64,000 nt of DNA, taken from contig NC_083587.1 in NCBI RefSeq assembly GCF_027579695.1, positions 8,223,501 through 8,287,500 of the forward strand. Direction: 5' to 3'. Shown here one piece after another: positions 1 through 64,000 of this stretch. This stretch comes from Neoarius graeffei. Lineage: Eukaryota > Chordata > Actinopteri > Siluriformes > Ariidae. The notes below the pieces were generated by a model. The model was not told the DNA's origin, made no database searches, and was given only the letters and a program-made list of their open reading frames with translations. The position numbers were made by a program, and so were the translations under genes. Every line of letters starts with the position of its first letter. Positions within the stretch are counted from its first letter, which is position 1.

Positions 1-494
1 CATCAATTACAGCATCATGGCTGCGTAGAAGAAGGGTCCGGGTACTGAACTGGCCAGCCTGCAGTCCAGATCTTTCACCCATAGAAAACATTTGGCGCTT
101 CATAAAACGGAAGATACGACAAAAAAGACCTAAGACAGTTGAGCAACTAGAATCCTACATTAGACAAGAATGGGTTAACATTCCTATCCCTAAACTTGAG
201 CAACTTGTCTCCTCAGTCCCCAGACGTTTACAGACTGTTGTAAAGAGAAAAGGGGATGTCTCACAGTGGTAAACATGGCCTTGTCCCAACTTTTTTGAGA
301 TGTGTTGTTGTCATGAAATTTAAAATCACCCAATTTTTCTCTTTAAATGATACATTTTCTCAGTTTAAACATTTGATATGTCATCTATGTTCTATTCTGA
401 ATAAAATATGGAATTTTGAAACTTCCACATCATTGCATTCCGTTTTTATTTACAATTTGTACTTTGTCCTAACTTTTTTGGAATCGGGGTTGTA
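1..494 (+). mobile_element. Tc1/mariner-like element, 3' part
   Basis: Contains the C-terminal transposase codons followed by a roughly 220-bp AT-rich tail ending GGAATCGGGGTTGTA, a terminal sequence I recognise from abundant fish DNA elements. The left end of the window cuts the element, so its other terminus and TSD cannot be seen. Confidence 0.75.
3..272 (+). CDS. Tc1/mariner transposase, C-terminal fragment
   Basis: Partial frame of 89 codons open from the window edge to TAA at 270-272. It shows the block around the third catalytic acidic residue of DD34E transposases: NWPACSPDLSPIENIW followed by basic residues. The rest of the DDE domain lies off the window. No stop or frameshift is visible in this piece. 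It would act in the nucleus as a cut-and-paste transposase, but intactness cannot be judged from a fragment. Confidence 0.75.
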   Translation, partial: SITASWLRRRRVRVLNWPACSPDLSPIENIWRFIKRKIRQKRPKTVEQLESYIRQEWVNIPIPKLEQLVSSVPRRLQTVVKRKGDVSQW

Positions 495-918
495 CCCCGA
501 AATCCAAACTTCATTAATACACCAATAAAAATGTATACCATATATACACTTCATGAATATCTTTATAATTACAAAAATAAATAAATATATACTACACACC
601 ATATATATACACACTTCCTATATCTATATAAATATATCCTCCACTTCCTATATCTATATAAATATCTATATAAATATTTAATTACAAAATAAATATATAC
701 TACATTCCATATATACACTTCACAAATATCTATATAAACATATAATTACAAAAATAAATATCTACTACATACCTATCCCTGTAAATATGAATATATAAAC
801 TATCCCCATAAATAAATACATACCATATATACTAAGTTAGTTCTAATATAACAATCAACTCTATTCTATTTATCCCTCATCATCCTCCATTGACATACTT
901 CCTCTTCTATATACTTGT
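495..918. repeat. AT-rich degenerate tandem repeat next to the LINE 3' end
   Basis: Repeated variants of CTATATAAATATATAATTACAAAAATAAATA and CACTTCCTATAT-type words over about 350 bp. No coding potential. It lies just beyond the stop codon of the minus-strand LINE and may be its 3' UTR/tail or an independent microsatellite-like expansion. Confidence 0.55.
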
Positions 919-2351
919 TTAAAAATATTTTTTGTACCTTTTTTTAAACAGATTTATATTTGCACTTTGTTTTATTTCTGTCTCCAGTCTGTTCCATAAA
1001 GTCACCCCACAGCTCGATACGCACATGTTTTTCATCTTTGTTCGAACCTTTGGTTTTTTAAAATTTAGGTCTCCCCTTAGATTATATCCCCCCTCTCTCT
1101 CACTAAACATTCCTTGTATATTTTTTGGCAATAGATTATTTCTCGCTTTATACAGTATTTGTGCTGTTCTGAATTTGACCAGATCCATAAATTTCAACAT
1201 GTGTGATTTTATGAATAGTGAGTTTGTGTGATCTCTGTATCCTGTTTTGTTTATTGTCCTTATTCCTCTTTTCTGTATTGTACATATCGGCTGCAGAGTG
1301 GTTTTGTAGGTGTTTCCCCAGACTTCGACACATTAAGTCAGATATGGCAAAAATAATGAGTAATATAGAGTATACAAAGATTTGCAATCAAGAATATGTT
1401 TTGTTTTCCACAGAATTGCCGAGCACTTTGCCAGTTTTGCTCGTATGTATCCTACATGAGGTTTCCAGCAGACTTTATGATCCAAAATCACACCAAGAAA
1501 TTTAATTTCCTGTACCATTTCTATCTTAGTATTGTCTATTATCAATTCTACATTACAATCTATTTTGTGTCTCCCAAACAACATGATCTTTGTTTTGCTT
1601 AGATTTAATGATAATTTATTTTTGTCAAATCATAGTTTTAGTTTATTTATTTCAGTTGTGATTGTCTCTAAAGTCTGCTGCAAATTCTCACCGGAACAAA
1701 AAATATTGGTGTCATCTGCAAACAAAACAAATTTCAGTACTCGCAAAATTCTACATATGTCATTAATATATAATATGAATAATTTCTGACCTAATATTGA
1801 CCCCTGTGGTACCCCGCATGTAATGTTCATGAAATGAGATTTGTGGTCACCTATCTGCACAAACTGTTGCCTGTTTCTTAGATAGCTCAACAGCCAGCTC
1901 CACCCCACTCCCCTAACATCACACTTTTCTAGTTTACTTAATAATATACTATGATCAATGGTATCGAATGCTTTTTTTAGGTCCACAAATACTCCAATTG
2001 CTATTTTTTTATTGTCTATACATTTTGTGATTTCCTCTATTAGTTCCATTAGTGCCATCGATGTTGATCTGTCCGTTCTGAATCCATATTGACTGTCTGT
2101 AAGGAGATTGTGTTTTTCAATGAATTTGTCCACTCTATCTGAAAAAAGTTTTTCGAGTATTTTGGAGAATTGGGGGAGTAAAGAAACAGGCCTGTAGTTT
2201 GTGAAATGGTGTCTATCTCCGGTTTTAAACAATGGTATCACTTTTGCAATTTTCATTTTGTCTGGAAATGTACCTGATTGAAAAGATAAATTGCAGATGT
2301 GGGTGAGTGGTTTCACAATTCCCTCAATAACTGTCTTTACTGTTAACATGT

Positions 2352-2684
2352 TGTAGCGGGTACAATGTGTGGGTGGAGCACAGAAGACGGCAGGACAGAG
2401 ATCAGGATGCAAACAATCGGCTTTTATTGCCAAACTTTTCAGTTTAACATTCAATTCAATCGCTCAGAGACTGACTCACGCGCGCACACACAGACTGTCA
2501 TCTCCTCTGGATAATCACTCCCCTCCGCTCTCACTCTCCCTCCTTAAATAGGGCACAGTTTACTGGGGAGAACACACACAAAACATAGGTTAATTATACT
2601 CAGGTGTAGCGATTCTGCCACTTACCTTCCCCAACTCCGCCCTCCTGTCACAGACCGGCGCTTGACCACGCCCCCGCTGCCACA
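2352..2684 (-). repeat. 3' LTR of Gmr1-like copy A
   Basis: 333 bp, starting TGTGGCAGCGGG and ending CGCTACA on the minus strand (TG...CA ends). Includes an AATAAA-like polyadenylation context near 2430 and a GC-rich purine/pyrimidine tract just inside (2685-2750) containing a run of nine C. Closely related to the 323-bp LTRs of the copy at 32726-37679. Confidence 0.85.
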
Positions 2685-2701
2685 TACCCCCACCGCCCGA
2701 C

Positions 2702-5415
2702 TCAGGCCGGGCGCCCGTCCGGCCCGCAGCCGACTCCCCCCCCCCCTTGACGGGAGAGGAAGTCCGCCACGACCATCTGCGCCCCCGGCCTGTGGACCAC
2801 CTTGAAGTTGAAGGGTTGGAGTGCCAGATACCAACGGATGATCCGCGCGTTGGCATCCTTCATGCGGTGGAGCCACTGGAGGGGCGCGTGGTCCGAACAG
2901 AGGGTGAAAGAGCACCCTAGCAGGTAGTAACGGAGGGCGAGGACCGCCCACTTGATCGCCAGGCACTCTTTCTCGATGGTGCTGTAGCGCCCCTCACGCA
3001 CTGACAGCTTTCGGCTGATGTATAATACTGGGCGATCCTCTCCCCCCACCTGCTGGGACAAAACGGCCCCCAGCCCTCTGTCCGACGCATCCGTCTGTAA
3101 CAAAAAAGGGAGAGAGAAGTCAGGGGAGTGCAAAAGTGGCCCCCCACACAGTGCAGCCTTTACCTCAGAGAAAGCCCGCTGGCACTGCTCCGTCCACTGG
3201 ACCGGATCTGGCGCCCCCTTTTTAGTGAGGTCAGTCAGCGGGCTGGTGACGTCCGAATAATTAGGTATAAACCTACGATAATAGCCAGCCAGCCCCAGGA
3301 ACTGTCTCACCCCCTTTTTGGTCTTGGGCCTCGGGCAGGCCGCAATCGCTGCTGTCTTATTAATTTGGGGACGCACCTGCCCGTTACCCAAGTGGAAGCC
3401 CAGATACCGTACTTCCACCCGCCCAATCGCACACTTCTTTGGGTTGGCAGTGAGCCCCACCCGCCTCAGCAACCTAAGGACGGCCCTCAGGTGTTGCAGG
3501 TGCCACTGCCAGTCATTACTATAAATGATAATGTCGTCTAAGTAAGCGGCCGCATAGGTGGCGTGGGGCCGGAGGATCCGGTCCATCAGCCGCTGAAACG
3601 TAGCGGGCGCCCCACACAGCCCAAACGGAAGTGTGACGAACTGGTGTAAGCCGAATGGTGTGGAAAAGGCCGTTTTTTCCCGGGATAATGGAGTCAAGGG
3701 GATCTGCCAATATCCCTTCATCAAATCCAGTGTCGAGTAAAAGCGAGCCGTGCCTAGTCGATCGAGCAGCTCATCAATACGAGGCATTGGGTACACGTCG
3801 AATTTAGACACCGCGTTGACTTTTCTATAGTCCACACAGAACCGGACCAAGCCATCGGCCTTGGGAACCAAGACCACCGGGCTGCTCCAGTCACTGTGGG
3901 ACTCCTTCGACAATGCCCATTTCGAGCATGGCCTGAAGTTCTTCCCGAACCACCCTTTTTTTGTGTTCGGGTAATCTATAAGGACGGCTGCGCACTACCA
4001 CCCCTGGGGGCGTCTCTATGTGGTGTTCTATGAGGTTGGTGTGATCGGGCAGGGGCGAGAACACATCCGAAAACTCGGCCTGCAACTGGGCGACCTCCGT
4101 GAGTTGGGTCGGGGAGAGGTGGTCTCCACAGGGGACCGGAGAGGTGCGAGATGCCAATGACCCTTTTTGGACCTCCGGCCCCAGCTCCGCCTTCTCCGGA
4201 ACTACCGACACCAACGCCACGGGGACCTCCTCGTTCCAGAGCTTCAGCAGATTGAGGTGGTAGATCTGTAGCACCCCCTCCCTGTCCATTCGCCTAACCT
4301 CATAGTTGACGTCCCCGACTCGCCGTGTGACCTCAAAGGGCCCTTGCCACTTGGCGATTAATTTGGAGCTCGACGTGGGCAACAGGACGAGTACCTTATC
4401 TCCCAGAGTGAACTCTCTAAGGCGCGTGCCCTTGTTGTACAGGCGGGTTTGCCGTTCTTGGGCCTGCCGCAAATTCTCCTGAGTTAAGTGGGTGAGCGTG
4501 TGGAGTTTTGCGTGCAGATCCATAATGTATTGAATTTCATTTTTGCTCTGTGAAGGTCCCTCCTCCCAATTTTCCCACAGTACATCTAAGATGCCGCGCG
4601 GCTTACGCCCATACAATAATTCAAACGGGGAGAACCCCGTGGAGGCTTGGGGGACCTCTCGCACTGCAAACAACAAGGGTTCGAGCCACTTATCCCAGTT
4701 ACGTGCGTCCTCACTTACGAATTTTTTGATAATATTCTTGAGGGTGCGGTTGAACTGTTCGACTAAACCGTCCATCTGTGGGTGATACACGCTGGTGCGG
4801 ATCGGCTTAATACCCAGTAGCCCATACAGTTCGGCCAGTGTTCGTGACATAAACAAGGTGCCTTGGTCAGTCAGAATCTCTTTCGGGATTCCGACCCGGG
4901 AGATGACATGGAAGAGGGCCTCTGCAATACTACGTGCGGAGATATTGTGAAGAGGCACCGCTTCCGGGTATCGCGTTGCATAGTCCACCAGAACCAATAT
5001 AAAGTGGTACCCTCGTGTTGACCGATCTAATGGCCCTACGAGATCCATCCCAATTCTTTCAAACGGGGTCTCGATTAATGGTAGGGGGCACAAGGGCGCT
5101 TTTGGAATGGCCGCTGGATTTACTAACTGGCATTCGCGGCATGCCGTACACCACTTACGGACGTCGCCGCGAATCCCCGGCCAATAGAATTGGGCCATTA
5201 TCCGGACGAGTGTTTTATCCTGCCCGAGGTGTCCCGCCATGGGATTAAAGTGAGCCGCCTGGAATACCAATTCCCGGCGGCTCTTTGGAATTAACAACTG
5301 GGTGACACGCTCCTTCGTCTGAGTGTCCTGCGTCACTCGGTATAACCTATCCTTTAAAATGGAAAAATAGGGGAAGGTCGGGGTGGCGTTCGGCTGGAGC
5401 GTTTGACCATCGATT
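2702..5415 (-). pseudogene. Gmr1-like pol (integrase, RT, RNase H), frameshifted
   Basis: Reading on minus: an HHCC zinc-binding region (HFNPMAGHLGQ... CTACREC), the integrase core with GMDLVG, LTDQGTLF and a QFNRTLK block, then a chromodomain-free linker, RT with AYLDDIIIYS near 3530, and RNase H with QTDASDRGLG and IEKECLA. One extra A near 3900 (GTCGAAGGAG against GTCGAGGAG in the plus-strand copy at 36130) breaks the frame just before the RT motif ESHSDWSSP. In Gmr1-like elements integrase comes before RT, unlike most Ty3 elements. Confidence 0.85.
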
Positions 5416-5583
5416 ACTCCCCTCCGCTCTCATTCTCCCTCCTTAAATAGGGCGTGGTTTACTGGGGAGAACACACACAAAACATAGGTTAATTATACTC
5501 AGGTGTAGCGATTCTGCCACTTACCTTCCCCAACTCTGCCCTCCTGTCACAGACCGGCGCTTGACCACGCCCCCGCTGCCACA
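5416..5583 (-). repeat. 5' LTR remnant of copy A
   Basis: About 168 bp matching the TGTGGCAG-side part of the 3' LTR at 2517-2684. The other half of the LTR, with the primer-binding site and gag, is deleted. Confidence 0.8.
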
Positions 5584-6059
5584 CATGTCTATATCATTCC
5601 AGTCTGCAGAGGTTTTGTTTTTACATTTTCTTACAATTTGGATAATTTCTTCCTCATCAGTTGCAGTTAGAAAAATTGTACTTGGATTTCTATCCCCCAT
5701 ATCTTCTATGTCCCCACATTGTGTTGTCTCGGGTTCCTTTATTTTTGCCGCTAAATTTGGTCCCACATTTACAAAGAATTGGTTAAAACCATTCACCACA
5801 TCCTCCATATTTTTTATGATCTTATCATTTTCAGTGTAGTACTCCAGGTAATTTGTAGTTTTGGATCCATTTCTCACAATACCATTTAGTACAGTCCATA
5901 TACCTTTAATATTGTTTTTATTTTTCTCCACTAATTTATTATAATAGTCTTTCTTACATATCCTCATAATATTAGTTAATTTATTTTTATATTTTTTATA
6001 TTTTTCCTCTGCCTCTATAGTTCGATGCTTTAAGAATTGTCTGTATAATATATTTTTCT

Positions 6060-6416
6060 GGCGGCACGGTGGTGTAGTGGTTAGCGCTGTCGCCTCACAG
6101 CAAGAAGGTCCTGGGTTCGAGCCCCGGGGCTGGCGAGGGCCTTTCTGTGTGGAGTTTGCATGTTGTCCGCGTGGGTTTCCTCCGGGTGCTCCGGTTTCCC
6201 CCACAGTCCAAAGACATGCAGGTTAGGTTAACTGGTGACTCTAAATTGACCGTAGGTGTGAGTGTGAATGGTTGTCTGTGTCTATGTGTCAGCCCTGTGA
6301 TGACCTGGCGACTTGTCCAGAGTGTACCCCGCCTTTCGCCCGTAGTCAGCTGGGATAGGCTCCAGCTTGCCTGCGACCCTGTAGAAGGATAAAGCGGCAA
6401 GAGATAATGAGATGAG
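6060..6416 (+). mobile_element. tRNA-headed SINE, copy 1
   Basis: Starts GGCGGCACGGTGGTGTAG with pol III A-box (GGTGTAGTGGTTAGC) and B-box (GGTTCGAGCCC) sequences, ends in GAGATGAGAT-type repeats. Flanked by the direct repeat ATATATTTTTCT (6048-6059, 6417-6428). It interrupts the minus-strand LINE ORF2 and is therefore younger than it. Confidence 0.9.
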
Positions 6417-7091
6417 ATATATTTTTCTTTTTGCAGGCATTTTGTAGCCCCTTGGTGACCCACAGACTATTTATATATTTATGTATATTACTGTATTTCT
6501 TTATAGGACAATTTTTATTATATAGTTCATTGAATATTATTAAAAATTCCTCATATGCTTTATCAACATCTTTTTCTTTATAAACTACATTCCAGTCCTG
6601 TATCATTAAGTCATTTTTTAGTGCAATCATGGTTTCTTCAGTTTTCACTCTTATATATTTATAATTTTTAGTATACTTTTTCTTGCTATAATTACAGTAA
6701 TATACATTAAAAATAGGTAGGTGGTCACTGATATCTGTTAATAGTAGTCCACTCTCTATATTATTTTCCAAGATATTAGTAAATATATTATCTATTATAG
6801 TGGTGCTGTGAGAAGTGATCCTGCTTGGTCTGGTAATAGTTGGATACAGTCCCATACTGAACACTGAGTTAATGAACTCTTCTGTCATTTTATATTTTTT
6901 ATGATTTAAGAGGTCGATGTTAAAATCACCACAGATGTACATGACCTTCTGTGTTGATTTTATAAACATACTTTCCATCCAATCTATAAAAACTTCTATG
7001 CTTGATCCAGGAGATCTGTATAGACCCCTTCGCATGTTTGTTAACAAACCTACCGTTGCCAGGATGCGCGCGCAGCCTGGACCCAGAAACA

Positions 7092-7378
7092 ATGGCGCTG
7101 CCCATAGACCGGCATTATGAGCTGTCAGATTATGCCAAACAATTGTCGTTACAAGATCGAGAATGCTACATAAATAAGTTAACTCTAACAAGTGGACATC
7201 GCCTACCGGATCCGCATTTAATTAAAGAGTGGACGGACGATGTTAATAAGTTCCCTGGCCAGATATATACTTGTACCTTATTGACAAGACTTCAGTGTAC
7301 ACCCACGAAAAACTTCGTGCCTACAAGTCTTTAGACGCATATGATTATGTTATGTGCGGGCATGTACAACTTGATTAA
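7092..7378 (+). pseudogene. N-terminal exon of a transposon gene of the SWIM/YqaJ-like fish family
   Basis: Begins MALPIDRHYELSDYAKQLS. The following words LTLTSGHRLPDP, then after a single-base shift near 7268 LIDKTSVYTHEKLRAYKSL and DAYDYVMCGH, match in style the N-terminal segment of the repetitive fish proteins that carry a SWIM finger and a YqaJ-type exonuclease fold. Only this first segment is present. Family assignment is from memory of the motif, not from a search. Confidence 0.5.
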
Positions 7379-7914
7379 CAATGGAACATTCATATTCATT
7401 TTGTTTTAATCAAATTATGCCAGTGATGTGATGGCAATGTGGGTTTAGCTACAACAGCAAATACCCACACTAAACAGCAATTTGCAGGAGGTAACGGCAT
7501 GAAAGGAATGATAGTGTAAAGAGTGCAGCTAAGAGAAATCAGAGCTGCGTAAAAAGCGAGAGGCAGAGAGCAGAAATGAAACTGAACGGGGCGGGAGCTA
7601 GGTTAGAGCAGTCAACGTAAGTTGGCATTTAGAGTGAGGGCACACAATTTTACCTTTCCATCCTTGCTTTAAAATTGTGATTTTCGGCATACACAAATAA
7701 TGATGGCACAAAATCTGGACTGCTTGAGTCAAGCGAGACCTCTCCTACAAACAAAACTGCATGCAAAGCTAAGTTAACATGCTAACAACATTCATTACAT
7801 TGTGCAACTATGACCCAGCTAATCAGACAAACGTTACCAAAGTATTTTGCTACATCAATAAACGAAGACTAGAAAGAATAAAAAAGAAAGATTCAATAAA
7901 TAGCCTGATCTTAC

Positions 7915-8097
7915 CTGTGATGAAGTGGGCGCTGCAAACCCGCGCATAGTGCTTTCATCCCAGTCTACATGTTTGATGGCTTGTAGCCATAGACATCGGC
8001 GATTTTTTTGGAATGGGTGAGATCCTGCTGGAATTCTGTACATTTTAACCCCATCACTGCTACGATTCTGACACCCGACAACACAACAACTAGGCAT
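7915..8097 (-). CDS. THAP-domain first exon
   Basis: Starts MPSCCVVGCQNRSS at 8097, with the Cys-x4-Cys opening of a THAP zinc finger, then KMYRIP and WLQAIKH. It ends at a GT donor (GTAAGATC on minus, from 7914). The second half of the C2CH finger (Cys-x2-His and AVPTIF-like box) is not found in the element, so this is an isolated exon. THAP fingers are the DNA-binding domains of P, Kolobok and related transposases. Confidence 0.65.
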
Positions 8098-8714
8098 TTC
8101 TGAGTCTTTTTTGGGTCCAGGCTGCGCGTGCAATTTCCGCTTTCATATGAATGACGTTTACTGCGAAGGGGTCTATATACAGCTCACTGTTATATTTTTC
8201 ATTTTTTCACAACATATTTCTACTGTAATACACTCCATCCAATCATCAACAGCTACCGTCATTTTGTTATTAATTTTATATTCCAAACTATTATCAACAT
8301 ATATTGCCACTCCCCCTCCTCTTCTGTTCTTTCTATTTATATAATTAAATTCATGCCCGTTCAGCTCAAAATCTACTCCCATCTCATCATTAACCCAAGT
8401 TTCTGATATGGCTATTATATTGAATGGAGTATTGAACTGACTGAAATATTCCTTCATTTTATGGAAATTGGCATACAGACTTCTGGTATTGAAATGAATA
8501 ATTGATATCTTATTTCCTTCTCTGGTTGTTGCATTGTATTGATTTTCAGTATAATACCGGCAGCTGATATTGATGTTGCTGAAAAGATTATTTTCCGGAT
8601 CAATATTATTTTCCATATCTTGTGTTTTATGCTCAGTATAAAGGAAAGTGTCCAGTTCTTGTGTCCAGTGTCCAGTCCTTGTGTCATGATTGTAAGTTGC
8701 TTTGATTGGCTCCC

Positions 8715-9407
8715 TCAGAATTTGTCCAGTTCCCCAATATCTCGGATGACCAGGATCTTGGCCTCTTCTGGAGATCCCTTCAGCTTTATGAAAATCTTAC
8801 AGTTTTGTGTCCAAGTGTTCTGGATTTTCCCCTGTTTCCTCAGGAGTCTCGCCTTTTTTGCAATGTCTGCATTTTTTTTGTTAAGTGCTCATTCAGAAAA
8901 ACGTCTGAGCCTTTCAGTTTCCTCCCTTGCTTTAATAGTTGCATCTTATACTTTCTGTTGGCAAATCGTATTATTACAGCCGGTTTTTCTGTGTTGCTTC
9001 TCCGTGGGAGAGGGTGACATGCTTCGATGTTAGTATTTTTTACCTCTATACCCTTGGAGTGCAGGAATGCTAACACCTGTTGCTCCACAGAGTTAGCATC
9101 CTCCTCTTTCTGCTCCTCTCCGTTTCCTCTCGCCACTGCTCCAGCATATGTCCGGGGTTTTATTTGCAGTCCGGTCACAATGATGTTGTTTACCCGGGTG
9201 TACTGCTCCAGCTCCTCCACTCGGTTCTCAAGAAAGGCAATCCTCTTTGGCTTCTCTGTGTTCTGCAGCTGCAAAGCTCTGACCTCTTCCACCAAGTCCA
9301 GGATGGTCTTCTGCTGCATCCTGACAGCAGAGATTTCTTCACCCAAAAAGTCGAGGGATTTTTTTGTCATCAATCTCCTCGACCGTAGGAGCTCTCTTCA
9401 GGGGCAT
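8715..9407 (-). pseudogene. LINE ORF1 protein, two homopolymer frameshifts
   Basis: Begins MPLKRAPTVEEIDD at ATG 9407 and ends in the motif GELDKF before TGA at 8717-8715. A heptad-like stretch (ENRVEELEQ) suggests a coiled coil. It is followed by an RNA-binding-like region of the fish LINE ORF1 type (VIIRFANRKYKMQLL, then FLNEHLTKK). The frame shifts once in a T7 run near 9360 and again in a T8 run near 8873; reading across both gives a continuous protein of about 230 residues. Both lesions are in homopolymers, so sequencing error is a real alternative to decay. Confidence 0.75.
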
Positions 9408-9770
9408 TGCATTGTTTGTTGTTACTCGGTCCGTTCCCGCGCAGCCTCTCGGCCTTCTCTCTCGCAGCCTCACTCCCGCATAACCTCTCGGTCTGCTCTC
9501 GCGCAGCCTCGCTCCCGTGCAACCTCTCGGTCCGCTCTCGTGAAGCCTCGCTCCCGCACAACCTCTCGGTCCGCTCTCGCGCAGCCTTGCTCCCGCGCAA
9601 CCTCTCGGTCCACTCTCGCACAGCCTCGCTCTCGCACAACCTCTCGGTCCGCTCTCGCGCATCCTCACTCCCGCGCAACCTCTCGGTCCGCTCTCGCGCA
9701 GCCTCGCTCCCACGCAACCTCTCGGCCTTCTCTCTCGTGTGTGTGTATATATGTATATATTTGTATGCAA
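9408..9770. repeat. 39-bp GC-rich tandem array, then TG/TA microsatellite
   Basis: About eight copies of a 39-bp unit like CTCGCGCAGCCTCGCTCCCG CGCAACCTCTCGGTCCG-(split here), from about 9440 to 9735, followed by GTGTGTGTATATATG. Because 39 is a multiple of three, open frames run through it on both strands (Ser/Arg-rich on plus, Arg/Glu/Gly-rich on minus). It sits upstream of LINE ORF1, where fish LINEs often carry 5' UTR repeats. Confidence 0.75.
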
Positions 9771-9966
9771 GTGTGGATATGAGTATGCATATGTTATAAA
9801 GTAACTTAAATCATTCTTTTCAAATGTATTTAATATTTATTAGTTGTATTAAACATTCCCCTCTGCTTTGTAAGGGCTTGGGACCTTCTAACATTACATA
9901 AATGTTATATAATGTTAGGCAGCATTAGAATGTTTTTTATTGTGTGTATATGTATACATACACGTA

Positions 9967-11457
9967 CTAGTGCATCTAAAAAAATTAGAATACCATGAAA
10001 AAGTTCCTTTTTTTCATAATTTAATTCAAAAAGGTAAACTTTCATATATTCTATATTCAGTACATGTAAAGTGAAATATTTAAAGCCTTTTTTGTTTTCA
10101 TTTTGATGATTATGGCTTATAGCTCATGAAAATCAGAAATCCAGTATCTCAAATTATTAGAATATTCCCTAAAATCAATCAAAAAAAGGACTTACAATAC
10201 AGAAATGTCCAACTTCTGAAAAGTATATTCATTTATACACTCAATACTTGGTTGGGGCCCCTTTACCATGAATTACTGTATCAATGCGGTGTGGCATGGA
10301 GGTGATCAGTCTGTGGCACTGCTGAGGTGTTATTGAAGCCCAGGTTGCTTTGATAGTGGCCTTCAGTGTATCTTTATTTTTGGGTCGGGTGTTTCTCATC
10401 TTCCTCTTGACAATACCCCATAGATTCTCTATGGGGTTCAGGTCAGGCAAGTTGGCTGGCCAATCAAACACAGTAATATCATGGTCAGCAAACCATTTGG
10501 TAGTAGTTTTGGCACTGTGGGTAGGTGCTAAGTCCTGCTGGAAAAGGAAATCAGCATCTCCAAAAAGCTTGTCAGCAGATGGAAGCATGAAGTGCTCTAA
10601 AATCTCCTGGTAGATGGCTGTGTTGACTTTGGACTTGATAAAATACAGTGGACCAACACCAGCAGATGACATGGCACCCCAAATCATCACAGACTGTGGA
10701 AACTTCACACTGGGCTTCAAACACCTTGGATTCTGTGCCTCTCCACTCTTCTTCCAGACTCTAGAACCGTCATTTCCAAATTAAATGCAAAATGTACTTT
10801 CATCTGAAAAGAGGACTTTGGACCACTGAGCAACAGTCCATTTCTTTCTCTCCTTAGCCCAGATAAGACACTTCTGACATTGTCTCTGGCTGAGGAGTAG
10901 CTTGATATTAGGAATGCAAAAGTTGTATCCCCTTTCTTGAAGATGTCTGTTCGTGATGGGTCTTGATACACTGACACCAGCCTCAGTCCACTCCTTGTGA
11001 AGCTCTCCCAAGTTCTTGAATCAACTTTTCTTGACAATCCTCTCAAGACTGCGGCCATCCCTGTTGCTTGTGCACCTTTTCCAGCCACCCTTTTCAGCAA
11101 TGACCTTTTGTGGCTTACCCTCCTTGTGGAGGGCATCAGTGATCATCTTCTGGACAACAGTCAAGTCAGCAGTCTTCCCCATGATTGTGGTTGTGTGTAC
11201 TGAACTAGACCAAGAGATGCACTGTGTTCATACTGTTTTATTCAAACTCGAAATGAAATATTCTACTATTTTGAGATGAGGTTTTTTTATGCTTTTGTAC
11301 TGTATGCCATACTGATTAAAATTAAAATAGAAAAATGCTTGAAACATTTTAGTTTATGTGTAATGAGTCTATAATATATAACATTTTCACTTTCTTAAAT
11401 AACTGATGGAAAATATTGAACTTTTTCACAATATTGTAATTTTTTGAGATACATTAG
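9967..11457 (-). mobile_element. Tc1-like DNA transposon, degenerate full-length copy
   Basis: TIR of about 35 bp, CTAGTGCATCTAAAAAAATT at left and the inverted equivalent ending GAGATACATTAG at right, with TA on both outer sides (9965-9966, 11458-11459). It encloses one transposase gene on minus. Confidence 0.85.
10241..11182 (-). pseudogene. Tc1-like transposase, two nonsense codons
   Basis: ATG at 11182 (MGKTADLTVVQKMI). An N-terminal helix-turn-helix region is followed by the DDE core: SDESTF, then LFQQDLAPTHSAK, then the DWPANLPDLNPIENLW block with its final acidic residue. TGA at 11021-11023 and TAA at 10781-10783 interrupt an otherwise continuous 313-codon frame of the usual Tc1 length (about 340). 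This copy cannot make transposase but keeps recognisable ends. Confidence 0.85.
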
Positions 11458-12183
11458 TATATAGTTCTGTTTATATTCTGTCTTCTTATTGGGTGAGATA
11501 GTGTGAGAACTCATTTATTTTTCCTGTACTGTTTATGAGCAAACTGGTCCCATCACTCCTCATAAGAGATATCTGACATCTCCTCGCAGAACCAGTTGCC
11601 ATAATCCTGTCTGTGGCGCTCCTTCGTTAATGTGTATGTCTAAAAATAACACAAGTATTAAGTCTGCATGGTAGGCTCGCAGAGACGAGAGTCCTGACAT
11701 CAGGCATAATACACAACAATGGCATGTTAATATGGTTAAAAAATATCATGACCTGCTCTGGCTGGATGCTGGTTACATGTTGCTCAGCCATGAGAAACAG
11801 ATGGTTGGAGAGCCAGAGCAGGGACATTGTAGGCAGCAGGACATGTGGGACGGAGGGGAAAAAAACATCTTAAACATCAACAAGGGGCAGGTAGAGAGAA
11901 CATCGGAGTCCTGTTATCATACTGTCAAACAATATCAATACTTGCCTTGATTGGGTGATGGGTGCACACTCCTCAGCAATGAGATGGTTGGAAATATAGA
12001 TCAGAGTGAGTGCAGGCAGATGCAGTGCAGGTTACTTTTCAGCGAGGCAGAGCGAAGATTCCCAGTTTATTGTCTTTGGATATGAATGGTGATGGGGCCC
12101 TTAGAGCTGGCCAAAACAATTCAGTTACATTTCACCGGGTCTGGGACATGCGACAGAATGTCTGATGGCCAATTCCCTGCAGG
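11458..12183. other. Unassigned spacer upstream of the SET gene stop
   Basis: No clear gene. On minus, 11629-11541 has a possible terminal exon after a TTTTTAG acceptor (a 28-residue frame ending in TGA), but I cannot join it to anything. Two degenerate related stretches near 11750-11830 and 11945-12030 share a Cys-poor CTCAGC-AATGAGA-type core, suggesting an old duplication. Confidence 0.4.
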
Positions 12184-12801
12184 CTATGAGAGCCAGTCGA
12201 GGTCTCCACCCTCTCCACCAAAAGATTTCCTGTTGACTCCATAGTCAAACAGAACTTCCTCATTCACCAACAAAGTCCTGGTTGCAAGGAAAAGGATCAT
12301 GTCCCTTTCCTCTCCATTAATTTTCACACTGAAATACTTTGGCTTGATGTTGGCTTTCTTTTTGGAATGATTGATCAACCTGTCAGTATTCTGCATCCCA
12401 GGGTGGCAATCACAGGTGTCTGAGTGGGCATCAATGCACATTGACTCTCCTTTTTTATTTTTGAAAAAGAAGACATATCCAGTCTCCCTCTCAGTGATGT
12501 TCCTGTGTATTTTCTGGCCCTCACTGAATGTGACAACAGTTCCATGGCAGTCACAGAGCACCTCGCCAGCCTCAAATATGTGGGTCATAATGATCCCTCT
12601 GCCCTTCCCTTCAAACTCAGTGATGTGAAGTCCTCTCCACTGCTGTGTTTGCACCAATTTCTGTATCTGTGTGTTGTCCATGATACAGTCCTCAGATCCA
12701 GATGGTTTCCAGTTCTTAAGAACTTCATCGCTGATCTCGGCAGTCATCATCTTCCATCCCTGCTTTTTAACCCAAGCATCAACCTGCTTTTTTGTTGCCA
12801 T
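12184..12801 (-). CDS. SET-domain lysine methyltransferase, KMT5A-like
   Basis: Single uninterrupted frame of 205 codons from ATG 12801 (MATKKQVDAWVKKQGW). The SET domain occupies about residues 55-200. It has GKGRG at its start, the GYVFFF...CIDAHSD strand, the LINHSKKKAN pseudoknot motif that forms the active site, and EEVLFDYG near the end. These match the PR-Set7/KMT5A type, which methylates histone H4 Lys20 using S-adenosylmethionine in the nucleus. Fish carry many KMT5A-like copies, so this may be a member of that expansion, possibly element-borne. It lacks the long N-terminus of canonical KMT5A and shows no intron. Expression is unknown. Confidence 0.75.
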   Translation of the reverse strand: MATKKQVDAWVKKQGWKMMTAEISDEVLKNWKPSGSEDCIMDNTQIQKLVQTQQWRGLHITEFEGKGRGIIMTHIFEAGEVLCDCHGTVVTFSEGQKIHRNITERETGYVFFFKNKKGESMCIDAHSDTCDCHPGMQNTDRLINHSKKKANIKPKYFSVKINGEERDMILFLATRTLLVNEEVLFDYGVNRKSFGGEGGDLDWLS

Positions 12802-13350
12802 CACTTGTGTTTAGGAGGTGTGTTCCACACAGAAAGAAAAGTCAAGGGCAGGATCGATGAAAATGGTCTCACTTGATGCATTTAAAATGACAACAATATG
12901 TGTAGATGGATCAAAAATGAGCCCCTTAAAGCCAGGAACTCCAAAATTAACTCATTCAGGGATGGTTCAGCACTATTGCTGACCTTCCCCGCATGTGAGA
13001 AATAAAGCTTATTATAAGCTTTATTTCAGTGTGTGATATGTTGGGGTCAAGGCAGTTTAAGATCTGTAAGGGAGGTCTGACATACAGCATAACTAACATA
13101 CTGACATCTACAGTATTTGCCATCTTTTAGCTAAACATTATCTACATTCAACAGCATTACTCAACTTACACAGTTTGTTTGGAAAAAAAAACTGTCTAAA
13201 GTCTTTTGCCTCTTGGCTGGTTTGCTGAACATACAGAAGTGCTGGCCAGATCTGAATCACACCAAAGATACTCATACAATATTTGGAGCCATTTCTATTT
13301 TTTCCAAGTTACACCAGAGCGCTCTCCCTTTAAAAGCTAGGTATATCATA
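12802..13350. other. Unassigned spacer, possible promoter side of the SET gene
   Basis: AT-rich, no coding frame recognised. A CCCTTTAAAAGCTA word at 13326-13340 recurs at 20888-20901, next to a similar AGAGCC/CTCTCCC context, suggesting a shared repeat fragment. Confidence 0.4.
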
Positions 13351-13487
13351 ATCTCGCGAGATGGAGGGAGCCAGGGCGGCAGAGAGGGAGCTACCGCAAT
13401 GGTCATCAGACACTTCCTGCTCTGGAGGAAGCATCAGTTAAGGTTGTTTAGATTTACATTTAACTGTACAGTGAATGTGAAGTGGTC

Positions 13488-14750
13488 ATGGCAGAAGAGT
13501 CAGATGGTTATTTAAGAAGTAATGACGTTAATGTGAATGAGGATATGTTTTGGGAAGAAGTCAGTCGAATTAGGAAACTGTCAGATAGAGATAGCAGTGG
13601 AGACAAGTCTGGAAATTCTGTTATCAAAAGAACCAAGGTTGATAGAAAGATGTCTAAGGGGTCAAGAGAAGAAGTATGGAAAGTTATGATAGTTTTTGAA
13701 CAAAAAGGAGGGCCAGATTTACATCCAATCCACATTACTAAGGCAATTGAGAGAGAAATAGGAAAGATAAATCACGCCAGATTCATGGGAAATGGGAGGC
13801 TTTTGATTTTTGCTAAGACTGAAGAGCAGCGAAGTAACATCCTGATGAAGGAGTCACTTAACAAACTTAAAATTACCTCACATATTCCAGGGGCAGCATC
13901 TAAAGCTAGAGGTGTCATAACAGGAATACCAACATCAGTCTTAATGGAAGAGATCAAGGAGAATCTGTCAAGGTATGCAATAACTGATGCTAAACGCCTG
14001 ACCAAGGGAAAAGAAAAAACTGAAAGTACATCAATTTTGTTAAGCTTCAGTAAAGACTTGCCGACTAGAGTTCAGATGGGATATATGTCTTACATGGTCC
14101 GTGAATACATTCCACCTCCATTGCGGTGTTTTAAATGCCAAATATTTGGTCATGTAGCAGGGCAATGTGGAGGTAAAATAAGATGTGCAAAATGTGGTGG
14201 TGAACACGAATATGGTCAGTGTGGGGAAACTGTATTAAAGTGTTGCAATTGTGGATGGCCACACTGTGCTGCATATGGTGGTTGTGAGAAGCAAAAGGAG
14301 GCCAAAGAAATACAGAAATACAGAGTTACATACAAGACTTCTTATGCAGATGCCATTAAGATAGTTAAGAAGGATAAGAGAGTTACTACTGTTCCTACTA
14401 CACCAGAACAATCCACTTGGAGCCAGTTTGATAACAGGCTAAGACTGAACAACAGAGTTCAATTAGAAGGGAATCCTCAACATGTTAACAGGCCTAGGCC
14501 TATTCCAGCTTCAGTTACATGTAAGTGTGAATGCAAAACAAAAATCACAAAAGAAACACTACTTGTGGATAAGAATGAATTCATTGCATTTATTTGCACA
14601 GTGATGAACACAGCACTACAACACTCAAGGAAAAGTGACAGAATTAAATCAATTGTTGACATTGCCAATGATTTTTTGGGGCCTATGAGTAAAGCTGATG
14701 TAATTCATGAAATTATAAATCTTAAATATGGACAAACTCAAGGTAGTTGA
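13488..14750 (+). CDS. LINE ORF1, gag-like protein with three zinc knuckles
   Basis: Open frame of 420 codons. I choose ATG 13488 over the in-frame GTG six bases upstream. Three CCHC-like knuckles lie at about residues 210-260: CFKCQIFGHVAGQC, CAKCGGEHEYGQC and a Cys/His-rich CCNCGWPHC block. It would package the LINE RNA as a ribonucleoprotein. The TGA stop at 14748 is followed at once by ORF2 (ATG 14758), so ORF2 is probably made by reinitiation or readthrough from the same transcript. No internal lesion is seen, in contrast to ORF2. Confidence 0.85.
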   Translation: MAEESDGYLRSNDVNVNEDMFWEEVSRIRKLSDRDSSGDKSGNSVIKRTKVDRKMSKGSREEVWKVMIVFEQKGGPDLHPIHITKAIEREIGKINHARFMGNGRLLIFAKTEEQRSNILMKESLNKLKITSHIPGAASKARGVITGIPTSVLMEEIKENLSRYAITDAKRLTKGKEKTESTSILLSFSKDLPTRVQMGYMSYMVREYIPPPLRCFKCQIFGHVAGQCGGKIRCAKCGGEHEYGQCGETVLKCCNCGWPHCAAYGGCEKQKEAKEIQKYRVTYKTSYADAIKIVKKDKRVTTVPTTPEQSTWSQFDNRLRLNNRVQLEGNPQHVNRPRPIPASVTCKCECKTKITKETLLVDKNEFIAFICTVMNTALQHSRKSDRIKSIVDIANDFLGPMSKADVIHEIINLKYGQTQGS

Positions 14751-14757
14751 ATGAGTT

Positions 14758-17700
14758 ATGGTTCTTTTCATTTTACAATGGAATGCAAGGAGTTTATTAG
14801 CTAATGGACAAGAATTCAAAAGTTACATTCAAAATTTGACAGATAAACCTGATATAATATGTATTCAGGAGACATGGTTGAAACCACACCTAGATTTTAT
14901 CATCAAAGGCTTTAAAGGCATTAGATTTGATAGAAGTAATGAGAGAGGTGGTGGATGTATGACATTCATAAAAGATGGGATTCCTTACAGATGTATTAAT
15001 ATAGATAAAGAACATGAATGTATTATTACAGAAATATTTAATGGGCCTAAGGAAATATATAGTGTTGTTAACTATTATAACCCATGTAAAAGTTTAACAA
15101 CTGACATGCTAAGCAATATCTTTGAGAAAAAGCATCCTGAAATATGGTGTGGTGACTTTAATGCCCACAACAGCTTATGAGGTAGTAAACATACAGACAT
15201 GAATGGCTTAGCAGTTAAAGAAATGGCCAATGACAGAATGTTAGTTTGTTTAAATAATGGTTCTGGTACTAGGATCAATATTTATAAGAATGAGACATCT
15301 TGCATTGATTTAACCTTAATTGACAGAAGAATTGCTTATAGATGTAGGTGGGATGTAGATCAATCAACTAATATTGGAAGTGATCATTTTCCAATATGGT
15401 GTAAAATGGATATGGAGTTAAAGATTGATCCAAATTATATACATCACAAATGGGTGTTTAGCAAAGCTAATTGGGATGAGTTTAAAGAAATCTCTGAAGA
15501 TATGCTTTCAATGATACCAGAAATTGATCAAAACGTAAATGATATGAATAGTAGCATAAGCTCTCTTATATACTTTGCAGCAAGCCAAAGTATTCCAATT
15601 AGTGAAGGTAAAAAGAATAAAAGAAATGTGCCATGGTGGGATGATAAATGTACTGAAGTAATTAAAGAACGAAATAAAGCTTTTAAGGTCCTGTGTAAAA
15701 CACTAACATCTGATAATCTTTTGAATTATCAAATGAAAAGAGCCATAGCCAGGAAAGTTATTAAAGAAGCAAAAAGAGAATCCTGGAGGCAGTTTTGTTC
15801 AACAATAGGTAGAGAAACTACAATAAACCAAGTATGGATGATGATTAAAAAGATGACCGGTAGATATAAACCATCACATATCCCTGTGCTAATGGAAGGT
15901 GATAATCAATATGTTGCTGATTCTGATAAAGCGAACCTTTTAGGTAAAACCTTTGCAGATATCCATAAAGGTAACCATTTGGAAGAATGTTTTAAGAAAA
16001 GGAAAAATGAAGTCTTGGAAGTAAATAAAGATACTCTAGTCATGAAGGAACCAAACATGTCCAGCATGGATGCTGAATTTAATATGTCAGAATTAAAAAT
16101 GGCTTTAAATAACACTGCATATTCTGCTCCAGGTAGTGATTACTTATGTTATGCTATGTTTAGGCAATTACCTGATGAAGTTCTACAAATGATTCTTAAT
16201 CTATTTAATAAAGTATGGAATGTGGGTAAACTACCAAATGTATGGAAAAGATCTACAATCCTCCCATTTAATAAGCCTGGAAAGGACCCAAGCAACCCAG
16301 GGAATTATAGACCAATAGCTCTTACCTCACATTTAGGGAAACTGATGGAGAAAATGATTGTGTCAAGATTAAATTACTATTTAGAATATAATTGTTTACT
16401 TCACAGCTATCAAACTGGATTCAGGAAACAGAAATCAACAACTGATGCATTAATCAAACTTACTAATGAAATTGAAAAAACATTGGTTATGAAGGAGGCT
16501 ATGGTAACAGTCTTTCTAGATATAGAGAAAGCTTATGATACCATGTGGAGGGAAGGGTTATTAATAAAATTAGGAAAATTGGGAATTAATGGGAAGATGT
16601 ACAACTACATATTAGACTTTCTTTCTCAACGTACCTTAAGGGTCAGAGTGGGTGAAGCTGTTTCAGAAGAATTTACTGTTGAAAATTGAATACCCCAAGG
16701 GAGTATCATTAGTCGAATACTTTTTAACATTATGATTAATGATATTTTTGAGAAATTGGGTGAAATGAATGAAGGTTTACTATATGCAGATAATGCTGTT
16801 ATATGGAAAAGGGGACGTAACATATCACACATTACTGAATCAATCCAGAAGGACATACACATCCTAGAACAATGGGGGATAGATTGGGGTTTTAAGTTCT
16901 CTGTTCAAAAATCTCAAGTCACATACTTTACAAGAAAGAAAGTTCCAGAAAATTTTAAAGTAATGCTCTATAATCATACTATTGAAAGGGGGAATGCATT
17001 TAAATATCTAGGTATTTGGTTGGATAGTAAACTGACCTGGAAACTACATATTGAACATGTTGAAACTAAATGCAAAAGGTACTGAACTTGATGAGGATGA
17101 TATCTGGTCTTTCCTGGGGAGCAGACAAACAATCTTTGCTGAATATTTATAAAGCATTGATAAGATCAGCTATTGATTATGGTTGTATTACATATAGCTC
17201 AGCTTGTAAAACATCCCTTCTGAAGCCGGAAAGAATATAATTAAAGGCCATTAAAATAGCTTTGGGTGCTATTAAAACAACTCCTGCATGTGCTCTTCTG
17301 GTGGAGTCAGAGGAAACCCCACTTAATTTAAGGTTTAACAAGCTTTCTTTAATGTATTGGGTCAGACTGCAGGGCAGTATTAACAATCCAGCCATATCAG
17401 TACTTAAAGATTGCTGGGAATATTACAAGAAGCGTAATGGGTTTGGGTGGAACATTGACAATACTGCAAACCAGTATGGTTTGAAGGAATTAACATACAG
17501 CCCTGCATTAGCTTTAAGTGGTGTCTCTCCATGGATTCTGCCTACCCCTGAGGTTAATATAGAACTGCTAGAGGTAAAGAAAGATTATCCAAATCAAAAG
17601 AGTTTTGCATTATTTTGCAAACAATACTTGACTTCTTCATTCTATGGATATCTCCAAATTTATACTGATGGATCAAAATATGTATTAAGTGGTAAATGTA

Positions 17701-18500
17701 GCACTGGAATTTATATTCCAGAATTCAAAAAAACATATGGCTATAGACTGAATAATTTCCTATCAGTTTACTCGATTGAAATGGCTGGAATTCTTTCTGC
17801 ATTAAGATGGATTGAAGAAATCAAACCACTCAAGTCAGTTATATGTACAGATTCAATGTCAGTTTTACAAAGTTTTTTATCAGGTAACTCAACAAGGGAA
17901 GACTTAGTAATTGAAGTTAAACATCTCTTAGCTCACATAAGGAATATGGGACTTACTATTGAGTTTTGTTGGGTACCAGCCCATATAGGAATTAAAGGCA
18001 ATGAAATAGCAGACCACATAGCCAAAGAATTCATTGATAAAGAACAGATAGACATTCATATTCCACTGGGAAAAGGAGAAGCTAAAGCCTTAATTAAAAC
18101 AGATTATGAAAAGATGGCAAAAGAATGGGAAACAGAACCCAAAGGTAGACAATACTTTAATATGCAGAGTCAGGTATGGGGGAAAAGAATAACATCAATG
18201 GGATTTAACAGAAATGAGGAGGTAGTATATACAAGATTAAGACTGGGACACACAGGTCTTAACGCAACATTACAGATATTAGGTAAAAGTGATGGTCTTT
18301 GTCAAGGATGTAGAGTTAAGGAAGATGTTGAGCATGTTTTATTCCATTGTAGTAAATACAGTTCTCAAAGACAGAAATGGTTGGAGCTTGAAGCAGGTTC
18401 AGACATTCACAACATACTAAAGGAAGAAGGAATACAGCAAAATAGAATTAAAGCACTAATGATTTATCTTAATGATACAGGTCTAATGAAAAGAATATAA
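14758..18500 (+). pseudogene. LINE ORF2: endonuclease, RT, RNase H, inactivated
   Basis: Endonuclease: QWNARSL, QETWL, then GDFNAHNS and SDHFPIW. RT: FNKPGKDPSNPGNYRPIAL, QTGFRKQKST, FLDIEKAYD, and YADN at the catalytic box where YADD is expected. RNase H: YTDGSK, SIEMAGILSAL, TDSMSVLQ and HIGIKGNEIAD, covering the four acidic positions. Lesions: TGA at 15178-15180 (expected Trp), TGA at 16687-16689 (expected Gly), a one-base loss near 17080, and TAA at 17238-17240. Reading through them gives about 1245 codons. The Asp-to-Asn change alone would abolish RT activity. Confidence 0.85.
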
Positions 18501-18658
18501 TTTTTTTTTTGTAGCCTAGTAATCTGACATAGAATCTGTCCAGTCCCTTCACACACTCCTGTACAGTAGGTGGCGGTATACACAGATTGTGACAATCTGC
18601 CATTAAAAAGAAGAAGAAGAAGATCTCGTGAGATTTGGAGAGCACGATGTCTTCCCCA

Positions 18659-19671
18659 TAGACATCCTATTACGTAGACGGAGCATCCAATGTAAATTCT
18701 AAAAGCGCGGACGAGACGCGGGGCCGCCATCTTGGAGTGGTGATACGCTGCACTCAGTGTAATGCGCTGGCAGCACTGGCTCGCATTTTTCTGTCATACG
18801 TGTAGCTATGATAAAGGATAGCGGCGGGGTTATTATTCATAGTTGGCTTCACGTTAATAGAATATCCTGATATTAAGTGAACAGATGTCAGAGATTGTTG
18901 AAGTTGAGGAAACGGTGATTAATATCCTACAAAAAATGTGTGAATACTAAATACATTAGACATAAACAGCTTAACGTTTTTCTATCGGCTACAACCACCA
19001 ATCTGTTGCAATGGATAGGGTAAATTCAGGTAAAGTGGGACACTTTTTTTTTAAAAATGCGGTTTTAACAATCTAAATCCATTATAATGATTCAAATGTG
19101 TGTATGTTTTCTTTAAATAGATTGTTAAGAACATATCAAAGGGGAAATTAATCTAGTCAGTGAATTTATAAGAGCCTTTTACATCCTTCAACACAATCTG
19201 ACACCCCCTTCAGCAAAGCTGATGTGAGTGGGGCGCTTTGTTTGGTATGTAGGACAATGTGTGATGACCATATATTGACCACAAACATTTTTTTGTTTGT
19301 TTTAAAGCATACCAAAACATTTATTTATAACAAATTAATGTAAAACATAAAAAATATAACAATGTAGTAAATGAATAAACTAGTAAATAAATAAAAAAGG
19401 TAGTATATGAATAAACATTTAATAACAATATATATAATATTAGCATACAACATTAAAACATGACTCGTGAAACCACTTATCACACTTACAGCAGGCCACC
19501 CATTCCTCCATTGCCTTTCAGTCACTTGCATCCCCCATACACCCCCTTGCAGACAGTATAATAATAATAGGATGACTATGATCTCGCGCTTATCTCACCA
19601 CTCCAAGATGGCGACCGTATTTCTCGCATCAGAACAGCCAACGCTCCGTCTACGTAATAATAGGATGTCTA
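18659..19671. mobile_element. MITE, about 1 kb, with roughly 110-bp imperfect TIR
   Basis: Left end TAGACATCCTATTACGTAGA and right end the inverted equivalent (TACGTAATAATAGGATGTCTA). A second inner inverted block is GCCGCCATCTTGGAGTGGTGA near 18722 against CACCACTCCAAGATGGCGACC near 19598. TA on both outer sides. The interior carries no recognised gene. Confidence 0.7.
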
Positions 19672-20263
19672 TGGTCTTCCCAGGTGCTGGGCGGAAGCAG
19701 CACGCGCTTAATGAGGAGGCGGAAGTTGGAGTGAAGTCCGTGCAGTTAATGGACTTAAAAGAGGTTAGAAACTAATTATAACGTTATACTTACATGAGTG
19801 CATGCTTGTTTGTCAAGAGAATGAAAGGTAAGAAAATTATACTTTTCAGAACTCTCCTGGGGGAGAAAAGCGCGTGAAGGACATGTTCAGCTGGCTGAGG
19901 GTCTGATGCGCGGCTGAAACGATAAAAACCGGGGATCCCAATTAACTGCAAACCGGTTCAGATTTATACAATTAAAGAGTTTTTGAATTGTTGATTTTGT
20001 TTTCTCAATTACTAAAGGTTATGGGATTCCTGTACTATCAGGCATGAGAGAGCTCAGAGTGAAAAATCTGAAGTAATACTCTGGTCTTGAATTTTAATCT
20101 AATAACAATGAAAGGGAAGTCTGAAATCAGATTTTGAGCTGAAAAATATCATGCCTGAATAATGTATAGTCGAAAATGTGCTTATCCATGGAAATTCATT
20201 CTCCCATGCAACCTGGTGTTTGCATTCATATAAAAAGTTTGTCGCAGATTTGTCTCCAACCTA
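19672..20263. other. Unassigned spacer
   Basis: No gene, RNA or repeat boundary that I can support. Moderately GC-rich near 19680-19930, then AT-rich. Confidence 0.4.
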
Positions 20264-20277
20264 CCCGTTATTTTTGT

Positions 20278-20654
20278 CTCATCTCATCTCATTATCTGTA
20301 GCCGCTTTCTCCTGTTCTACAGGGTCGCAGGCAAGCTGGAGCCTATCCCAGCTGACTACGGGCGAAAGGCGGGGTACACCCTGGACAAGTCGCCAGGTCA
20401 TCACAGGGCTGACACATAGACACAGACAACCATTCACACTCACATTCACACCTACGGTCAATTTAGAGTCACCAGTTAACCTAACCTGCATGTCTTTGGA
20501 CTGTGGGGGAAACCGGAGCACCCGGAGGAAACCCACGCGGACACGGGGAGAACATGCAAACTCCGCACAGAAAGGCCCTTGCTGGCCACGGGGCTCGAAC
20601 CCGGATCTTCTTGCTGTGAGGCGACAGTGCTAACCACTACACCACCGTGCCGCC
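20278..20654 (-). mobile_element. tRNA-headed SINE, copy 2 (full length)
   Basis: Reverse orientation: the GGCGGCACGG head is at 20654 and the CATCTC-repeat tail at 20278. Flanked by CCCGTTATTTTTGT (20264-20277 and 20655-20668), a perfect 14-bp TSD, which implies recent retroposition. Confidence 0.9.
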
Positions 20655-20668
20655 CCCGTTATTTTTGT

Positions 20669-21149
20669 AATAGTTAAATTTGCAATTTGTATACGGTGCC
20701 TAGGATTGGGAGTCTCCGGTCGGCTCGACCAATCAGAAGGCGCAACCGCCTCCAGTGACTGCAGACGTTTGGAAGATGGCGAAGCTCTCCTCCTGTCTCA
20801 GCAAGGGCCCTCTGGCGATGCTCCACCTGCAGCAAGGGACCAGCCGCTGGTTTTAAAGGGAGAGCCCTCTGACCCCAGAGCCCTCTCCCTTTAAAAGCTA
20901 CACTGTTAAATATTTTCTTGTAAAATAACAGTAAAGAACTGGCAGCAGGGTTGCCATTATGTTACTGTAAAATTAATTTTTTTTTTACTGTCACTAAAGT
21001 TTACAGTTTTGTACTGTTAATGAAAAATACAGTATGGGCCTTTTTTATTACTTTCCTGTATAAAAACAGTAAACAACTGCAGCAGATTTGCCAATACATT
21101 ACTGTAAATTTAACATTTTTACTGTCACTAAAGTGTGCAGTTTTGTACT
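20669..21149. repeat. Diverged tandem repeat of an ACAGTAAA-rich unit
   Basis: From about 20915 two roughly 115-bp copies share TAACAGTAAA.AACT.GCAGCA and TTTTTACTGTCACTAAAGT. A third partial copy continues at 21286, beyond the SINE inserted in it. 20700-20900 is GC-richer, with no supported gene. Confidence 0.55.
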
Positions 21150-21285
21150 CATCTCATGTCATTCTCATTATCTCTAGCCGCTTTATCCTGTTCTACAGGG
21201 TCGCAGGCAAGCTGGAGCCTATCCCAGCTGACTATGGGCGAAAGGCAGGGTACACCCTGGACAAGTCGCCAGGTCATCACAGGGC
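21150..21285 (-). mobile_element. tRNA-headed SINE, copy 3 (5'-truncated)
   Basis: Only the 3' body and tail of the SINE (CTCATTATCTCTAGCCGC to CATCACAGGGC on plus). Perfect TSD CAGTTTTGTACT at 21138-21149 and 21286-21297. The pol III head is missing, as expected of incomplete reverse transcription. Confidence 0.85.
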
Positions 21286-21297
21286 CAGTTTTGTACT

Positions 21298-23085
21298 TTT
21301 ATTGAAAAATTGTGTTCAACTGTGTAGGTGTATTTGGGTAAATGAGTGATCATGATCATGAGATTGCAATCTCATTAAATCTGAAGGTTAATAATTAAAA
21401 TTGAATCAGTCTCATTTGAATCATACCATTGAACCATTTTCATTGAACCATTTTCATTGAACCAGTCTCATTTGAATCAGTCTCATATCATTAAATCACT
21501 CATGGAATCAGTCTCATTAATTAATACCATTAATTTTGGTGCTTAATAATAAATTACCAAACAGCTAAATTATGGTATATTCCAAATTATTATGATCACT
21601 TACCATATTACATAAATCATATGCACCTTTGAATTCTTGCAGATTGGGGACTTCAAAGATATTGGAACACAAACACAGTTTGAATAATAAATGAATTTAT
21701 TATAACAAAGATAAAAATGGATAATAGCAGTTGAAATATATACAAACAGTGAGATGTGTGTGTGTGAGAGAGAGAGACCTTGTGTGTGTGTGGTCTACAC
21801 AAGAGAATTAGCTCTGGTAGCTAACTCCACGTGTGTTTATGGGGGAGGAGTTGACCATGTGGTAAGGCCTATGGCCTAGCAAAAGAAAGAAGCTAGCGTG
21901 GGATGCTAACTGAGGTGTGTTTGTGAGGCCAGGTGAGGCCTGTGACCACGTGTTCGTGTAGGCCTAGATTAACCTCGTGTGGCTAAGCTAAGACAAAGGA
22001 ATGCTAGCTAAGGTGTGTTTGTGAGAGGCAACGTGTTTGTGTAGGCCTAGATTAGCCTTGTGTTTAGCTAAGGCAGAGGAAAGCTAGCTAAGGAGGGTGT
22101 GGGGGAGGACCGCCACGTGTTCGAGACAAAAGATTAGCTCTGTGTAGCTCACTCCATGTGGTGGAGGCCTTGTGATCCCTTGAGACAATACAATTAGCCC
22201 TGGAGGCTAATGGAACAAAATAATTAGCTGTGTGTTTAGCTAAGGTGTTTGTGAGGCCTGGTGAGCTAGCTTTGGTTGCTAATTAGACAAAGAATTAGCC
22301 ATATGTGGCTAGCTAAGTCCCAAGGATCCTACCTCGTGGAGTTAAGACAAAAGGTGTTAATAAGGAATTAAGAGAAGCATGCAAAGCCTATCTATTAAAC
22401 AATTGAGAGATTAAAAAAAAATCAATTCAACACGCTGCGTGTCTATAGTGTAACAAACGTGAGTTTAAATTCACAAGACTTCAATAAAAGCTAATTCCTA
22501 AGACTAGGTTTATCTGCCCAAATGCCAGTCTTACTCAGTATCTTGCCTTTAGCAAAATTATGAAGAGATGTTCCGAGACTTTGGAGTTTCACTGTTGTGG
22601 AGGTCTCCGTGAATCGATTCCGTGGAGCCGAGGATCCCTTGGTACGACACGTGGTCGCTCATGATGAGAAGAGTCTCTGATCAGAACAATGTGCACAGCT
22701 GTTTAATTAGGAGGAATTCCGTCGCTCCTAATTTTTAATTGAACTGTTGGGCTGCAGTCCGTACGTACTGATAATGAATGTAACTCAAGCTGAGTTTAAA
22801 ATCGCGCAATCCGAGAATCTACCGTGGCCAAAGGTGAAAGGAAAGCGCGAAACTCTGATTCTTGAGGAAAAGAAAAGACGTCTTTCTGGGGTTTGCTCGG
22901 CGGAGCAAACAATCCTCCCTGTGTCCGTGTTGGATTCACACCGCCGAAAGAGGAGGAGCTAGGAGTTACCGGGTTTCTTATGCTTTCATGGAGGATGTGA
23001 TGTAGATGATCCCGCCCCGGCATGACGCAGGCCAACGCCGAAGTGGGCTGATGGGAAATGTAGTTTCTAAAAGGGACTGTACCTG
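21298..23085. repeat. Unclassified long interspersed repeat, copy 1
   Basis: Contains CATTAAT/TCAGTCTCATT words, ATAATAAATTACCAAACAGC, a GT/GA microsatellite at 21755-21792, a CTAGC/GGCCT-rich middle (21800-22330), and a conserved block from 22360 to 23080 (GCATGCAAAGCCTATCTATTA to GGGACTGTACCT). The left portion recurs at 40190-40573 and the right portion at 61830-63803, in the same orientation. No protein of recognised type. It could be an LTR or solo LTR of an endogenous element, but the ends were not defined. Confidence 0.6.
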
Positions 23086-23195
23086 CAACTGTTTTTTTTA
23101 TTACTTTTGCAATACTTTAGTCAAGTAATTTATTTGAAAATGCATTCAGTCTTCATAAAATCTACAAACAACAAAATATGCTTTGTGAATTTAGA

Positions 23196-23449
23196 ACAGA
23201 TCAGCATGTAATTGCACCGTGAAAAAAAACACAGCTTCTTAATGCACTTTGACTTTTATTTTAACATGTATTGAGAATCTTCACATTCAGACTGTGCCTT
23301 CTAATTTTTTATATATATATATTAGAACAGATCAGCATGTAATTGCACCGTGAAAAAAAACACAGCTTTTTAATGCACTCTGACTTTTATTTTAACATGT
23401 ATTTAGAATCTTCACATTCAGACTGTGCCTTCTAATTTTTTTTTTATAT
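23196..23449. repeat. 127-bp tandem duplication with AT microsatellites
   Basis: Two adjacent copies starting TTAGAACAGATCAGCATG at 23196 and 23323, differing at only a few positions, each ending in a T run plus TATATA. Confidence 0.85.
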
Positions 23450-23471
23450 ATATATATATATATGTGGCAGG

Positions 23472-23768
23472 GGGCGGCACGGTGGTGTAGTGGTTAGCGC
23501 TGTCGCCTCACAGCAAGAAGGTCCGGGTTCGAGCCCCGGGGCCAGCGAGGGCCTTTCTGTGCGGAGTTTGCATGTTCTCCCCGTGTCCGCGTGGGTTTCC
23601 TCCGGGTGCTCCGGTTTCCCCCAAAGACATGCAGGTTAGGTTAACTGACCTGGCGACTTGTCCAGGGTGTACCCCGCCTTTCGCCTGTAGTCAGCTGGGA
23701 TAGGCTCCAGCTTGCCTGCGACCCTGTAGAAGGATAAAGCGGCTAGAGATAATGAGATGAGATGAGAT
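23472..23768 (+). mobile_element. tRNA-headed SINE, copy 4 (internal deletion)
   Basis: Head GGCGGCACGGTGGTGTAG at 23474, GATGAGAT tail near 23768. It lacks about 60 bp of the body (the stretch from GTGACTCTAAATTGACC to CCTGTGATGA). It sits inside a TATATA microsatellite, so no TSD can be read. Confidence 0.85.
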
Positions 23769-23791
23769 ATTTTATATATATATATATATAT

Positions 23792-24458
23792 ACAGTGGTG
23801 CTTGAAAGTTTGTGAACCCTTTAGAATTTTCTATATTTCTGCATAAATATGACCTAAAACATCATTGGATTTTCACACAAGTCCTAAAGGTAGATAAAGA
23901 GAACCCAGTTAAACAAATGAGACAAAAATATTATACTTGGTCATTTATTTATTGAGGAAAATGATCCAATATTACATATCTGTGAGTGGCAAAAGTATGT
24001 GAACATCTAGGATTAGCAGTTAATTTGAAGGTGAAATTAGAGTCAGGTGTTTTCAATCAATGGGATGACAATCAGGTGTGAGTGGGCACCCTGTTTTATT
24101 TAAAGAACAAGGATCTATCAAAGTCTGATCTTCACAACACGTTTGTGGAAATGTATCATGGCACGAACAAAGGAGATTTCTGAGGACCTCAGACAAAGTG
24201 TTGCTGATGCTCATCAGGCTGGAAAACATTACAAAACCATCTCTAAAGAGTTTGGACTCCACCAATCCACAGACAGACAGACTGTGTACAAATGGAGGAA
24301 ACTCAAGACCATTGTTACCCTCCCCAGGAGTGGGCGACCAACAAAGATCACTCCAAGAGCAAGGCGTGTAATAGTCGGCGAGGTCACAAAGGACCCTAGG
24401 GTAACTTCTAAGCAACTGAAGGCCTCTCTGGGTATCACTCTGGGTATCACCCATCAGC
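23792..24458 (+). mobile_element. Tc1-like element, 5' part
   Basis: Starts CAGTGGTGCTTGAAAGTTTG, a Tc1-type terminus, followed by about 365 bp to the transposase ATG. The element ends abruptly near 24458 against Ty3 RNase H sequence, so the 3' half is missing. The same 5' terminal region appears inverted at 63804-63960. Confidence 0.8.
24158..24458 (+). pseudogene. Tc1-like transposase, N-terminal fragment
   Basis: Begins MARTKEISEDLRQSVADAHQ, the paired-like helix-turn-helix start of Tc1 transposases, with GRPTKITPRARR (GRPR-type AT-hook/linker) and a second helix-turn-helix up to the truncation. The whole DDE domain is absent. The following in-frame residues belong to a different element. 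Confidence 0.8.
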
Positions 24459-24545
24459 ACTTTAAATTCGATTTGGCCCACAGGCCGGGGGCTGCATATG
24501 GTGGTGGCGGATTACCTCTCCTGCCAGGAGTGGGGAGTTTTATAG
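24459..24545 (+). pseudogene. Ty3-type RNase H tail remnant
   Basis: KFDLAHRPG, then after a one-base shift HMVVADYLSCQEWG, matches the end of the Ty3 RNase H domain seen in the Gmr1-like copies (FKVVHRPGAQMVVADFLS). It is more diverged from them than they are from each other, so it comes from another family. What follows (24546 on) may be its LTR. Confidence 0.6.
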
Positions 24546-25034
24546 ATAAACTTAGGGCTGTTGAAGTTAATGCAAATTCCTTTTAACGCCACCATTTTTT
24601 CCCCACGTGTGATTAACGTGTGGATTTTCTGTGCCCCTCCCCTGTTGTTTCAGAAATCAGGAAGTGACGTAGAGAGAGCGAGCAATGTAGTGAGTGGCTG
24701 GTCGGCATAAGTCGTGATAAAGTGCACTTATGTACAGAATCAACTTATATCGTTGCATTCTGACTGTTTATATAAAATGTGTGTATTTTTATATGCTTTT
24801 GATGGTCCAATGGGGAGAAAAGATGATGTGTTAAGGTGTGTGTGTAAGTGCGCAGGCTGCACACTGGAGTAAGAGTGTGTTTTATTCTGAGAAATTTGAG
24901 AGTTATTTAAAAGTGTTTATAAATGCAGTTTTTGCTCATGAATGTTCTGTATATTTACCAGTTATTGCATTTTACTAGAAAGCATCTTTTATGAGCTGTG
25001 TGGTTTAACAAATGCATTTATTTGGGTTTTGTAT
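24546..25034. other. Unassigned stretch, possibly LTR of the Ty3 remnant
   Basis: No coding frame. No paired LTR could be found elsewhere in the window, so the LTR idea rests only on position. Confidence 0.3.
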
Positions 25035-25046
25035 TTTTTATTTTCT

Positions 25047-25408
25047 AGGGCGGCACGGTGGTGTAGTGGTTAGCGCTGTCGCCTCACAGCAAGAAGGTCC
25101 TGCGTTCGAGCCCCGGGGTCGGCGAGGGCCTTTCTTTGTGGAGTTTGCATGTTCTCCCCGTGTCTGCGTGGGTTTCCTCTGGGTGCTCCGGTTTCCCCCA
25201 CAGTCCAAAGACATGCAGGTTAGGTTAACTGGTGACTCTAAATTGACCGTGAGTGTGAATGGTTGTCTGTGTCTATGTGTCAGCCCTGTGATGACCTGGC
25301 AACTTGTCCAGGGTGTACCCCGCCTTTCGCCCGTAGTCAGCTGGGATAGGCTCCAGCTTGCCTGCGACCCTGCAGAAGGATAAAGCAGCTAGAGATAATG
25401 AGATGAGA
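25047..25408 (+). mobile_element. tRNA-headed SINE, copy 5 (full length)
   Basis: Head at 25048, tail AGATGAGAT at 25408. TSD TTTTTATTTTCT at 25035-25046 and 25409-25420. A and B boxes are present with a single change in the B-box neighbourhood (GCGTTCGAGCCCC). Confidence 0.9.
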
Positions 25409-25420
25409 TTTTTATTTTCT

Positions 25421-26092
25421 TTATTTAAAGATTTCCAATATTGTTGTCCAGAGTCCACATCACATAGTTTCTTTAGTTTATTTTATTGCATAGTTTGAGG
25501 TTGGAAGCTAAATAGAGAACTCCAGGAAAATACTATATTGTTTTGTTCACACTGAATTGTGCTCAACCCTCAAAATTAAGTTAACACCAGGCTTTCGTCT
25601 AAACCGGGGAACAGGGGCACTGCGCCCTCTTACTCTCAGCATGCGCCCTCTTACTCTCAGCATGCGCCCCCTTACAGAAATGCCGATTGAACCCCAAGTC
25701 ACACTTAGGCCATGCACTTATGCTACTGCACAACATGCAATCTTTCTCAAAACGATCTTTTCTCCATGAAAACATCCCAGCAACACCACGTGACAATGTG
25801 TCTGATCATCAAATACGTTATGATTACTCCAAAAATATTTCAATCATAGTAGATACACCGCCAGACGGTGCAAAAACAATCCGAATTGGCGTTTTCCAGA
25901 CTGAGGCGCCATGTTGTTTAGTTGTTTACTTGTCGCGGCTGCTCTCGCGAGATTTGACATGGGTTACATACAAGGTCAGCTGACTTGTAGAGTGAGATTT
26001 CTCGAGACTGAATGACCTTTCACACACCAGCGCGGGAGCTTTTGACAGAAGTAGTTCGCGAGTTGTTTTTGTTGACACTTGGGCATTTAAAG
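25421..26092. other. Spacer with a 21-bp minisatellite; possible hAT 5' region
   Basis: 25617-25680 holds about three copies of TGCGCCCTCTTACTCTCAGCA. The CAGGGGCACTGCGCCC context upstream resembles the left end of MYM-type hAT elements, which would fit the exon at 26093, but no matching right end or TSD was found. Confidence 0.35.
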
Positions 26093-26307
26093 ATGTCATC
26101 CCGCGGCATGAACCGGAAGAAAGCCAAAGACTGTCTGGGGCAGAAGAAGATTACTTCTTTCTTTTTCAATGTTGACAGACAATTTGTTACAATTTCCCTC
26201 TCAGATAGCCTCAGAATGTCCCATTGTAGCCTCAATTTTTCAAAGGCTTCGCATGGCGGAGGGGGGGACGGACAACCGGCACCCCCCCGCTTCACTCCCT
26301 CGCCATG
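26093..26307 (+). CDS. Putative first exon with a PCNA-box-like motif
   Basis: From ATG 26093 (MSSRGMNRKKAKDCLGQ) an open frame runs 71 codons to a GT donor (GTGAGAGC at 26308). Residues 17-24 read QKKITSFF, which fits the PIP-box pattern Q-x-x-[ILM]-x-x-F-F of PCNA-binding proteins. Basic N-termini ending in a similar QxxIxxFF are typical of first exons of fish hAT/zinc-finger-MYM elements. No downstream exon was found before the Ty3 element at 26504, so this may be a stranded exon. Confidence 0.4.
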
Positions 26308-26503
26308 GTGAGAGCCCTCATACTAAATTTTTCTAGAAAGATCACTTTTTTTTTTTAAATGCAGTGGGGGAATAAAATACCCACAAAAATCATTTTTGAT
26401 GTGTCCAGCCTTATCCTTCCTGACCTGGCCACATACATTTGCATAAAGCAAACATATTTGTCCACTCCCACTTCCCAAAACTTGAAAAGTGTCCCTTTAA
26501 GGT

Positions 26504-26816
26504 TGTTGTACTTAGAGTGGGTGGGTGGACTACAGAAATATGGCAGGCCAGAACTGAGTTACAAAAGCTCTTTATTGTGACACTTTTCAGTCGTCCACAA
26601 ACTTCCAGTCACACAGACACGTGCACACACATCAGTTGTCTGGTTGGGGAGAGAGCTCCCTTCCTCTGCTCTCTCTCTCCTTATATAGGGCGCGGTCACT
26701 GGGCAGACACACAAACACAGGTTAATTGACATCAGGTGAGGTGATTCTGCCACTTGCCTTCCCTGACTCCGCCCTCCATTCACAGACCGATGCTTGACCA
26801 CGCCCCTGCTGCCACA
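26504..26816 (-). repeat. 3' LTR of copy B
   Basis: 313 bp from TGTGGCAGCAGG (at 26816) to TACAACA (at 26504) on minus. TATATAAGGAGAG at about 26675-26687 is a plausible TATA box. A run of about 19 C at 26868-26887 lies between RNase H and this LTR. Confidence 0.85.
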
Positions 26817-29800
26817 TACCCCACCGCCCAACTCAGGCCGGGGAGCCATCCGGCCTGCAGCTGAACCCCCCCCCCCCCCCCCCCCGGATGGGAGAGGAAG
26901 TCCGCCATGACCATCTGCGCCCCCAGCCTGTGGATCACCTTGAACTTAAATGGCTGGTGTGCCAGATACGAACGGGTGATCTGCACGTTGGCATTGTTCA
27001 TGCAGTGGAGCCACTGGAGGAGCGCGTGGTCTGAACAGAGGGTGAAAGGGCGTCCCAGTAGGTAGTAGCAGAGGGCGAGGACCGCCCACTTGATGGCAAG
27101 GCACTCTTTCTCTATAGTGCTATAGCAGCCCTCACGCACCGACAGCTTTCTGCTGATGTACAGCACAGGGCGATCCTCCCCCTTCACCTCCTGGGACAAA
27201 ACAGCCCCCTGTCCGACACGTCCGTCTGCAAAACAAAGGGGAGAGCAAAGTCAGGGGAGTGTAACAGTGGCCCCCTGTGCAGTGCGGCCTTTACCTCCGA
27301 GAAAGCCCGCTGGCATTGCTCTGTCCACTGGACCGGATCTGGTGCCCCCTTTTTAGTGAGATCAGTCAGCAGCCTGGTGATGTCCGAATAATTAGGTATA
27401 AACCTACGATAGTAGCCAGCCAGCCCCAGGAACTGTCTCACCCCCTTTTTGGTCTTGGGCCTCGGGCAGGCCGCAATCGCTGCTGTCTTATTAATTTGGG
27501 GATGCACCTGCCCATTGCCCAAGTGGAAGCCCAGATACCGTACTTCCACCTGCCCAATCTCACACTTCTTTGGGTTGGCTGTGAGACCCGCTCGCCTCAG
27601 CGACCTAAGGACGGCCCTTAGATGTTGCAAATGCCGCTGCTAGTCATTACTATAGATTATAATGTCATCCAGGTATGCGGCCATGTAGGTGGCATGGGGG
27701 CGGAGGACCCTATCCATAAGCCACTGGAATGTAGTGGGTGCCCCAAACAGCCCAAAAGGAAGTGTGACAAACTGGTGTAAGCCAAACGGTGTGGAAAAGG
27801 CCGTTTTCTCTCGGGATAATGGAGTCAAGGGGATCTGCCAATATCCCTTTGTCAAATCCAGTGTCGAAGAAAAACGAGCCGTGCCTAGTCAATCAAGCAA
27901 CTCAACACGAGGCATTGGGTACGCATCGAATTTAGACACTGCGTTGACTTTTCTATAGTCCACACAGTACCGGACTGACCCGTAAGGCCTTGGGGACCAA
28001 GACCACCGGGCTGCTCCAGTCACTGTGGGACTCCTCGACAATGCCCATGTCGAGCATGGCCTTGAGTTCTTCCCGAACCACCTTTTTCTTGTGTTCGGGT
28101 AGCCTGTAAGGGCGGCTGCGCATTACCACCCCTGGGTGCGTCTCAATGTGGTGTTCTATGAGGCGGGTTCGGCCGGGCAGGGGTGAGAACACGTCCGAAA
28201 ATTCAGCTTGCAACTGGGCAACCTCCGTGAGTTGGGTCGAGGAGAGGTGGTCTCCACATGGGACCAGAGTGGTAGTCAGTGTTCTCTTTCGAACCTCTGG
28301 CCCCAGCTCCGCCTTCTCTGGAACCAGCGACACCAACGCCAAGGGGGAGGTGGTAAATCTGTAGCGCCCCACCCTTGTCCATTCGTCTCACCTCATAGTT
28401 GATGTCCCTGACTCGCCGTGTGACCTCAAAGGGTCCTTGCCACTTGGCGATCAATTTGGAGCTCAACGTAGGCAACAGCACGAGTAGTTTATCTCCCGGT
28501 GTGAACTCCCTAAGGCACGTACCCCTGTCGTACAGGCAGACTTGCCATTCTTGGGCCTGCCGCAAATTCTCCTGGGTTAGGTGTGAGAGTGTGTGGAGTT
28601 TTGCGCACAGGTCAATAACGTATTGGATTTCGTTTTTGCTCGTTGAAGGTCTCTCCTCCCAATTTTCCCGCAGTACATCTAAAATGCCCCATGGTTTACG
28701 CCCATATAATAATTCGAACAGGGAGAACCCCGTGGAGGCTTGTGGGACCTCTTGCACTGCGAATAACAGGGGTTCGAGCCATTTATCCCAGTTGCGTGCG
28801 TCCTCGCTTACGAATTTTTTAATTATATTTTTGAGTGTACGATTAAACCGTTTGACTAAGCCGTCCGTTTGTGGGTGATAAACACTGGTGCGGATCGGCT
28901 TAATTCCCAGTAACCCATACAGTTCACGTAGTGTGTCTGACATAAACGTAGTGCCTTGATCAGTCAGAATTTCTTTGGGGATTCCGACTCAGGAGATGAT
29001 GCGGAAGAGCGCTTCCGCAATACTACGTGCTGAGATATTGCGAAGAGGCACTGCTTCTGGGTATCACGTTGCATAGTCCACCAGAACTAAAAGCGATACC
29101 CTCGTGGCCCGATGATATCCATCCCAATTCTTTCTAACGGGGTCTCGATTAATGGCAGAGGGTGCAAAGGCGCTTTTGGAATGGCCGCTGGATTTACTAA
29201 CTGGCATTCGCGCCACGCCGTACACCACTTACGGACATCGCCGTGAATCCCTGGCGAATAGAACCGGGTCATTATTCCGGCTAGTGTCTTATCCTACCCC
29301 AAGTGTCCAGCCATGGGATTAAAGTGAGCCGCCTGGAATACCAATTCCTGGTGGCTCTTTGGGATCAAATGTTGTGTAGTCATTTCCTTAGTCTGAGTGT
29401 CCTGTGTCACTCGGTATAATCTATCCTTCATAATGGAGAAATAGGGGAAGGATGGGGTGGCGTTTGGCTGGAGCGTTTGACCATCGATTACTCTCACTTG
29501 GTCAAACGCATGCCGCAGAGTCTCGTCTCGTGACTGTTCTAACGGGAAATCCATGAGGGATTCCCCGAGAGAGGGAGGAGGAGCCTGCTGCTCCCGCCAA
29601 TGCCACACCGGGACCTCCCCATGCTGAACTACGGCAGGACTCACTCTTCAGTAAATGACTCATTAACTCCCGAAGTCCCGGCCAATCAGTCCCCAAAATT
29701 ATTGAGTGGGTAAGGCAAGGATTAACCGCCGCCTTTACACTAAATTTCTCCCCTCGAAATAAAATGTGGACTGACACTAAAGGGTAGTTGTGAACATCCC

Positions 29801-30957
29801 CGTGCACACACAACACCTTCACCAATTGTGCTCCCCCCAATGCCTTGTCTTGCACCAGGCTCTGGTGGATTGAGGTCTGATTACAGCCAGAGTCCACCAA
29901 AGCCTGATATGTATTCCTTTGGACACTCACCGGTATGCGATATGCTCCAGCCCGATTGAGGGCGGTTCCTGGTGCGTCATGGATCTGGACCACCGCGCCC
30001 ACCTCCCTTGCCGAGCACTGATGCTGGAGGTGCCCCGGCTCCCCACAGCGCCAGCAAATCAGCCCGGGCTCTCTCTCTGCACCGGCTCTCTGGGGCTCAC
30101 TCACCGGAGGGGGGGAGACAGACACAGAAGCTGGAAACGGGAGGGCACCGCGGGTGCGGCGGGCCGGCTGGGGTGGAGCCGGCCCCCGCCTCCGCGGTGG
30201 GGGAATGAGGCGAGGACGAGACACAGAAGGGGAGAGGGAGAGAGGAGAAGAGGAGATCTGCGATCCTGCCATGGGAACAGCCGCCAAATGATCCTCCACC
30301 AACTCGATGGCCTGATCCAGCGATGCCGGGCGATGGCACTGGACCCACTCCGCGGTCCCTTCAGGAAGTCAGACGATGAACTGCTCCAGTGCCACCAGAT
30401 GACGATTCGGCGTCGCGGTTGTCAGCGCTCAGCCTCCACTGGCAGGCGTCCCAGAGTTGCTGGCCAAACGTGAACGGGTGGCCGACCTCCTCGAGGTGTA
30501 GAGCGCGGAAGCGCTGGCGTTGTTGTTCTGGGTTGCACCCTACATGCTGGAGGACGGCCCAGCATAGGTCAGTGTAGACCAGCCGGCTGTCGGCGGGGAG
30601 CTGTAGCGCAGCCAGCTGCACCTCACCCGTTAGCAGGGGGAGGAGGCGTGCCACACACTGTTCCACCAGCCAGCCCCAGGCCTTTGCTGCTTGTTCGAAG
30701 AGCACTAGGAAGGCCTCGGGATCGTCATGCGGGCCCATCTTCGTTAGGGTGAGGTGGGGAGGGCCCGCGGCGGTGGAGGTGGTGGACCCCGCCGACGCAA
30801 GGAGGTGCCGGAACGCTTGATGATCTTCCTCTTGCGCCAGCACCAGGGCCTCGAACCTTTGCGCTTGCTCCTTTCGGAGGGCGACCAGCACCTGGTGCTG
30901 GCTCTGTTGGGCCGTGGCGAGGGCATGGATCAGGTCCACGAAGGGGGAGGACTCCAT
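26817..30957 (-). pseudogene. Gmr1-like gag-pol, copy B, multiply frameshifted
   Basis: Domains on minus: gag from ATG 30957 (MESSPFVDLIHALATAQQ); zinc knuckle CWRCGEPGHLQHQC near 30065; protease ALVDSGCNQTS near 29895; integrase from about 29400 to 28750; RT with AYLDDIIIYS near 27665; RNase H with IEKECLA and a HRLGAQMV end near 26930. At least six frame changes and several stops separate these pieces, including a lesion in the integrase core near 29100-28990 and near the RT start at 27960-27890. It is much more decayed than copies A and C. Confidence 0.85.
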
Positions 30958-31000
30958 GAGGCTGTTCTCCTCTGTGCTCCTTCCCAGGTTTCGGCACCAC

Positions 31001-32122
31001 TGTCATACTTAGAGCGGGTGGCCAGAGCACAGAAGTACGGCAGGCCAGAACTGAGTTACAAAATCTCTTTATTGCGACACTTTTCAGTCGTCCACAAACT
31101 TCCAGCCACACAGACATGCGCGCACACATCAGTTGTCTGGTTGGGGAGAGAGCTCCCTTCCTCTGCTCTCTCTCTCCTTATATAGGGCGCAGTCACTGGG
31201 CAGACACACAAACACAGGTTAATTGACATCAGGTGTAGTAGGGCTGAACGAGTTTAAGAAAAAATTGAATTGCGATTTTTCTGGCAGATATTGCGATTTC
31301 GATTTCAACCACAATTTTTTTTCTTTAAATCAAGTTTCAGTGCAAATTAATTAATACAATGAATTCCATAAAGCTAATGCAAGAATGAAAACTGAGGTCA
31401 ACAGATTTCAAATGAAGGCCTGTTTATTAGCATTGAGTGCCTGAGGAACAAGTTATAATAACTTAAAATAAAAAGAGAACCATCTTTCTTAAGTAAACTT
31501 TTGCTTCTTTTACTTTTCCCATCTACAACATGTCAGACATATAAAAAAAGGTTGCTCAATGGCTCAGCAGCACCAAAATATTGTACTTTTGTAAAAGAAT
31601 GTACATAAGCATTATAAATTATAACTAGAGCCAACAATTCCCCTGTGGGAAATAAGAGTGATGCAGTGGCTGTAGCAGTCGCTATTGCAGGGCCCCTCCC
31701 TCCTGTGTGTGTGAGAGAGAGAGAGCAGCCCCTCCCCCACCTGCGCACTCAGACACAGACAGACAAAGTGCACTTTTTCCTCACAGTGCTCCCTCCAAAC
31801 AATGGGGATTTACACGAAAACGGAAGGAGATATTCACAAAATTCTTTCACACTTAGTGCCACAAGGCTTTCCTGAACGTAATTTTTTGTCTGTAGTGTAA
31901 AAAATGAGGACAATTTATTGACGTAACAAAACATGGGTCAGTTTAGGAGCACTGAGAAAAACCGCGGCTTTGACGATCCCAAAATCGTGTTGTCTGAGAT
32001 CGCGATTTTCGGTCGAAAATGATAGATTGTTCAGCCCTAAGGTGTAGTGATTCTGCCACTTACCTTCCCTGACTCCGCCCTCCGTTCACAGACCGACGCT
32101 TGACCACGTCCCCGCTGCCAGA
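31001..32122 (-). repeat. 5' LTR of copy B, interrupted by a hAT MITE
   Basis: LTR pieces 31001-31238 and 32040-32122 join across the MITE at 31239-32039. The inner end TATGACA adjoins the primer-binding site GTGGTGCCGAAACC at 31000-30987 (minus). Confidence 0.85.
31239..32039. mobile_element. hAT-type MITE (801 bp) in the copy B LTR
   Basis: Ends TAGGGCTGAACGA and TTCAGCCCTA, with a perfect 8-bp TSD AGGTGTAG (31231-31238, 32040-32047). The subterminal words TTGCGATTTCGATTT and AAAATCGCGATCTC (inverted) are typical of an abundant fish hAT MITE. No transposase. Confidence 0.85.
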
Positions 32123-32127
32123 AAGGT

Positions 32128-32720
32128 ATATTTAGAACAGATAAATTATATATGATTAATTTGAAATTAATTGTGAGTTAACTACCAATCAGAACTTGTA
32201 TTCAATCAAACCCAACTCAGGAAGATAATCTCTAGGAATTGATTTAGTGAAATTGTTGTTGTGAAAATTCACATGAGGCTAAACAAAGTTAACCTCATCA
32301 CTTCATCCATTTAACCACATTTATACAACATTATATCATTAAAATAATCTTTTCTCAGGACATATTCTGTTCTTAAATTGCACCAAATGATACGATGTGT
32401 AATCATTTCAATTTTCAGTCAATGAATTCTGTTGCCAAGATGAGGTACAACTATTTCATCAGCTAATAAATCTCTGTTCAGCTCCAAGGTTTCAGAAATC
32501 TGATATTCAAAGCAATGTAAAGATGAATTAACAACTAAAATATTTTGTTTTATCATTCCAAAGACAGGCAATGCACCATTAACTTCAGCGATAATCAGTC
32601 TTTACCATTAATAAACTTGTTGCCATAAAGGATGAGCCACTTGACAGAGACAACATACTGAATTTCATCAACCTCTAATATTTGACTGAATGTATTCCAA
32701 ATTTGACACCTCAGAGACAG
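32128..32720. other. Unassigned AT-rich spacer between two Ty3 elements
   Basis: No recognised gene or repeat boundary in about 590 bp. Confidence 0.4.
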
Positions 32721-32725
32721 GACCC

Positions 32726-33048
32726 TGTGGCAGCGGGGGCGTGGTCAAGCGCCGGTCTGTGACAGGAGGGCGGAGTCGGGGAAGGTAAGTGGCAGAATCG
32801 CGACACCTGAGGGTAATTAACCTGTGTTTTGTGTGTGTTTTCCCCAGTAAACCACGCCCTTCTTAAGGAGGGAAAGGGAGAGCGGAAAGGAGGTTCTTCC
32901 CCAGCAGAGACGCCAGTGTGTGTGCGTGCGTGTCTCTGACTGTTGATTTATATTGTGAGACTGAAAAGTTCGGCAATAAAGCCATCTGTGAACCTTGATC
33001 TCTGTCCTGCCGTCCTCTGTGCTCCACCCACACACTATTCTCGCTACA
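32726..33048 (+). repeat. 5' LTR of copy C
   Basis: Starts TGTGGCAGCGGGGGCGTGG, ends TCTCGCTACA. Has a CTTCTTAAGGAGGG promoter-like stretch near 32860 and an AATAAAGCC polyadenylation signal at about 32976. Confidence 0.92.
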
Positions 33049-33049
33049 G

Positions 33050-33067
33050 TGGTGCTGAAACCCGGGA
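33050..33067 (+). promoter_or_regulatory. Primer-binding site
   Basis: TGGTGCTGAAACCCGGGA starts two bases after the LTR, where a tRNA 3' end (starting TGG on the primer-complement strand) primes minus-strand synthesis. Copy B has TGGTGCCGAAACC at the same place. I do not assign the tRNA. Confidence 0.75.
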
Positions 33068-33093
33068 AGGTGGAGCATCAGTCCCGCAGCCCC

Positions 33094-36000
33094 ATGGAAT
33101 CCTTCCCGTTCGCGGACTTGGTCCACGCCCTCGCCACGGCTCAGCAGAGCCAGCACCAGGCACTCGTCACGCTCCGGAAGGAGCAGGAGCGCTGCTTCGA
33201 AGCCCTGGTGCTGGCTCAGCAGGAAGATCGAGAGGCGTTCCGGCATCTCCTCGCGTCGGCGGGGTCCACCAGCGCCCCGGCCGCGGGCCCGTCTCCCCTC
33301 AACTTAACTAAGATGGGCCCGCAGGACGACCCCGAGGCTTCGGCGACCTGCTCGAACAACGTGATGAAAGCCTCGGGGTCGTCCTGCGGGCCCGTCTCGA
33401 TCTCTCCTGATGGGAGAGGCGCAGCTGGCCGCACTACAGCTCCCCGCCGATCACTGGCTGGCCTACGCCGACCTTCGCCGGGCTGTCCTCCAGCGCGTGG
33501 GGTGCACGCCGGAGCAGCAGCACCAGCGCTTCCACGCGCTGCGGATGGAGGAAGTCGGCAGCCCGTTCGCGTTCGGCCAACAGCTCCGGGACGCCTGCTG
33601 GCGGTGGCTGAGGGCCAAAGATCGCGACGCCGAGGGAATCATTGACCAGGTGGCGCTGGAACAGTTCATCGCCCGCTTACCAGCCGGAACCGCGGAGTGG
33701 GTCCAGTGCCACCGCCCGGCATCGCTGGATCAGGCCGTAGGACTGGCGGAGGATCATCTGGCGGCTGTTCCGGCGGCAGGACAACCAACGACATCATCTT
33801 CTCTCTCCTCTCCTCTCTCTCTTTCTCCCCCCCCTCCTCCCGTGTCCCGTCCTCGCCCCATTCCCCCACCACGGAGGCGGGGGCCGGCTCCACCCCAGCC
33901 GGCCCCCCGCACCCGTGGTGCCCTCCCGTTTCTCCCTTCTGTGTCTGTCTCTCCCCCCCCTCAGGTGAGTGAGCCTCAGAACACAGCTGCAGAGGGAAGG
34001 CCCGGGCCGGATTGCTGGCGCTGCGGGGAACCGGGCCACCTGCAGCAACAGTGTGCAGCGATGGAGGTGGGGGCAGTGGTGCAGATCCCTGACGCGCCAG
34101 AGGCTGCCCTCAATCGGGCCGGAGCGTATCGCATACCGGTAAGTGTACAAGGGGCTACATATCAGGCGTTGGTGGATTCAGGCTGCAATCAGACCTCGAT
34201 CCGCCAAAGCCTGGTGCAAGACGAGGCATTGGGGGGAGCACAAGGGGTGAAGGTGTTGTGTGTGCACAGGGATATTCACAGCTACCCATTGGTGTCAGTC
34301 CACATACATTTCAGAGGGGAAAAATCAATAGTGAAGGCGGCGGTTAATCCTCACCTTACCCACTCTTTGATCTTGGGGACTGATTGGCCGGGATTTCAGG
34401 GTTTGATGGCACGCCTAGTAAAGAGTGGGTCCTGCCGGTTGATAGGGGAGGGTCCCGGTGTCGCTTTGGCTGGAGCTGCGGTCGCAGAGCCGTCTACATC
34501 ATCTCCGCGACAGAGTGAGGAGCCCCCGGCCCCTCCTCTTTCTATTGGGGAATCCCTCGCGGATTTCCCACTGGAACAATTGCAAGACGAGACTCTGCGA
34601 CACGCGTTTGACCAAGTGAGAGTAATCGATGGTCAAACGCTCCAGCCGAACGCCACCCCGTCCTTCCCCTATTTTTCTATTTTGAAGGATAGGTTATACC
34701 GAGTGACGCAGGACAATCAGACGAAAGAGTGGGTCACCCAGTTGTTAATTCCAAAGAGCCGCCGGGAATTGGTATTCCAGGCAGCTCACTTTAATCCCAT
34801 GGCTGGACACCTTGGGCAGGATAAGACACTCGCCCGGATAATGGCCCGATTCTATTGGCCGGGGATTCGCGGCGACGTCCGTAAGTGGTGTACGGCGTGC
34901 CGCGAATGCCAGTTAGTAAATCCAGCGGCCATTCCAAAAGAGCCCTTGCGCCCCCTACCATTAATCGAGACCCCATTCGAAAGAATTGGGATGGATCTCG
35001 TCGGGCCATTAGACCGGTCAACACGAGGGTACCACTTTATATTGGTTCTGGTGGACTATGCAACGCGATACCCGGAAGCGGTGCCTCTTCGCAATATCTC
35101 AGCATGCAGTATTGCAGAGGCCCTCTTCCACGTCATCTCCCGGGTTGGAATCCCGAAAGAGATTCTGACTGACCAGGGCACCTCGTTTATGTCACGAACA
35201 CTGAGCGAACTGTATGGGCTACTGGGTATTAAGCCGATCCGCACCAGCGTTTATCACCCACAGATGGACGGTTTAGTTGAACGGTTCAATCGCACCCTCA
35301 AGAATATTATCAAAAAATTCGTAAGTGAGGACGCATGTAACTGGGATAAGTGGCTCGAACCCTTGCTGTTTGCAGTGCGAGAGGTCCCCCAAGCCTCCAC
35401 GGGGTTCTCCCCATTTGAATTATTATATGGGCGTAAGCCGCGCGGCATCTTAGATGTACTGTGGGAAAATTGGGAGGAGGGACCTTCACAGAGCAAAAAC
35501 GAGATTCAGTACGTTATGGATCTGCGCGCAAAACTCCACACGCTCACCCACCAAACTCAGGAGAATTTGTGGCAGGCCCAGGAACAGCAAACCCGCCTGT
35601 ACAACAAGGGCACGCGTCTTAGAGAGTTCACTCCGGGAGATAAGGTACTCGTCCTGTTGCCCACGTCGAGCTCCAAATTAATCGCCAAGTGGCAAGGACC
35701 CTTTGAGGTCACACGGCGAGTCGGGGACGTCGACTATGAGGTTAGGCGAACGGACAGGGAGGGGGCGCTACAGATCTACCACCTCAATCTGCTAAAACTC
35801 TGGAACGAGGAGGTCCCCGTGGCGTTGGTGTTGGTAGTTCCGGAGAAGGCGGAGCTGGGGCCGGAGGTCCAAAAAGGCACATTAGCATCTCGTACCTCTC
35901 CGGTCCCCTGTGGAGACCACCTCTCCCCGACCCAACTCCTGGAGGTCGCCCAGTTGCAGGCCGAGTTTTCGGATGTGTTCTCGCCCCTGCCCAGTCGCAC

Positions 36001-37339
36001 TAACCTCATAGAACACCACATAGAGACGCCCCCGGGGTTGGTAGTGCGCAGCCGTCCTTATAGATTACCCGAACACAAAAAAAAGGTGGTTCGGGAAGAA
36101 CTTCAGGCCATGCTCGAAATGGGCATCGTCGAGGAGTCCCACAGTGACTGGAGCAGCCCGGTGGTCTTGGTTCCTAAGGCCGACAGCTCGGTCCGGTTCT
36201 GTGTGGACTATAGAAAAGTCAACGCAGTGTCTAAATTCGACGTGTACCCAATGCCTCGTATTGATGAGCTGCTTGATCGACTAGGCACGGCTCGCTTTTA
36301 CTCGACACTGGATTTGACGAAGGGATATTGGCAGATCCCCTTGACTCCATTATCCCGGGAAAAAACGGCCTTTTCCACACCGTTCGGCTTACACCAGTTC
36401 GTCACACTTCCGTTTGGGCTGTTTGGGGCGCCCGCTACGTTTCAGCGGCTGATGGACTGGGTCCTCCGGCCCCACGCCACCTACGCGGCCGCTTACCTAG
36501 ACGACATCATTATTTATAGTAATGACTGGCAGCGGCACCTGCAACACCTGAGGGCCATCCTTAGGTCGCTGAGGCGTGCGGGGCTCACTGCCAACCTGAA
36601 GAATTGTGCGATTGGGCGGGTGGAAGTACGGTATCTGGGCTTCCACTTGGGTAACGGGCAGGTGCGTCCCCAAATTAATAAGACAGCAACGATTGCGGCC
36701 TGCCCGAGGCCCAAGACCAAAAAGGGGGTGAGACAGTTCCTGGGGCTGGCTGGCTATTATCGTAGGTTTATACCTAATTATTCGGATGTCACCAGCCCAC
36801 TGACTGACCTCACTAAAAAGAGGGCGCCAGATCCGGTCCAGTGGACGGAGCAGTGCCAGCGGGCTTTCTCTGAGGTAAAGGCTGCACTGTGTGGGGGGCC
36901 ACTTTTACACTCCCCTGACTTCTCTCTCCCTTTTTTGTTGCAGACGGATGTGTCGGACAGAGGGCTGGGAGCCGTTTTGTCCCAGCGGGTGGAGGGAGAG
37001 GATCGCCCCGTCCTATACATCAGCCGAAAGCTGTCAGTGCGTGAGGGGCGCTACAGCACCATTGAGAAAGAGTGCCTGGCGATCAAGTGGGCGGTCCTCG
37101 CCCTCCGTTAGTACCTGCTGGGGCGCTCTTTCACCCTCTGTTTGGACCACGCGCCCCTCCAGTGGCTCCACCGCATGAAGGATGCCAACGCGCGGATCAC
37201 CCGTTGGTATCTGGCACTCCAACCCTTCAACTTCAAGGTGGTCCACAGGCCGGGGGTGCAGATGGTCGTGGCGGACTTCCTCTCCTGTCAAGGGGGGGGG
37301 GGGGGAGTCGGCTGCGGGCCGGACGGGCACCCGTACTGA
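33094..37339 (+). pseudogene. Gmr1-like gag-pol polyprotein, one inversion and one nonsense codon
   Basis: Gag from ATG 33094, zinc knuckle CWRCGEPGHLQQQC at about 34013, protease VDSG near 34173, and integrase with an HHCC module (34790-34910) and core GMDLVG, LTDQGTSF, LVERFNRT. RT follows with AYLDDIII at 36490-36512, then RNase H with QTDVSDRG and IEKECLA. Two lesions are visible: a small inverted duplication in gag (33318-33397) that changes the frame, and TAG at 37109-37111 where sister copies have Tyr. Apart from these the frame from 33410 to 37339 is open. Integrase lies upstream of RT, as in the copia order. Confidence 0.9.
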
Positions 37340-37356
37340 GTCGGGTGGTGGGGGTA

Positions 37357-37679
37357 TGTGGCAGCGGGGGCGTGGTCAAGCGCCGGTCTGTGACAGGAGG
37401 GCGGAGTCGGGGAAGGTAAGTGGCAGAATTGCGACACCTGAGGGTAATTAACCTGTGTTTTGTGTGTGTTTTCCCCAGTAAACCGTGCCCTTCTTAAGGA
37501 GGGAAAGGGAGAGCGGAAAGGAGGTTCTTCCCCAGCAGAGACGACAGTGTGTGTGCGTGCGTGTCTCTGACTGTTGATTTATATTGTGAGACTGAAAAGT
37601 TCGGCAATAAAGCCTCCTGTGAACCTTGATCTCTGTCCTGCCGTCCTCTGTGCTCCACCCACACGCTATTCTCGCTACA
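37357..37679 (+). repeat. 3' LTR of copy C
   Basis: 323 bp, near-identical to the 5' LTR. Preceded by a G-rich polypurine tract (GGTGGTGGGGGTA at 37344-37356) that would prime plus-strand synthesis, and by a G12 run at about 37292 inside the RNase H tail. Confidence 0.92.
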
Positions 37680-37952
37680 GACCCAATTCCTTTTCCTATG
37701 CAAAAATGGCATGTCCAACACTTATTTCATTTTATATACTTTCTGTAATTTGATTGTGGTCTACAAGTGATTTGCATATATTTGTGGAGTTCAATTTTTA
37801 AGACCACTTTAAAAAATGGTGCTTAGAATGTTCTTAAAGATAGAAAACAAAAGCTCGTTTTTAGGGGTAATACTTATCAGTGGCATTTTGTTAATAAGGG
37901 AATGACTCAAGGAAGTGTAAGTCACCTACACCTTTTTAATTTGTTTATTATT

Positions 37953-38453
37953 GTTCCCATTTCTGATTGAGAGTACGCTGTGCACGTTTCGGCTTCCGCT
38001 TCTCACTGTAGCTTTTTATTTTTCTCCCCCCCCCTTTGTTTTTCTTTTTGTGTTTGTATAGTTTGATGTTTGTTCTTTGTTTGAATGTTTTGTCCAGTGG
38101 TTGTGGCAGAGCTCCAGACCCAGTTTTGGGTGTCAGTTCCCTTCAGGCCTTGGTCTACCATGGGTGATGCCTGTGTTCCTCACAATGGACTGCAGTGAGG
38201 TCATTGCTCTTTTAACATCATGGTCGGCCAGTGCTCTGTGCGGCGGTGCTTCTGTGCTCGGTGTGCTGTTCTGAATGATGTTGCCTGATGGTGTCGTAGT
38301 GGCTGTGCAAACAGTGTAGACGTGCACCTTTTGGTGGGACTGTGGGTAGCAATGCCACTAGAATTACATCGTAAGCCTCTTTTTGTGTTTTTTTTTTCCT
38401 TTTTGTAATTGTAAAGTGGCCTTGGGTGTGAGAAAGGCACTATGCAAGTTGAA

Positions 38454-38486
<33 letters not shown>
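37953..38486 (+). mobile_element. 5'-truncated L2-like LINE tail
   Basis: A non-coding 3' end reading GTAAAGTGGCCTTGGGTGTG AGAAAGG (split) and ending in an ATT repeat at 38457-38486, the tail type of L2/CR1 LINEs. The surrounding RT frame rejoins as FNLFI-INDLDIV across it, with ATT at the junction. Confidence 0.7.
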
Positions 38487-38489
<3 letters not shown>

Positions 38490-38521
38490 GATCTTGATAT
38501 TGTTGAAAATGAACTGAGTCA

Positions 38522-38867
38522 GGGTGGCATGGTGGTGTAGTGGTTAGCGCTGTCGCCTCGCAGCAAGAAGGTCCGGGTTTGAGCCCCGTGGCCAGCGAGG
38601 GCCTTTCTGTGCGGAGTTTGCATGTTGTCCGCGTGGGTTTCCTCCGGGTGCTCCGGTTTCCCCCAAAGGCATGCAGGTTAGGTTAACTGGTGACTCTAAA
38701 TTGACCGTAGGTATGAATGGTTGTCTGTGTCTATGTGTCAGCCCTGTGATGACCTGGTGACTTGTCCAGGGTGTACCCCGCCTCTCACCCGTAGTCAGCT
38801 GGGATAGGCTCCAGCTTGCCTGCGAACCTGTAGAACAGGATAAAGTGGCTAGAGATAATGAGATGAG
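38522..38867 (+). mobile_element. tRNA-headed SINE, copy 6
   Basis: Full-length copy with TSD ATGAACTGAGTCA (38509-38521, 38868-38880), inserted in the LINE RT remnant a few codons before its YADD box. The head is slightly diverged (GGGTGGCATGG). Confidence 0.9.
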
Positions 38868-39441
38868 ATGAACTGAGTCATGTAGTTAAATATGCAGATG
38901 ATGTTACCATCCAAATTAAGGTATGCAAGAGTAAGAATGCTAATACTAATGAGCAGATATGTAAAGAAGTTGTTGAACAATTTTTTGATTGCTTTAGGGA
39001 CAGTTGTCTGCCCTACAATATTAATAAAAGTAATTAATTAGTTATTTATCAGAAAACTAAGGGAGATATGAATTCAGATTGTAGCATAAAGCAAGTAGAG
39101 AAGCTTAAAATGCATATCATTGGTAAATTCAGGAGCAAGATCAATGTAATTCTCCTATTTTATATTAAACTTTGGTCAAATATCTATAACATTCTGCATT
39201 CTCTGAATTTTTTTTTACCTTGCGCAATACCAGAAAAATTCAGTTGAAATCAAGCCATTTGAGGCGAATTGGTCCGCCTCTGAAAAAACTTGGCATTTGT
39301 ATTTCCCGGCAAACACTGATTTTCGTGACGTCATGTGCGGGACACCTCCCTCTGAATCCTACGTCAGTGCTGGTTTGTTTATGAGAAAACAACCTGGTGG
39401 TTTTCTGCAAATTTCTTCAACATTATCGTGTAATTATTAAA

Positions 39442-39615
39442 ATGGTTAACAGATGTATCGTAGGAGGGTGTAGCAACACCAATCTTGATGGGATTAGTAC
39501 TCAGCGTTTCCCAAAAGACCGGACAATGAGAGAGAATTGGGAGCGCTTGGTCTACACAGGCTGTGCACTGAAACCGTGCAAAGCTCGCGCAGCCTGCTGG
39601 CGCTTCCGCAGGTGA
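39442..39615 (+). pseudogene. THAP-domain exon remnant
   Basis: From ATG 39442: MVNRCIVGGCSNTNLDG, with Cys-x4-Cys, then RFPKD and ENWERLV, the first half of a THAP zinc finger. The frame stops at TGA 39613 without a convincing donor. It lies inside a roughly 660-bp insertion in the LINE remnant (about 39118-39778); neither end could be defined confidently. Probably a MITE from a THAP-bearing (P or Kolobok-type) transposon. Confidence 0.55.
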
Positions 39616-39965
39616 CATCATGAATCTGGCTCCAGACTCCCTTGGGATTTTTCCAGACGTGTTTTGTTATTTTTTTTTTTCTGCTGTAGACAGATGGCCT
39701 TGTGCAAAATTACCCTTCTGGATGAGTGTGTAAAGGGACATACTTTCATGTATATTAAAAAAAAAAATTGGTCCAGGATATGCACTTTAAAATACTAAGA
39801 GTAACTTTTCAGAGTAATAATAAGTTTAAAGAGCATGTTAAGGGAAAACTCATAGAAGCAAACAAGTGTCTATATGTCCTTAGATCCTTACATAAGGAAG
39901 GTGACCAGCAACCTGATATGAATTTTGTTTTTTTAATTATCTATAGTTTTACCAAAAATTAAAAA

Positions 39966-40573
39966 ATACAATTTATTTTGTGCCTATACAAATATGCTCT
40001 AAGCACTTTACAATCACAAACTAATAAATAATTCAATAACCAATTAAAAAGGCTAATAACTAAATAAAACATAAATACATTTATTTAAAAAAACCTATAG
40101 ATTAAAAGCAAGCCTAAAAAAATGCATCTACTGAAAGCAAGGGTTCGCATGCTTTTGCCACTCACAGATATGTTGTAGGTATATGTAGGTGCAATTGGTC
40201 TTAAGTGATCGGTCTCATTAAATCAGTCTCATTAATAATACCATTAATTTTGGTGTTTAATAATAAATTACCAAACAGCTAAATTATAGTATATTCCAAA
40301 TTATGATCACTACCAATGCAGCAATAATGTATCACTTACCAAGCTACATAAATGCTACAGCCAATGGCACACTGAAGGTAATTTGGAGGTCTTTTAGATT
40401 GTGTGACTTCCAGTATATAGGGGCAACAAATAAACACACAGTTTCAATAATAATTGAATTTATTATAACACAGATACTAAATGAATAATAGCAGTTGAAT
40501 ACATTCAAATATGATCAGCAATATGTGCGTGTGTCTGTGTGTGTGTGTGTGCGTGGAGAGAGAGAGAGAGCAA
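39966..40573. repeat. AT-rich spacer, then left part of the unclassified repeat (copy 2)
   Basis: 40190-40573 aligns by eye with 21340-21790: TCAGTCTCATTAAT, ATAATAAATTACCAAACAGC, GAATTTATTATAACA, ATGAATAATAGCAGTTGAA and then GT/GA microsatellites. The copy is cut at 40573 by the TIR of the large element and resumes beyond 61830. Confidence 0.65.
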
Positions 40574-40944
40574 TATGGAGAGATTTTTGTTTCTTTATTA
40601 TCCGTTTTTGTTTCTTTATTATCCGTACTTGCAGACACCGTGATCCACGCGAATGATATAATATGCAAACGCAAGTACAAAATTCGTGACTTGTAAATTG
40701 GGATTTGCACGCATGTATCAGGTTTTGCATGTGCATCTGTACTGAAATTTCGTTTGCGACTCCTGCGTTCTTTGTGTGAAGTGATGAATCTGCATTTGCA
40801 GATCACCCAACACGCGGATGAATCCTTGCTTCCGCTTGCGTAATTTTGAGACATTCATTTCGCACTTTTCCAATCCGATCCGCATACCGAAGGTCTCAGT
40901 CCACACGCCAGAGGCTTGCACCCCCTCCAGTAGAGGGCGGTGTT
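40574..40944 (+). repeat. Left terminal inverted repeat of the large element
   Basis: 371 bp. A 21-bp piece (TTTTTGTTTCTTTATTATCC G) is duplicated near the tip, which the right TIR has once. Ends inward at CCTCCAGTAGAGGGCGGTGTT. Identity to the right copy is about 94% by eye outside indels. Confidence 0.9.
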
Positions 40945-43062
40945 TCTACTTTACCGAAGTTCACTCCGGTTCGGCTACCCGCAAACAGCTACTGTACTAC
41001 CAAGGCGGCTGTGGTACTACCAGAGGTCTACCAGAAAATTTTTAATGGAGCGAAATATGGAAGCAATAACATCACGTTAACCTCAAGGACGAAATGGAAA
41101 CAGAAATGAATGCCTGGGTGAGTCGAATATTTTGACATGATCAAGTAGTCAGAGATTAAGTACTTTAGACTGACTTTGCAAGTAGTCTACTGACTCGCTA
41201 GTACTTTTGGCAATGTGTGTTTGTTTCATTTCCCTTGTGAAGAAATGTACAGTAAAAAGTGCAGTAGCCTATTACTGAATAGCCTACAATATGTTGACAC
41301 AAAAACACGAAAACGCAAATGCAGAAAGAGAGTGTATTGCAGTTATTCCATAAGGGTTGTCACACATAGGCTATCACATTGCTAGCAGGCTAGTCGACTA
41401 CAAACGAAACAACCAAATGAAATGACGTTTATGTAGGCTACAGTGGAAATGTATGGTCTAGGTAGCCAAATGCAGATTGCGTATATGAAAATGGCTTCCA
41501 GTCAATCGATGGCGTTATGGATTTCAGACAGATTTAAGCTTTCAGGATTGAGACAAAAACAGCATTATCTAATAAACACACAGTCCATAGTACGCAGCAA
41601 ACATTGTAATCATAGATTCATAGGCGCCAAAACTATTCACTTTTCTAAAAGCTATCTCTGGAGTACCATTAACGTATGAAAGCTTATTCTCTCTGGATTT
41701 AATATAAAAAGAGGGATGTTCCAACCTCCCCTATACTTTATTGCCCACACATGATTATAAATCAAATGCATAAATACAGTAGGTGCATTTACTTAGGGCT
41801 TAGGGGGCTGGTACGTTTAATAACAGAGTATTAGGGAGTGAATACTTTTAGGATATGCTTTTGGGGGGTTTATTATTTTCTTTAATTTTAGAGATTATGC
41901 ATGCCATCTTATGTTTGATTTTTCTTTTGTAGGAATTATTGAGACAGCATGTTTTGGACAGACTGTTGACCAGGGTCACACTTGTTCTTCAGCAAACAGA
42001 CATGGATGAAGACTACCTGCGGTTTGTGTGTACACAGGAAATGGTTTTCCTGGACATCATATCCCACCATATTCCAGTGTCCCAGGAAATAACTGACTGA
42101 GGGCATTGGTCAATGCCCTGATGCTAAGGGAACATCAGCACCACCCTGTAGCACCAGTGCAATTTGAAAGCCGAAGTACAGCTGGTCGACCTAAAATCTC
42201 CATTTGTCCTGATCATTTGAAGCACCTTCTAGACATTGGGTTACCATTGAATACCATAGCTGGATTGATGGGGTTGTGTCGTGCTACATTGTACAGAAGG
42301 ATGTCTGAGTACAACATTTCTGTCAGAGAACTGTACAGCACTTGCACAGATGCTGAGCTGGATGAGCGTGTTTCTGCCATAAAGGAGACAATGCCACATG
42401 CAGGATACAGGCTGGTCAAGGGGACTCTGGCGGCACAAGGGTACCGAATCCAATGGAGTCGTGTTAAGGCTGCTATGCATCGTGTGGACAGTCTAGGGAC
42501 ACTATGCAGAATGACCCAAATGGGGTGTGTTGTAAGGAGAACTTATTCAGTTCCCTGCCCTATGTACCTTGTGCATATGGACACAAATCATAAGCTCATA
42601 AGGTAAGTCAGCTAAGTCAATTGTAAAAGTCAGCTTTATTGTTATACAAAGGAATCAAAATTACGTGTCTCGCTGTTTTGTGCATAGACAAAGACAGAAC
42701 AAACATTAAATTCAGAACATGAAGTAAAGTATGGTATTATGTTCTTAACCATCCTAGGTTTAACAAGCAACATTATTGTAAACATTTTTACTAGCTACTA
42801 CAGTATCCTCAAATACATAAAGCTGAACATCTTGTAGTGTGTGTGTGTACATTATTTATTTTGAGCATGTATCTTGGTTTACAAAAATGCGAAGTGTTAC
42901 TGCATGTCTTTTCATGTTGTTCCCCCACATACAATATCGTCATCTTTGGCTGCATAGATGGCTTTTCCCGTAAGGTGAGTACAGCACAAAAGTCCAATCA
43001 TCCATGCCGTTTTATGGTAATCCAAGTGTGGTCACAGAATATTGGCTTTGCCATGTATTTAG

Positions 43063-44651
43063 TAGAGATCGACCGATGTGTTTTTTTCAGGGCCGATACC
43101 GATTATTATGGAATTGGGATGCCGATAACCGATATGTGCAACCGATAAATGTAAACATTATAATTCACATGAAATTAAACATAGCACACACTGACACTGA
43201 CCTTCATATCCATGAAATGTATGTTTAATTGTAAAATTGAACATGAAATTTTGTGCAGGGAGATGCCAGCAGCATTTGTACAATAAAATCAAACATTAGT
43301 TAGAATAAAATGAGAAATAAAATAATAAAATATTCACCAATAAAAAAAAAAATCACTCCCTACTATATTACAGCTCACCATTTTCCGTGGAAAATAAATG
43401 AAAATACACTCTGGATTCTTTTACACTAAGAACTAAGTAAGACTTACCAACTTCAAGTAGTTTTTAAATAACAAATCAAGTGTAGGGAGCTGCCTGCAGC
43501 ATTTTTAAAAAAGTAAAATCAAACATAAAGTAGGCTATCACTCCCTATTATGTAACAACTTAACAAGTAACCATCTATGGCTCTGCTCCTTTAAGAGTAT
43601 ATCGCTTTCCAAATCAGAAGCGCTAGCGAGGAGAATCACTTGCGCAAGAATACTAGTGCAGTACATTACAGCGCAATGTGAAGTAGCATAAGAACATTTA
43701 AGTCAAGAGTTTAATTGATGTATTTCATTCATTACCGTTTATCCAAGCAAGCGTGCATCCACGACACAATTAATTACTGAAGCCACAACAAACGTCCTGA
43801 CAAACATGGCCTACTAGCACCATATCACACCTGGCTTGTTTAAATGTTCAAATAGCGCTTTATAAAGTTACCGAACATATACAAGTGCAATGCGCTTTTT
43901 GAGCACGAGTCACGTCATGAAGTTTACTCATCACCATAACAAATAGCCAGTAGGCTTGCACTAGCCTACAGAACACAAACACTAAGTTTTATTTCGTCTT
44001 CCCTTGACCACCTCTCTGTATGGCTGTCATTCTACTGTTCGAGTAGAACTACTGACACATTCACAACGTTTCCAGACGGGGATTTAAAAATGACTGCAGC
44101 CTACGTTATGCTGGGGACTGCTTACTATGGACAACATTTACATGTAGTTTCAGCGAGACTAGTTGGTTGTAGGCTAATTCAAGTGCTTCCTTCCGTAAGC
44201 TAAGTTTGCCTGGCTACACAGATGCAAATGGACAATTTTAACGAGTAGTAGATGAAGAATGTAAACATATAATGATGTTGTGCTTTTGCAACTTGTGTGT
44301 TTGTGACTTATTGCGGCAAAAGCAGCGTGTCCTTACCTTGAAGTGGGATCTGCTTCTGCCCGAGTGCCCATACGGCCGCCTTGAAACAGTTCACAGCGGT
44401 TAGCTATGCGTATTGATTGGCTGTATCCCTTGTGCTAAACAAATCAGATGTTGTGGTGGGCGGGACCGTGTTCTTGAACTCGGAGGCGATTGCAGGAAAG
44501 GACGTGCAGTGACAGTCGCGTTAGGAACGAAATGGCTGCAAAAAGGCATGTTATCGGCATATCGGTGGAAATTATGGCCGATACCGATAACCCTAAAAAT
44601 GCAGAATATCGGCCTGATATATCGGCCAGGCCGATTATCGGTCGACCCCTA
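43063..44651. mobile_element. hAT-type non-autonomous element (1.59 kb) in an integrase intron
   Basis: TIR TAGAGATCGACCGAT at left, inverse of ATCGGTCGACCCCTA at right; TSD GTATTTAG / GTATTTAC (43055-43062, 44652-44659), 7 of 8 matching. The subterminal CCGATA/TATCGG repeats are typical of a widespread fish hAT family. No transposase seen; an internal duplication of a GCAGCATTT...AAAATCAAACAT segment lies near 43265 and 43495. Confidence 0.85.
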
Positions 44652-44987
44652 GTATTTACATTAATGCCATGTATTTACATAAATTTGAAAACAAAAAAGG
44701 CAATTTGAGACACATTGTGTTTGCTTACCTGCTTGTTTATGTCAAAAGCTATGGTAGAACGTTTTTTTTTTTTTCTAAACTTGCGTCCATCTTGTCAACA
44801 GATAATGTACCTGAGAGCTGCAGACAATAATCGGTCTGAAACAAACCTAGCCTTCTTCCAAGAGGCAGTTCAGGAATTCGGCTATCCACTCAGGTGAAAT
44901 TTCACTTGGGTCCACTATGTCGAGGAACTACTAACCATGGCACAACTATTCAGATAATCTTATTGACCATGTCTACATGCCTTAAAG

Positions 44988-46969
44988 CAGGGGTCACCAA
45001 ACTACGGCCCGCAGGCCAGATCCGGCCCGCCACCCCCCTTTGACCGGCCCCCCAGCCCCTCTGCCCCCCATCACTTGAACCGACCCTATGAAGCAATCCC
45101 CAAAAGTGGTCATGGCCTATTTTTTTAAATTGCTTTTTGGCAAATAATAACATGTCTGCATCTTGTATTTTGTTGATTTTATCAATTAAAATTGATATTT
45201 AGTTATAAAATGAACTATTCATATTTTCCGAATTTTCGTCATATGCTCGCGATCAAGCAGTGACAGGCAGCGCATGCGCAAAGAACTGTCAGTGTTCGGG
45301 ACAGCAAAATGGCGAGCGGTCAGCGAAAAGCTGACAGAGAGTGCAGAGTTTTTAAAGAACAGTGGACCACCGATTATTTTTTCGTTCAGTGTAAGGACCG
45401 TGCAGTTTGTCTTGTATGTAAAGAAAGTGTGCCGGTTTTCAAAGAATATAATCTGCGTCGTCACTACGAAACCCACCACAAAGCAGGGTTCGAATTATAA
45501 ATTTGACCCTATGGGGGTCTCTGTTTAAAAAAAAAAAGCAATGCATACTCGCTCTCCTGGACCAGCGCACTTTTGCGCACTGCAGTGCACAGCTTTCACA
45601 CACAGGCGCGCGCATGCCCGCACGCACGCACACACACACGGTGTTGCATATATATATATATTATATTGTTAAACAAAGGAAGATCGTTGTGAGCTAGAGG
45701 ACAAGTCTTCTTCGGACTTAACTTCACATTCGATTTCGCAGGCTGCAAATTTCAGTTTGCACGCATAGTGGTGTGGTGGTGAACTACAGCCGTACATGTT
45801 GCGGTTTAATAACACGTTCAATACAAAGTTATGGCTGCATGGTGATCGGAAATGAAATGAGTTTTATTTATATTTATATGGTGATATAGGCTATTCAAGC
45901 TTATTATGGTGATATATGACGTATTTGAGAGACTTCCACAGAGAATTAAGTTTGCTTCTTTCATGGGAGCCTGAGGGAATGGGAGCTCAGCTCCCATTGG
46001 CTCCCATGTAATTCGAACTATGCCACAAAGAGTATGCTAGTTTGCGAGGGCAAACAAGAGAAGATAGGATTCTGAGGATGAAATGCGGACTGGCTGCACA
46101 ACAGAATGTATTCCTTCGCCAAACCCAGATCAACCAGGCTGCTGTCTGAGCTAGCTATAAGGTAGCTCACCTACTAGCTACCCATGGAAAGCCGTTTACT
46201 GATGGGGACTTTGTTAAAGTATGCATGCTTGCTGTGGCCGAGGAGGTGTGTCCCAACAAGAAGGATGCGCTCAATGCGGCGAGTCTCTCCGCACCTACTA
46301 TGACCAGGCGAACCGAAGACTTGGGGGACAACGTGTATGACCAGCTGAATGAGAAAGCGTCAGAATTCGAGTTTTTTGCTTTGGCCATGGATGAGAGCAA
46401 TGACGTGCAGGACACAGCACAACTGCTGTGATCTATTGATCATATTATTATAATTTCACTGTTTTTTAAAATGTATTTATTTTATAGGCCTATTTATTTG
46501 ACCTTTATTAAGTGCTGCATACAATTATTATTAATATTATTAATAATATCAACAGGCTTACCTACAATTTATAATTTTCCACTCACCTTTGCCAGTGTCA
46601 ATCACCTCAACTAGGCAGATGTTTCTTACCTTGACAGCTTTGATATTATTTTTATTAGAAAATAAATAAATGGAATATCAGTGGTATTTCAAATTAAAAC
46701 AAAGTGTGAAGACTTGATTACTACTTTTGCAAACCACTAGTAAAGATAAACAAATATGTGCCAGGAATCAAGTGTTGATATAGTAGTGTGGATATAGTAG
46801 TGGGGATGGCCGTGCCAGGCTAGTAATCTCTACTACACAATGAGGCCTGCTGGTGGTCATATTTGTCTGGGTTATACAATTCTATGTGATATAGCTGACC
46901 CGACCCCGGCCCCCATCACAGTCAGGAACGACAATGTGGCCCCCAGAGAAAAAAGTTTGGTGACCCCTG
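44988..46969 (+). mobile_element. hAT transposon fossil of the GTF2IRD2-like type
   Basis: TIR CAGGGGTCACCAAACT at left and AGTTTGGTGACCCCTG at right, with a perfect 8-bp TSD CCTTAAAG (44980-44987, 46970-46977). 1982 bp, carrying decayed transposase exons. Inserted in an integrase intron, exactly at the edge of the Kolobok-type MITE. Confidence 0.92.
45309..46431 (+). pseudogene. hAT transposase remnant (GTF2IRD2/EPM2AIP1-like)
   Basis: MASGQRKADRECRVFKEQW followed by CLVCKESVPVFKEYNLRRHY and a His-rich end forms the N-terminal zinc finger of this family (45309-45500). 46040-46431 encodes CGLAAQQNVFLRQTQ, ASYKVAHLLATHGKPFTDG and EFFALAMDESND, the start of the catalytic region. A TGA splits the second block near 46146 and the frame ends at 46431; the main catalytic and dimerisation regions are deleted. 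The same family gave rise to domesticated vertebrate genes. Confidence 0.8.
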
Positions 46970-46975
46970 CCTTAA

Positions 46976-47505
46976 AGGAACAGACCGCCGTATTTCTATA
47001 AATGTGTTCTTCTCTGAACTGAGACAGGCTGATAGGTAGCTCTCTGAGCTCTGTGCGTGCCCCCAGTCAGTTAGACGCGCCCCCCCAAAGTTGCTAGAAT
47101 GTAGCTAGGCTCAGCAAAGTGGGTGGCATTTTTTCAGGCTAATGTTAGATATGACCAAGCTCTTCCACATTTTCCCTGGACACTTACAATGTTGAGCGTT
47201 CACGCCATTGCATTGGATTGACGGTGTTGCCATGTCATTCAGATGTTTTCCAGGTTCCTTATAGTCCTCCTCTGTGAAATGCTCAGAGCAAACTCGCCAG
47301 GTCTTCACAACTTCCAGTGTTGAGGGATCCAGTTGTAACACAACTAGCTTCTAGCTGCTATCCAAACTTGCCGTTGTTTGTAGTAGGTTGGAATTGTGTG
47401 AAACATCACAGGACTGTATACCCTCGACTTGTTGTCTCAACCCAGCAAGATGCATTTAACAACCATTACATGCATTTCATTATAGAAATACGGTGGTCTC
47501 TTCCT
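46976..47505 (-). mobile_element. Kolobok-type MITE with a THAP exon
   Basis: TIR AGGAACAGACCGCCGTATTT and its inverse at the right end, flanked by TTAA on both sides (46972-46975, 47506-47509). TTAA targets, a G-rich terminus and a THAP domain inside are the marks of Kolobok. Length 530 bp. Confidence 0.75.
47111..47341 (-). pseudogene. THAP-domain C-terminal half
   Basis: Encodes WRVCSEHFTEEDYKEPGKHL, the Cys-x2-His-Phe closing part of a THAP finger. No initiator or first half nearby, so it is a truncated remnant inside the MITE. Confidence 0.6.
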
Positions 47506-48393
47506 TTAAATTATTTCATTCATTTCTGAGCCTGATGATTGGCTGATATTAGTTAACATACAGTAAAACAGGCTTGCCCGAAAAGGGGTAGAGGACTATT
47601 ACAGTATGTGTTCCCTATCACCTTCAATTTCACTACCATTATACAAACACAATTGCTTGACCTCTGTGATATTCATTCCCCTCTCATGTAGGACCTGTTT
47701 AGACATATATGGATATTTTTGTAAACGTATCCGTTTGGGCCTTTTGTTACACATAAACAGAGTTTTAGCTCCCTAAAGTGGATATTTTTAAAGTAGGAGT
47801 TTTAAGTGGAGATTTCTGAAACACACCTGTCACAATGGCGTTTTTATTTTTATCCACATGCCGTGTTTTTATGTAAACAGGTAAAAAAAAAAATCAGCGT
47901 TTAAAAATATCCACATACGTGTAACCAAGTCCCTAATCAGTAGGTCCCATATCCCTTTTCACATTTTCCCTTTTCCACATGTCCACTGCACCAGTCCAAT
48001 ATCACAGTAAAGAAGCTGTCCTTTATTTGCTCTTTGTAAGTTCCTTGTATGCTTGTTAAATGATATTGTTCTTTGCCACACCTTATTTTATGTTTTATTG
48101 ACAATATTTTGCATAGAGTTCGAGCAGATCAAGGGGGAGAGAATGTTGGAGTGGCTCGCTTGATGTTTACTGTGCGTGGACCAGACAGTGGCAGCTTCAT
48201 TGCTGGGAAGAGTGTCCATAATCAAAGGTACTGTACAGTTTATTCAACCGAGTATATTTTTAAACAAGACCATAGCACCTTATCATGGTTAAGACAGTAT
48301 ATCAAAGAATTGGCCTGTATCAGGCCTTGCATTCACTCCACTCAAATCACTCCCTAGGCTGCCTTGTACTCTTTAATTATATCTGTGAGTGAG

Positions 48394-48535
48394 TTACTGG
48401 TGGATTCGTGACATCGTCAGTTTGTGACTGTAGCTTCGTGACATCATCGTCACTGTGCCCGTGTGTAACGAGCCGACTGCATGATGTCACGAAACGACGC
48501 GTCACGAACTGACGAGGTCACAAATCCACCTGTAA
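48394..48535. mobile_element. Small hairpin MITE
   Basis: Arms TTACTGGTGGATTCGTGACA and the inverted GTCACAAATCCACCTGTAA, about 60 bp each, around a short loop. It can fold almost end to end. Sits in an integrase intron. Confidence 0.7.
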
Positions 48536-48577
48536 CCTGTGAGTGTTAAGATTGTGTGTGTATGTATACAGTATGTA

Positions 48578-48944
48578 CAGGGTGTCCCAAAGGTGTATGC
48601 ACACGTAAAATCATTGTAAAGTAGGAAATAAAATTTCATGTAATTTTCAAGTGTAATAGAATGTCCAGACATTAATTTAGTATATTGTCACCGCTTGTTC
48701 TCAAACTGGCACCCATTCTGGCCCAGGCACTGCTGACAATGTGAATCACGCAGTCTTGAAATTTTTGTGCATTCACTTTCAGTGACTCTTGCAGGTCTCA
48801 TAGCGTAGGCTTGAAACATCAGTTTGAGAATAGGTAGTGACAAAACAATAAAATGCTGTCTGTAAATTCTAACACTTCTTCTTTCTTAAACACCTACTTT
48901 AGAATGATTTAAAATGTATATATTTTGGGGGGGGGCACACCCTG
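48578..48944. mobile_element. Mariner-type MITE
   Basis: CAGGGTGTCCCAAAG at left and GGCACACCCTG at right, flanked by TA (48576-48577, 48945-48946). The terminus is that of mariner-like elements. A nested inverted pair (ACCGCTTGTTCTCAAACTG and its complement near 48835) is also present. No transposase. Confidence 0.75.
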
Positions 48945-50721
48945 TATAAGCTACCAAATGACTACAAGTTCCCTCTGCTAATTGTGTATTGTCACTAACA
49001 GAATTGAGAGACTTTGGCACGACGTCTGGATGGGGGTGACCAATGTGTTCTATCACGTTTTACACTGGCTAGAGGAAGATGGCCTTCTTGACTTAGGAAA
49101 TGCAACACATTTCTTCTGCCTGCATTATGTTTTCCTGCCACGACTCCAAGAAAGCCTCAACTTGTTCTGTGATGGCTGGGACAATCACCCCCTCAGAACC
49201 GAACAAAACCTAACACCAAATCAGTTGTTTGAAGTTGGTCAGATGCATCATCCCATTCCTAATCCACAGGTATCACTGAAATGTGTTTTTAACATGTCTT
49301 TTTCTATATGTGCCAATTTTTAATGTGATTCTAAGATGGGGTAATTAAGCACTGATTTACTCTACAAATAGCCAAGCCTTTTATGAATGCTTTTTTTTTC
49401 AAACCTTTAGGAAATCAACATTCCAGAAATTGACTGGGAAGAGAGTGTCGAAATCCCAGAACCACATCTGCATGTCAATGTTCCATTGGTGGATTGCCCA
49501 CTTACTGCAGAGCAAATGGAGGCATTAATACACCACATTGACCCACTTCAGCCTTCAGACTGCAACGGTGTTGACTTGTATACAGACACAGTGGAGTATG
49601 TGGAAAGTCTAAGGCCCTGTCCACACGGCAACGGATTCAGGTGACTCCGATACAATTGCTTATCGTTTAGGCCTGGCGTCCACACGGCACCGGCATTTTG
49701 GGTGCCCAAAACGCAATCTTTTTGAGAACGGGTTCCAGAGTGGAAAGATCTGGCAACGTTGCCGTTGTGAAGTCGTCTGGATGAGTAGAACGGATTTGTT
49801 TACGATGACGTCACAACCACATGACTGTGAGTGCTTCTTGCCGGGTAGAAGTGTAACGAACTCGATGCGAGTTGTCAACAAATCCTATAACTTGGTTCAT
49901 GAAACGCGCTTACAAAATATTTTCACTGTGAATATTTATTGTGTAATGGTGCAAAGTGAGAGAGAGAGAGACTCTGCCCTTAGGGCAGAGTGAATCCCGC
50001 CAGCAAAAATAGGGAAAAAAAAAGGAGCGATCTCGCCTCTTCAGATGTTGGTTTAAGTCCGACAATACATTCCTCAAAAAGGGCGTAGAAGAGCAGATTA
50101 ATCCATCAACGTGTAGCATTCAATTTATTCCGGACCATTAAAGACGCCGCCTTCCGTGTAGAATCATACGTCATCCTCGCCGCCATATTGGATAGGTCAA
50201 AGTGGAGAATAAAGATTAGCTGCGTTTAACTGTATCAACAGGTTTGCCATCCAAACGAGATCACATGGGATTACCTTTCACAGGTGAGACTGGAAAAATA
50301 CTTTTCATTGTATTTGGTCATTATAATGTAATTTTACGAACAGATTTTCCTGACTTTGTGGCTAATATGAAGTCTCACGCATAATAGTTTATGCGCATGC
50401 GTCCTTACTACTTCTATTGTTCTGGTGTCTCCGAAGGGACCGTCTTACAGCGCCCCTAGAGGTGTGGCATGTGTATTGCATCGTTTTCAGCAAGCGTTGC
50501 GTTGCCATATGGACCTGATATTTTACTGATCGTTGCCTAAGGCTACATCCACACGACAACGGCAACGAGATGTTATTTAAAAATATATCGCGTCCAAATG
50601 GGCAACGATCAGTAAAATATCAGGTCCATATGGCAACGCAACGCTTGCTGAAAACGATGCAATACACATGCCACATCTCTAGGGGTGCTGTAAGACGGTC
50701 CCTTCGGAGACACCAGAACAA

Positions 50722-51362
50722 CCCATACGAAAAAGAACAGTAAAGAACTTATAAGAGTTTACCACTGTCTTAGTAGTAAATCCTTATAAGGATTTATAAA
50801 TATATATGCCATGTATGATTTACTCCTGAAAGTGGCCCATTTTGCATTTTCCTCATACAAATTTTTTATGAAAATCTAGTATGTATGAAGTGAACATTGT
50901 GCATGGTTTTTACAGATAATGTGTATGATGAATTACACCGTCTTTGTATGCTTCACGTAATGTTTGTAGTTTTAAATTATATTTTACAGTTTAAAATGTA
51001 TATGCCTTTTATATGTAAATCCAACACAAACATATGTGGATTTACATATAAAAGGCATATACATTTTAAACTGTAAAATATAATTTAAAACTACAAACAT
51101 TACGTGAAGCATACAAAGACGGTGTAATTCATCATACACATTATCTGTAAAAACCATGCACAATGTTCACTTCATACATACTAGATTTTCATAAAAAATT
51201 TGTATGAGGAAAATGCAAAATGGGCCACTTTCAGGAGTAAATCATACATGGCATATATATTTATTTATAAATCCTTATAAGGATTTATCCTTATATTTAT
51301 AAGGATTTACTACTAAGACAGTGGTAAACTCTTAAGTTCTTTACTGTTCTTTTTCGTATGGG
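50722..51362. repeat. Near-perfect 640-bp palindrome
   Basis: Arms of about 300 bp run from CCCATACGAAAAAGAACAGT to its complement, with the centre near 51030 and a loop of about 15 bases (51023-51037). It lies within the right arm of the larger fold-back and looks like a separate palindromic MITE insertion. The right arm has a roughly 24-bp extra TTATAAGGATTTAT repeat. Confidence 0.85.
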
Positions 51363-51494
51363 AATAGAAGAATTAAGGACGCATGCGCATAAACTGTTAT
51401 GCGCGAGACTTCATATTAGCCACAAAGTCAGGAAAATCTGTTCGTAAAATTACATTATAATGACCAAATACAATGAAAAGTATTTTTCCAGTTT

Positions 51495-51880
51495 CACCTG
51501 TGAAAGGTAATCCCATGTGATCTCGTTTGGACGGTAAACCTGTTGGTACAGTTAAACGCAGCTAATCTTTATTCTCCGCTTTGACCTTTCCAATATGGCG
51601 GCGAGGATGACGTACGCGGAAGGCGGCGTCTTTAATGGTCTGGAATAAATTGAATACTACACGTTGATGGATTAATTTGTTGTTTCTCACCTGTGAAAGG
51701 TAATCCCATGTGATCTCGTTTGGACGGTAAACCTGTTGGTATAGTTAAACGCAGCTAATCTTTATTCTCCGCTTTGACCTTTCCAATATGGCGGCGAGGA
51801 TGACGTACGCGGAAGGCGGCGTCTTTAATGGTCCGGAATAAATTGAATGATACACGTTGATGGATTAATTTGCTTTTTTG
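51495..51880. repeat. 193-bp tandem duplication in the fold-back right arm
   Basis: CACCTGTGAAAGGTAATCCC begins at 51495 and again at 51688, and the two units differ at only a few positions. The left arm has this segment once. Confidence 0.85.
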
Positions 51881-51977
51881 AGGAATGTATTCTAGGACTT
51901 AAACCATCATCTGAAGAGGTGAGATCGCTCTTTTTTTCCCCTAGTTTTGCTGGTGGGATTGACTCTGCCCTAAGGGC

Positions 51978-52021
<44 letters not shown>

Positions 52022-52592
52022 TTGCACCATTACACAATAAATATTCACAGTGAAAATATTTTGTAAGCGCGTTTCATGAACCAAGTTATAGGATTTGTTG
52101 ACAACTCGCATCGCATCGCAATGAGATCATTGGCACTACTGGTGTTAAGAATCAGACCATTTCATAAATGAATATTTTGCTGTAGAGCTGCAGTGTTTGT
52201 ACAATTGCATGTTTTTGCTTCACTATTACTGTCACTATTCTGCTTCTTGCATTACTACTGTGAACTAACACTGAACATAATAATAATATCCAAGCTCGTG
52301 TTTCACTCTCACTAGTGCTCTGTAAGGCTTTTTCCTGGTGATATTCGTTACACTTCTACCCGGCGTGAAGCACTCACAGTCATGTGGTTGTGACGTCATC
52401 GTAAACAAATCCGTTTTACTCATCCAGACGACTTCGCAACGGCAACGTTGCCAGATCTTTCCACTCTGGAACCCGTTCTCAAAAAGATTGCGTTTTGGGC
52501 ACCCAAAACGCCGGTGCCGTGTGGATGCCAGGCCTAAACGATAAGCAATTGTATCGGAGTCACCTGAATCCGTTGCCGTGTGGACAGGGCCT

Positions 52593-52996
52593 AAGAGCTT
52601 GAGTTTATTTTTTGCGTTTTCTCAAAACATTGTAACAGACACTGAATAAATGTCATGAATGTGAATGGAAAAAGTCAATCTCCGTGCTTTTTATGCCAGC
52701 TTTTGTTTTCAGGCAATTTGGGATGAAATGTGTGGTAATAATCGAAATTTGCACACACAACGAATTTTGCTACAGAGCCGAGCATTTTGGGTACAGCAGT
52801 AGCTCCCCCCCCCCACCTTTAAATAGACTCCAATGGTTCACTAATACAATAATTCCTAAAATGGCATTAAGTCTTTAAGTCTGCAAACTATTATGAACAT
52901 TTCAATTACTAAAACATACTAGAATTCAATATTAATTACAAAAACAGTCAGGCAAACATTCATGCATTCCTTTTAAGCAAGTCAAAATGCGGGAAA
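52593..52996. other. Intergenic region between the two converging genes
   Basis: 3' ends of the integrase and HECT genes meet here. AATAAATG at 52645 on plus could serve the integrase transcript as a polyadenylation signal. No further coding. Confidence 0.4.
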
Positions 52997-55900
52997 CTAT
53001 ACCAAGCCAAAGCCACTGTCGACAGACTCAACACAAACCATCAGATCAGATTTAAGGCCAGAATAGCTACAGTAATGATCTGGAATCCGTAGACGCTCGT
53101 AGCATGTGCTGGCAGTTAGTAGGTGGTTTCGCCCCCTGGACTTCACTATCTCTATGTTGAGCGTGCTCGGTGGTACCTCCCAGCCAGTCCAGAACTTCAC
53201 AAGCTTGGACAGAATTCCAGAGGTTGCTAAGACAAAGAAAAGTTTATTTTATCCCATGTATGAGGGTCATTACCGCTTTTAGTAGCACAAGTCAGGTGGT
53301 GCAATTACAGCTAATGCCACTATTACATGGATTAAATTATTATTTTTGATGGATTGTATTAAATGTATGCATTCCATGTAAATGAAACATTTTGTACAAT
53401 TAATTGATTTATTTCACACAAAATGACATTAACAGTTCAAAAACTAAGACACCAAACACTTTGGTGGTCAGGAGTGCTGCTTCACTATTAAGCAGGTGCT
53501 CTTTGGATCAAGGAGAACAGTCATTTAGAAGCTTGGTCAAATTTAACCCCAGTAGGTGCTGCGGTGTAAGTTCGGCTAACGCGTTGCGAACAAGTCTTCT
53601 TCAGAGCCAGGCCCACCACAATAAAGCCTTTTTAATCTAGCAGTGTGCCTTTGGAAATCCTTGGCAAGACTTACACCGCAGCACCTACTGGAGTTGTTTG
53701 ACCAAGCTTCTGAAAGACATTAATGGTTGTTGCGACACCCTGACAAAAATGCCAATGACCTATGTGCATTTGTGTGCAGACATGTTTGTATAGATAGCAT
53801 ACAGTCACTTGGATTTACATCATTGTAACCACAGAGAAAGATTCTTGTTTTCAAAACCCAAAACTAAATTACTTAGATTACAACTACAGTGGCAACAATA
53901 ACAATATTGTGAATACTAAACATTTTAAAAAGATGCATTTTAAAAAGGCCAAAAGACATGCAAAGATATTTAAATATTTAAAAAAATACAATTCTGTGAG
54001 TTTCCATGGTAAAGGGGTGCAATCACAAACTTTTGAGCTGCACTGTATGTTGAAATAACTTACCGTTTTCAATGAAGGTGCGAAAGTAACCTGTGATGGC
54101 ACTGACGGTGCCAGTTGGAACGTCATCATCAGAGTCATCACTGTTGGCTTCTTTGGCATGGGGCCATCTGATGCATTGAAGAATGACCTGAGAGCATTAA
54201 AAAACACATTATTCCATATCATTTTTGAGATGTACTTCCAGTAAGCTCTAACACAATTGGTATAAAAGGTACTTGTCAACACACTTCTGGAGTTAGCTGG
54301 ACCTCAGCCTCCCGTGGAAAGAAAAGGGGAACAACATCTTGGCGAGTGGCTAGAAGTGGCCAAACACCTGTGTCCTTCAATCCCTTTCTTATTTGTTTAA
54401 TCTGGGCATGTGCTCTGCCAAGTACCTGTGAAAATGGAGTATAACGTGTATATCAAAATATAAAGTTGTGGTAGAAATGTGATCAGGTGCCTGGACCGCT
54501 TCATTTTACGATTAGATTTATTGCTACATTCTTACAACATAAAAAGGTACAGGAACTTGAGACTTGGTTGGAAAAACACTCTGCAATGGAACAGTGACCC
54601 AAAGCTAAACACATAAACTTGTCTAGTCAGCTAACGTGTTGGTCAAGTCAAAATATGGACTTTTTGACTTATCACAATCTTTGAAGAACTACTACATCAA
54701 TCATCCAGATACAAAACAGGAGCACATTACCGCATGAGAAAGAAGCTGCTGAAAGAGCAGCAATCTGTTGGTCTCATTGGTTAGAACTGGGCAGTACCAA
54801 TTCAGGCAAAGTTCCCTTATTTGTGATGACTCCTCCTCAGTCCATCGTTCTTTCATAACCTAGGGATGAAGGCTCATAAACAGGTTTTGAACACGAAACA
54901 TAAGATTATGGTATGATGGGCTACAACTTTTTCACTCACCAGACTGATGGTTTCCCGGTGTTCTACATCAGAACAGTCTTCCATACAGAGTTTTGATGCA
55001 GCCATTTCCTTTGTGGAATATATCAAGGCATCCACCACTGCTGGACTAAGTCCTGACAGTGTAGGACCGCCATGTATCACAGAATGACCAATCATCCTTC
55101 CAGCCATCACAAGCAAGTCACTTTCAAGGAGGGATGTAGATAAGACGGGCACGAGGTGGCCAGTTTGTCCTTCAAGCAATGTAGTCAAGGCTGCATTTCC
55201 TAGGAAGCACAAATCAACTCAATGTATGGTCAACTCAACGATTTCTGATGTGCCAATGTTCACCAGGGATGTGAGGGAATTGATAAACAGTACATCTATT
55301 ACAGTGGTAAGACATCCACATACGTGACAATTGGGTTACACTTCAGTGGTATCATCATGTGGCCGATTTACAAAAGTACAAACCTAAGTTCAGCTTAAAT
55401 CCATGTTTCAGCTTGGAAATGGCTGATGACAGAATGTGTCTTGTGACCCCCACACCAACGGCTGCATCCCCTAGAATGAAACATTATTCACAGTGTGGGC
55501 ATAGATTAATTGAATTTCAGCTGTAAACTTTACTTCTCATTTCCTTTAGTTCCCAAGCAAGTGTGACAATTTCAGACTATTGTGAATATCATTGTGAATA
55601 TCAATATTCTGTTAAGTTGTTACCTCTGTCAATGTATACCTATAATACAGCAGTGGAATGGTGCTGCCCATTGGCTTTTGGCACGATCAGTTTTGTAAAA
55701 AGAAATGAGGGCGATGTCCCGATCTTCATCATCCTCCGTTGCATTCAGGGTAAGCATCAGAGGTGGCTGATTCACCCCTCCTTGCCTCAGCTCTTCTGCA
55801 TAGCTTTCTGCGGGGTGTCTGCTGTTTTCCATGACATCAATGAAGCGAAAATGGAATTTGAGCAATTATAATGACAGTGATCATGTAATATACCATGCCA

Positions 55901-58900
55901 AGCACATTTTCATGTGTGAACTTTTTTGTTACCTGTTTCAACTGGTACTAGTGGAGATCTGTCCACAACATATCCAGATGATGTACCTGGCGCATCTATA
56001 TCTGGTTGCAAAGGCCATGAAGGACCTGGGCCATTCACGTTCTCCTTTACAGGCTCTCTGTATGCCCTTTCATCAACTGAACATTAAAAAACATCTAAGG
56101 CATGCTCACAAATAGCTTTCACAATCAAGCAGAGTTGTAATATTTTTAGTTCAGGTAAAGGTAAATGTCATTAAACAGATATAGTTTTTACTTTACACAT
56201 GGAAATATTTCATAATAAAGTTATATTTACCTTTCTGCACACTCACTGCCATGGTTAGCCAGCACAGATATAGAGGATTTCGGCCTACGTCATTGTTTCC
56301 ATAGCGACAATATTTATGCCGCCATTTTGACGGCCACAAATATGGCAACTACCGGTAGCGATACACTGTTGATCATGACGAAGTCTCATTGTCGAGTATT
56401 TTATCTGGCCTAGATGACACGAGTAAGAAGCGATATCACCAGAAAATCAATGATGCTGGTGTACGTGATCTGTACACGTTACCAGGCTATCTTTTTCTGG
56501 CTTTGCAGCGCGGGTGAACTTCCTGACCTGCAGTCAGGCGTGTGGGAAATACCAGGGAAAAAACATAAAAGAAAAAGGAGCGAGATGCAGAAAACACCTT
56601 CACTATCCAGCGACGTAGGGCATTTACAGGGCGAGCAGAGGGAGAGGTATTTGCAAAAATTGAGGTTAGCAGGCTTAGAGAACGACGTTTACCTGCTTCC
56701 ACCAGGATTGTTCACTGACGTACGGAAGTACACGAAGCCCTCGTCTTTACCTGACTTCGGCCCACATGATCTGTATACCTATGTCGTTAAAAACCAGGCT
56801 GGGTAACATGCCTACATCAGCGGGTCATCCCTGGAGCCGGTAGTCACCATCTTATTACAGCTAAGGTTTGTTCACATTGTCATTTACTTTTGGTCCTCAG
56901 GATAAACAAAATGTTATTAAATGTCATTGAAATAACTTCTTAGTCTGTTGAGACATGGCCCGTTATAAATTTGCTGTTACCAGGCAATGACCAAGAACTG
57001 TATTATTAGGGTCGGTGTAGTTGTAGCAGTGCACTAGCAGCTAGCTGTTAGCACTAGCTAATGTCAACAACATAGTAGCTGGTATGCTACTGTAGCAATG
57101 TTTACGTTCAGTCATTTGGATGACTGTTAAAACCTTTCAGCCTCAAGTTTTTCCTTTACTGTATTTACTAGTTTACTGAGCTAGCACGCTCAGGCAGGCT
57201 GGGAGCTAGCGCGCTCACTCCCAGCCTGCCCGAGCTAGCGCGCTCGCTCCGTAAACTAGTAAATACAGTAAAGGAAAAACTTGAGACTGAAAGGTTTTAA
57301 CAGTCATCCAAATGACTGAACGTAAACATTGCTACAGTAACATACCAGCTACTATGTTGTTGACATTAGCTAGCTTGACCTTCAAAATGGCGGACACCGG
57401 GGCGTCACGTGACCTGTGATGTCACATCGAAATCCTCTATAGGGAATTCTTTTTGGCAAACTGGACACACCTACACAGAACACAGCATCAGAAGAAAACC
57501 CATAAACTTAGACGTGCACATCAGTAACTAATTTGCCTCAAGTAAAATGGTTCAAATGAGGGTACATTTACCCCTTGTTCCTCTGTATCATCTTCTATGA
57601 CCACCTCATCATCTTGCACCTGTAGTTTTAATTTAGTAATTGGTTAATTAATATAGCAGTCATACAATTATACTACTTCTATTAATGATTTACAATAGAT
57701 ATGCTCACTCACATTTACTGTTGGCTGGCAGTTTGCAGCATGGAGTGCCAACATTTGAAGAGGCATGGTGGCATTGCAAGTTAGACAGAGCACTTGTGGC
57801 ATCCTCTCAAATTCAGCTGAATCATAGGGCAGCGGTTCCATGTCCAACTCCTCTTGCAAGGGAACCAGGAAAAGGTGATTTTTCCCATTGTTGGTTACAG
57901 CACAGAGCTGCTGTCCTGAGTAACCCTCTGTGTCCATGGGAACAGCTGAGAGCTTCCTTTGGCCACAGCCACCTATGCCATACCATAAAATGAATCCAGT
58001 AATATTACAGGTCATTGTGGGATTACCTTTTAACACCCTAAGTTAATCGACCTAGGAAAGATAGCAAAATGACACACCTGCTGCTTTGAAAAACATCCAT
58101 CTTCCTTCAAGAGGGCGGAATTTCTTGAACTCATTTTCTATCTGCGTCACAATCTAGGCATAGCCAAATCAAAATGAAGTTAGTTTCATATACATACAGG
58201 GATTACATTGAGCCTGGGCTGAGCCTTGGCACATAAGCTGCATTATGACATGAAAAACAAAACAGTGTTAAAGAATTATCAAAGCAATGCATTTTGTGTA
58301 GACCACCTGGTTTTCCTGATAGCAAGGCAACTTATTATTAAAACAGTTGCGATCAGAGCCCTCCACATAGCCAATTCCATACATAAACTAAAATAACATA
58401 CATCAGCATGTTTGCAGTCCTCTGTTAACGTCACCAGTCTTCTTCCTAGCCCTGCATGGACTAACTCCAATTCTTTGGAGGATTTTGGAGTGTGAGTGGT
58501 GGGTCCAGGCAGGGCAAAAATCGTCAGGTTAATGGTCTTAGCTGGACTAGACCTTACAGAAGTAGAGAACCTGCCTTTCCTCCTCTTTGGCTCATGTTTT
58601 GTCTGGAACATATTTGGAAACTGCCTACAAAGGGGTCAAAAATAAAAGAAAGAAAAGGCCAATATTATAAAAATGGAAAACTAACATAGTTTTCTTTCAT
58701 CTTATTGATCTATATCTATTGCTGTATTTTTCAATCCATCCTAGTGCAGGCCCCCAACATATTGGGCTTTATTTAGCCCATATCCAATGCTGGTCTCAGC
58801 TCATATTTGCACTGCCTTAACCTCTTTTTACCCTTTACCATACACACAATTATTAATTCTATTATTTAGTTTGTTACTTAGTAATTATCATCTTTAATTC

Positions 58901-59788
58901 ATATCTTTATCTTATATTATATGTAATGTACCTTTTTAAAGCCTGATTCACTATAGTGACGGAAGGGGTGGAGACTGGCGTGGCAGGTGTGTGAGTAGTG
59001 GCAGCGGCATTTGGTCTGGTAGTAACACTGGCAGCCTTTGACAAAGCATCTAGCAATGTTCGTGCCATCATCTCTACTGTTTCCTGCAAAATGTACATTC
59101 CCATTAAACCATGTCACCCACTTAGTTCATTAACGTAATAATTACACTTTTGGATAAAAAATGCACATAAGAATATGCAAAATAACTCAATTACATTTAT
59201 GTCCTTTGACTTATTCAAAATGCGTCTTATAATCAAGTCAATACCCACTCTCTTTAAAATGTGCATCACCCCACCTAGTCACCTTGTCAGGTCTCCCCTG
59301 TCAGATCCTTATTTCATCTACCAAATACAGTAGCGACAGTGAGAAATTATTAGCTAAGTAGATAACCCCTGTCAGATTAGCTTCTGTTGCAAAACCGTGC
59401 ATTCCCTCTTGATCTCTAGCACAGAACGGAGCAAAAACAAACTTGTATAAAATTAATTCTGGCATTTACACCCCAAGCACACCTAAATTTAGTGTTGTGG
59501 TCTCCTTAATATGCTATCCCTGAAGGATTACCACTGATATTTTGAAGTTCTGCCTAGCTAGCAACAACCTAAAGTTTACATGCTAGTTTGAAAACCGCAA
59601 ATGCTTGAAACTCCAAGGTGCCGCAAACCAGAAGAGATAAAATCGCCGATATTCTGTTTGTATTAAGTGGTGATTTTGGTTTTGATTGCAATTGATGGTT
59701 TGCTAACTCACTGACAGATGAAGGAATTTCACACAATTTCACATACTTTTGAAGGTATGCCTTCGGCAGAAGGCACTTGTCCAGCCAT
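52997..59788 (-). CDS. HECT-domain E3 ubiquitin ligase-like protein carried by the large element (G2E3-like)
   Basis: Fifteen exons on minus: 59788-59747, 59083-58932, 58624-58402, 58153-58078, 57972-57713, 57619-57572, 57470-57442 joined to 56272-56231, 56066-55933, 55807-55640, 55470-55384, 55199-54940, 54859-54731, 54425-54285, 54187-54064 and 53226-52997. With these GT-AG choices the exons total 2145 nt, one open frame of 714 codons starting MAGQVPSAEGIPSK. Residues about 265-290 form a C2HC UBZ-like finger, CPVCQKEFP...NHGSEC. From about 340 on is a divergent HECT domain (FYKTDRAKSQWAAPFHC, GRMIGHSVIHGGP), ending with TASTCYERLRIPDHY, whose Cys fits the ubiquitin-accepting residue. Resembles the multicopy fish G2/M-phase E3 ligase-like proteins. 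Exon 7 is split by a 1165-bp element (56273-57437), so normal product requires its loss. Confidence 0.82.
53527..53711. repeat. Hairpin repeat in the last HECT intron
   Basis: Arms AGAAGCTTGGTCAAATTTAA...GGTGTAAG and the complement starting CTTACACCGCAGCACCTACT, about 45 bp each, with a loop of about 100 bp. Probably a small MITE. Confidence 0.65.
56515..56806 (+). pseudogene. N-terminal segment of a SWIM/YqaJ-like family protein
   Basis: A GELPDLQSG start, a basic KKHKRKRSE patch, then RERYLQKLRLAGLENDVYLL and DFGPHDLYTYVVK, resembling the opening region of repetitive fish proteins with SWIM and YqaJ-like domains. Ends in a stop at 56806. The same region type occurs at 7092-7378. Assignment is tentative. 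Confidence 0.45.
57054..57375. repeat. Hairpin of about 130-bp arms inside the TATA element
   Basis: CTAGCTAATGTCAACAACAT to TTTACTAGTTTAC is repeated inverted at 57235-57375. The loop GGCAGGCTGGGAGCTAGC...CCCAGCCTGCC is itself palindromic. Confidence 0.8.
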
Positions 59789-59856
59789 GATCAAATTTGA
59801 AAAAGAACGGAGAGGGACACTTGTGAGCTGATATACGGCTCTGAGCTGAGCCAGAC

Positions 59857-60276
59857 AACACTGCCACCTACTGGAGGGGGAAGGGCTGCAAGCCTCTGGC
59901 GTCTGGGTTGAGACCTTTGCGTGTGCGGATCGGATTGGAAAAGTGCGAAATGAATGTCTCAAAATTACGCAAGCGGCCGCAAGGATTCATCTGCACGTTG
60001 GGTGATCTGCAAATGCACATTCAACACTTCACACAAAGAACATAGGAGTCACAAACGAAATTTCAGTACAGATGCACATGCAAAACCTGATACATGTCTA
60101 CAAAATTGGTATGATTTATTTTACAAGTTTCCAAACATTTGAATAAATCAGTACACTTTTATGCAAATCCCAATTTACAAGTCACGAATTTTGTACTTGC
60201 GTTTGCATATTATATCATTCGCGTGGATCACGGTGTCTGCGAGTACGGATAATAAAGAAACAAAAATCTCTCCATA
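59857..60276 (-). repeat. Right terminal inverted repeat of the large element
   Basis: 420 bp, inverted relative to the left TIR. Contains a roughly 63-bp insertion (about 60104-60166) absent from the left copy. The inner boundary AACACTGCCACCTACTGGAG matches the left inner boundary. Confidence 0.9.
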
Positions 60277-60291
60277 GAGAGAGAGAGAGAC

Positions 60292-60322
<31 letters not shown>

Positions 60323-60323
60323 C

Positions 60324-60813
60324 CACCGTCCTCGACCCCTGTTACAAAAAAGTGGCGTTTAACGACAACAGAGCACTCGATGAAGCTCTTCAAAGAATAA
60401 CCACAGCAGCTGCAAGAATTGGCCAGTCACTACAAGGGGGCCAAGAGGGAGAAGAAGCAGCAGAGGATGTGCCAGAGGAGCCAGCATGTGCTGTGTGGAG
60501 GTTTTTTGAAGAGTGGGCCAGTGGAGACACTGCAAGCAGGAATCCCATGGCAGATTCCATAATGGAAGTACGGTCCTATCTTGAGGAGCCCCTGTTACAG
60601 CGAAACGCAGACCCACTAAGCTGGTGGGAGACCAAGGCTGCACTCTATCCACGGCTTACACACGTGATGGCACGGAGGATGTGTATAGTGGCAACATCTG
60701 TCCCCTCAGAGAGGATCTTTTCAAAAGCAGGACAGATTATAACTGAGAGGAGAAATAGAATCAGCCCTTCAAAGCTGAGACACTTGGTTTTCCTCAATGC
60801 CAATCTCCACTAA
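60324..60813 (+). CDS. hAT transposase C-terminus (ZBED-like)
   Basis: Open from TTVLDPCYKKVAFNDNRALD to the stop at 60811-60813, 162 codons. It includes the hAT dimerisation region: DPLSWWETKAALYPRLTHVM, then SVPSERIFSKAG, ITERRNRISP and LVFLNANL. This is the most conserved part of hAT transposases and of ZBED1-type host proteins. The BED finger and catalytic Asp positions are missing, so it is a fragment. No stop or frameshift within it, suggesting fairly recent truncation. Confidence 0.8.
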
Positions 60814-61151
60814 AGACTTATTCTGGGAGTTTGTGCAGCCTTAATGTAAATAGTTTTTTGTTATTGACACTTCTTTGTAATTTTTACTTCTTTGTTCATT
60901 GTACTTTATACTTTTTATACTTATTTTATATACTTATTTAATATTTTATTTAATAAAATATTTTGTTCTGTGTTTGTTAAAATAATTTCCAACTTTGCTT
61001 CATAGTTTCTTAGGCCTGATTTATACTTCATAATTTATTTTGTGGCATTTTGTTCAAGGCCGAGTGTGAAATAAAGCCATAAAGGATAAACAGTTGATGT
61101 CTTCTGTGTATTTTATATTGGTAATATAACACAGTTTTGCATTATGTTTGT

Positions 61152-61528
61152 CTCATCATCTCATCATCTCTAGCCGCTTTATCCTGTTCTACAGGGTCGC
61201 AGGCAAGCTGGAGCCTATCCCAGCTGACTACGGGCGAAAGGCGGGGTACACCCTGGACAAGTCGCCAGGTCATCACAGGGCTGACACATAGACACAGACA
61301 ACCATTCACACTCACATTCACACCTACGGTCAATTTAGAGTCACCAGTTAACCTAACCTGCATGTCTTTGGACTGTGGGGGAAACCGGAGCACCCGGAGG
61401 AAACCCACGCGGACACGAGGAGAACATGCAAACTCCACACAGAAGGGCCCTCGCCGGACCCGGGGTTTGAACCCAGGACCTTCTTGCTGTGAGGCGACAG
61501 CGCTAACCACTACACCACCGTGCCGCCC
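61152..61528 (-). mobile_element. tRNA-headed SINE, copy 7 (full length)
   Basis: Reverse orientation. Perfect TSD CATTATGTTTGT at 61140-61151 and 61529-61540. Head CGGCACGG complement at 61526; B box and A box intact apart from one change. Confidence 0.9.
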
Positions 61529-61829
61529 CATTATGTTTGTGAGAAAATAATTTATTAATTGGTAAGTAAGTTTTATTTCTATAGCTAGAACATTGTTACA
61601 CTACTATACTTTACAAAGCTTTACAATGGCTACAAAAACTAAAAAATAAAATGGAAAACATCCTATTGATAAAATATAAATAATAATGTAATTAACTAGT
61701 TAATTGCAGCAATTAAATCAAAAATAAAATCTCAGGAGCCGTTTGGGAGCCGAAAGAGCCGGCTCCTTATAGTAAGAAGAGCCAAAAGAGCCGGCTCCCG
61801 AAAAAGAGCCGAAATTCCCATCACTAGTG

Positions 61830-63803
61830 AGGGAGAGAAAAGGGGGTGTGTCCCAGGTGCGACTGCACAGTATGGGAAGGAGGAGACAAAGAGGGTTTGA
61901 ATGTGAACGCGGGAAAATGCGTCGTAAAGTTTGGAATAAATCAGGCCTTGGAATGTTATCTAAGGTGTGTCTATGTGTGTGTGTGTGTGTTGGGGGAGGG
62001 TGACAACCCACCTCGTGTTCTGAGACAAAGGAATTAACCATAGCAGCTAACCCACTAGCTTATAACATTACTAAGGCTATATCCACACGACAACGGCAAC
62101 AAGATTTTTTTTTTTTTTTAAATATCGTGTCCACATGGGCAACAGATCAGTAAAATATCAGGTCCATATGGCAACACGCTTGCTGAAAACGATGCAATAC
62201 ACATGCCATACCACTACGTGTGCTGTAAGACGGTCCCATCGGAGACACCAGAACAATAGAAGAAGAAGTAGGACGCATGCGCATGTAACGGGTTTATTTT
62301 TTTCCACTTGCCATTGTGTGTAGTGGTGAGGAAATTCTGCGCTGGCCCTTTAAGAGTGCAGGTAGTTATGGGAACGAGGCGCTGGCTTCTTTCAGTTCGT
62401 TTTGGAAATGTAAGCGCCAGTGTGTGTGAACATTTTGAAAAGCAGTCTTATCCAATAAAAAAAAAGAAATTCAAGAAATGGTTCAGTTACTTGTTTATTT
62501 AAAAGAAAAGCTGTATACAAAAGTGAATGCAATGCAGTGGTTCATACAAAACAGTCTGTTGAAGGGTCTTCTGACCCTTTTCCCCTCTGCCTCCATTATA
62601 ATCAGGTAACTGTTGCTTTGTGTGGAAGGCTGTACTTTCTGTTCATCAAAGCAGGTGTAAATTGTCTGTCTGGCAGGTCAGTCAGGTTAATGTGTAAACA
62701 ATTTCAATTTCTGTTGTTACGAATGATGCGCGAGAGTGCTGCTTGTTCTAGTCATGTGTTTGTGACGTCATCGTAAACAAATCCGTTCTACTCATCCAGA
62801 CGACTTCGCAACGGCGCCGTTGCCAGATTTTTCCACTCTGGAACCCGTTCTCAAAAGATTTCGTTTTGGGGCACCCAACACGCCAGTGCCGTGTGGACGC
62901 CAGGCCGAAACGATAAACAATTTTATCAGATTCACCTGAATCCGTTGCCGTGTGGACAGAGCCTAAATCGACTGAAATCTTGATGAGATCAAACTATGTG
63001 TAATAATGAAATTAAAGGATGTTAGAACAGATAGAGAAAGCATGCAACAGCCTATCTATTAACAAAATAACTGAGAGAACATAGAACAATAATCAATTCA
63101 ACACTCTGAGTGTCTACAGTGTGCATAATTAAACAATTCCTGAGTTTAAATTCACACTACTTCATAAAGCTAATTCCTAAGACTAGTTTTGCCCAAAATG
63201 CTAGTCTTACTTCCAGTATCTTGCTGCTATGCAAGATTATAGAGATGTTCCGAACCTTCTGGAGTTCACAGAGGTGGTGGAGGCTTCCATGGAAGCGCAG
63301 AGAATTTCTTGGTCCGAACTTCAGCGTGCGTGAGGAAAAGTCTCTGATCAAACAATGTGCACAGCGATTAAGTCAGAAGGAATCCGGTCGCTTCTAACTT
63401 TTAATTAACTGCTTTGGGTGGCAGTCGTAACGTTACTTATAATGAGCAAATAAAAACCGGTTGTACTCAATCTGAGTGAAATAGCGCGATTTAAGTAGTT
63501 TTACCGTGGCCAGTGGTAGACGAAAAACGCGCTGAATTTCTTTCTTGCCAGGCAGAAGTCGTGATTTCGGACAGTCCGATGAGAGAATGTCTCTTTTTGT
63601 CTGTTACCACGTGGTTCACAGAGCCAAAGAGAGAGTGCCTCTTTATGTCTGTGTGACCCAAGTCACATCCGTGCCAAAGAGACCAAACAGGAAGTTTCCG
63701 GGTCACTTATAGAGTCATGGAGGAAGTGACGTAGGTCATTGCAGAAGTTAGTTGATGGGATTTGTAGTTCTTAGACGGACTGTGACTGTCCCTACAATGT
63801 AAT
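61830..63803. repeat. Right part of the unclassified repeat, copy 2
   Basis: 63000-63800 aligns by eye with 22360-23085 (AGCATGCAACAGCCTATCTA, CTAATTCCTAAGACTAG, TCTCTGATCA.AACAATGTGC, TAGTTTTACCGTGGCCA). The fold-back family copy at 62074-62964 is inserted in it. No protein recognised. Confidence 0.6.
62074..62964. mobile_element. Second copy of the fold-back family (non-palindromic form)
   Basis: Left AGGCTATATCCACACGACAA, right ACGGCAACGGATTCAGG (inverted). It shares the AAAATATCAGGTCCATATGG and GACGACTTCGCAACGG blocks with 49612-52592 but carries a different centre (62285-62760). It shows what one arm-to-arm monomer looks like. Confidence 0.75.
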
Positions 63804-64000
63804 ATTGGATCATTTTCCTCAATAAATAAATGACCAAGTATAATATTTTTGTCTCATTTGTTTAACTGGGTTCTCTTTATCTACTTTTAGGACTTGTGTG
63901 AAAATCTGATGATGTTTTGGGTCATATTTATGCAGAAATATAGAAAATTCTAAAGAGTTTGTCTGTAGTATTTCTATTATTTATTATTTCTATTATTATT
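63804..64000 (-). mobile_element. Tc1-like element 5' end, inverted fragment
   Basis: TTGGATCATTTTCCTCAATA to TATAGAAAATTCTAAAG is the reverse complement of 23815-23975. Runs into an ATT microsatellite at the window edge. Confidence 0.75.

Follow-up and report, generated by a model that had tools for sequence, protein, structure and literature searches.

DNA transposons commonly carry captured fragments of host genes. Plant Mutator-like elements carry Ulp1-like protease genes and so, like the element described here, join a DNA transposon to an enzyme of a ubiquitin-like pathway, but their transposase is a different one and the enzyme is a protease rather than a ligase. To our knowledge, ubiquitin ligases are not standing parts of any cut-and-paste transposon. 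G2E3-like HECT genes of fish are annotated as host genes; they share with the HECT genes considered here a C-lobe with its cysteine motif and an N-terminal part with a zinc motif. Among transposons, the closest described relatives belong to IS3EU (/GingerRoot), a Repbase superfamily whose families are reported, in the accessible text, to have TA..TA termini, usually a 6-bp TSD and an IS3/IS481-like DDE transposase without the HHCC motif (Kojima and Bao, 2023; PMC10045372). Fungal IS3EU elements reported in 2025 have TAYGG..CCRTA termini and 6-bp TSDs; according to the accessible part of that report, those that carry TET/JBP genes also hold an alpha-kinase gene opposite to the transposase, and the author interprets TET/JBP as an escape from methylation silencing (PMC12730594). 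Some unclassified repeats of Cottus match G2E3 or other proteins by blastx, so that G2E3-like sequence occurs in fish repeats there as it does here, but the passage concerned links none of them to a transposase, to TIRs or to IS3EU (PMC5638112).

The window, that is the whole stretch of 64,000 nucleotides that was analysed (C20:8223501-8287500 of the 2.34-Gb genome of Neoarius graeffei), contains what is very probably an IS3EU-type cut-and-paste DNA transposon with two genes. Its features, in window positions, are the following.

40574..40944, plus strand: left TIR, 371 bp, starting TATGGAGAG
41094..41117, plus strand: transposase exon 1 (METEMNAW) with gtgagt donor, aligned in seven of seven copies
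41933..42602, plus strand: transposase exon 2, N-terminal part with helix-turn-helix-like region and first catalytic D
42930..42974, plus strand: transposase exon 3, YNIVIFGCIDGFSRK, acceptor position approximate
43062..44651: nested insert 1 (element positions 2489-4078)
44823..44897, plus strand: probable transposase exon 4, ..NNRSETNLAFFQEAVQEFGYPLR, position set by eye on protein likeness to L043/L044, start approximate
44988..46967: nested insert 2 (element positions 4415-6394)
48117..48227, plus strand: transposase exon 5 with the second catalytic D (RADQGGEN)
49002..49269, plus strand: transposase exon 6 with the catalytic E (IERLW), 34 residues past the second D
49411..49613, plus strand: transposase exon 7, ending at insert 3
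49614..52578: nested insert 3 (element positions 9041-12005)
53000..53203, minus strand: HECT C-lobe exon with catalytic-cysteine motif STCYERLRIP
54065..56083, minus strand: HECT middle exons (N-lobe-like, hinge), approximately 56083-55937, 55802-55650, 55218-54940, 54820-54731, 54386-54285 and 54193-54065
56280..57437: nested insert 4 (element positions 15707-16864)
57533..59083, minus strand: HECT N-terminal exons, approximately 59083-58931, 58602-58438, 58141-58076, 58027-57725 and 57625-57533
59747..59788, minus strand: HECT exon 1, MAGQVPSAEGIPSK, found in none of copies B, C and D
59857..60276, minus strand: right TIR, about 420 bp, minus-strand start TATGGAGAG

Both TIRs of the window copy start with TATGGAG. 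They are complementary at 99% across 105 nt (40605-40709 with 60162-60266) and at 92% across 184 nt (40704-40887 with 59921-60104), the right TIR having about 60 nt more than the left and the left TIR of this copy a 21-nt tandem duplication. The sequence-only reading had placed two convergent genes between them, and the TIR alignment and Pfam matches agree: a plus-strand transposase gene faces a minus-strand HECT gene. Each gene also begins just inside its TIR, as had been proposed, with first exons at 41094-41117 and 59788-59747 that are followed by GT donors in the window. The size of about 20 kb that had been given for the unit had to be abandoned as its native length, since the four nested inserts are missing from the other copies read; the interval of 19,703 bp is made up of these inserts and a common core of about 12 kb (12,010 bp; element positions 1-2488, 4079-4414, 6395-9040, 12006-15706 and 16865-19703). 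The window copy and copies C, E and F (listed below) carry the IS3EU-type termini TATGG..CCATA at either end, while one end reads TATGC in B and D and one end of A has an altered start.

With its exons joined, the window transposase matches the integrase-core Pfam profile rva_4 at 3.4e-56, far above the cut-off, and D-34-E spacing is read from the window sequence. The helix-turn-helix matches score below the Pfam cut-off, and exon 2 of the window is frameshifted near 42097 relative to six other copies. Set against published descriptions, the element appears to fit IS3EU by its termini, TSD length and transposase core. It resembles IS3EU as described in termini and TSD length and, apparently, in transposase type, whereas the HECT gene is a feature of the element here, the word HECT being absent from the accessible text of that paper (PMC10045372). 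The fungal TET-carrying elements resemble it in their ends, their TSD and a second enzyme gene opposite the transposase, but they hold a kinase and TET/JBP where this one holds HECT, and neither HECT nor ubiquitin occurs in the accessible text (PMC12730594). The earlier remark that no such element was known to be described needs correcting in that the transposase appears to fit a named superfamily. What is new is the HECT partner, which gives a two-gene IS3EU transposon with a predicted ubiquitin ligase as its second protein. A full-text literature search, with Repbase entries outside its range, found no paper that contains both HECT and IS3EU; no description of a HECT- or G2E3-carrying transposon was found in the literature as judged by titles and abstract openings, and two scans for relatives in viral contigs found none.

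The HECT gene of the window, again with exons joined, matches PF00632 at 5.9e-9 through the C-lobe only. The same profile scores above its cut-off in all five families scanned (the window family and those of loci L040, L042, L043 and L044), Pfam recognising the C-lobe and giving no match for the N-lobe region. The catalytic-cysteine motif is retained in all six C-lobes aligned, and the L040 C-lobe aligns with that of the solved HECT ligase AREL1 through the TCF motif, which presumably holds the catalytic cysteine. A C-x2-C-x11-H-x3-C motif, which we take to be UBZ4-like with RAD18-like spacing, occurs once in the window (near 57725) and twice in L040; the zinc motif gave no Pfam match in the window protein or in those of the other families scanned. 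By name and likeness we regard these HECT genes as G2E3-like.

A query of 327 bp from the left TIR matched the genome at least 54 times. Apart from the window copy, seven TIR pairs are separated by more than 8 kb, and six of them (A-F) enclose both genes, in the same order and orientation as in the window.

C1:46.06 Mb: copy A, both genes, collinear with the window
C1:116.58 Mb: copy B, both genes, collinear with the window
C1:112.93 Mb: copy C, both genes, collinear with the window
C1:113.66 Mb: copy D, both genes, collinear with the window
C20:4.48 Mb: copy E, both genes, collinear with the window
C20:0.11 Mb: copy F, both genes, collinear with the window
C4:107.1 Mb: G, a composite of transposase halves only

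Copies A-F have a mean identity to the window of 97.5-97.9% over 11.3-12.2 kb, with single segments at 87-99%. Shorter derivatives (H-J and L-N) and transposase-half derivatives (G, K and P-S) also exist. Exact 6-bp TSDs, the length usual for IS3EU, flank E and F (TGTCCA), J (CTAATG) and M (CATAAT), and the TSD of copy I matches at five of six positions. There is no exact TSD at A, B/C/D, G or N, nor at the window copy, where gagcaa and gagaga lie within a GA repeat; the remaining copies, with one readable end or flank each, were outside this comparison. B, C and D have common flanks, and E and F likewise share theirs, so that the window copy and A-F, seven two-gene copies in all, represent four insertion sites, with four distinct flank sets on C1 and C20. 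When the flanks of copy E were joined with a single TSD, all 40 scored matches (of 1678 candidates) spanned the joint, three of them covering the full 260 bp at 97%; these matches are empty sites that lie within a repeat. The sequence-only reading had proposed to ask whether both genes recur between TIR pairs elsewhere, with matching 6-bp TSDs and empty target sites, and this is what is seen: the genes recur in six of the seven other long pairs, the TSDs match for the sisters E/F and the short derivatives J and M, and the empty sites are those of copy E. Recurrence, TSDs and empty sites together uphold its central claim that an IS3-like transposase and a HECT ligase belong to a single mobile unit. 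The family was mobile in the past, and every two-gene copy read (n=7) has one or both genes broken, for example by a stop in a HECT exon (A and E), by a transposase stop besides the HECT exon 1 that was not found (C) or by an interrupted transposase exon (F). At C16:7.29-7.31 Mb both genes are present and one TIR was located.

The pairing of HECT and transposase genes was counted across this one genome, by loci rather than by families because related copies are not independent. The transposase exon search gave 82 matches and two HECT queries gave 41 and 89, of which all 41 of the one and 48 C-lobe rows of the other were counted, hinge-exon rows being excluded. In this first count 40 of 55 HECT loci were paired convergently and none in another orientation, and no convergent HECT was found for six of the 14 loci of the window's own family. 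The other 15 HECT loci had appeared to be orphans and the 14 most-diverged transposase loci to be unpaired (0 of 14), but most of both sets gained partners once L042-L044 had been read and the search renewed: L042, an apparent orphan HECT, is adjoined by a diverged transposase, and L043 and L044 have transposases of 32-34% identity with HECT genes present. A wider count kept the rows of the first, including all those of the transposase exon search, and added every row of a diverged HECT query together with rva_4 matches, these last used only when IS3EU-like (profile end at least 180 or score at least 115 bits); this rule, the 25-kb limit and the clustering distances were the analyst's choice. 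Among the matches listed, a convergent transposase lies within 25 kb of 73 of the 86 G2E3-like HECT loci, against 0.17 expected, and a convergent HECT within 25 kb of 73 of the 94 transposase loci, with no such partner found among them for 13 HECT and 21 transposase loci. The 75 locus pairs within 25 kb comprise 74 convergent, one same-strand and no divergent pair, and at 5, 10 and 15 kb the paired HECT loci number 64, 71 and 71 (both among the matches listed). Setting Pfam rva_4 (150 of 156 matches, from 150 scored of 752 candidates) against Pfam HECT, with no window sequence used, 29 of 74 HECT loci are convergently paired, against 0.22 expected, and no HECT locus has solely another orientation (again among the matches listed). 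Of the 45 HECT loci without a convergent rva_4 in this count, 29 have at least two matched stretches, as is expected of host genes, and among the remaining 16 the wider count gives partners to at least eight. The 75 integrase-like rva_4 loci that the same rule set apart include, among the matches listed, one that is convergent and one that is on the same strand with a HECT locus.

The annotation of fish G2E3-like genes as host genes contrasts with these counts, in which 73 of 86 such loci, among the matches listed, adjoin an IS3EU-type transposase. The mobile origin that had been proposed for these genes is to that extent supported, for one genome. This suggests that the G2E3-like "host" gene family of fish may be mostly transposon sequence, in which case genome annotation and gene-family counts would change.

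The convergent pair is present in all six families read (the window family, L040, L041, L042, L043 and L044), with transposase identity among HECT-paired families falling to about 32%, and since the same layout is found in such distantly related copies, the two genes seem to be lastingly paired in the life of the element. A second TIR-bounded family is seen at the C9 locus (L040 and L046; positions 735-10271), where TIRs of about 850 bp that are 96% identical, their matching part beginning TATGAAGG, enclose transposase and HECT; no TSD was found at this element. A comparison of the window family with L041 gives dN/dS of 0.113 for the transposase (385 codons) and 0.106 for HECT (270 codons), rough values because synonymous sites are near saturation, and the wrong frames give 1.25-2.30. 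In this one family pair, purifying selection has been similarly strong on both genes. Their identities to the window also correlate (Spearman 0.84 over 16 diverged, non-independent pairs), and a matrix comparison of five families, one with a partial C-lobe, gives r 0.76, equalled in three of 120 relabellings.

The transposase gene reads inward from the left TIR and the HECT E3 gene inward from the right, and each TIR may act as a promoter, as the sequence-only reading suggested. We propose that the transposase would bind the TIRs, excise the element and join it to a staggered target, and that the HECT protein, a predicted ubiquitin ligase, would act in trans to aid the spread of the element. 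It is conceivable that HECT is instead a passenger, a host gene fragment captured once and carried without function, as DNA transposons often hold such fragments and all seven copies read are broken somewhere. However, a convergent HECT gene is found in six of six families whose transposases diverge to about 32% identity, its dN/dS (0.106 over 270 codons) is as low as that of the transposase, and the cysteine motif is retained in six aligned C-lobes; such a passenger is thus very improbable. Indeed, the presence of HECT in six of six families, together with purifying selection in one family pair, indicates that the ligase very likely serves the element in some way. If the transposase and HECT belonged to two independent mobile elements that often insert side by side, this would account for the transposase-only derivatives (P, Q, R, S, G and K), but not readily for 74 convergent pairs out of 75 among the matches listed, for a single TIR pair that encloses both genes in two families, or for the correlated divergence of the two genes, and we find this harder still to believe. 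The least credible explanation is that a segmental duplication or an assembly artefact mimics a transposon: while B/C/D and E/F, with their shared flanks, are probably duplicated blocks, the four flank sets on C1 and C20 speak against it, and the exact TSD and the empty site for E/F refute it.

On the proposed reading as a two-gene transposon, the HECT protein would be an active ligase that helps transposition. Among the functions that it might then have, we tentatively prefer action at the transposon-DNA complex or at the excision break, because zinc spacing that we take to be RAD18-like would recruit it to ubiquitinated chromatin at sites of damage. Perhaps it rather counters host silencing or restriction by removing a factor, and not by acting at the break. 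No target of this kind is visible in the sequence and the presumed UBZ4-like spacing would fit damaged chromatin equally well, but the TET/JBP genes of fungal IS3EU elements have been interpreted as an escape from methylation silencing (PMC12730594), and we regard this alternative as possible, if somewhat doubtful. That the ligase controls the level of the transposase seems unlikely. A broader scenario, to which we would give an even chance, is that IS3EU is a general two-gene platform, with a transposase gene reading inward from one TIR and the gene of a post-translational modifier inward from the other (HECT in fish, an alpha-kinase in fungi), that selection keeps the ligase as a partner required for spread, and that the fish G2E3-like HECT family consists largely of such elements and their domesticated offspring. 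The steering of ubiquitin signalling by a transposon, at breaks or against silencing, becomes testable with this element.

As to the nested inserts of the window copy, the ends of insert 2 (CAGGGGTC..) are presumably hAT-like, and the one open reading frame of this insert that was scanned gave no Pfam match. Insert 3 is composed of long inverted repeats, and insert 4 holds an inverted-repeat pair of 137 nt.

A convergent transposase was not found at 13 of the 86 G2E3-like HECT loci in the genome (for example, C14:9331114, C12:43735827 and C8:83152958). It is possible that these are domesticated or orphaned HECT genes, or that their partners were overlooked in the searches. Derivatives of the window family that keep the transposase half only are present at L025-L026, L030 and L035-L038, and several of these derivatives have a fold-back arrangement.

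Two open-frame features concern the right part of the element and its edge:

56414-56806, open frame (YLQKLRLAGLENDVYLLPPGLF..) within nested insert 4
60256-60813, hAT C-terminal dimerisation domain (Pfam, 1.1e-20)

A Pfam search of the open frame in nested insert 4 returned no match. The open frame with the hAT domain begins at the right TIR of the element, so the element adjoins an older hAT copy or is located within one. A further pair of inverted repeats flanks the element (38522-38866 and 61156-61528), with 22 kb between them; it may delimit a larger structure or be a common repeat paired by chance.

The L044 locus (C20:8309500-8318500), about 22-28 kb beyond the window's right end, carries a very diverged transposase of the IS3EU type that is convergent with a HECT gene. 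Seven transposase loci also lie within 2.5 Mb in a local cluster at C23:3.66-6.07 Mb, and six of them have a HECT match at most 25 kb away.
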